Below the pieces are notes generated by a model that was given only the letters and a program-made list of their open reading frames with translations, had not been told where the DNA came from and did no database searches. This document shows positions 1 through 37,493 of a stretch of DNA of 37,493 nucleotides, one piece after another (positions within the stretch are counted from its first letter, which is position 1; each line of letters opens with the position of its first letter). The stretch comes from a virus. The position numbers and the translations under genes are program-made. The stretch lies in the IMG/VR virus record IMGVR_UViG_3300025818_000062, positions 1-37,493 of that record; one strand, written 5' to 3'.

Positions 1-1787
1 GGCGACACTATATGTTTCTTCAATGGTCTAAAATTGATATCGGATACCCATCATACCTTGCTTTCCAGAGAGAAATCTTTCTCCACATGGCTGCGTGCGA
101 AGCTGATCCTCGTTGTTTCGGTCAGCTATATACTAAGTGTCGTCGTTCTGGCTACACTAATGTATGCTCTGCTGTCCTTGTTGACGAAGCTAGTCAAGTT
201 AAAGAGAAGCTTCTCGGCATCCAGTCAAAGACTGGTAAAGACGCGCAGGAGAATATTTTCATGAAGAAGATAGTCTCTATCTTTAGAGGCTACCCATTCT
301 TTTTCAAACCTATCCAGGACGGTACCACGAACCCCCGTATGGAGCTGGCCTTCCGTGAGCCATCGAAACGTATCACCAAAAAGAATAAGACGTCGCAGCG
401 TGGGGATGCCCTCAATACGGTAATCAACTGGAAGAACACCACGAACAACGCCTATGACGGGGAGAAGCTACATATGCTGTATCTCGATGAGGCTGGGAAG
501 TGGGAGAAACCTACCGACATACGCGAGGCATGGCGTATAGAGCGTACCTGTTTGATCGTAGGTAAGCGCGTAGTAGGGAAGGCGCTGGTAGGAAGTACAG
601 TAAACCCTATGGATAAAGGTGGGGAGGAGTATAAAGGTCTGTGGAACGACTCCGACCCTAACGAACGCAACAACAACGGGCGTACACGCTCTGGGCTCTA
701 TCGCATCTTTATCCCTGCATACGAAGCCCTAGAAGGGTTCTTCGATAAATACGGGAACCCCGTAGTCGATGACCCAGAGAAAGAAATAGAAGGGGTCGAT
801 GGTCTCCCCGTAGACCAGGGGAGTCGTAAGTACCTGAAAAACGAACGCCACTCTTTTAGGGACGACCCCTCGGAATTAAACGAGATCATCAGGCAGTTTC
901 CGTTTACCGAGGACGAGGCGTTCAGGGATAGTATCGAGGGTAGTCTGTTCAATATAGGCAAGATATATCAACAGATTGAGCATAATGATAATCTATACCC
1001 TAACCCCGTGGTGCAGGGTAATTTCGTTTGGAGAGTAAAGGACGAGGAGGTTGTATTCTCCCCAGACCCGAACGGAAGGTTCCGCGTAGCGTGGCTACCG
1101 CCAGACCACCTCAGAAACAAAAAGGCAGACGATCGGGGTAAGCGTATGGCCCCCAATGCACACATAGGTGTAGGCGGGGTTGACTCATATGACCTGGATG
1201 CCACTGTAGACGGGAGAGGGTCTAAGGGTGCGCTGCATATGTACAACAAGTTCAATATGGACGTACCTCCGAATATGTTCGTAGTGGAGTATGCCTCTCG
1301 TCCAGACCTCGCCAGTATATTCTATGAAGACGTACTTATGTGTTCGTTTTTCTATGGGTACCCGCTTTTGATAGAAAACAACAAATACGGGATAGCAAGG
1401 TACTTTGAGTCGAGAGGATATGACGGTTATCTGATGGACCGCCCAGACTATCTGAAAACCCCGAACTCGTCAGCAAACGTAAGAACCAAGGGGATACCAT
1501 CGAACTCTCAGGACGTCATCCAGTCGCACGCCCAGGCTATCGAAGCGTATATCCACGACCACGTAGGTGTAAACGCAGAGGACGGGGAGATGGGTAAGAT
1601 GCTGTTTAACAGGACTTTAGAAGACTGGATAGGGTATAAGATAGACAAGCGTACCAAGTTTGACCTTACGATTAGTTCTGGATTGGCCCTTCTCGCAGCC
1701 CAAAAAGAGAAGAAAGAAAAACCAAAAGCGAACTTCTCAGACAAGAAATTTATCAGGACCTACACGCCAAAAGCCTGGCACTTGTAG
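1..1787 (+). CDS. terL: Terminase large subunit (5' truncated by window edge)
   Basis: This is the motor and nuclease that pumps phage DNA through the portal and cuts it. The frame is open to the left edge, so the N-terminus is probably missing; the first ATG in the window is at 12, and residue numbers count from it. The ATPase part shows a deviant Walker A (CRRSGYTN, residues 43-50), a Walker B (LHMLYLDE, 153-160) and a coupling-motif-like GSTVNP (194-199). The C-terminal RNase H-like nuclease has three candidate metal-binding acids: D391 in GVDSYDLD, E455 in LLIENNKYG and D551 in KFDLTISSG. The usual Walker A lysine is a tyrosine. The portal follows directly, as is usual in phage packaging modules. 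The small terminase subunit is not in the window. The family call is firm; the exact start is unknown. Confidence 0.92.
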   Translation, partial: RHYMFLQWSKIDIGYPSYLAFQREIFLHMAACEADPRCFGQLYTKCRRSGYTNVCSAVLVDEASQVKEKLLGIQSKTGKDAQENIFMKKIVSIFRGYPFFFKPIQDGTTNPRMELAFREPSKRITKKNKTSQRGDALNTVINWKNTTNNAYDGEKLHMLYLDEAGKWEKPTDIREAWRIERTCLIVGKRVVGKALVGSTVNPMDKGGEEYKGLWNDSDPNERNNNGRTRSGLYRIFIPAYEALEGFFDKYGNPVVDDPEKEIEGVDGLPVDQGSRKYLKNERHSFRDDPSELNEIIRQFPFTEDEAFRDSIEGSLFNIGKIYQQIEHNDNLYPNPVVQGNFVWRVKDEEVVFSPDPNGRFRVAWLPPDHLRNKKADDRGKRMAPNAHIGVGGVDSYDLDATVDGRGSKGALHMYNKFNMDVPPNMFVVEYASRPDLASIFYEDVLMCSFFYGYPLLIENNKYGIARYFESRGYDGYLMDRPDYLKTPNSSANVRTKGIPSNSQDVIQSHAQAIEAYIHDHVGVNAEDGEMGKMLFNRTLEDWIGYKIDKRTKFDLTISSGLALLAAQKEKKEKPKANFSDKKFIRTYTPKAWHL

Positions 1788-1793
1788 TTTTAC

Positions 1794-1801
1794 TATATTT
1801 G
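1794..1801 (+). promoter_or_regulatory. Candidate Bacteroidota-type -7 box before the portal gene
   Basis: The string TATATTTG just after the terminase stop fits TAnnTTTG, the -7 element of the Bacteroidota housekeeping sigma factor. It is preceded by GTTTTAC, a context shared with the box at 11065. No convincing -33 TTTG lies at the usual distance upstream. The portal ATG is 31 nt downstream, so this transcript would have a short A/T-rich leader without a Shine-Dalgarno sequence. Confidence 0.55.
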
Positions 1802-1832
1802 CATTGAGTTAAAATAACTCCACTCATTGCAG

Positions 1833-4268
1833 ATGTACAAAAATAATAATAATTCTTCTAGCTTTCCAGATCCATTGGCTACCTCCGACATAAAGGGAGG
1901 GCTGGACTATGGGCTGAAATATGCTAAGGCTATATATCAGCAGTGGGGGAAGATAGATAAGCAGGATTCTGTTTACGGGAATCGAAGAAAGATATTCGAG
2001 AGAAACCGTAGATACGCAAACGGTACGCAGGACACGGCGATATACAAGTCGTTGCTCACCTCCCTGGACCCGAATAACGGTGACGGGAGCATGCTCAACC
2101 TGGACTTCACCCCAGTACCTATCCTACCTAAGTTCGTAAGGATCGTAGTAAACAAGATTCTTTCGCTCTCCCCATACCCAAATCTAGAGGCTATCGACCC
2201 GCTCTCTTCTTCCGAGAAGGATAAAGAGCGCCGCAAGCTAGAGATGATGATTGCCGCTAAGCAGGAGCTGGCTAAGATCGAGGAAAAGACAGGGGTAAGC
2301 GTAGGGATGAAGACGAAGGATATCCCAGAAACGCTGGAGGAGGCCGAGATATTTATCGGCAACAATATCAAGTCGTCCTCTGAGATTGCTGCTCAGATCG
2401 CCACTAATCTTACACTTGAGTGGAATGACTTCAACGATACCACGCTTCGTCGCTGCGTAAATGACCTAGCCGTGCTCGGTATGGCGGTTGTCAAGCGCAC
2501 GAACGACCCTAGCTATGGTATTAAAACAGATTATATCGACCCTATCAACTTTGTCCATAGCTTTACTGAGGACCCTAACTTTAGTGACCTTGTATATGCT
2601 GGCAATGTTCGATATATCCCTCTACACGAGCTTAAGCGTATGGCTGGGGATCAGTTTACAGAGGAGCAGTATAAGAAGATCGCCCAGGACGCCCAGAAGA
2701 AATACGGGTATGACATAGCAAAACTCAACCAGTCCTCATACGACAGGGTGAATAGCGTGACTAAGTTCGGGTATGACGAGTACATGATCGAGGTGCTTGA
2801 CTTCGAGTTCATGTCTGTGGATTGCGAGTATTACGAATCGAAAGAAAGCCGCTACGGAAATATCGGTTTCTATTCTAAAGGAGAGAACTACAAGGCTCCA
2901 CAAAACTCTGTATTCAACAGAGACGTCATGAAGATGGAGAACGCTACCCTGTATGGTGGTAGCTATATCCTCGGTACGGACTTCTTGTTTAACTACGGGA
3001 AGAAGCACAACATACCTAAGAATATCCACGATATCTCCAGAACGAATCTTTCGTACTCGGCGTGCGCTACGAACATCCTGGATATGATGCCTAAGTCTAT
3101 GGTGGACAGCTGTATCGGCTTTGCCGACCAGTTGCAGCTTACGCACCTTAAGATTCAGCAGGCGGTTGCCAAAGCAAAACCAGACGGTATCATCATCGAT
3201 ATCGAGGGGTTGGAGAACGTACAGCTCGGAAAAGGTGGGGAATTGCAGCCGCTGGATCTGCATGATATCTACGAGCAGACGGGTGTCTTCTACTATAGAA
3301 GCAAGAACCCAGAGGGTGGTTTCCAGAATCCGCCAATCAGAGAGATCGGCAATAGCATCCGAAATATCAACGAACTTATCGGGCTGTACAACCACTACCT
3401 GAGAATGATTCGTGACGCTACGGGGATTAACGAGGTTATGGATGCTTCGTCACCCAAGACGGATGCTTTGGTCGGGGTTAGACAGCAGGCTCTGGCTGCG
3501 GCAAATAACGCTATCTACGACATCACGAATTCGTCTATGGTACTTTACAAGAAGGTATGTAGCGATATCGTGAAGTGTATACAGGTAATCCATCCAGACT
3601 CTATTCTGTACCGCATCTACGAGAATGCTATCGGGAAAGAGAATATGAGTGTGCTTAGCTCATTTAGAAACCTGGCTATGTACAACTTCGGTGTGCGCGT
3701 AGTGAAGGAGATGGAGGAGGCGGAGCGTCAGTACCTGGAGCAGAATATCCAGATAGCGCTATCTCAGAAAGAGATCGACCTAGAGGATGCTATTGCGGTA
3801 CGTCAGCTCAAAGACATCAACCAGGCAGAAAGGCTGTTAATTGTTCGCAGGAAAAAGCGTATCGCTATGAACCAGCAGATCGCTATGCAGAACTCGCAGC
3901 AGCAGGCTCAGATTCAGCAGGCCTCGGCTCAGGCTACGTCTCAGGCCAAGCAGCAAGAGATGCAGATGCAGGCTCAGCTAAACGCTCAGGAGATGCAGCT
4001 CAAGATGCAACTTGAAGCCCAGCTTGAGGAGGTGAAGCATCAGTTTAGAAAAGAGATTGAGATGATTAAAGCGCAGGCTACGCTTGGCTTTAAAGAAGAC
4101 GACAAGAACTTTAAAGAAAAGCTTGAGGTTCTTAAGGAAGACAGGAAGGACGAGCGTGTGAAGAAACAAGCTACAGAGCAGAGCAAACTCATCTCACAGA
4201 GACAGGGGGATCGAGGGGAGCTACCAGAAGAATCAGGAGATATTACATCACAGATATTAGGACAATAA
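1833..4268 (+). CDS. Portal protein
   Basis: The portal forms the dodecameric ring at the head vertex through which DNA enters and leaves. At 811 residues it is long for the family but fits the large portals of Bacteroidota podoviruses. The call rests on position directly after the terminase, on length, and on the long mixed alpha/beta body followed by a helical C-terminus. Residues about 681-790 are a Gln/Met/Ala-rich coiled coil turning into a Lys/Glu-rich helix, as in the long helical barrel that protrudes into the capsid in some podoviruses. I chose ATG 1833; an in-frame TTG at 1827 would add only two residues. The stop is one base from the next ATG at 4270, so translation is probably coupled. 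I could not match individual portal motifs with certainty. Confidence 0.82.
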   Translation: MYKNNNNSSSFPDPLATSDIKGGLDYGLKYAKAIYQQWGKIDKQDSVYGNRRKIFERNRRYANGTQDTAIYKSLLTSLDPNNGDGSMLNLDFTPVPILPKFVRIVVNKILSLSPYPNLEAIDPLSSSEKDKERRKLEMMIAAKQELAKIEEKTGVSVGMKTKDIPETLEEAEIFIGNNIKSSSEIAAQIATNLTLEWNDFNDTTLRRCVNDLAVLGMAVVKRTNDPSYGIKTDYIDPINFVHSFTEDPNFSDLVYAGNVRYIPLHELKRMAGDQFTEEQYKKIAQDAQKKYGYDIAKLNQSSYDRVNSVTKFGYDEYMIEVLDFEFMSVDCEYYESKESRYGNIGFYSKGENYKAPQNSVFNRDVMKMENATLYGGSYILGTDFLFNYGKKHNIPKNIHDISRTNLSYSACATNILDMMPKSMVDSCIGFADQLQLTHLKIQQAVAKAKPDGIIIDIEGLENVQLGKGGELQPLDLHDIYEQTGVFYYRSKNPEGGFQNPPIREIGNSIRNINELIGLYNHYLRMIRDATGINEVMDASSPKTDALVGVRQQALAAANNAIYDITNSSMVLYKKVCSDIVKCIQVIHPDSILYRIYENAIGKENMSVLSSFRNLAMYNFGVRVVKEMEEAERQYLEQNIQIALSQKEIDLEDAIAVRQLKDINQAERLLIVRRKKRIAMNQQIAMQNSQQQAQIQQASAQATSQAKQQEMQMQAQLNAQEMQLKMQLEAQLEEVKHQFRKEIEMIKAQATLGFKEDDKNFKEKLEVLKEDRKDERVKKQATEQSKLISQRQGDRGELPEESGDITSQILGQ

Positions 4269-4269
4269 G

Positions 4270-4689
4270 ATGGCTAACAAACTTAATTTAGACCAATCCC
4301 AGAGAGTAGATATCGTTTGCAGAAAGAACGATACGTTTGCCTTGAAACTACAGATCAGCGATGAGAACGGAACTGCTGTTAACTTGTCTAGCGGGTGGAG
4401 TTTCAATATGGACGTTCGAACAGCAGATACAGATAACACACTTGCAACGAACCGAATAATGTCTACTGGAATTACAACCCCTACTGATGGTGCTATTCAG
4501 GTTGATTTAATAACTGGTGGTGCTTCTGGGGAGGTTGTGTTCACTTGCTCAGCCGATGACATGGGGGTTGCTGCTGGTCTTTACGTATACGACATACAGC
4601 AGGTAGACACCAGTGCAAATCCAGATATCGTAGAAACCATCCTGTACGGTACTTTCCAGATTAACGAAGACATTACGATTACAGCCTAA
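4270..4689 (+). CDS. Small beta-rich structural protein, possible BppU-N-like
   Basis: This 139-residue protein has alternating beta-strand patterns and no membrane segment. The opening, with a VCRKNDTFALKLQI string followed by a loop and a NMDVRT strand, resembles the N-terminal beta-sandwich of baseplate/fibre adaptor proteins (BppU-N type) that often precede fibre genes in phages. That resemblance is from memory of the pattern and not from a search. It starts one base after the portal stop and shares one base (TAATG) with the 808-aa fibre gene, so it is probably co-translated with the fibre and may anchor it. A head-associated Ig-like protein is an alternative. Confidence 0.5.
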   Translation: MANKLNLDQSQRVDIVCRKNDTFALKLQISDENGTAVNLSSGWSFNMDVRTADTDNTLATNRIMSTGITTPTDGAIQVDLITGGASGEVVFTCSADDMGVAAGLYVYDIQQVDTSANPDIVETILYGTFQINEDITITA

Positions 4690-7115
4690 TGGCCCGCGTA
4701 AAGATTCAGATAACAACCCCATCTAACAATGTGATCAAGGTGTCGCCTGGGGTATCTGCGCTTTCTAGCGTGCAGCTGTATTTAAACGAGCTTATTGACG
4801 TTAATACGCAGCATGGGGCTGACGGGTATGTACTTACGCAGCAGGCAGACGGCACTTTCGCTATGGAGGCCGTGGCTACGACGCTTGCAGATTTGAGCGA
4901 CACGAATATACCAAACCCACAGGGGGGTGACTCACTTGTGTATGACGCTAACACTCAGAAATGGGTACCTGGTGGTGTAAAGAGCGTAAATGGTCAAGAA
5001 GGAGACGTAGTTATTACAATCCCGTCCCCGCCTCCTACGCCTGGGATTAGCGGACTTGCGGATACGAACATAACAAACCTTCAGGACGATCAGATTATTC
5101 GCTATGACTCTGCTAGCGGTAAATGGCTGAACGAAGACTTAGAGGCCTTACCGTCTGGTGGAACTACTGGTCAGGCGCTTGTAAAAGCCAGTAACACCGA
5201 TTATGACGTTACGTGGGATGATATCGCTGTGGACGTTCAGTTCCATCAGCGCTACGCTACCGAAGCAGAGACGCTACGATCAGGAGCTACAGAGACCGTA
5301 GAGCTTTACTTCTTTGCTCAGGGTGATGGTAATGGATTGGCAGAAAGTGCATCGAGCGACACGCCTACCAGCGGCTACGATATTCGGCGAAAGTTGTGGT
5401 ACGCTGAGAAAGCGCAGGCCAATCCCGACACGTCAGCCGATTGGACGCAGTTCACAGCCATCGCCGACAATACGACATTCAACAACGCGAAGGCGGCTTT
5501 ACTTGCTTACCTGAAGGAACGCACGGGCGGGACGGTTCCGATTAGTTTAAAAATGACGTGGGAGGAGGTGAGCCAAACGGCGTACTTGCTTGACCAATCC
5601 TATGGCAGCGGCGCGGAAGCGGCGTACTCAACGCGGCAACTTCGAAACGCGGCGACAGACTGCATGGTTATTCGCAGGGCATCGGATTCGACGACTCAAA
5701 CCATAGGGTTCGACGGTTCAGGCAACATCGACGAGAGCGCGATAGAAACGTTTTGCACGGGTACTACCTGCACGGTGTATCAATGGCGGGACCAAAGCGG
5801 AAACGGGAACGATGCGACGGCACCGAGTACGGGAGTTGAACCCACAATTTACACGGGGGGAGAGTTAGTGAAGCAAGACGGCAAGGTGGCTTGTTTATGG
5901 ACGTGGGGCAAAAACTTAGATATGGACACACGGTTAACAACCGTAAAATCTGTTTTTTTAAATTACACTGGCAGCAGCTACACAGGTCTTAGTTTTTTAC
6001 TTGGAGATTCATCAGGAGCTTTTTATCACGGTGGTTTAAGTAACCCCTCGCAAATTTTGTATGCTCCACTTGATTCCAATCAAGGCAGTAACCGATTGGA
6101 CGGTACTCTTGCGACATATGGCAACGTTGTAAGACCGCAAAAACGAACGCTCTACAGTATGATTCACGTGGACGCGAACGGGGTAGTAGGAAGATTATCA
6201 CAAGACAGAAACAACGGCAATCGTTCTTGGGATGGGAAGATGCAAGAGATTGTTCTTTATACAGACGACCGAACGAATGAACGCACCTCCATCGAATCCA
6301 ACATAGGCGACTACTTCACCCAAAACACGCCACTCCTCGACACGTACTCAGGCGCGGCGGCTGCTTATTCCTTGCGGCTTTTGGACTCGACGTATACGGG
6401 GGCTTTGATAAACGTATGGAACGGCACGAGTTACGCTGACATCTACCCCAATGTTTTTGGAGAGCTTGACACGGTAGCCTTGGCTGCCCACTGTGGGTCA
6501 AACAATGGGTTCATTCGTTACTGGTACGACCAATCGGGAAACAGCATCACGCTTGATACAGTAGGAACTTCAGCGATGCCGAAGATTTACGACGCGACGA
6601 CGGGCGTTGTTACAAGGGGTAGCGCAGGAAATGAGAAGCCATCTTTATATTTTGATGGCATTGATGATTATCTTAAAACAACAACCTCTATCGTACAAAA
6701 TCCCGTGACATTTACGTCAGTGTTTTCCAATATTCCATATTATTGTTTTATCATTGGGTCAAAGACTTTAGCAACTTTCACCCTTCAGGCCCGACCAGGA
6801 AATACGACGCTTTGGTTGGGAGCAACCACATTATCTCAAAACGTTGCAGTTAGCCCAAATTCGCAACAAGTGGTTTTTAGTGCTGCTTTAAATTCTACAT
6901 CTCAAAAGTTATATGCCAACGGTTCAAGCACTATAAATACAGATACGGTTTCTTTTGGCGGGACAACTCAAGAGTTTAGAATTGGGTACGTGGACAGCAA
7001 TCCAAGTGGTATAATGCAGGGGTATGTTCAAGAAGTAATTTTATGGTCAGCTTACGACGACACCAACATAACAACCATACATTCCGACGTGAATAGTTAT
7101 TATTCCATCTACTAA
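4689..7115 (+). CDS. Tail fibre / receptor-binding protein A with two GH54-like modules
   Basis: This 808-residue protein is probably a fibre that contacts cell-surface glycans. Its order is: an N-terminal anchor with VIKVSPGVSALSSV (15-28); two fibre repeats of the form L-x-D-T-N-I...Y...W (about 67-93 and 122-147); a segment shared with the 1040-aa paralogue (185-296); module 1 (about 299-545) with TFCTGTTC and RDQSGNGNDAT; and module 2 (549-808) with YSLRLLD, AAHCGSN and YDQSGN. The modules resemble the N-terminal part of the GH54 arabinofuranosidase catalytic beta-sandwich, including its C-x4-C pair in module 1. I saw no clear catalytic acids, so binding is more likely than hydrolysis. 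Module 1 uses GC-rich codons (GCG, ACG, CGG) unlike the N-terminal part, suggesting module exchange. It overlaps its neighbours by TAATG at both ends. Confidence 0.75.
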   Translation: MARVKIQITTPSNNVIKVSPGVSALSSVQLYLNELIDVNTQHGADGYVLTQQADGTFAMEAVATTLADLSDTNIPNPQGGDSLVYDANTQKWVPGGVKSVNGQEGDVVITIPSPPPTPGISGLADTNITNLQDDQIIRYDSASGKWLNEDLEALPSGGTTGQALVKASNTDYDVTWDDIAVDVQFHQRYATEAETLRSGATETVELYFFAQGDGNGLAESASSDTPTSGYDIRRKLWYAEKAQANPDTSADWTQFTAIADNTTFNNAKAALLAYLKERTGGTVPISLKMTWEEVSQTAYLLDQSYGSGAEAAYSTRQLRNAATDCMVIRRASDSTTQTIGFDGSGNIDESAIETFCTGTTCTVYQWRDQSGNGNDATAPSTGVEPTIYTGGELVKQDGKVACLWTWGKNLDMDTRLTTVKSVFLNYTGSSYTGLSFLLGDSSGAFYHGGLSNPSQILYAPLDSNQGSNRLDGTLATYGNVVRPQKRTLYSMIHVDANGVVGRLSQDRNNGNRSWDGKMQEIVLYTDDRTNERTSIESNIGDYFTQNTPLLDTYSGAAAAYSLRLLDSTYTGALINVWNGTSYADIYPNVFGELDTVALAAHCGSNNGFIRYWYDQSGNSITLDTVGTSAMPKIYDATTGVVTRGSAGNEKPSLYFDGIDDYLKTTTSIVQNPVTFTSVFSNIPYYCFIIGSKTLATFTLQARPGNTTLWLGATTLSQNVAVSPNSQQVVFSAALNSTSQKLYANGSSTINTDTVSFGGTTQEFRIGYVDSNPSGIMQGYVQEVILWSAYDDTNITTIHSDVNSYYSIY
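6282..6388 (+). repeat. 107-bp near-identical tract, copy 1 (in fibre A)
   Basis: This stretch matches 10221-10327 with 4 mismatches in 107 bases, by hand alignment. It encodes the end of one GH54-like module, the linker and the start of the next. Both copies begin on a codon boundary, so exchange between them keeps the reading frame. Identity falls sharply on both sides. Confidence 0.9.
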
Positions 7116-7513
7116 TGCAATATATCATCGTACTTCCAACCCCCACGCAGACAAGCGAAGCACGGGCAAAGCAAATCACGCGAGAACTATACAACATCTC
7201 GCGTCCCGTTCTCATTCAGGCAGAAGGCGAAAAGGCGTCAACCGTCTTTGGGATTGTATCTCATCCAGATGAGACACAATATGCTCTTCAGGTCGATACG
7301 GATTACCTAATCCACGTCCACGAAGCGGCAAACCTAGAGAAGCTTGTGGCGTGCTTCCCTGATCTGACGAATGAGGAGCGATACGCCCTGTCTGCATACG
7401 TCCATACGAACAGTAAGTTCCCGTTTGGACATATCGTACCATCGACAACGACTATTCGTGACCACCAGCATATGGTGGATAACGGATGGTTTCCAGAAGA
7501 ACCTGAGTTATGA
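7115..7513 (+). CDS. Hypothetical protein between the two fibre genes (132 aa)
   Basis: I do not recognise this protein. It has 132 residues, a mixed alpha/beta pattern, no signal peptide and no membrane segment. It opens with a hydrophobic strand (YIIVLPTP) and a basic helix, has several histidines (HPD, HVHEA, DHQHM) and ends with an acidic tail. No full metal-binding motif is visible. It shares one base with the fibre A stop (TAATG) and overlaps the membrane-protein gene by ATGA, so the three are translated together. A fibre-assembly chaperone or accessory would fit the location, but nothing in the sequence shows this. Confidence 0.6.
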   Translation: MQYIIVLPTPTQTSEARAKQITRELYNISRPVLIQAEGEKASTVFGIVSHPDETQYALQVDTDYLIHVHEAANLEKLVACFPDLTNEERYALSAYVHTNSKFPFGHIVPSTTTIRDHQHMVDNGWFPEEPEL

Positions 7514-7881
7514 TAGAGAAGGTTATTAAGATACTCTTCTTGATTGCTGTGGCGGTTATCGCAATCCCTGTGGGTTTTGTGTATTCTATTATCGAATCTA
7601 TTTATTACGTACTCAGAACTACCATCAGAACTATCTGGGCGTCCATATACGAGTTATTTAGAGGCTTGTCTAAGGTTGTGTCGGTTATCGCCTCAAAGTT
7701 CCTTGTTAGGCTTCTAATTAAGCGTGGTGGTGTGCCATTCGGTACGCACTCTGTTTCTGCTGTGCTTGGTGCTAACCAGCGTGAGAAAACCCTGTCTAAC
7801 CTCGGTGTGTGGTTGACTAATCTGTTGGATTCAATCGATAGGAATCATTGTAAAAAAGCCTCGGAGCGGGCTGGTATCTAA
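7510..7881 (+). CDS. Small membrane protein between the fibre genes
   Basis: This 123-residue protein has one strong membrane segment at about residues 7-30, then an amphipathic basic stretch (VLRTTIRTIWASIYELFRG), a further hydrophobic patch around 55-67 and a soluble C-terminus. It overlaps the previous gene by four bases (ATGA) and ends five bases before fibre B. A small membrane protein in a late operon could be a holin or lysis accessory. However, no endolysin is visible in the window, and the long soluble tail is not typical of small holins. Superinfection exclusion or a role in virion entry are other options. Function is unassigned. Confidence 0.65.
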   Translation: MIEKVIKILFLIAVAVIAIPVGFVYSIIESIYYVLRTTIRTIWASIYELFRGLSKVVSVIASKFLVRLLIKRGGVPFGTHSVSAVLGANQREKTLSNLGVWLTNLLDSIDRNHCKKASERAGI

Positions 7882-7886
7882 TAACT

Positions 7887-10800
7887 ATGGCTGTAATAGA
7901 GAATGACGTCATCAAGGTAACTGTTTCCAGCAGTTCTACTAGAAATGTAATTAGGGTCTCCCCTGGGGTCTCTGCCCTGTCCTCCGTTTCGCTCTCATTA
8001 AACGAGCTAAACGACGTAGATACTACAGGCATTACAAACGGACAGACTATTGTATACGAGAATGGTAGCTTCGTGGCTGGTGATGCTGGGGCTGTAAAGA
8101 CGATTAATGGTGAAGAACCAGACGCTAACGGGAATGTAGAAGTATCTATAAACGACCTTACTGACGTTAAGATTGTAGGTGCTCCAGCTGAAGGGGATGC
8201 TCTCATTTTCAGTAACAATTTCTGGACTACAGGGGATGCTGGGGCGTCTGTTTTGAACGACCTTACTGACGTAAATATTCCAACAAACCCAGCTTCAGGT
8301 GCAATTCTAAAGTATAACGGTAGTCAGTGGACTGCCCAAGCGCTTTCTATACCCTCTGTCCCAGCTACTTATTACCACCAGAGATACGCTACAGACGCTC
8401 AGACTTTCTTAACTGGGGCTACCGAAACCGTGGAGCTCTATTACACAGCAAGGGCCGACGGTGACGGTTTGCACGAGAGCGCACAGAGCGACACCCCTAC
8501 CGCTGGGTATGACATCCAACGAAAGCTATACTACTCAGAGAAAGCTAAGGCAGACCCAGATACTTCTGCTGACTGGACACAGTTTACGGCTATAGCGGAT
8601 AACACGTCGTATAACGATGCGAAGACAGCGCTTCTTGCGTATTTAAACGAGCGTACAGGTGGTACCTCCCCGATCTCTCTTAAGATTACCTGGGAGGAGG
8701 TGGTTCAGGCCCCTTCGTTCACAGGGTTGCTAAACGAGTCATACGGGAGTGGGGCGGAGGCAGCATACTCTACACGTCGTCTGAACGGGAATTACTCGGG
8801 CGATTGTATGACCATCCGTAGAGCTGACGGCACAACGCAAAGCATTGGATTCGTAGGTGAGGAGATTGACGAATCAGCTATCGAGACCTTTTGCAGTGGC
8901 ACTACGTGTACCGTTCAAGTTTGGCGAGACCAGTCAGGAAATGGAAACGACGCGACCGCACCAAGTGGAAAAGAACCTATTATTTACACAGGCGGAGCAT
9001 TAGTAAAAGAAGGGGGTCGTTTGGCTTTAGATTTTGCGACAACAGACCCAAGCGTCTTAAATCTGGACACAGAAGTTTTAAGTGCTAAAACTATTTTTTC
9101 AATAGCAAGCACACACACATTAGCCGCGATTAACTACCTTCTATTTTCATCCACTAATGCAGGCGGTAATATATATTATGGGGGCACGTCAACAGGTGGC
9201 GGGATTGGATTCTATCGAAGCGGATATCATGACCTTGGAGCGCCACAAGTTATAGGACAACAGTTAGGTTATTTCCGTTTAAACCCCACCAACGATAATT
9301 ACGATGTTGCGTCCAATGGCGGCACGGTGACCAATTTGGGCAACGGTTACGGTGTTATGAGAGTAGAAAGTTTGGCCCGAGATTATGGCGATTTTCAAGC
9401 GGGAAGATTTCAGGAAGTAATTATATACGACGCCGACAAATCTGCTAACCGCACCGACATCGAAGGCAATATCTCCGCGTACTTCCAAAGTGCTAAACTT
9501 CTTGATGAGCAGTTTGGTGAGGGTGCAGAGGCAGCATACTCAACTAGACAACTTCGTAGAGACCAGACAGACTGCATGGTAATCCGCAGGGCTTCTGACT
9601 CGACTACCACAACCATCGGGTTTGACGCTAACGGGGATATAGACGAAACTGCTATAGAAACTTTCTGTACAGGCACGACTTGCACGGTCTATCAATGGCT
9701 TGACCAATCAGGAAACGGGAACGACGCGACGGCGCAAAGCGGAGACGAGCCGACGATTTACACAGGCGGGGCGTTGGTGAAGGAGAACGGTAAATTGGCG
9801 TTGGATTTCGACGGGAGTAATGATAAATTTCAACTCGGCCTTAGCATTACAAACGCGGATTCCCTTTCATATTTTTACACAGGTAACTATATTGGTTCGG
9901 GGGCTGCTAACCAATGGATGGTGCAAACCAGCGAAAGCCCACAGTTATTTGTACCTGTTGCAGAAGAAAATGATACGAACACGAGCATAATTTTTGGCGT
10001 ATCATCAACTTCTTATTATGCGTCGGGTACTTCTGTAACGCTTGCAAATCGCGGGGATGTATATGCCGCATTTGCGGGAAAGCAAACGCTTTCGTCAATA
10101 TTCGGAAGTAGTACCGTTACTCTATCGAATAGCTATTTAGGTGGAAGGGTTGGCAACAGCTATATGTTAAACGGATTGTTTCAAGAATTTATCTTGTACA
10201 CAACTAACAAATCCAGCGTCCGCACCTCCATCGAATCCAACATAGGCGACTACTTTACCCAAAACACGCCACTTCTCGACACGTATTCAGGGGCGGCGGC
10301 TGCTTATTCCTTGCGGCTTTTGGACTCTAGCTATGTTGGTTCAGCGGTAGAAGTTTACAACGGCTCGAGTTATGCGGACATCGGGTTCAACGTATTCGGC
10401 GAGTTGGATACGGTTGCACTTGCTGCGCATTGCGGTTCGAATACGGGGCGAGTTTCGAAGTGGTACGACCAAAGCGGAAACGGTTTGGATTTAGCAACAT
10501 CCGTGGATAATGACAGGGGAATTATTGTAAACGCAGGAACGATAAACTTGAATGCTAATGGTAAAGTGTTTATCAATATGACTGTTTCCCAATATCCAAT
10601 AGGCTCTTCTATTGCCAACCCGTATACCATTGCTTGTGTTTGGAAAGCGTCGACTGATAGGAGATTTTTGAATGGGACGGGTTTTGATTACAACATTCAA
10701 AGTGATAAAATGCGTCTTATAAGTGGTGGAGTGACACTAACAGGGACAACAAACGTCAATAATTCAATAATTAATTTAACGACCGCTTCAACAAAAAACG

Positions 10801-11009
10801 GAAACGGAGTTTTGCGAATGAATGGAAGTGTAGACGTTACAGGTTTAGCCACAACTGGCTCAATACCAGCGAACTCAATTGTTTTCAATCGATTAAACAT
10901 CACCAATTGGGGTCCTGAAGAGGCTTATGAATTTATAATTTTTGACGACGAGCAGGGCGATATTTCAGGCATCGAGGACAACATAAACACCTTCTATTCA
11001 ATCTACTGA
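7887..11009 (+). CDS. Tail fibre / receptor-binding protein B with three GH54-like modules
   Basis: This 1040-residue protein is a paralogue of the 808-aa fibre. The N-terminal anchor has VIRVSPGVSALSSV (21-34), followed by three L-x-D-V...W fibre repeats (about 38-65, 88-116 and 123-149) and the shared segment starting YHQRYAT (163-274). It carries three GH54-like modules: module 1 (281-533) with TFCSGTTC, module 2 (538 to about 790) with TFCTGTTC, and module 3 (796-1040) with AAHCGSN and YDQSGNG. Each module ends with a strand of the type QE(V/F)I(I/L)Y, followed in modules 1 and 2 by an IE-x-NI-x-x-YF helix. Compared with fibre A it has one additional internal module. Codon style switches inside modules near the DQSGNGND string. 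A strong terminator follows 23 bases after the stop, so this is the last gene of its unit. Confidence 0.75.
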   Translation: MAVIENDVIKVTVSSSSTRNVIRVSPGVSALSSVSLSLNELNDVDTTGITNGQTIVYENGSFVAGDAGAVKTINGEEPDANGNVEVSINDLTDVKIVGAPAEGDALIFSNNFWTTGDAGASVLNDLTDVNIPTNPASGAILKYNGSQWTAQALSIPSVPATYYHQRYATDAQTFLTGATETVELYYTARADGDGLHESAQSDTPTAGYDIQRKLYYSEKAKADPDTSADWTQFTAIADNTSYNDAKTALLAYLNERTGGTSPISLKITWEEVVQAPSFTGLLNESYGSGAEAAYSTRRLNGNYSGDCMTIRRADGTTQSIGFVGEEIDESAIETFCSGTTCTVQVWRDQSGNGNDATAPSGKEPIIYTGGALVKEGGRLALDFATTDPSVLNLDTEVLSAKTIFSIASTHTLAAINYLLFSSTNAGGNIYYGGTSTGGGIGFYRSGYHDLGAPQVIGQQLGYFRLNPTNDNYDVASNGGTVTNLGNGYGVMRVESLARDYGDFQAGRFQEVIIYDADKSANRTDIEGNISAYFQSAKLLDEQFGEGAEAAYSTRQLRRDQTDCMVIRRASDSTTTTIGFDANGDIDETAIETFCTGTTCTVYQWLDQSGNGNDATAQSGDEPTIYTGGALVKENGKLALDFDGSNDKFQLGLSITNADSLSYFYTGNYIGSGAANQWMVQTSESPQLFVPVAEENDTNTSIIFGVSSTSYYASGTSVTLANRGDVYAAFAGKQTLSSIFGSSTVTLSNSYLGGRVGNSYMLNGLFQEFILYTTNKSSVRTSIESNIGDYFTQNTPLLDTYSGAAAAYSLRLLDSSYVGSAVEVYNGSSYADIGFNVFGELDTVALAAHCGSNTGRVSKWYDQSGNGLDLATSVDNDRGIIVNAGTINLNANGKVFINMTVSQYPIGSSIANPYTIACVWKASTDRRFLNGTGFDYNIQSDKMRLISGGVTLTGTTNVNNSIINLTTASTKNGNGVLRMNGSVDVTGLATTGSIPANSIVFNRLNITNWGPEEAYEFIIFDDEQGDISGIEDNINTFYSIY
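10221..10327 (+). repeat. 107-bp near-identical tract, copy 2 (in fibre B)
   Basis: This is the partner of 6282-6388 in direct orientation. The two copies encode an identical 35-residue stretch. The offset of 3939 bases is a multiple of three, so recombination would delete the region between them and leave an in-frame A/B chimeric fibre. Confidence 0.9.
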
Positions 11010-11032
11010 TGAACAGTGGTTCTTCGAGTCAG

Positions 11033-11062
11033 AAAGACCCCGAAAGGGGTCTTTTTGTTTTT
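11033..11062 (+). terminator. Intrinsic terminator after fibre B
   Basis: A perfect 9-bp stem (AAAGACCCC / GGGGTCTTT) with a GAAA loop is followed by a T-rich tract broken by one G. It closes the portal-fibre unit. The next candidate promoter box begins three bases later. Confidence 0.92.
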
Positions 11063-11064
11063 AC

Positions 11065-11072
11065 TATCTTTG
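11065..11072 (+). promoter_or_regulatory. Candidate -7 box TATCTTTG, 4 nt before ATG
   Basis: The box fits TAnnTTTG and sits directly behind the terminator, which supports it as a fresh start of transcription. The ATG at 11077 is only four bases beyond the final G, so the message would be leaderless or nearly so. The preceding TTTTTAC resembles the context of the box at 1794. No -33 element is evident. Confidence 0.65.
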
Positions 11073-11076
11073 CTGT

Positions 11077-11385
11077 ATGACTGATGCTGAAAAGAATAAG
11101 CTAAAGAGATACGGGCTTTCTGGGCTCAACAAACCCAAGCGTTCTACGAGTGGTGGGAAGTCCCATGTAGTAGCCGTCCGTGATAACGGCAGGATCAAGA
11201 TTATTCGCTTCGGTCAGGCTGGGGTAAAGACTAACCAAACCGCTGGTCAGCGTGAGGCGTTTAAGAGCAGGCACAGGAAGAACATAGCCAAGGGAAAGAC
11301 CAGCGCTGCCTGGTGGTCTAACAAAATTAAATGGTCCCCCAGTAAAACTAAGTCCAGCTCAAAGAAATGGGTGAAGGGCTCATAA
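11077..11385 (+). CDS. Small, highly basic phage protein (102 aa)
   Basis: This protein is rich in Lys, Arg and Ser and has no membrane segment. A central part with SHVVAVRDNGRIKIIRFGQ and a later SRHRKNIAKGKTSAAWW string match a small protein type I recall from many tailed phages and some large viruses, of unknown function. The charge suggests nucleic-acid contact, perhaps with packaged DNA, but this is inference. It is the first gene after a terminator/promoter pair and ends 13 bases before the 718-aa gene. The ATG at 11077 is the only sensible start and lies four bases after the TATCTTTG box. Confidence 0.7.
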   Translation: MTDAEKNKLKRYGLSGLNKPKRSTSGGKSHVVAVRDNGRIKIIRFGQAGVKTNQTAGQREAFKSRHRKNIAKGKTSAAWWSNKIKWSPSKTKSSSKKWVKGS

Positions 11386-11398
11386 ACGCTATACACGC

Positions 11399-13555
11399 AT
11401 GTTAGGATTAGCAAGATCTATAAGCAACAGGACTGGAACGCTTGTTTCGTCTGAGGTTGTGGTAGAGGATACGGTTTATAATCTAGGTGAACCAGGTGAG
11501 TCTGATGGCTCCATCATATACGCTATGTCTAGCGACACAGCATACGAGGTCGGCCCTGATTCTTTTTTACACTTAAGTGCTGGGTCATACGATGCCAATA
11601 CCACCTTTTCAGACTTGCAGACTGAGGTTGGGGAAGCGCAATATGTACCGACATATACAGACTGGGAAATAATCCCAGCCGAGGCTGAATTTAACCTTAA
11701 TGGGTATGTTAATGGTGCCCTTTTTCCAAACAACGATGTCCTGTCGATTGCCGTAGAGAACTACATGATCGCTAATTTTTTTGGAAACTATGGCCTTACT
11801 ACCCCTAATGTTTTTGCAGTAATATCTGACATATCAAACGCTAGTAATAACTTTTCAGAAGACCCTTATATCTGCATTGCTTTTCAATTAGGCACAAGCC
11901 CGAATGATTTTTTTCTTCTAAAAAAACAGATAGATCCTGCTGTCGGGTATCTTAGCGGCTTAACCAATTCATCAGGATGGACTATACAGGTAGTAACTGG
12001 AGAGAGTATAGGGAGTTTAATTCACGCCACAAATCCCGAAACTGATGAGTATTTAAACTATCTTGTTTTAGCTATACACAGAGGTAATGTTTTGGACGCT
12101 CCACAGGCACTTATGTCGGTTCCTCAGACTCCTATCAACGTGTATAGTGAAGATACCCTTATCCCAAACGGGATTAATTTTAACGTGTTAAGCGCTTTTG
12201 GAGATGTTTTAGAACCTAACCGACTCGTTGAAACCGCTATCGACAGATATGTGTACTCTGAATCCATAAAAGGTAAAGCGGATTACACGAACAACATCGT
12301 TCCGACTGGGCAGAATTCTGCCCTGGCTATAATTAATGATGGAAATACCCAAACGATACCGTCTGTATCGGTTCTAAACAGGCAGATCGTAGTTAAGGTT
12401 ATTTTTGCCTCAACTGTAAAGCCCCCAGACCCTTGGTACGACAAACTTAATGGCGAGGTAATAAAAGCCAAAATTAACGTTATCGGGCTTAGAAATTCAT
12501 CTGCTGTAGAGGATTTGCTGCTAGCCCTGACTGTAACTAACCTTAATAACGCTTTAGAGTCTACCGTTGTAAACAGTGTAACCCAGCAGTTTACAATAGC
12601 TGGAACGCCAACTTACTTTGCAATACATACGTTTAAGTTTGACGTATCTGATGTTCCTGTTTATACTACGAATCAGGAAAAAACAAACTTTGGGATTAGC
12701 GGCACAGCTAAAGTTTCTGACCTTTCTTACGACGGCGTTGGAAGTTATGCAGATGATAAACATAAAGCCCAGATATTTAAAATAAATCAGATATCATTTG
12801 GGTCTAATAAAAGAACGTACACCGCGTCAATACAAGGGAATAAAACATTTACTCAAGTGATTGTCCCTACATTTAATTCACCTTCAATACCAGTAGGTTA
12901 TGATTCAAGTTCTTTGATAATGGATTCAATACCTGCTCCCAGTGGAGCCGTGATGAGCACGAGTACCAAATCTGGATATACTCCGCCACTTTCTGGCAAT
13001 AATATCTTCTTGTGGGAGTTTGACTCCTCCAGAACATCCGATCTCTCTATTAGCACCAAGAACTTTGTCCATGATTTAGAGTTTGACGACAGGTCTGGTG
13101 CCCTCAATGAAAATAGTGTTTTTGTCTACATAAACAGCTCTGATCAACAGACTCAGATATCTGGAGACTTAAGTCTGTCTATAGATAAGTCGCTGTACCC
13201 TTATGATTTTAATATTGCACTTGACCTGAAAATTCAGCTCGACGGAGTAAATTACAGTACGGATGCTACCCCGACTGTAACCAGTGTTGGAGACGTAGAT
13301 ACATATAATTGGGTTTTCTCCAAGGATTTCAATATGCAGGGGGGCGGCGCCTCATATGAAGTTAAACAAACCCTGAAGCTAGTCGCTAATGTTGTCAATG
13401 GTTCTAGAGCCGATGGGGATTACGACATAACACTGCTAAACGGAAGTACATTTAGTGGCGCTGAGGTTTCTCCGCAAGGATCTCCAGTAGAGACTCCTGA
13501 AGAAGATCTCAGCGGTCAAACAATAAGATTGTTACCAAGGTATAACAAGTATTAA
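11399..13555 (+). CDS. Large hypothetical tail/appendage protein (718 aa)
   Basis: This 718-residue protein is rich in Ser, Thr, Asn, Val and Asp and is strongly beta-patterned, with no signal peptide, membrane segment or coiled coil. Such composition is typical of tail fibre, spike or appendage proteins. I recognise no named domain and no catalytic motif. The C-terminal third (from about residue 545) contains regularly spaced beta strands that could be an Ig-like or jelly-roll domain, and the protein ends in a polar tail with an RLLPRYNKY end. It lies two bases before the 1028-aa gene and probably forms a structure with it. Confidence 0.65.
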   Translation: MLGLARSISNRTGTLVSSEVVVEDTVYNLGEPGESDGSIIYAMSSDTAYEVGPDSFLHLSAGSYDANTTFSDLQTEVGEAQYVPTYTDWEIIPAEAEFNLNGYVNGALFPNNDVLSIAVENYMIANFFGNYGLTTPNVFAVISDISNASNNFSEDPYICIAFQLGTSPNDFFLLKKQIDPAVGYLSGLTNSSGWTIQVVTGESIGSLIHATNPETDEYLNYLVLAIHRGNVLDAPQALMSVPQTPINVYSEDTLIPNGINFNVLSAFGDVLEPNRLVETAIDRYVYSESIKGKADYTNNIVPTGQNSALAIINDGNTQTIPSVSVLNRQIVVKVIFASTVKPPDPWYDKLNGEVIKAKINVIGLRNSSAVEDLLLALTVTNLNNALESTVVNSVTQQFTIAGTPTYFAIHTFKFDVSDVPVYTTNQEKTNFGISGTAKVSDLSYDGVGSYADDKHKAQIFKINQISFGSNKRTYTASIQGNKTFTQVIVPTFNSPSIPVGYDSSSLIMDSIPAPSGAVMSTSTKSGYTPPLSGNNIFLWEFDSSRTSDLSISTKNFVHDLEFDDRSGALNENSVFVYINSSDQQTQISGDLSLSIDKSLYPYDFNIALDLKIQLDGVNYSTDATPTVTSVGDVDTYNWVFSKDFNMQGGGASYEVKQTLKLVANVVNGSRADGDYDITLLNGSTFSGAEVSPQGSPVETPEEDLSGQTIRLLPRYNKY

Positions 13556-13557
13556 AT

Positions 13558-16500
13558 ATGAATCAACAGCCTCTAGAACTTTACGATAACGACTGCCTTG
13601 GCGGTTATAGCCTAAAATTGCTTAATAGAGCGTACTCTGGAGCTATCATTAAGGTACTAAGGACGGGAGACCAAGAAGCCGAGGCTCTCGTATACCCAGA
13701 CCAATATGGTAAGGTGTCTCTTGATTCGCCTATCGAGATTCTATCTGGTTCTTCTCAGTCGGAGTTTCTTGGAGGGTTTCTATGTCAAAATCTGTATGCT
13801 AACGATCCAGTTTTTGAGGAAGCCAATCCACTTGTAACCGCCTTGGTGACTGTTTTTTACGATCAGAGCTCTAACACCAACAACCTTACGGCTCAGGTCG
13901 CTACAGCCCCTATATTGTGCTTAAACGGATCTGTGTATAATACAGATTGGGGTTTGGCTGTAAATATGGACGACAACAGAAAGCTTTCGTCTAATGCTAT
14001 GGTTCAGTCGTTTACGGCTCACTACAGAGCTCAGTTTGACAGCTCATCCACTACTAAGTATTTCTTTAGACAGGATGATAATGCGCTATACGCTAAGGTT
14101 ACTGGTCTTTATGTTGACGAAGCAATAGGTTCGGGCAGCACGCTTGTCCTTGTTAACGAGGACTACTATTCGGATTATACGACACAGAATATCACGATGC
14201 CAGAGGATCAGGGGCAACTTGTTACTCTGGAGGTTGACGTTACAAACGGGGTTTTGTCTGACCCCCCTTCTTTCTCTATAGAAAACCTTGGTTTATTTCA
14301 TACAGCCCTTTTCTATGAAAATACTGGAATTCACGTAAGAAGGCACAAGACGAATCAGATCCTGTCTGAGGATATACCATCACTCCAGGAGAAACTAAAA
14401 AAGTTCTCCCCTCAATCGTTTTATAATCTGTTTCAGGGGGCTAAGGCGATATTTGGAATGTTTTCTTTTGCTGGTCTTCTTGCTGAAAACCCTGTCCGTT
14501 TAATAAACGTAGAGGTTACTGATGCGGATGGAGGCGTTGTAAATGCCGATGTTTACGCCAACAACTCTGGGTATATAGATTTTAACTCTCCTGTATCTAA
14601 CGTTATCAGAAGACATAATAGTCAACAGATAACAAACGTCACGACTTTTGGTGAGCTCGTTGGGAATCCGTCATATTCAGATCCAGCCAATTTAGGCCAT
14701 CACGACGCCTTTCTTTACAAACTGTACTCTCAGTCTGTTCAGTACGATAACATATACGCTACCCCGAATAGCGTGCTCAACATGCCCAAGGTTTACGACT
14801 CTGCCACATCTTCCTTGGAGGTGGCTGGTGATGACGGTATATGTGGCCTTAACTGCGTTACTAGGACGGGCCAGACTGACAGCTTTCTCAACATAAACAC
14901 GCCATTTACGGCTAAGTCCGTTGTACTTGTTTATCAGAACGAAAGCGCTGGATCCGATATATCTGGACTGACTGGTGGAACACCCACCCAAGGCGTAAGC
15001 GTATTTGCTAAGAATGATTTTCCAGCATTTAATAACGAGTCGTTTCAGGATGGTGTAGGAGTATTTAGCACAAACGTAAGTATAGATGGGAGTATAGTCC
15101 CATACGTCGGCTCTCTTTTTGGTAAAGACACGAATGTCAATGTAGTTGGTCTATACCTCGGTAGCGACCCTAAAAGATTGGTGTTTAACGAGAATGAGGT
15201 CGACATAAACAAGATTGACGATACCCCTACTCAGGCTTCCCCTAATGGGATGAAGTTTAAGCAGCTTGGTGGAGCAGAGGGATACAATCTTGACGGTAAG
15301 CTTTTAGCTGCTATCTACTATGAGGATGACAGATACGCTCAAGAGCAGGAGATTCAGGATTACATGAACATATTGTTCAGAGCGCAAAACATACCTATTT
15401 CTGATCCTAAAACAAATCCTTACATAGCTGATTATTCTTCAGGCGTAGCTAATAACTCACCCGCGTCTACGAATCCATTTCAGTTTAATGTAAACCTAGT
15501 TCCTAGCTCTGCGTATACCTACGGAGTTAGGGTTGATGCTGATGACCTTTTGTTGGTTACGATACTTTATGACGCCAGAACTTACGGTGATTCCTCTCCA
15601 GGGGCGACCCCAGCTGGTTGGACTAAGCTGTTAGATATCTCAACAACACCAGATACAGACCTGGGGGGTAGCGTTTACTACAAGGTGGCGGACGGCACAG
15701 AGACTGACTCGTCTGGTAGCGTTCAGTTCGAGATAGCGAATACTCAGGGGGACATATCTGAATGTATCTGGTACTGCCATAGAGTGAAGAATGCTGCGAC
15801 ATCTGGAACCATTGTTCAATCTTCTACTCCGCAGGCAGCCACAGACTCAGACTCTGTTACAGCAGCAGCTATAGCTAAGTCTGGAAGCTCCACGCCTATC
15901 GCGCTTTCATTTGCAGCTGCCGATACTGGTTTTGCTACAGGTTGGTCTGTCAGCGGGACTGGTTGGGGTGGGGCTATCAAAACGGCCTCTGCTGGAGGTT
16001 TCCCAAGTGCAGATGAGATAGCTACCGCTTGGGCATATAAGGATATCGATGCCGCTGACACAACCACAGAGAACGCTTCTTGGATTGGAAATACTTTTTC
16101 ATATACTAATGGAGATAGGGTGGCACTTCAGTTGATGGTAAATGATACGGCTGGATCAGCTGGTTCACCGCCTCCAGTAGGGCTTGATAAGACATGGAGT
16201 TTTGATTCCAGTATAGAGTCATGGGTTAATAATTACGCCTCTAGCGATCAATGGATAGCCTCTCACACACCTTCTAATGACGTCCAGAAGACAGGTATTT
16301 ACGAAATAACATCAACCAGCAATAGCTTTGATACCTCGTTTTTCTTTGATTTAAGTACGCTTCCAGACTACGAAAGTGGATCTACTATATACTATGAGAT
16401 AACCTATTCAGTACCCACTGCTGGTAATTTTACAGGGCTTGACAAAATTATATATGGTGCATCTGGTTCATTCGATAGTTATTTTTCTTCACACAGTCAA

Positions 16501-16644
16501 ATTTATGACACATGGATTACGATTAGCGGAGATTTGGACCACACTACGGGCGCTACTTTACTAATCATTGAGATGATCGGATTCGGCGTTGGAAGTAAAG
16601 CCTACTTCGATTCTATCAGAGTATCACATACAGACTTTAGATAA
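13558..16644 (+). CDS. Large tail/appendage protein with two degenerate GH54-like modules
   Basis: This 1028-residue protein is probably an appendage or glycan-binding protein. The N-terminus (about 14-270) is a degenerate copy of the fibre module: GGYSLKLLNRAYSG, then FYDQSSNTNNL, but without the C-x4-C pair. A second degenerate copy (about 312-615) keeps LYSQS, the PKVYDSATSSL string and the closing IYYEDDRYAQ helix. A beta-sandwich follows (about 625-870) with PAGWTKLLD and YYKVADGTE, a pattern seen in many phage structural proteins. The C-terminal 150 residues, starting TWSFDSSIESW and ending AYFDSIRVSH, look like a jelly-roll carbohydrate-binding module of the CBM4/9 kind. Domain names come from pattern memory. 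It is the third protein in the window to use the same module family. Confidence 0.68.
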   Translation: MNQQPLELYDNDCLGGYSLKLLNRAYSGAIIKVLRTGDQEAEALVYPDQYGKVSLDSPIEILSGSSQSEFLGGFLCQNLYANDPVFEEANPLVTALVTVFYDQSSNTNNLTAQVATAPILCLNGSVYNTDWGLAVNMDDNRKLSSNAMVQSFTAHYRAQFDSSSTTKYFFRQDDNALYAKVTGLYVDEAIGSGSTLVLVNEDYYSDYTTQNITMPEDQGQLVTLEVDVTNGVLSDPPSFSIENLGLFHTALFYENTGIHVRRHKTNQILSEDIPSLQEKLKKFSPQSFYNLFQGAKAIFGMFSFAGLLAENPVRLINVEVTDADGGVVNADVYANNSGYIDFNSPVSNVIRRHNSQQITNVTTFGELVGNPSYSDPANLGHHDAFLYKLYSQSVQYDNIYATPNSVLNMPKVYDSATSSLEVAGDDGICGLNCVTRTGQTDSFLNINTPFTAKSVVLVYQNESAGSDISGLTGGTPTQGVSVFAKNDFPAFNNESFQDGVGVFSTNVSIDGSIVPYVGSLFGKDTNVNVVGLYLGSDPKRLVFNENEVDINKIDDTPTQASPNGMKFKQLGGAEGYNLDGKLLAAIYYEDDRYAQEQEIQDYMNILFRAQNIPISDPKTNPYIADYSSGVANNSPASTNPFQFNVNLVPSSAYTYGVRVDADDLLLVTILYDARTYGDSSPGATPAGWTKLLDISTTPDTDLGGSVYYKVADGTETDSSGSVQFEIANTQGDISECIWYCHRVKNAATSGTIVQSSTPQAATDSDSVTAAAIAKSGSSTPIALSFAAADTGFATGWSVSGTGWGGAIKTASAGGFPSADEIATAWAYKDIDAADTTTENASWIGNTFSYTNGDRVALQLMVNDTAGSAGSPPPVGLDKTWSFDSSIESWVNNYASSDQWIASHTPSNDVQKTGIYEITSTSNSFDTSFFFDLSTLPDYESGSTIYYEITYSVPTAGNFTGLDKIIYGASGSFDSYFSSHSQIYDTWITISGDLDHTTGATLLIIEMIGFGVGSKAYFDSIRVSHTDFR

Positions 16645-16645
16645 T

Positions 16646-16831
16646 ATGAACGCAGTAAAATACAACAAGGGTGGTAAGCTCAAGATTAGCACAGCTACCA
16701 AGTCTGTTCCTGCCCCTGCTGGTTTTCACTGGATGGAGGAGAGAGGACGGTACTTCCTTATGAAAGGGGATTATAAGCCTCACCCTGGGGCCGTTAAAGA
16801 AGCGAAGTTTAAACTGGTTAACCATGCCTAA
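16646..16831 (+). CDS. Small conserved-looking phage protein (61 aa)
   Basis: This 61-residue protein begins at an ATG one base after the previous stop; an upstream in-frame ATG at 16589 would overlap the 1028-aa gene and is less likely. It is basic, with a flexible N-terminus (NKGGKLKIS), then a compact core with GFHWMEERGRYFLM and the string YKPHPGAVKEAKFK. I have a weak memory of similar small proteins beside phage structural genes, without a known function. No membrane segment is present. It is the last gene before the promoter-like box at 16886. Confidence 0.65.
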   Translation: MNAVKYNKGGKLKISTATKSVPAPAGFHWMEERGRYFLMKGDYKPHPGAVKEAKFKLVNHA

Positions 16832-16885
16832 AGTAAAGAGAAAGGGCGTGTAAGCCGCTGGAAACGCTCTTAAATCAATAAGTTA

Positions 16886-16893
16886 TATATTTG
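16886..16893 (+). promoter_or_regulatory. Candidate -7 box TATATTTG before the head gene cluster
   Basis: This exact TATATTTG lies in the 79-base gap before the 121-aa gene. The ATG is 17 nt beyond the final G, leaving a short leader with A-rich AAAAACAACAAG, typical of Bacteroidota translation starts that lack Shine-Dalgarno sequences. It would drive scaffold and capsid expression. The rest of the gap (16832-16885) shows no gene and no clear terminator. Confidence 0.6.
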
Positions 16894-16910
16894 CATAAAA
16901 ACAACAAGAC

Positions 16911-17276
16911 ATGTCAAATCTTATAAGGGAAGGGGATTCTAACCTAGCTAACTTTGGACAGTTAGGGGGTGTATACCTGCAAAGCGATGTTAATGATGGT
17001 TTTCTGGACCTTTCCTCTCAGGACTACAAGGTTGTAGCAATTCAGATTTTAGCTGACAACACCGCGATACAAGGCTCTTCGGGTAACTTAACTGAAACTG
17101 AGAATAATTTTGCTGTAAATGCCAATGGCGTCCCAACTCATAGCGGCATAGGATTCCCAAATGTGCCAAACACCGTTGGTTTTAAAGCTGGTGTTATCGT
17201 TTTTGGCAGATGGACTAAGCTAAGAATATCTGGCATTGACAGTGCTGTAGGTAAAGTTATTGCATACGTAGCATAA
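16911..17276 (+). CDS. Small structural protein, head-associated (121 aa)
   Basis: This 121-residue protein is strongly beta-patterned, rich in Gly, Asn, Val and Ala, with no membrane segment. It lies 21 bases before the scaffold-like gene and is first in the head cluster, so it is probably a virion component such as a head decoration or fibre-related protein. Strands such as YKVVAIQILAD, AGVIVFGRW and KVIAYVA suggest a small beta-barrel or sandwich. I recognise no named family. The start is set by the ATG 17 nt after the TATATTTG box and an A-rich leader. Confidence 0.62.
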   Translation: MSNLIREGDSNLANFGQLGGVYLQSDVNDGFLDLSSQDYKVVAIQILADNTAIQGSSGNLTETENNFAVNANGVPTHSGIGFPNVPNTVGFKAGVIVFGRWTKLRISGIDSAVGKVIAYVA

Positions 17277-17297
17277 TAAGCATACAATTTTAATTTA

Positions 17298-18392
17298 ATG
17301 GAAGAACAAACCACACAAGCGGCTGAGATGGAGCAACAGGCTCCCGTAGCCGAACAACAAGAAACGTCTACCCCGTCATTCACTATGTTGAGTGATGAGG
17401 AGGTAGCCGCTATGCAGCAACCCCAGGAACAGCCTAGACAGCAGGCTTCCCCAGAGGTTGAGCAAACACAACAAGAAATTATGGAGGAGCCTCAGCCTGA
17501 TCAGCAAGAGGCCCAGCCACAATACGCACCAGAAGAGATTGAGGGAGCAGTGCTCGAATTCCTTAGCGAAAGGCTTGGGAGAAGCATTAGCTCTTTAGAT
17601 GACCTTCAGGCGCAACAGCAGGAGCAAAGAGAGCTCGACGAACGAATCTCAGCGATCGCAAGCTTTGTCGAAGAGACAGGGCGCGACCCGCAGGACTGGT
17701 TTATTTACCAGCAGTTAAATCCTTCCGAAATGGATGATATGACTGCTATTCAGGTGCAGATGGCATCTGACTACCCAAACCTATCCCAAGAAGAAATCGG
17801 TTTGTTGGTCTCTAGCAAGTATAAGCTCGACCCAGATCTCAACTCAGAAGACGAGGTTCGACTTTCGCAACTGCAAATGAAGATTGACGCGGAGAAAGCG
17901 CGTAAGGGTATTGATGAAATGCGATTGCGTTATCGAACCCCAGAACGCCAGGCATCCGAAGAACAGACTTCATTAATTGATGACAACTGGGTTTCGAGCA
18001 TGCGGCAGGAGCTGGACGCTATGGATGGGGTTGAATTTGACCTCGGTAATGGCAGCACCTTCACCTTCGGCATGGATGAAAACTACAAGGGTCAACTCGC
18101 TGAGAAAAACGCTCGCCTTGACGAGTTTTTTGATTCTTACGTGCGTGAGGATGGCAGTTGGGATTACGACATGCTGAATATGCACAGAGCCGTTATTGAC
18201 AACGTAGACAAAATCGTTCAGTCTGTTTACAGACAGGGGATGGCGGATGCGCAGAGAACGGTGGTGCAGAACGCGGCTAACGCAACCCCTACGTCTCCTA
18301 ATCAAGGAAACGCACCAACAGGACCCGACCCACTGGCGCAACAATTAAGAGAAGCGCTTGGTGTAAATAAAGGAGGGTTCGGATTTATCTAA
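17298..18392 (+). CDS. Scaffold-like protein
   Basis: This 364-residue protein sits directly upstream of the major capsid gene, where head scaffolds normally lie. The first 85 or so residues are Gln/Glu/Pro-rich and likely disordered. A helical core follows, with several charged helices (about 85-220). The C-terminal part has a short predicted helix and a Thr/Pro/Asn/Gly linker before a small tail (QQLREALGVNKGGFGFI) that could contact the capsid protein. No protease triad is visible, so it does not look like a protease-scaffold fusion. The leader is AATTTTAATTTA, A/T-only with no Shine-Dalgarno sequence. The call rests on position and composition. Confidence 0.7.
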   Translation: MEEQTTQAAEMEQQAPVAEQQETSTPSFTMLSDEEVAAMQQPQEQPRQQASPEVEQTQQEIMEEPQPDQQEAQPQYAPEEIEGAVLEFLSERLGRSISSLDDLQAQQQEQRELDERISAIASFVEETGRDPQDWFIYQQLNPSEMDDMTAIQVQMASDYPNLSQEEIGLLVSSKYKLDPDLNSEDEVRLSQLQMKIDAEKARKGIDEMRLRYRTPERQASEEQTSLIDDNWVSSMRQELDAMDGVEFDLGNGSTFTFGMDENYKGQLAEKNARLDEFFDSYVREDGSWDYDMLNMHRAVIDNVDKIVQSVYRQGMADAQRTVVQNAANATPTSPNQGNAPTGPDPLAQQLREALGVNKGGFGFI

Positions 18393-18413
18393 ACTTTTAA
18401 AAAATAAGAAATT

Positions 18414-19829
18414 ATGGCTATTTCAGGTCAAACAAATAGGGTGGTGTCTAACGCTAACCCGTCAAACGGAGGTCTACAAACAGGCCCAGAGAACTACACT
18501 TCTTTGGCAACTTTGTTAGACCCAACAAAACCAGACGTACAGGACTTGTACGTAGCTACCTATGGCGATCAAGGTATCACTGGCTTCTTGGAGCTCACAG
18601 GTGCTAAAAAGAACGCTGGAACTTCTGACGAGGTTGAGTGGTACGAAGAGGGTCGTTTGCACAAGACTGTCGCATACACTGGTTCAGCTGCTGCTGTTTC
18701 TGGTACACCAGCCAACGCCACTTTGACCGTTACTGGTACTCCATGCCGTGTAAACGACGTATTGTTGCTGGCTACTGGAGAAAGAGTGGTTGTAATTAAG
18801 GTTGCTTCTGGCACTCTTGATGTAGTTCGTCTCGACGGCGAGGCTCTCGGTGCTGGCTTAACGGGCACCGCTGCAATCATTGGCAATGTGTACGCTCAGG
18901 GAACGGATCAACCAAGTAAGTTCTATCAGACTGGACTGACTAGAATGAGAAACCCATACATCATCACCAAGGAGATGTACGAAGTAAATGGTTCTCAGGC
19001 TACTAACATCGGTTGGTTGAACGTAAACGGTCAGTACTTGTGGTACTTGAAGAACGAGATGGATGCTCGTAAGCGATTCATGAATCAGCGTGAGATGATG
19101 TTGTTGTATTCTCAGCTTGACGCTACAAGTGCTGCTGCTGCTAACAATCAATCTATTGCGCTTGGCGGTATTGAAACTGCTGCTGATGGAGACGCTTCTG
19201 GATCTATCCCAGGTTCTGAGGGTTACTTTCAGGCTGTTGAACGTAGAGGTATTGTCGCTACCGTTTCTGGCGGCGCTCAGGGTTCTTTCGCTTCTATGAG
19301 CGACATTGACTCTATCATCCTCGAACTCGACAAAGAAGGCGCTCCTGCTGAGTACGCTATGTACGTAAACAGAGCTACATCTTTGGATATCGACGATATG
19401 CTTGCTAACGGTATTGCTACGCAGGTGACTGCTGGTTTGGCTGGTCAGTTCGGTGCGTTTAACAACGACGCTGATTTGGCTGTGAAGCTCGGCTTTAAGT
19501 CATTTACTCGTGGTGGGTACACTTTCCACAAGCATGACTGGAAGTTGCTGAATGACCCAACCTTGGGTGGTTTGAACAACATCCACAAGGGTGCTATGAT
19601 TCCAATGTCTCAGGTAGCTGACGCTAAGTCTGGTGTTAAGGCACCAGCTTTGCAGATGAACTACAAGGCTGCTGGAAACTACTCTCGTGAGATGGAGCAC
19701 TGGGTAACTGGTGGTGGTGTCCTCGGATACACCAATGCTGCAAACGGTAAGGATACTGCTATCTTTAACTACCGTTCTGAGTGCAACCTCGTTACTCGCG
19801 CTGCTAACCAGCACGTTGTATTGAAGTAA
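18414..19829 (+). CDS. Major capsid protein (HK97-fold)
   Basis: This 471-residue protein is called as the capsid shell subunit from its size, its place after the scaffold, its uniform composition and family-like strings. These include LLDPTKPDVQDLYVATYGDQ near the N-terminus (about 34-53), EVEWYEEGRLHK (about 73-84), and a C-terminus with FNYRSECNLVTRAANQH. Residues about 90-165 form a beta-rich Gly/Thr/Val insertion that could be the E-loop or an inserted domain. Codons are strongly biased toward GCT, GGT, GTT and CGT compared with the neighbouring genes, as expected for the most abundant virion protein. The leader TTTTAAAAAATAAGAAATT is A/T-rich with no Shine-Dalgarno sequence. A UUCG-capped hairpin follows the stop. 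Confidence 0.87.
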   Translation: MAISGQTNRVVSNANPSNGGLQTGPENYTSLATLLDPTKPDVQDLYVATYGDQGITGFLELTGAKKNAGTSDEVEWYEEGRLHKTVAYTGSAAAVSGTPANATLTVTGTPCRVNDVLLLATGERVVVIKVASGTLDVVRLDGEALGAGLTGTAAIIGNVYAQGTDQPSKFYQTGLTRMRNPYIITKEMYEVNGSQATNIGWLNVNGQYLWYLKNEMDARKRFMNQREMMLLYSQLDATSAAAANNQSIALGGIETAADGDASGSIPGSEGYFQAVERRGIVATVSGGAQGSFASMSDIDSIILELDKEGAPAEYAMYVNRATSLDIDDMLANGIATQVTAGLAGQFGAFNNDADLAVKLGFKSFTRGGYTFHKHDWKLLNDPTLGGLNNIHKGAMIPMSQVADAKSGVKAPALQMNYKAAGNYSREMEHWVTGGGVLGYTNAANGKDTAIFNYRSECNLVTRAANQHVVLK

Positions 19830-19844
19830 TTAACCTGAACTGAC

Positions 19845-19870
19845 AGAGAAGGCCCTTCGGGGCTTTCTCT
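19845..19870 (+). terminator. UUCG-capped hairpin after the capsid gene, no U-tract
   Basis: An 11-bp stem (AGAGAAGGCCC / GGGCTTTCTCT, one G-U pair) is closed by a TTCG loop on a C-G pair, the very stable cUUCGg tetraloop. It is followed by TGATG rather than a run of T. It may terminate partially or protect the 3' end of capsid mRNA while letting some transcription reach the downstream gene. Confidence 0.75.
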
Positions 19871-19892
19871 TGATGTTCATAATGCTTAGAAC

Positions 19893-20276
19893 ATGAAATC
19901 ATTTTTTCAACTCTACCCAGTCGAGGACACTCAAACGATTAACGTAACTGAGGGTATGGACATTCGTCCAAACGCTAAGCTTGTAAACTTGACTGTCAAC
20001 GGCGGCTCAGGCGCTACCTACACTGCTAATTTGCCAGCAACTCCAGATGGTGTTTCATTCACTTTGAAGCTTACTAATCTTGACGCAGATAGCGAGGGTA
20101 ATGATGCAACTTCATTGACTGTGACGGCAGAAGGATCAACTGAGTTGACCTTGTTGTTTGACGCAGAAAACGAACACGTTTCTCTCATGTATCTTGACGG
20201 AAAGTTTTTAGAGCTTCAGGATGATGGGCTTCCAGCGGGAGTTGTTCTTGCCGCAGCTACCGCTAGCGTCTCGTAG
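19893..20276 (+). CDS. Probable capsid decoration / minor head protein (127 aa)
   Basis: This 127-residue protein is beta-patterned, acidic and rich in Thr, Leu, Ala and Gly, with no membrane segment. It lies between the capsid-gene hairpin and a strong terminator, and its codon choice is biased in a similar way to the capsid gene, suggesting high expression. These features fit a decoration or cement protein that binds the capsid lattice, but I recognise no family. Strands such as VSFTLKLTNLDAD and HVSLMYLDGKFLEL suggest a small beta-sandwich. The ATG at 19893 lies 22 bases after the hairpin. No TAnnTTTG box is visible in that gap, so it probably relies on read-through. Confidence 0.62.
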   Translation: MKSFFQLYPVEDTQTINVTEGMDIRPNAKLVNLTVNGGSGATYTANLPATPDGVSFTLKLTNLDADSEGNDATSLTVTAEGSTELTLLFDAENEHVSLMYLDGKFLELQDDGLPAGVVLAAATASVS

Positions 20277-20301
20277 ACCCATGATAAACTAACAGGTAAC
20301 T

Positions 20302-20343
20302 GAGTGGGGAGAATGGCTCCCTACTCTTTTACTATTTTTTTTT
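20302..20343 (+). terminator. Intrinsic terminator after the head cluster
   Basis: A 10-bp stem (GAGTGGGGAG / CTCCCTACTC, one G-T pair) with a 5-base loop is followed by TTTT, then ACTATTTTTTTTT. The tail contains TTTTACTATTTTT, which resembles the promoter contexts at 1794 and 11065 but lacks the final G of the -7 box; a weak promoter here is possible. Confidence 0.85.
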
Positions 20344-20365
20344 CGAACTTTAATTTAATATCATT

Positions 20366-21193
20366 ATGAATCAAACAACTAAAAAGCCCCAGCGTGGGCG
20401 ACCAAAGATGGTATCCAACGATACCGCTGTAGCTGAACCACAGGTAAAGCAACAGCCTAAGAAGAAGGCTATTCGACGCGAAGAAAAAGTTAGCGGGGTA
20501 CAGGAGTACAAAGCTAACGGAAGCGGAGCCGTTATGATGCTTATGCAGAGCGGCATCACGGTATACGACGAAGAGTCAGGTATGGTGCGAGAGATTCGCT
20601 ACTGTGAGAACGAGAACTCTATCTGGAAGGATGAGCAGGCTGATCGGTCTGTGAAGACCCCTGTTATCTTCCGTATGGGGAGACTCTTTGTAAACGAGCG
20701 ACAGCCTAACCTTAGAGCATTTCTTGAGATTCACCCACAGAACAAGGCCAACGGTGGTAGTCTGTTCGAATTGGTGGACAATCTAAAGAAAGTAGAGGTA
20801 GACATTGACAATGAGTTCCTCGTAAACGATGCTATCAACATGCTGCGTACCAAGGAGTTGGATGAGCTGCTTGCCGTAGCCTTGGCATACGGGATGGATA
20901 TCGACCGTCCTATCGCCGAGGTAAGGCACGACCTGCTCCTCAAAGCTAAAGCATCACCAAAGACGTTTATCGAGTCATTCGACAACCCTGTCGTATCCAT
21001 GAAGTCCATGATTAAGCAGGCTATATCTTACCAGATTATCAAGGCCGACAAGGACGCTATCAAGTGGTTCGACACCAACAAACATATTATATCGGTCCCT
21101 GCGGGCCAAGAACCAGTAGACGTATTCGTTCGCTACTGCATGACAGAGGTAGCTGCCCCTGTCGTTGCTGAGCTGGAGCGTCAGCTGGGATAA
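20366..21193 (+). CDS. Conserved-type phage protein with basic GRP N-terminus (275 aa)
   Basis: This 275-residue protein is a lone gene between two terminators. Residues 1-45 are basic and probably disordered, with KPQRGRPK resembling an AT-hook core (GRP flanked by basic residues). The body has a small beta part followed by ERQPNLRAFLEIHPQN (about 113-128) and a helical C-terminal half with LRTKELDELLAVALAYGMD and HDLLLKAKASPKTFI. I recall this combination from proteins encoded next to capsid genes in other phages, without a firm function. Contact with DNA or RNA polymerase is possible but unproven. The leader is ACTTTAATTTAATATCATT, without a Shine-Dalgarno sequence. Confidence 0.66.
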   Translation: MNQTTKKPQRGRPKMVSNDTAVAEPQVKQQPKKKAIRREEKVSGVQEYKANGSGAVMMLMQSGITVYDEESGMVREIRYCENENSIWKDEQADRSVKTPVIFRMGRLFVNERQPNLRAFLEIHPQNKANGGSLFELVDNLKKVEVDIDNEFLVNDAINMLRTKELDELLAVALAYGMDIDRPIAEVRHDLLLKAKASPKTFIESFDNPVVSMKSMIKQAISYQIIKADKDAIKWFDTNKHIISVPAGQEPVDVFVRYCMTEVAAPVVAELERQLG

Positions 21194-21212
21194 ACCTTCT
21201 AGTATATATGTG

Positions 21213-21246
21213 AAAGAGCCTCCAAAATGGGGGCTTTTTCTTTTTC
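21213..21246 (+). terminator. Intrinsic terminator before the tail cluster
   Basis: An 11-bp stem (AAAGAGCCTCC / GGGGGCTTTTT, with G-T pairs) and a 5-base AAAAT loop lead into TTTTTCTTTTTC. It overlaps a spurious upstream ATG at 21227. The candidate promoter box at 21248 starts two bases later. Confidence 0.9.
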
Positions 21247-21247
21247 G

Positions 21248-21255
21248 TATATTTG
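21248..21255 (+). promoter_or_regulatory. Candidate -7 box TATATTTG, 4 nt before ATG
   Basis: An exact TATATTTG sits directly after a terminator and exactly four bases before the ATG of the adaptor gene. This is the same spacing as at 11065, 27142 and 29549. It supports a leaderless start at 21260 rather than the in-frame ATG at 21227. Confidence 0.7.
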
Positions 21256-21259
21256 CTTC

Positions 21260-21997
21260 ATGGCAAAGACATTCGGAGCTAGCGTTGCAACGGTTTACGA
21301 AACCTTGCGTGACTTGGCTAACAAGGACCAGCAGGGCTTTGTTACCGAGACCGAATTCAATCGGTTTGCATCCATAGCTCAGCTAAACATATTCAACGGC
21401 CTGTTCGACGAACTGAAGGACGCTAAAAGGCTTACAAGGGCGGGATTCAACCCCATGCGTGACAAGTCTCGTATCAAGCGTATTGAAGAGGATTTATCTA
21501 TCTTCTCTACGAAGGCTACCGTAACGAAGAATAACGGGGTTTTTGATATGACATCGGATAACACTATAAAGCCCGTTGCTAGGATTATTAGCATCTCCAC
21601 GGCTGGGAGTATTCTGCTCAACCAATCCACGAAGAAGCCTATCGAGATATGCTACGATGAGGAGAAGATTGAGCGCATCCTGATCAGTAACCTCAGCGCA
21701 CCTACAGAGGAATTCCCTGTGGCCTTGGTATCGGATGACATCCATGTATTCCCTACCAGCATCAACAAGATAGAGGTTCGATACTACAAGTTTCCAGAGG
21801 GGAGAAACGCTACTGGGGATAGGGTTGCGTATCCACCAAACGTTACCTCATCTATCGACTTCGAACTTCCAGAACACTACACCTCTGATTTGGTGTATGA
21901 GATCGGTAAGATGGTCGGGCTGAATCTCAGGGATAACGATATCGTTAACTACACTGGTCAGGAGATGCAGGCTAGGAAACAAGCAGAGACTTACTAA
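21260..21997 (+). CDS. Head-tail adaptor-like protein (245 aa)
   Basis: This is first in a three-gene unit with the ring and nozzle genes, which suggests an adaptor or first ring of a short tail. I place the start at ATG 21260, giving MAKTFGASV; the in-frame ATG at 21227 lies inside the terminator hairpin and upstream of the promoter box. The protein is helical at the N-terminus (about 1-75) and at the C-terminus (YTSDLVYEIGKMVGLNLRDND, about 208-228, through to the end), with a beta-rich middle (about 85-195). It ends in QEMQARKQAETY and shares one base (TAATG) with the next gene. Similar proteins lie before tail tubular proteins in Bacteroidota podoviruses, by memory only. Confidence 0.65.
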   Translation: MAKTFGASVATVYETLRDLANKDQQGFVTETEFNRFASIAQLNIFNGLFDELKDAKRLTRAGFNPMRDKSRIKRIEEDLSIFSTKATVTKNNGVFDMTSDNTIKPVARIISISTAGSILLNQSTKKPIEICYDEEKIERILISNLSAPTEEFPVALVSDDIHVFPTSINKIEVRYYKFPEGRNATGDRVAYPPNVTSSIDFELPEHYTSDLVYEIGKMVGLNLRDNDIVNYTGQEMQARKQAETY

Positions 21998-22839
21998 TGG
22001 CTAGAAACACTGTACCACTCGATCAGATTATAAACGACTTCATCATCACATTGGCTGACGATGACTACGCTGGTAATGCATCCGATACACAGATTAGGAC
22101 GCACGCGCTACGTGGTATCCGTGAGATGGGGTTTGATATGTCCAAGAAGATTCGTTCGCTGAAGCTAACCGTAAGCGCTACGAATACGATAGAGCTCCCA
22201 GATGATTTCGTTGATTGGAGTAAGGTAGGGGTGGTTGGTAGCGACGGCATCGTGTATGTACTCGGTGAGAACAAGAACGTAAACTATTCTCAGGCGTATG
22301 AGGACGGTAGCGGCAACAAGGTAGGGACCGCCGCCGAAGCCTATGATAGTGATGGGGATGGAGTATACGACAGGATTGATTCTAAGGGTGCCACGAATAG
22401 CGGCTCACCAGCAGCCTCTGACGATATAACCCAGGGGTTTGACTCATACATCTTTAGAAACTACGTATACGGGGCTACAAATGGCCTCTACGGGATTGGT
22501 GGTGGTCACTACTACGGTACCTTCCGCGTGAACCTCGATCAGAACAGAATAGAGCTGGAGACAAACCAGGATATCGGTGAGGCTGTTATCGAGTACGTTG
22601 CTGACGAGGCACGCTCCAAAAACCCAAGCGTACACGTATACCTTGAGGAGGCACTGACGTCGTACATGTACTACAAGATTATCGAGCGCAAAGCCTCTGT
22701 ACCTGCGAACGAGAAAGCCCGTGCTAGGCAGGAGTACTACAACGAACGCAGAAAAGCGAACGCACGTATTAAGTCATTCACGAAGGAGGAGGCGCTGAAG
22801 ACGATTAGAAAGAACTATAAGCAAGCACCTAAGTTCTGA
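21997..22839 (+). CDS. Tail ring / tail tubular protein A-like
   Basis: This 280-residue protein is probably a ring subunit below the portal. It opens with a helical segment (LDQIINDFIITLADDD, DTQIRTHALRGIREMGFD), followed by KLTVSATNTIELPDDFVDW, a pattern typical of tail tubular A/gp4-like proteins. The C-terminus is helical (YLEEALTSYMYYKIIERKA, then ARARQEYYNERRKAN), also typical. An insertion at 117-128 carries D-x-D-x-D-G-x-x-D-x-x-D, matching a thrombospondin type 3 calcium loop, in a Gly/Ser-rich region (about 102-145) likely exposed on the surface. It shares one base with each neighbour (TAATG upstream, TGATG downstream). Confidence 0.72.
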   Translation: MARNTVPLDQIINDFIITLADDDYAGNASDTQIRTHALRGIREMGFDMSKKIRSLKLTVSATNTIELPDDFVDWSKVGVVGSDGIVYVLGENKNVNYSQAYEDGSGNKVGTAAEAYDSDGDGVYDRIDSKGATNSGSPAASDDITQGFDSYIFRNYVYGATNGLYGIGGGHYYGTFRVNLDQNRIELETNQDIGEAVIEYVADEARSKNPSVHVYLEEALTSYMYYKIIERKASVPANEKARARQEYYNERRKANARIKSFTKEEALKTIRKNYKQAPKF

Positions 22840-25800
22840 TGCCTATTGATAAGATGATACCACGCTTCCTTGTCAGCGACGAGGACGAGCGTCTGCTAAA
22901 GGAGGGTGCCATGACGGATGCCCTCAACGTTTCTATATCCGAGGATGGGGATGGTAGCGAGGGGGTGCTTAAGAACGTAAAGGGGACAACGGCCATTACT
23001 GGTGCAACACTTGGTATCGGTGATGATGAGGTGAAAGTAATCGGTCAGGTTTCTGACTCGCAGCTTGGGTACATTTACTTCTTTGTAGCTACTGTGGGTC
23101 AAACTTTTGTCCATGATGCTATCTACAGAGTAAACACGAACACCAACGCTACTCAGTTGGTGTTTAAGAATACTTGGCTGAACTTTGACGAGGATGGATT
23201 CGTTAAAGCGGACGTATTAAACGGGTCTTTTCAGCAGGACGGAATCATACAGACTATTCTGTACTTCACTGACAATAAAAACGCTCCCAGGAAGATTAAT
23301 GTAGACAGGGCTATAGCAGGTGAGTACTCTGGACTTAGCTCAAGTAAGCTAGACTACGCTTTAAACTCTATTAAGGCGGCACCCACTAAGCCTCCAACTT
23401 TTTATTTTTCTACCGACACTTCAATAGATGCAAACAACTTTAGGTTAAGTACTTTCCAGTTTGCCTATCAGTACGTGTACACCGATGGGGAAGAGTCCGC
23501 TATATCCTCATATTCTAGTCTTTGCTTTCCAGATAGTTCGTCCATAATCGGAATTGACAACTCCTCTGTCGGTTCGGTTTCTACGTCAAACTACTATGAG
23601 GATAATGTATGTAACATAAAACTCAATTGGAGTAGCATCTCAGAAAGCCCCAAAAACATTCCAGACGTAAAAAAAGTAAGGCTGCTAGCGAGGAAGAGCA
23701 ACACAGGTGCCTTTAGGGTCATAGATGAGTTTGATCCTAATGCGAATCTCAATAGATATATATACGGCAGCTCCGTTTCCGTGTATGACAAAGACACGGC
23801 TATATACAGGTTTTTTAATGAAGGCGCCTACGCCGCTACAGACGCGAACACTGTAAACAAGCTTTATGACAACGTTCCCATTAAAACTGAAGGTCAGGCG
23901 ATTACTGGGAACAGATTAATGTATTCGAATTACTCGGAGGGATTTGCAAACGGAGACGTAAATGGCGACCCTGTAGACGCCACCCTAACAGTTTCCTATT
24001 CTGCGGCTAGGGGTGGCGGAGAAAACGGATCTTCAGCTAATGGCATTTCAGAGGACAACTCCAACACGAATGGAGATATAGCTATAGACTTCTCTACTCT
24101 GTTTACTACTTCGAATGTGCCAGCAGGAAGTACTACAACGGTAAAGTTTGAAACAGATCCTTCTGGATCCTTTGGAGACGCACCTGATGGGGCCATCGTG
24201 TTGGATGCGGTTGATTCTCTTGGCGGAACCTTTCAGGTTAAGTTTGGGGAAGGTCCCTCTGGAAGTGGTACAGCATCTGACATAATACCTATATATCAGG
24301 TTTCAGATGGTTGGAACTTTGAGCTTACGTTAACAAACGCCTCAGACATGACTCATGCGGAGTTTGCTACTTTCTTTGCAAATAACGTTACTGGGTATAA
24401 CTTTTCAAAAACTTACGACGTACTCCACTCCGCCATGCAGGGTGTTGTAGTGGACGGAAGCAATACGACTCTTTTCGGAACTGGCGATATAGTCGGGCTT
24501 GGTAGCGGAAACTACTCTGTAACCACGGCGTGGACTTATACGCCAGCTGATATTGATGTCTCTTCAGCTGTTGTTACATTAAAGCCCAGGATATATTTTG
24601 CCTCTATTAGCGGATGGGAAGGGGGCACTGTAGGTGTTAATACATACGCTATAACTACTCAGTCGTTTTTAGGAGGGGGTCTTCAAGGTACAATGTTTTA
24701 CGACATACCGTCTGCGAACCTTACTGGAAAGGTGTTTAACAGCACGGCAAACCACAGCTTATCGACATTCAAGGCTGGATCTACCCACGAGATAGGTGTT
24801 GTATACTATGACAAATACAACAGGTCTGGGAATGTAAACAAGATTGGAAGCGTATACGTTCTTCCTTTTGGGGATTCTGGAAGATCTGGCGATAACGGCC
24901 CAGCATCAATATCAGTTGCGTTTAACTCACAGCCTCCCACTTGGGCCGATAGATACCAGTTTGTATACCCTGGTATGGGTTCGTTCGATTCTGTTGTTTC
25001 CTACACGGTAGGAGGAGCTTACTATAACGCGACGGACGACCAAGACAGGCGGGTCTACGTCTCACTTAATACTCTTAATGATTTTTCAGAAGAAAAGTCT
25101 GCATTGCTTAGATACTCTTTCACAGAGGGTGACAAACTAAGAGTTATTAATTACGACTCTGCCTCTGGTGCTTACGCAACAAATCCATTGAACGTAACAT
25201 ATCCAAGGGCTAATGACGGAAGCGTTATAGAATTTGATGTTGTTGGGGTTGAAATCATAGACTCTGAGAAACTACATACAGGCTCGAACCATCAAGCAGG
25301 GCAGGAGGACCCTCATCACGGAACCTTTCTAGTGTTAGAGTCTCCAGCCATACATGCAAATCTTCAGGTTGATTCTAACAGTGATGGTACGGTTGATACT
25401 GGGTTGAAATATGTTGGTTTTGATTGGTATTCGATAAGCAATTCAACGTATCCAGACTCTGGAAACACTGCTGCGACTAACGCAAATTACTGGGGTCAAA
25501 GATGTTTGGTTGAGATACTAACTCCGTCTAAAATTGACAAAGAGGTCTATTATGAAATAGGTGAGTCCTACCCGATTGGTCCGCCAAGAGATCAAAACCA
25601 AGGGAGTAACAACCACGGTCCTTTAAGAGTCTTAAATTATGGGGATGTTCACTACAGGCCAACATCTTGTAAGACACCATTTAGGGATCCAAATCATCAA
25701 AGCCAAGCTAACGAATGGAACGAAGAGCATCCTGAAGACTGGAGGTACGAAACAATATATACTGAAAGTCAATCAGTTAGCGACTTCTTTAGTTCTAGCG

Positions 25801-27137
25801 ACTGGAATAAGGGTCGTGCACATATAGTTTTTGAAAACGCAGCAGAGGTAAGAAGACTAAACGGAATCACGTATAGCGAAGCATACGCCGAAGATGTAGC
25901 CAACCTTTCACTATCTTCTTTCAACCCCTCTCTTGCTAACTTCGACAGCCTTGACGGGAGATACGGGGCCATTAACTACATAGGTAACTACAACGACGAT
26001 TTAGTTGCCTTACAGGAAAACAAGTTTTGCTTGATTCCTGTAAACAAGAACATCCTTGAGTACGCCAGCGGTAGCGCAGACGTAGCAGTATCTACTAACG
26101 TGCTTGGTCAGCGCAGATACTCAGCTGGTGACTACGGGTGTAGCAACCATCCAGAAGCTGTTCTTATTCAAGACAACAGCGTATTCTTTGTAGACGAATC
26201 TAGACAGGCTGTATGCGCTCTGACTGGGGGTCAGTTAGTTCCTATTTCTGACAAGAGCATGTCTTCATTCTTTGAAGATTTCTTCACGAACAGCCACACT
26301 AAGTATGTGAGCGGATATGACCCAAGAGACAATACATATTACCTGACTGGACTTGGAGGTACATCCGAGACGGTTGGGTATGACGCAGCAAGAGGAGTGT
26401 GGCAAAGCAGGTACAGCTTTGCGCCAGATATCTACTCTAACCAGAACAACATGCTGTTTAGCGCTAAATACACTAGCGGAGATAATCTGTTCTGGAAACA
26501 CGACAGTACAACATACAACAGCTTCTACGGAACAGGATATCCATCAGAGGTTCAGATGGTTTCTAAGCTGTCCCCTTCCCGCGTTAAGGTATTTAACGCT
26601 TTGTCATATGAGGGTGATTCCGCATTGTGGGATGTGTCTACGAATGATATAGAGACGGATCTCGGACAGATTACAGGCGGGATAACAGAATGGGACGAAA
26701 GAGAGGGTTCTTACTACACTTCTATGCCTAGAAATAAAAAAACTGATATTATATACACCAGCAAATCGATCATATCTCTCGGAACTCTAACGCAGGAAAG
26801 TCCAGGCGTGTACTCTTCTACTTTGAGATTAAACAGATTACCAATACCTTTAGGTTCACCAGCAAACGTCTCTGTTTTTGTAAACAATACACAAAACAAT
26901 ACACAAGTAGCGGTAACCTCGGTTATTGGAAATGTAATAAGCTTTTCTGGCACTCCTAGTGTTGCTGGTCCAGCCACGATGACTATAGCAAAACAAAATT
27001 ACAGCTCTACTGAAGATTCAATGCGTGGTCACTGGATGAAAATCAAGATGCAGAACTCCGATACAACTAAACACGAGCTATACTGCATCAACACACACAT
27101 AACCGACTCTAAGTCTCATCATCCGTTAGGCGGATAA
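22839..27137 (+). CDS. Tail nozzle / muzzle protein (tail tubular protein B-like)
   Basis: This 1432-residue protein probably forms the tip of the short tail. The N-terminus (IPRFLVSDEDERLL, then GAMTDALNVSIS, VLKNVKGT) matches the start of nozzle/muzzle proteins, where a short peptide precedes the beta-propeller. The C-terminal platform has DYGCSNHPEAVLIQDNSVFF and GGQLVPISDKSMSSFF (about 1098-1146), a pattern I recall from crAss-like muzzle or stabilisation proteins. The middle (about 370-800) is Ser/Gly/Thr-rich and may be inserted receptor-contact domains. Residues 845-853 (DSNSDGTVD) fit a calcium loop. It follows the ring gene by TGATG and ends 16 bases before the 313-aa gene. T7 gp12 is much shorter (roughly 800 residues), so this is an expanded version. 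Confidence 0.75.
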   Translation: MPIDKMIPRFLVSDEDERLLKEGAMTDALNVSISEDGDGSEGVLKNVKGTTAITGATLGIGDDEVKVIGQVSDSQLGYIYFFVATVGQTFVHDAIYRVNTNTNATQLVFKNTWLNFDEDGFVKADVLNGSFQQDGIIQTILYFTDNKNAPRKINVDRAIAGEYSGLSSSKLDYALNSIKAAPTKPPTFYFSTDTSIDANNFRLSTFQFAYQYVYTDGEESAISSYSSLCFPDSSSIIGIDNSSVGSVSTSNYYEDNVCNIKLNWSSISESPKNIPDVKKVRLLARKSNTGAFRVIDEFDPNANLNRYIYGSSVSVYDKDTAIYRFFNEGAYAATDANTVNKLYDNVPIKTEGQAITGNRLMYSNYSEGFANGDVNGDPVDATLTVSYSAARGGGENGSSANGISEDNSNTNGDIAIDFSTLFTTSNVPAGSTTTVKFETDPSGSFGDAPDGAIVLDAVDSLGGTFQVKFGEGPSGSGTASDIIPIYQVSDGWNFELTLTNASDMTHAEFATFFANNVTGYNFSKTYDVLHSAMQGVVVDGSNTTLFGTGDIVGLGSGNYSVTTAWTYTPADIDVSSAVVTLKPRIYFASISGWEGGTVGVNTYAITTQSFLGGGLQGTMFYDIPSANLTGKVFNSTANHSLSTFKAGSTHEIGVVYYDKYNRSGNVNKIGSVYVLPFGDSGRSGDNGPASISVAFNSQPPTWADRYQFVYPGMGSFDSVVSYTVGGAYYNATDDQDRRVYVSLNTLNDFSEEKSALLRYSFTEGDKLRVINYDSASGAYATNPLNVTYPRANDGSVIEFDVVGVEIIDSEKLHTGSNHQAGQEDPHHGTFLVLESPAIHANLQVDSNSDGTVDTGLKYVGFDWYSISNSTYPDSGNTAATNANYWGQRCLVEILTPSKIDKEVYYEIGESYPIGPPRDQNQGSNNHGPLRVLNYGDVHYRPTSCKTPFRDPNHQSQANEWNEEHPEDWRYETIYTESQSVSDFFSSSDWNKGRAHIVFENAAEVRRLNGITYSEAYAEDVANLSLSSFNPSLANFDSLDGRYGAINYIGNYNDDLVALQENKFCLIPVNKNILEYASGSADVAVSTNVLGQRRYSAGDYGCSNHPEAVLIQDNSVFFVDESRQAVCALTGGQLVPISDKSMSSFFEDFFTNSHTKYVSGYDPRDNTYYLTGLGGTSETVGYDAARGVWQSRYSFAPDIYSNQNNMLFSAKYTSGDNLFWKHDSTTYNSFYGTGYPSEVQMVSKLSPSRVKVFNALSYEGDSALWDVSTNDIETDLGQITGGITEWDEREGSYYTSMPRNKKTDIIYTSKSIISLGTLTQESPGVYSSTLRLNRLPIPLGSPANVSVFVNNTQNNTQVAVTSVIGNVISFSGTPSVAGPATMTIAKQNYSSTEDSMRGHWMKIKMQNSDTTKHELYCINTHITDSKSHHPLGG

Positions 27138-27141
27138 TAAC

Positions 27142-27149
27142 TATATTTG
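27142..27149 (+). promoter_or_regulatory. Candidate -7 box TATATTTG, 4 nt before ATG
   Basis: An exact TATATTTG lies in the 16-base gap after the nozzle gene, four bases before ATG 27154. Together with flanking bases (CTATATTTGTAGAATG) it differs by one base from the site at 29549. No terminator precedes it, so it would boost rather than initiate alone. Confidence 0.65.
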
Positions 27150-27153
27150 TAGA

Positions 27154-28095
27154 ATGGACCCAGTAACACTAGCAGCATTACTTAAAGGCGCAGGAAAGCT
27201 TATCGGGGCTGTAGGCCCAGCGGCTGGTCAGTTCCTAGGCGCCAGAGGAGCCACTGAAGCGCTTAAGCAGTCACCAGAACAAATCGCCGAGCAGTATGAG
27301 GAATTAAAGGCCGCTATGCCCCAATACGGCGTTGGTAGCGCATGGAACGAGTACCTCGCTATGTCTAAGCAAGACCCAGCTGCTGATATGCAGCGTCAGA
27401 TTGCCGCCGAGCAAGAGGCTTCTAGTGTTGGGGCTTTGAAGGCTGGTGGGGCTAAAGCGTTGTTAGGTGGGCTTGGGGCTGCACAAAGACAGGCAGCACA
27501 ATCGAGAATGGGTATTGAAGCTAAGTCAGCAGAAAGACAGCAAGCAGCTCTTGGTCAGTACGCTGGTCAACAGCAGAGGGTTCAGGACGCTAACACAGCG
27601 CTTCAACAGCAACTGGCTAGTTCTGAGTTCACTGCTCTCCGTGATGCTGAACAGTATAACAGAGGGTTAGAGGCTCAAAGAAAAGCAGCTCTGGGTCAGG
27701 CGTTTGGCTCTATCGCTGGGCAGTTTGGACAGGGTTTACTCAAGGGGATTGACTTTGGTGGAGGTAAATCTTTTGCAGACGCTGGTTTTGACGTAGGGCA
27801 ATACACAACGTTAGAGGGTGACGTGGTTAACCCCAACCTATATAGGGACGCGGGTGATTATGAGGACATGATGTCGGCTTATGGGGGTAATCCTTACAGG
27901 GACGGTGGAATGATGACAAAGGGTGCTTTCTCTCACAAATCCAACCCAATCGACATCATGCAAGACGGGGCTAAGGTAGGGGAGATGACTGGAGGGGAGG
28001 CTATCCTAAATCCAGATCAGCAAAAGAAAGTGGCTAAGCAATCACCATACTTCCGCAAGCTGATGCGTGAGTTCTCAATGAGAAACAGAAGATGA
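27154..28095 (+). CDS. Internal virion / ejection protein (313 aa)
   Basis: This is probably a protein packaged in the head and expelled before the DNA, as with T7 gp14. It is Ala/Gln/Gly-rich: a hydrophobic N-terminal stretch (TLAALLKGAGKLIGAVGPAA, residues 4-23) that could enter a membrane, a long Gln/Ala helical region (about 40-185), a glycine-rich segment, and a C-terminal signature with GGEAILNPDQQKKVAK (280-295) then QSPYFRKL. The GGEAILN type string recurs near the C-termini of phage ejection and tape-like proteins. It overlaps the next gene by ATGA. Its start lies four bases after a TATATTTG box. Function is inferred from composition and position after the nozzle gene. Confidence 0.7.
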   Translation: MDPVTLAALLKGAGKLIGAVGPAAGQFLGARGATEALKQSPEQIAEQYEELKAAMPQYGVGSAWNEYLAMSKQDPAADMQRQIAAEQEASSVGALKAGGAKALLGGLGAAQRQAAQSRMGIEAKSAERQQAALGQYAGQQQRVQDANTALQQQLASSEFTALRDAEQYNRGLEAQRKAALGQAFGSIAGQFGQGLLKGIDFGGGKSFADAGFDVGQYTTLEGDVVNPNLYRDAGDYEDMMSAYGGNPYRDGGMMTKGAFSHKSNPIDIMQDGAKVGEMTGGEAILNPDQQKKVAKQSPYFRKLMREFSMRNRR

Positions 28096-29531
28096 TTAAA
28101 TATCCGATGCCAGGCCAGGTTCCAGACCTTTACAAAGGGTTCAGAGAGGAGCTTGGTAATATAGAGAAGAGAAAACAAGAGAAAGAGGCCCGTGGTCTTG
28201 AACTGGCTTCTATGATTGAGATGGCTGACCAGTCTACTATGTTCGGTGGTGATTACTCCGAGGCGCAGCAGATGGCCCAGTGGATGACAGACCATATAGA
28301 CGATTTCACTGACAGTAAAGAAGGGATAATTGAGTTCAGGCAAATGGCCCAGCAACTCAATAACTTTATTGATGCGTCTGAGGCATACAAGAATCAGAAT
28401 TTCGGTACAGCGCAGGCAGGGCTATCGCAGGGCACTTGGATGGGACATTCGGGCAGAAAAGCATCTGGTGTAGACCCATACGAGAAAGACGGGTTCATGG
28501 ATGTTAAGAAGAACGAGGATTACGAGATGGCGTATATGGCTCTTAATCGGGAGCGTAAATTACAGGTTGATGAGAACGGGAGACCTCGACTGAGCCAACA
28601 GGGACGTATCGAAAACCCGTTTATGCCTAAGCTTGAGGAGCTTCCTTTTGAGGGAGGGTTTGAGTGGTTCGAGTCAAACTCAAAGGGTTATAGCTTCCCA
28701 GAAGGACCTAAAGACGCTAAAGACTGGATTAAAGCCAAGGCGGAGGATCCAAAACTGGAACGTAAGATTGCTAAAGCCTGGAAAGAAGCTAGCGGAAACC
28801 CTGGTGATTTAGAATCCCTTATGAAGGAGGATAAGTTTATGAAGGCAGCTAAAGACCAGTTTACTAAGGACGCTATGCGTTCCTTCCATACGCATTACGC
28901 ACCACCTAAGCCAGAGGTTGTGAAAGTAGACGAGGATAAAACACTCTCTGGCAGGTTCAAAAAGCTAATTGCTGGGCAATTCGATCCTGGGGATATGCCA
29001 AAGATTTCGGCCAGAGGAGAAGAGGAGGTTCCTCCATTAGGTGCTGCACTCGGAAGTATGCGATCCTCAGTCCCAGCACTGACAACTGGATTCGACTCTA
29101 TGTATGAATTAGCAAAGCCTATCACGGGAATGGCTATCGGAGAAGACAGAGAGATTGTAGGCTTCAATGTAGACGCCTTCGGCAATATGTACGTAGTAAT
29201 CAGAGAGCCAGGACAAATTGGAGGAGAAGGCGAGAATAAAGACGTGGTGAAATCGAACGAGCCAGGTATGATTCTCAGAACCGTTAAAGTTGAAGCAGAC
29301 TCTATGCTCTCTAGAACGTTAGACGACTACATAAAACCAGACATACAGCAAGCCCTCATGAATCTTTCTAAGAGAAACATAGAGAGTCTTCCGCCTGTCG
29401 GTCTTTCCGCAGCCAAGAATGCAGCCGCTGTAGCAGGGTCTATAGCATCTGGAGGTGACGGTAGTTATAACGCAAGAGACTATAAGTACAATAACTGGGG
29501 TATCTTCGATAGCGCTATGGCGTTCAGATAA
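28092..29531 (+). CDS. Internal virion protein, second cargo candidate (479 aa)
   Basis: This 479-residue protein is mostly helical and charged. The first 105 residues include coiled-coil-like helices (FREELGNIEKRKQEKEARG), and the middle (about 190-300) is Lys/Asp/Glu-rich. The C-terminal third is more compact, with REIVGFNVDAFGNMYVVIRE (about 354-373) as a beta hairpin, and the last 60 residues are Ala/Ser/Gly-rich. No enzyme motif is visible. It is coupled to the 313-aa gene by ATGA and sits before the giant gene, the same place as the gp15-like core protein in T7-type phages. The cargo role is inferred from this order. Confidence 0.62.
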   Translation: MIKYPMPGQVPDLYKGFREELGNIEKRKQEKEARGLELASMIEMADQSTMFGGDYSEAQQMAQWMTDHIDDFTDSKEGIIEFRQMAQQLNNFIDASEAYKNQNFGTAQAGLSQGTWMGHSGRKASGVDPYEKDGFMDVKKNEDYEMAYMALNRERKLQVDENGRPRLSQQGRIENPFMPKLEELPFEGGFEWFESNSKGYSFPEGPKDAKDWIKAKAEDPKLERKIAKAWKEASGNPGDLESLMKEDKFMKAAKDQFTKDAMRSFHTHYAPPKPEVVKVDEDKTLSGRFKKLIAGQFDPGDMPKISARGEEEVPPLGAALGSMRSSVPALTTGFDSMYELAKPITGMAIGEDREIVGFNVDAFGNMYVVIREPGQIGGEGENKDVVKSNEPGMILRTVKVEADSMLSRTLDDYIKPDIQQALMNLSKRNIESLPPVGLSAAKNAAAVAGSIASGGDGSYNARDYKYNNWGIFDSAMAFR

Positions 29532-29548
29532 GGATATCGTTCATTCCC

Positions 29549-29556
29549 TATATTTG
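29549..29556 (+). promoter_or_regulatory. Candidate -7 box TATATTTG, 4 nt before ATG of the giant gene
   Basis: An exact TATATTTG lies in the 29-base gap after the 479-aa gene, again four bases before the ATG (29561). The 16-base string from CTATATTTG to the ATG differs from the 27142 site at one position. It fixes the start of the giant gene. Confidence 0.65.
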
Positions 29557-29560
29557 TAGT

Positions 29561-32500
29561 ATGGATGAAAAAGACCTCCAAAACTACATTGAATGGGCTA
29601 AGAGAGGCAATCTCTCTAATAAAGCAGCAGCTAGGTATTTCCAGCTCTCTGGCCTGACGGGTGATGATTTTAACGCGGCTATGTCTCAGATGCCTGTAGA
29701 CGTAGACCCCAACGTATACATCAAAGAAGAAGAGAAGCAACCCGACCCGTATGCTGGATTCCAGCCGATGGAGCAAGAACAGATTAAGGGTATGTTTGAC
29801 AACGACCTTAATTTGATTAACGGGAGTGTTGTTCAACAATCTGAAGAAGAAGCTGTAAACTTCCTAAGAAACAAGTACAATCGATACGGCTTTCAATTTG
29901 ATGAGTCAATCCCTGGTGCCGACTTCATAAAAGTAACGGCTCCAAATGGAGAGACCTCTAGATTTAAATTCGGGGAGTACGCCGAAAGCCCTTACGAACA
30001 GGAGGTTCAGAGAGAGTATCAAACAAGAACAGAGGATTTGGTCTCTTTCATGAACAAGAACATGATTGAAGACGCAGATAGTATAAACGATTTAGCTAAA
30101 GCTAATTTCCTTGGTACTACAGTTTTTGACGACTACGAATCTATCGAGAACGAATCACTGGCTATCGAGAACGAATCTAAAAAAGTCCAGGAGGGACTGC
30201 GACAGTATGATGAGTTCTTAAACGCATACGAGGTAGCTCTCTCACAGAACGATAAAGAATCAGCCGATAAAATAGCTAGTGATTTAAGGGACATAAAGAA
30301 AGATCTTGAAAATCAACAAGCTTCTATTTCTCGCAGGGCAGACGCTTACACATCAAATGTGGGTAGATATTTTTCTTTAAAGGAAGATCAAGGGTCAACT
30401 ATCGGTATGATGTTGTATCCGTTTATGGGGCCTGGTGTTGAATCTGTTATTGAGGGGCTCTCTCAAATTGGTTTAGCCATTGGTAAAGTAGCTTCCGATA
30501 TCCCAGAAAAAGGCATCTATGCTCTTTCTGATCAGTCATTTGCGCGGGCATATGATAAGGCAGCTAAGGAGGCTGACTGGACAGACTGGGCAGATATGGT
30601 TAGGTCTGGTTATGGTCTTTCCGAAGAGAGGGTGGAAGAGTTTCAGCGTAGAAATATATTAACTCAGGTTTATTCTGGGGCTATGCAGTCCTTGCCTTCA
30701 TTTGTGAGCCCTTCAAGGTATTTTAACACAATTGCTTTGGTAGGGCAAACTATGCGTCATGCCGATGATATGATGTCTGGTGAAGAGTGGGATGACGTTT
30801 CCCCAGAGTCTAAAGCTAAATTCATCCTACCCTATGTATCCTCTCAGGTAGTGCTTGAGCGTCTTGGTTTCCGTCAAATGAAAGCCTTTAGCGGCTTTAC
30901 TAATAGACTGGTATCGAGAGCTATCGGTAAGGCTGGAGCAAACCTATCATCCAAAACGCTTTATGAAATAATTGAGCAGGATGTTAAAAGCTCATTAGGT
31001 AGAGCTGGTCTTGCTGCTGGCGCTTCGTTTTTTGCCGAGGCTGAGACAGGGCTTCTTCAGGAGATATCATCGGAAGCTTTAAAACAAGCATACAATCGCT
31101 GGGGTGAAAAAACCAATAATTTTGAAGTAGCTGAATCTACTAACGAATTTGTAAAGCAAGTCCTTACTGCTGCGCTTCACGAGGGATTAGGAGGGTTTAT
31201 GCTTGGCGCTCCAGGTATATACAGGGCTGGAAAGACTAGTTTCTCAGATGAGGATATGCTCAAGCTGAACGTCATGAGAAACGAACAAATCCTTGACATC
31301 CTGGATGCGAAGGACAGAATGGATGTGGTCTCTGGAAAAATGACACCTAAAGAGTATGCAAACAGAAAGAAGAAAAATAAAGAGCTACACGATATCGTCA
31401 GGCAGATTCCTGAAGATGCTAACACGTCTACACAAAAACAGCTCTTTAGATTGCTTCAAAGAGAATCTGACCTTAAAAACAGAGTAGGGAGCAAGGGAGA
31501 CCGAATGAGCGCAAGAGAGCAAACAGAGCTTTTGGATGTTCAGAACAAAATAAAAAAGATAGGGGCTGATTATCAGCAGATGTCTCCAGAGGAGAAACAG
31601 CAAGAGATAAAAGAAATAACTCAACCGATAACACCTACAGGGGGTACGGTCGTAGAGACAGCGAATGGTCAGAAAGTAGAAATCCAGCCAGAGGAAGTTA
31701 CCATAGAAGAGGATGCTGCTAATCAAGCGATGGAGGAAGCTCCGCAGAGCGAAGAAGGTGCTCAGCTTTCTCTGTTCGACGAAACAGAGGGGATGGCAGA
31801 ACCACAAGCAGAAGAGCCATCTACAGAGCAACCCGCACAAGAGCCGCAACAGAGAAAGGAAGACGTAGCTGATTTTGCTGAAATAGAAGTAGAAGGCATG
31901 ACACCAGAAGGTCTTGCTGAAGCTGGATTTTCACCTGAGTTTCAGGCAATTATAGGAAGAGTGATTAAAGCTGTGGGTAAACTTCCTGGTGGTAAGGGAC
32001 AGATTATAAGAAACCATAGAACAAAAGCGTCGATAGACGCCTATTCCAATGAAGCGGAGAGATTAGCACTTGAGTCTCAGGGAAGGGGTAACGAATTTGT
32101 ACCGATTCAGTTTGGAGAATTTGTATACGGTTTTGTAAACATAGTGAATGGTCAGCCAACTGAGGTTCACCTTCTAGACACAAACTCCGCAGAGTTTGTA
32201 GAGAGCGTGAAAGAAGCGGCTAGAAAGCTAAATCTTTCATACGCTATACCCTCTGCTACAGACCTTGTGTCTGAAGAGCTTATTACGCACTATATGCTCT
32301 ACGATATGTTTGGGAAAAATGGTACCAAACGAGAGGAGTTCTATAATAAACTTAAAGAGCTTTCTAAGAATAATCCAGCGCTAAAAGCGTTGATTGACAG
32401 AGTTAGATCGGATTATTTTAAAGCTTCTGAAGCTAAAAAACAAGAGGAGGTTATAGCCGCGTTCTTTATTGATTACAGAAAAGAGCCGTCAAGATACAGA

Positions 32501-35500
32501 AGCGTATGGCAGCGTATCAAGGATTGGTTTAATAATCTGTTTGCTGGCAACAGGGTCATCAATAACGAACAGGATCTCTTTGCTGTAGCAAATCAGGTGG
32601 TCAATATCCTAAAGGGTAAATCGGTAAAGTTAGACGTACAGCCTGGTGCAGCACCGCCGCAGCAACAAGCCGATGAGGTCTCTCAATCCCGCCAGCGTGG
32701 TGAGTTTACCTATCTACAGAATGAAACTATTTACTACGATTTCGACAGAGAGGCTGGTGTAGAGTATATGGAGTGGGCGACAGCGCCCCCACCTGTACCA
32801 CAGAAGATTAAGGTAAACGACTTCTACCATTTCAGAAACTGGTACAACAAGATGACTGCCAATCAGGAGTACCCTGGCATCATCACGAACATGTACATCA
32901 TCAAGGATGGCAAGCGCCAGAAGGTGAATCCTCCAAAGCCAAAGACCGATGCAGAGGGCAACAAAGTGGTGATGCAAAGAATGCCAACAAGAGCACAGAT
33001 TAAATCTCAAAGGTTTGTCACTGAGCAAGGCGATATAGCAGAGTCAAGAAGGCAGTACTCGGAGATGATTAAAGAGGTTGGTGATCTGTTGCAAAACTCT
33101 GTTCTGGCTGGTCAAGCATCTCTTCAGGATTTCTACCCAGAGGGAAAGGCAAATCTAAGGAGAGGTGAGCAAGACTTCGAAGGTTTGATTATCGCTAAGA
33201 AGAATATTCAGGCGGCTATAGATTCTGGTATTACGGAGGATCAGCTAAAAGAGATGCGAGGCACAGCCAGCTACGTATCCAAGCAAAAACACCCAGAGCT
33301 GTTCAATATGAGCGGTATTAAGCGTTTTAATGAAGCTGGACAGGGTGATATTATTTCAGATGGGGAAATAAGCTTTAGCAGAACATCAGGATATGAAGCG
33401 TCCAAAGAACACATTAAACACTTTACTGGAGGAAAAAAAGAACTTAAAGGGAGCCGAGAAGATTTAAATGGAAAGAGAGGGGTTAGCGTAGGGTTTGATA
33501 CTTCGTATATAGAGAGAGAAAAAAAGAACCCTTCTGGCATTAAAAAGCAATCAAGCCTAAAACTTTCTGGTAAAGGCGTTAAGCCTGAACTTAAAGGTAA
33601 TGAGATTATATCCACTCATTTAAACCCTCGGGATGCTGCCAGTGTAATTAGATCCTTAGAAGTACAAGCCAATCTCGATGCTTTAAGCAAAAGACTTAAG
33701 GCTGGAGAGCGAGGAGAGGTTGTATTGACTTTTAATTCGTTGAATCTAGATTCTATAGCGGCAAATCCATATGTCGCTGCAACGATAGCTCTTGAGCTTA
33801 AGAAAAACATCCTGGAAGGTATTGAAAAAGGAAACCAAATGGAATGGGTGGTAGAGAAGGTCCAGGATATACTGAATACCACAACCTCTAACATAGGTTA
33901 CACTAGCTTTGAGGGTGGGAAAGAAATGGTAGTTCAGAAGATTAGGCAAGCTTATGCAGATCGCGAAAAAGAAACACCAACTAAAACTCTATCGGAAGCT
34001 TTTGAAGATGTATGGGTATTAAAGAACGGCACACAAGATGTTATTGAAATACTTGACTCCTTTATAAAAGGGGAGGTAAGGGATCCGTTTGCCACCTCTA
34101 AAAAATCTTTTATTGATAAAATCGCTAAGATAATTGGTTACGAAAAAGCTCTTGACTTCGCTCAAAAAAACGACTTTTTAGATCCTTTTTTAAACGACGA
34201 GAATTCTGGGCATATTATAGCGTACAGAACCATTCCTTACATAGTTCGAGAAGACGTAGGAGTGGACTTGGGACTGGTTTCCGCGAAGATACCGAATGAC
34301 ATTGGATTTAAAGGCGCTATAGTCTCAAAAACTAAGAAGTTTGAGACTAGGATGAAGTTTATGCTCGAATTAATCCCTATAAATGAATCTTATAAAGATT
34401 TTAAAGGGTCTACCATAGGTGAGACTCAAACTGAGTCAGCAAGAGGAAACGTTAAAGGGGAAATTTCATTTTCCAGAGCTTCTGGGCGTGTATCACAAAA
34501 AGTTGTAGATGTTAGCGGGGTAAAAGGGGTCCCAGTGAACAGCCTACTGCAAATCATGGGTAAGGCTTCTAAGGCCGAACAAGCTGTACTGCAAAGTCTG
34601 TTAAGTGTATACCCTAACGTAAAGTTTATCCCGAAGGAAGACGTAGACGAATTCTTCGAAAAGAAGATGTTACAACCTCTTGATGAGGTGAGGGACCACG
34701 CAGATTACGGTTTGGACAGGTTGTACGGCAGAAGATACAGAAAGCTTGTGGCAACTACGGTTCCTTTCCTCGGAGATCCAGAAATTTACGGTACAGCAGG
34801 TGTTTACGGCGACCACTTCGATTATCCTGTGCATGCTCACATGAGAATGTTTACGGACCCTGAGCAACCAGGAGTTCTCTATGTTTCTGAGCTTCAGTCA
34901 GATACGTATCAGAAAGGGCTGGAAAATTCGTTTGGCAGAGGTCAGCTTCCAGAATCAGTAATAATTCAGCAATATGCTTCCGACGAGTTTGACGTAAGTG
35001 TTCAAAATCTTGAATTCCTAAAGCACATTTTAGAAAATTACGATGACTTCAGGTCGGAGCTTATCTCTGCTGCTGGAGGAAAAGAAAATGCATTTAATGC
35101 AGACTGGTGGGATGACGTGCTTCAAGGAGTGGAAAACGTTTCAGACGAAAGGGCGGGAGATGCACCCAATGTCGCAAGCCTTTTGAGCAATACACTAAAG
35201 AACGATCCAAACTTCAATGTAAGAGCGCTTAGAATCTTGTTGAGGCAGTTCGCTATGTCCAACCTCAACGCACCAGTTAACTCTACAGAAAAACAAATTG
35301 AAGATATCATAAATGACCACTTTAATAAGTATCCTTTTGTCCAGCCAGGAGAGAAAAACAATCTAGGTGGCTTTGCAAGTGACTTAGTTATCACTATTGA
35401 CTATATGGCTGATGCCGTTGCAGATATCGCTATTGGGGAGGAACTCGCAGACGCAAGCCACAAAGAGAGGATGGCGTTCTACGACGATACTGTAAAGGTT

Positions 35501-37493
35501 GTGGAGCGACACAGAAAAACAAAAGATGAAGAGGTCATAGAAGGTGTTTCTTCCGCAAAGAATTCTTGGGAGAAACAGATTATTAGATACGCCGTCAAGA
35601 GAGCTCAGGAGAACGGGGATAAGGTTGTTAGACTCCCCACCGAAAAAACCGCCGCTGACGTTCAGTGGTGGGATATGGATGACACGGACCTTCAGGAATA
35701 TATGAGTGACGAGTTTGGTGTAGATACTGATATGGGAGGACCAATGACTCAAGGGATGCTTGAGGAACAAAGACAAAAACAAGGCCCACTTAGAAAGCGA
35801 TACAGAGACCTTCCCAAGACGTTGCGATCCATCGGGCTTGATTCTAGACTTGTAAGAGACGAGAATGGCAATAAATGGTACGAGGTTGATGTACCAGCTC
35901 CAGACTATCGGATGGTTATGTTCTCCAAATCTTCTGGCAGAAACAACCTTGGGGATATAGGAGGTGCTACATGGGATATGCGCGAGCAGAGCAATATGGC
36001 TGACTTTGCTGACGTGTGGCTTACAAGACTCCAGGATAAGTACCGAAGGGTATTTAAGTTGCAGGAAGACGTAGCTAAAGGCACGCAAGGACAGGTTAGA
36101 AAGGAGGAGGATTTCAGGATGGCTGAGGAGCTTATGTATGGTAAGGCTGCCAATGATCTCGAAAGACTCGATCAAGCCACGAAAGACATCTCTAACAAGT
36201 TGAAAAACAATGGGTTGACTGTTCAGGATCTTGATGAGTACATGTATAACCTCCACGTAGAGGAACGTAACGCCGTCATTAGTGAACGCACCGAGGGTAA
36301 GAACCAAAACGGTAGTGGTAAAACAAACGAACAAGCAGCTGAGTATTTTGCTAATCTGTCCGAGGATAAGAGAGGTAAGCTTGAGGATGTAGCTAAGACA
36401 GTAAGGCTAATACAGCAAGACACCAGAGACGCTATGGTTAACCTTGGTCTTGAGACTCAAGAAACCATCGACGCTTTTGAAGAAATGTTCAGTAACTACG
36501 TACCGCTACAGGGTAGGGCAAACGACGAGGGCGACCTTGGTTACTCACCATACCCTAATGGAGGTACTGGGTATAGCGTTACAGGAAGCACAACAAAGCG
36601 AGCAAAAGGTAGAGGCACTCAGGCCGACAACATTGTAGCTCAGGTTATTTCGCAGAACGCAGCAGTGCGCATCAAGGGTCGTACCAATGAGGCTATGAAC
36701 GCCCTGTATAAGCTCGTGGAGAATAACCCGAATCCAGATGTATGGCAGGTGCTAGACAAAGAGGAGAACGGGTACAAGAATGACGATCCGAATATCGTTT
36801 CTGTACGTGTAGACGGAGTACAAAAGGCTATTAGATTCAAAGACCCATCATACGCGCAAGCACTTAGGTCTATGAACCTACCACAGACTAATCACTTCGT
36901 TAAGATGATGGGGTCGCTTAACTCATGGCTGCGGGCAGCGTTCACATCTAGAAACCCTGAATTCATTCTCAGTAACTTCTCACGCGATATCCAGTCAGCT
37001 ATATTCAATGCATCCGCAGAAACAGACATCGAGGGTGGATTCCTGAACGGAACGGACGCTATGGGTAAGATATTCAAGATGGTGGGTCCATCCTTGAAGA
37101 CCCTTGTGCGTAATGAGGTTGGTGCTTCACCTGATCCGCTTATCATGAAGTACTACGAGCAATTCAAGGAGGATGGCGGTAAGACTGGATGGGCGTACCA
37201 GAAAAGCTTAGAGGACATTGCTGCTGAATTAGAGATTGATGATAGTGGTAAGACTGGCGCACAAAAGATTATAGGCGGGGTTAAAGGAGCTCTTGAGTTT
37301 ATAGAAGGTATGAACGATGCATTTGAGAACAGCATACGTCTATCGGCCTATATCGCAGCGAGAGAAGGCGGTATAAGCAGAGAGAAATCAGCTCAATTTG
37401 CTAAGAACATTACAGTAAACTTCAATAAGCAAGGGGAGTGGGGTGCAGCTGTTAACGCTACATACCTCTTCTTTAATGCGTCTGTTCAGGGTT
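29561..37493 (+). CDS. Giant polyvalent virion protein (>=2644 aa, 3' end outside window)
   Basis: One frame is open from the ATG at 29561 to the edge: 2644 codons and no stop. Order: helical N-terminus with hydrophobic stretches (about 281-310 and further ones near 480-545) that may insert in membrane; an acidic disordered linker (about 700-770) containing QLSLF (735-739), a sliding-clamp-type motif; a helical region; then three strings EISFSRTSG (1269-1277), EISFSRASG (1634-1642) and MVMFSKSSG (2118-2126) dividing the rest. The 1643-2117 part has ELQSD (1777-1781) and SWEKQIIRYAVKRAQENG (2002-2019), like the EIQSD-type domain of phage polyvalent proteins. The part after 2126 has AAFTSRNPEFILSNFSRD and, at the edge, NFNKQGEWGAA...FFNASVQG, like polyvalent domain LPD38. 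Position after the cargo genes suggests ejection into the host. A virion RNA polymerase is a rejected alternative: no DxDGD-like motif was seen. Confidence 0.85.
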   Translation, partial: MDEKDLQNYIEWAKRGNLSNKAAARYFQLSGLTGDDFNAAMSQMPVDVDPNVYIKEEEKQPDPYAGFQPMEQEQIKGMFDNDLNLINGSVVQQSEEEAVNFLRNKYNRYGFQFDESIPGADFIKVTAPNGETSRFKFGEYAESPYEQEVQREYQTRTEDLVSFMNKNMIEDADSINDLAKANFLGTTVFDDYESIENESLAIENESKKVQEGLRQYDEFLNAYEVALSQNDKESADKIASDLRDIKKDLENQQASISRRADAYTSNVGRYFSLKEDQGSTIGMMLYPFMGPGVESVIEGLSQIGLAIGKVASDIPEKGIYALSDQSFARAYDKAAKEADWTDWADMVRSGYGLSEERVEEFQRRNILTQVYSGAMQSLPSFVSPSRYFNTIALVGQTMRHADDMMSGEEWDDVSPESKAKFILPYVSSQVVLERLGFRQMKAFSGFTNRLVSRAIGKAGANLSSKTLYEIIEQDVKSSLGRAGLAAGASFFAEAETGLLQEISSEALKQAYNRWGEKTNNFEVAESTNEFVKQVLTAALHEGLGGFMLGAPGIYRAGKTSFSDEDMLKLNVMRNEQILDILDAKDRMDVVSGKMTPKEYANRKKKNKELHDIVRQIPEDANTSTQKQLFRLLQRESDLKNRVGSKGDRMSAREQTELLDVQNKIKKIGADYQQMSPEEKQQEIKEITQPITPTGGTVVETANGQKVEIQPEEVTIEEDAANQAMEEAPQSEEGAQLSLFDETEGMAEPQAEEPSTEQPAQEPQQRKEDVADFAEIEVEGMTPEGLAEAGFSPEFQAIIGRVIKAVGKLPGGKGQIIRNHRTKASIDAYSNEAERLALESQGRGNEFVPIQFGEFVYGFVNIVNGQPTEVHLLDTNSAEFVESVKEAARKLNLSYAIPSATDLVSEELITHYMLYDMFGKNGTKREEFYNKLKELSKNNPALKALIDRVRSDYFKASEAKKQEEVIAAFFIDYRKEPSRYRSVWQRIKDWFNNLFAGNRVINNEQDLFAVANQVVNILKGKSVKLDVQPGAAPPQQQADEVSQSRQRGEFTYLQNETIYYDFDREAGVEYMEWATAPPPVPQKIKVNDFYHFRNWYNKMTANQEYPGIITNMYIIKDGKRQKVNPPKPKTDAEGNKVVMQRMPTRAQIKSQRFVTEQGDIAESRRQYSEMIKEVGDLLQNSVLAGQASLQDFYPEGKANLRRGEQDFEGLIIAKKNIQAAIDSGITEDQLKEMRGTASYVSKQKHPELFNMSGIKRFNEAGQGDIISDGEISFSRTSGYEASKEHIKHFTGGKKELKGSREDLNGKRGVSVGFDTSYIEREKKNPSGIKKQSSLKLSGKGVKPELKGNEIISTHLNPRDAASVIRSLEVQANLDALSKRLKAGERGEVVLTFNSLNLDSIAANPYVAATIALELKKNILEGIEKGNQMEWVVEKVQDILNTTTSNIGYTSFEGGKEMVVQKIRQAYADREKETPTKTLSEAFEDVWVLKNGTQDVIEILDSFIKGEVRDPFATSKKSFIDKIAKIIGYEKALDFAQKNDFLDPFLNDENSGHIIAYRTIPYIVREDVGVDLGLVSAKIPNDIGFKGAIVSKTKKFETRMKFMLELIPINESYKDFKGSTIGETQTESARGNVKGEISFSRASGRVSQKVVDVSGVKGVPVNSLLQIMGKASKAEQAVLQSLLSVYPNVKFIPKEDVDEFFEKKMLQPLDEVRDHADYGLDRLYGRRYRKLVATTVPFLGDPEIYGTAGVYGDHFDYPVHAHMRMFTDPEQPGVLYVSELQSDTYQKGLENSFGRGQLPESVIIQQYASDEFDVSVQNLEFLKHILENYDDFRSELISAAGGKENAFNADWWDDVLQGVENVSDERAGDAPNVASLLSNTLKNDPNFNVRALRILLRQFAMSNLNAPVNSTEKQIEDIINDHFNKYPFVQPGEKNNLGGFASDLVITIDYMADAVADIAIGEELADASHKERMAFYDDTVKVVERHRKTKDEEVIEGVSSAKNSWEKQIIRYAVKRAQENGDKVVRLPTEKTAADVQWWDMDDTDLQEYMSDEFGVDTDMGGPMTQGMLEEQRQKQGPLRKRYRDLPKTLRSIGLDSRLVRDENGNKWYEVDVPAPDYRMVMFSKSSGRNNLGDIGGATWDMREQSNMADFADVWLTRLQDKYRRVFKLQEDVAKGTQGQVRKEEDFRMAEELMYGKAANDLERLDQATKDISNKLKNNGLTVQDLDEYMYNLHVEERNAVISERTEGKNQNGSGKTNEQAAEYFANLSEDKRGKLEDVAKTVRLIQQDTRDAMVNLGLETQETIDAFEEMFSNYVPLQGRANDEGDLGYSPYPNGGTGYSVTGSTTKRAKGRGTQADNIVAQVISQNAAVRIKGRTNEAMNALYKLVENNPNPDVWQVLDKEENGYKNDDPNIVSVRVDGVQKAIRFKDPSYAQALRSMNLPQTNHFVKMMGSLNSWLRAAFTSRNPEFILSNFSRDIQSAIFNASAETDIEGGFLNGTDAMGKIFKMVGPSLKTLVRNEVGASPDPLIMKYYEQFKEDGGKTGWAYQKSLEDIAAELEIDDSGKTGAQKIIGGVKGALEFIEGMNDAFENSIRLSAYIAAREGGISREKSAQFAKNITVNFNKQGEWGAAVNATYLFFNASVQG

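What the first reader, a model, noticed from the sequence alone, without database searches (positions are those of the whole stretch)
29561..37493. Giant polyvalent protein of at least 2644 residues in the ejection-protein position
Seen: a single uninterrupted + frame from 29561 to the window edge, with an ELQSD element (1777-1781) and a C-terminal segment with FTSRNPEF...NFSRD and NFNKQGEWGAA...FFNASVQG. Known: such strings occur in phage polyvalent proteins (large multi-domain proteins thought to enter the host with DNA and counter host defences); LPD38 is my best match for the last part. Inferred: it is carried in the virion and delivered through the short tail. Most of the first 1270 residues match nothing I know and could hide new effector domains.
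Basis: partly seen in the sequence, partly recalled or inferred. Interest (0 to 1): 0.75.

Follow-up and report, generated by a model that had tools for sequence, protein, structure and literature searches.

The report
Giant multi-domain phage cargo protein
A short-tailed virus, probably of Bacteroidota bacteria, carries next to its tail genes a giant many-part protein of a known kind (polyvalent protein) that is probably injected with its DNA; its self-cutting enzyme has lost a metal-binding residue, and its one recognisable effector part may be an acetyltransferase-like enzyme seen in hundreds of other phage sequences.

Summary
The open frame is real: 2,644 codons, no stop, cut by the contig end, under purifying selection against relative L008. 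It is an LPD38-type polyvalent protein in a crassvirus-like (muzzle-bearing) podovirus, sitting after the muzzle gene and two small virion-type genes. In Cellulophaga phage phi18:3 the proteins in the same positions, including its 1,935-aa giant, are annotated from virion MS/MS. That giant is not detectably homologous, so virion location here is inferred from position.

Corrections: (1) LPD38 itself is not in the window. The conserved end is the ~500-residue block before it; in L008 LPD38 starts 62 residues beyond the window-equivalent end, and about 374 residues are missing. (2) The N-terminal half is not blank: residues 771-995 are a zincin metallopeptidase whose first zinc ligand is Glu (EELITH), with catalytic Glu, second His and third Glu kept. 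(3) The ELQSD element marks a divergent copy of a widespread unnamed phage domain; a canonical copy's AlphaFold model resembles GNAT acetyltransferases (moderate support). (4) Residues 1262-1615 have no relatives and are replaced by unrelated sequence in L008, suggesting module exchange. The gene starts directly behind a Bacteroidota TAnnTTTG box. Verdict: a real new variant of a known kind.

The parts
29549..29556 (+). TATATTTG: Bacteroidota -7 promoter box, exactly 4 nt before the ATG (leaderless spacing)
   Evidence: 4 of 37 TAnnTTTG sites in the window have this exact gap to an ORF-opening ATG, no other gap from 0 to 30 more than 1; 16 such sites in relatives L008-L029
29561..37492 (+). 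giant polyvalent-type gene, 2644 codons, 3' end missing (about 374 residues, by L008)
29561..31630 (+). residues 1-690: fast-evolving N-terminal region; 92-306 and 366-679 shared with L013, 361-669 with L028; residues 86-131 resemble the Manatee Spring phage giant (weak)
31871..32545 (+). residues 771-995: zincin metallopeptidase (MPTase) domain with variant site EELITH; E906, H910, E963 kept, first ligand His replaced by E905
   Evidence: HMM built without it: E 1e-19; hhalign 98%; E906/H910/E963 invariant in 15
32753..33343 (+). residues 1065-1261: conserved 'NWYN' domain of unknown function
   Evidence: conserved in most close relatives; 33% to L008 over 767-1261
33344..34405 (+). residues 1262-1615: orphan module, replaced by an unrelated ~456-aa stretch in L008
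33368..33382 (+). ISFSR boundary motif (1270-1274); EISFSR recurs at 1634-1639
34463..34477 (+). ISFSR boundary motif (1635-1639)
34478..35899 (+). residues 1640-2113: ELQSD module (N-core 1749-1791; 208-residue insert 1792-1999; C-core from 2000), GNAT-like fold by comparison
35915..35929 (+). VMFSK boundary motif (2119-2123), just before the C-terminal block
   Evidence: such motifs in 17 of 68 windows upstream of the block against 3.2% background
35966..37492 (+). residues 2136-2644: conserved block that precedes LPD38 in relatives (H..ERN, GSG, N..RD, NFN..G signatures)
28092..29531 (+). 479-aa gene in the position of phi18:3 gp121 (MS/MS virion protein); homology to gp121 not detected
27154..28095 (+). 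313-aa likely ejection/cargo protein, related to phi38:1 gp99
   Evidence: hhalign 94.6%
22839..27137 (+). muzzle protein (tail gate), PF25731/PF25729
1827..4268 (+). portal protein (phrog_6547)
3..1787 (+). terminase large subunit (phrog_6681), 5' open

Best explanation
It is a phage polyvalent protein used as virion cargo. Proposed course: the gene is read late in infection by the host RNA polymerase from its own leaderless Bacteroidota promoter; the ~3,020-residue product is packed near the portal; on infection it leaves through the portal and muzzle with the two small ejection proteins, at least partly unfolded, and in the host it releases or presents its effector modules (among them the ELQSD, GNAT-like module and the orphan module 1262-1615) before or while DNA enters. 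The conserved C-terminal block plus LPD38 would be the packaging or delivery platform, the middle the exchangeable payload. Shown by computation: the gene, its homologies, the gene order, the variant peptidase site, the module replacement and the promoter box. Shown by others in related phages: slot proteins are in the virion (phi18:3 record; phi-crAss001, PMC10172136). Inferred: virion presence here, injection, the GNAT-like activity, the platform role.
For: C-terminal block shared with 454 IMG/VR loci and LPD38 in 15 of 15 full-length relatives; MPTase domain at E 1e-19; ELQSD N-core at E 3e-7 by a profile built without it. Muzzle found in 10 of 10 relatives tested, terminase phrog_6681 in 14 of 17, and in the closest relatives the giant follows the muzzle and homologues of the 27154 and 28092 genes. 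phi18:3 gp114, gp120, gp121 and gp123 annotated from MS/MS. The Elemovirus giant in the same slot carries the same MPTase clade (hhalign 97%). Replaced segment 1262-1615 between conserved flanks, with FS[RK] motifs near both ends.
Against: No proteomics for this phage or its close relatives; the MS/MS-supported phi18:3 giant is not detectably homologous to this one. The C-terminal block has no recognisable fold, so the platform role is a guess. No PADLOC or NCBIfam match, so nothing points to a particular defence being countered.
Confidence: 0.78

Rival explanations
1. It is mainly a structural ejection or channel protein (like T7 gp16 or P22 gp16): the long chain forms the trans-envelope conduit and the enzyme-like parts are relics.
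For: Slot next to ejection proteins; the C-terminal block model is almost all helical; the peptidase has lost its first zinc ligand.
Against: The MPTase keeps catalytic Glu, second His and third Glu in all 15 aligned; the middle is exchanged in L008 as effectors are; no 19-residue segment of the giant exceeds mean hydropathy 1.4. The two roles need not exclude each other.
Confidence: 0.2
2. It replaces the virion RNA polymerase of crassviruses: an early-transcription enzyme hidden in the unassigned residues.
For: Same slot after the muzzle and cargo genes as the RNA polymerase-associated cargo of phi-crAss001 (PMC10172136).
Against: No DFDID-coding string in the window or 17 related records (an exact-motif test only); no PDB match; the C-terminal block is shared with phages of quite different type. 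The Bacteroidota box points to host polymerase for some genes at least.
Confidence: 0.03
3. It is an intracellular host-takeover protein made during infection and not packaged.
For: Virion presence is inferred, not measured; a leaderless own promoter would allow separate timing.
Against: Late structural neighbourhood conserved across the clade; MS/MS annotation for the same slot in phi18:3; phage polyvalent proteins typically lie among virion genes (PMC5512222).
Confidence: 0.08

Closest known systems
Phage polyvalent proteins (Iyer et al. 2017, PMC5512222), LPD38-bearing type, e.g. giant of Vibrio phage 252E42.2
   Same: Pre-LPD38 block 33.5% identical over 494 residues; multi-domain, MPTase, late-gene position
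   Different: LPD38 itself lies off the contig; the Vibrio giant carries a weak methyltransferase match where this has MPTase, NWYN and ELQSD modules; different phage type
DarB-like antirestriction giant of Burkholderia phage BcepMigl (gp16, 4658 aa)
   Same: Same C-terminal block, and LPD38 there
   Different: Has lysozyme-like (SLT), methylase, helicase and PBECR1 matches; none found here
Elemovirus gp18 (3694 aa) and Manatee Spring phage giant (3859 aa)
   Same: Same slot behind a homologous muzzle; Elemovirus gp18 has an MPTase of the same clade, with intact HEIFH
   Different: No detectable C-terminal block or ELQSD domain
phi-crAss001 cargo proteins (gp45, gp46, RNA polymerase-associated gp47/gp49/gp50)
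   Same: Slot after the muzzle; very large virion cargo
   Different: Not RNA polymerase-like by the tests made
Cellulophaga phage phi18:3 gp123 (1935 aa)
   Same: Same slot, annotated from virion MS/MS
   Different: No detectable sequence homology

Membership tests
Phage polyvalent protein | Several distinct globular domains in one large polypeptide | tested here: met
   MPTase, NWYN, ELQSD and C-terminal block
Phage polyvalent protein | Encoded among late virion genes | tested here: met
Phage polyvalent protein | Shares domains with known polyvalent proteins | tested here: met
   C-terminal block shared with the DarB-like giant of BcepMigl, MPTase, ELQSD in other LPD38 giants
Phage polyvalent protein | Delivered into the host with the DNA | not testable with these tools
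   only by analogy with slot proteins in phi18:3 and phi-crAss001
LPD38 subfamily | LPD38 domain (PF18857) | tested here: inconclusive
   absent from the 2644 residues, but the contig ends 62 residues before its start in L008, and 15 of 15 full-length relatives have it
Zincin MPTase | HExxH motif | tested here: not met
   EELITH at 905-910; relatives have HExxH or EExxH; so 'MPTase-derived domain', not a proven peptidase
Zincin MPTase | Catalytic Glu, second His ligand and third Glu ligand | tested here: met
   E906, H910, E963 invariant in 15 sequences
GNAT acyltransferase (ELQSD domain) | GNAT fold | tested here: inconclusive
   canonical ELQSD model (pLDDT 88): GNAT rows up to Z 8.8 (AtaT 6gtq, 117 residues, 3.5 A) and 8.6 (TacT3, GmvT); the only other common rows match the helical hairpin 76-135; Foldseek alone has no hit at E <= 0.001
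GNAT acyltransferase (ELQSD domain) | Q/RxxGxG/A acetyl-CoA loop | tested here: inconclusive
   not seen in standard form; [EQ][LI]QSD..Q.GR stands at the end of the strand before the next helix
Crassvirus virion RNA polymerase | DFDID active-site motif | tested here: inconclusive
   no exact DNA motif in window or 17 records; records are fragments and variants would be missed

The most novel reading that the evidence does not exclude
A crassvirus-like phage clade fills the cargo slot that holds the virion RNA polymerase in crassviruses with a modular effector carrier whose payload is exchanged between relatives; its ELQSD module belongs to a widespread, unnamed, atypical GNAT-fold enzyme family injected by hundreds of phages, and its resident peptidase has repeatedly changed its first zinc ligand from His to Glu, giving either a switched-off processing step or a new metal site.
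Probability: 0.3. Interest if true: 0.72.

Novelty: new variant of a known kind. Interest (0 to 1): 0.5.

Why it matters
Polyvalent proteins are known from tailed phages and conjugative elements; a full-text search of the open literature found no paper that names them together with crass-type phages. If phages with the crassvirus tail gate use the same slot for a polymerase in one lineage and for exchangeable effectors in another, the slot is a general injection port whose contents can be swapped and tested in cultured flavobacterial phages. The ELQSD domain occurs in at least 518 viral loci, was absent from Pfam and the open literature by the searches made, and gets a first testable enzymatic hypothesis.

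Tried and rejected
Pfam matches FAM25, Bacteriocin_IIi, DUF3926 and DUF4706 are below their cut-offs and rejected as noise. Single-sequence scans of IMG/VR with the whole protein and with module 1262-1615 found no relative; tblastn of 1-500, the ELQSD region and 1262-1615 against phages found none. PDB profile hits of the MPTase alignment are charged helical repeats and were rejected; PDB sequence searches with the C-terminal block and ELQSD gave nothing usable. Foldseek and VIA-align of the C-terminal block gave no match above helical background. phmmer of portal and muzzle against the PDB missed the crassvirus structures, so the muzzle call rests on Pfam. The MAFFT alignment of the window ELQSD with canonical copies (A7) was mis-registered behind the insert and was not folded; a canonical copy was folded instead. 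FS[RK] motifs as peptidase cleavage sites were considered: enriched before the C-terminal block (17 of 68 against 3.2%) but they may simply be the last strand of each module. NCBIfam and PADLOC: nothing for the giant. Stx-phage relatives seen were left unfetched as not needed.

Full report
Observation. The frame from 29561 is open to the last full codon of the record, 2644 residues. The window is the whole of a linear 37,493-bp IMG/VR record, so the truncation is a contig end. The coding signal is strong: against L008, 1028 aligned codons differ at 24, 15 and 55% of first, second and third positions.

Which virus. The terminase matches phrog_6681 and the portal phrog_6547. The 1432-aa protein at 22839-27137 matches the crassvirus muzzle families PF25731 and PF25729. 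Annotated relatives by terminase and portal are Elemovirus, a Manatee Spring phage, Cellulophaga phages (Pachyviridae, Pervagoviridae), Maribacter phage Panino and Tenacibaculum phage Gundel_1. Among records found by the giant's C-terminal block, 10 of 10 tested have the muzzle and 14 of 17 the terminase; all of these records may be fragments. In the closest ones the muzzle and homologues of the 27154 and 28092 genes stand directly before the giant.

C-terminal block and the missing end. Residues 2151-2644 align with residues 2172-2697 of the 3066-aa giant of Vibrio phage 252E42.2, whose LPD38 domain begins only at 2756. In L008, the nearest relative (77% here), LPD38 starts 62 residues beyond the position where the window ends and the protein runs 374 residues further. 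All 15 full-length relatives scanned have LPD38. The block with LPD38 folds as a mostly helical unit of moderate confidence (pLDDT 77.5) without a recognisable match.

Metallopeptidase. A profile from relatives, made without the window and L008, finds residues 771-995 at E 1e-19. In the alignment of 15, E906, H910 and E963 are invariant: the catalytic Glu and two of the three zinc ligands of an MPTase. The first ligand is His in part of the relatives and Glu in the others; the window and L008 have EExxxH, one residue longer. Iyer et al. describe an HEXXXH variant with a bent helix (PMC5512222); the passages read do not mention His to Glu. On a tree of the C-terminal block the change needs three steps, two of them forced by well supported branches. 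Whether this kills the peptidase is open.

ELQSD module. The ELQSD string belongs to a domain found in at least 518 IMG/VR loci, in several LPD38 giants, without a Pfam model; its PHROG match (phrog_7348, 'endolysin') spans a 2564-position profile and the name probably refers to another part of it. A profile of canonical copies, made without the window, recognises the window's N-core (1749-1791, E 3e-7) and, in the right order, its C-core from residue 2000 (hhalign 69%, E 4e-5), separated by a 208-residue insert where canonical copies have a variable helical hairpin. The canonical model is confident (pLDDT 88). Among solved structures the matches that cover the core are GNAT acetyltransferases (AtaT, TacT3, GmvT, NatD, Naa10; Z 7-9), while the other common rows match only the hairpin. 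Foldseek alone is not significant and the standard acetyl-CoA loop is not visible. I rate a GNAT fold at about 65%, an active acyltransferase at about 45%, and activity of the window's divergent copy lower. Iyer et al. report two GNAT families in polyvalent proteins (PMC5512222); whether ELQSD is one of them I could not test.

Module replacement. Between flanks of 33% (767-1261) and 70% (1616-2644) identity to L008, residues 1262-1615 have no counterpart; L008 has about 456 unrelated residues there. No relative of this stretch was found. The stretch begins close to EISFSR and ends 19 residues before the next EISFSR; such FS[RK] motifs are enriched just before the C-terminal block across relatives (17 of 68 against 3.2%).

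Slot and delivery. In phi18:3 the muzzle-position protein gp114, the small gp120 and gp121 and the giant gp123 are annotated from MS/MS of virions. The window's 27154 product is related to phi38:1 gp99 in that slot (hhalign 94.6%); 28092 shows no such link. The Elemovirus giant has the same MPTase clade. In phi-crAss001 this slot codes for cargo, including polymerase-associated proteins, thought to be extruded partly unfolded (PMC10172136). This makes virion packing and injection the best reading, but it is an inference from position: the phi18:3 giant and this one share no detectable sequence.

Expression. A Bacteroidota -7 box, TATATTTG, ends 4 nt before the ATG of the giant. The same gap occurs at four window genes and at 16 sites in relatives L008-L029, against at most 1 and 8 at any other gap (near-duplicate records are included). 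This fits leaderless transcripts made by the host polymerase and a host in Bacteroidota; that TAnnTTTG is the Bacteroidota -7 consensus is from my own knowledge.

Verdict. A real, LPD38-type polyvalent protein, a new variant by its slot, its altered peptidase site and its unassigned modules; ordinary in kind. The parts most worth an experiment are the ELQSD domain and the His-to-Glu peptidase.

Noticed in passing
window 11065, 21248, 27142, 29549 (TAnnTTTG sites, + strand): Four genes start exactly 4 nt behind a TAnnTTTG box (ATG at 11077, 21260, 27154, 29561), as expected for leaderless transcripts; ORF 21227 probably starts at 21260.
   Followed up: partly
window 4689-7115 and 7887-11009: Two long genes share repeated segments (300 nt at 74%, 249 nt at 72%) and an alpha-L-arabinofuranosidase-type match (PF09206): likely paralogous receptor-binding or sugar-cleaving fibres placed between portal and the later virion genes.
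   Followed up: no
window 11399-13555, 13558-16644: Two large ORFs (718 and 1028 aa) without any PHROG or Pfam match between the fibre-like genes and the next virion genes.
   Followed up: no
L091 10229-15718 (Maribacter phage Panino): The 1829-aa slot protein annotated 'tRNA methyltransferase' shows a weak but 567-column hhalign match to the C-terminal block (76.7%): the annotation may be wrong.
   Followed up: no
G001 (record of L008), 61567-68024: The 78-kb record of the nearest relative has a second set of muzzle matches in addition to the one at 13031-17581: a chimeric or two-phage record, or two muzzles.
   Followed up: no
window 28092-29531: 479-aa gene conserved in L008 and L009 directly before the giant, no family match; likely second cargo protein.
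   Followed up: partly
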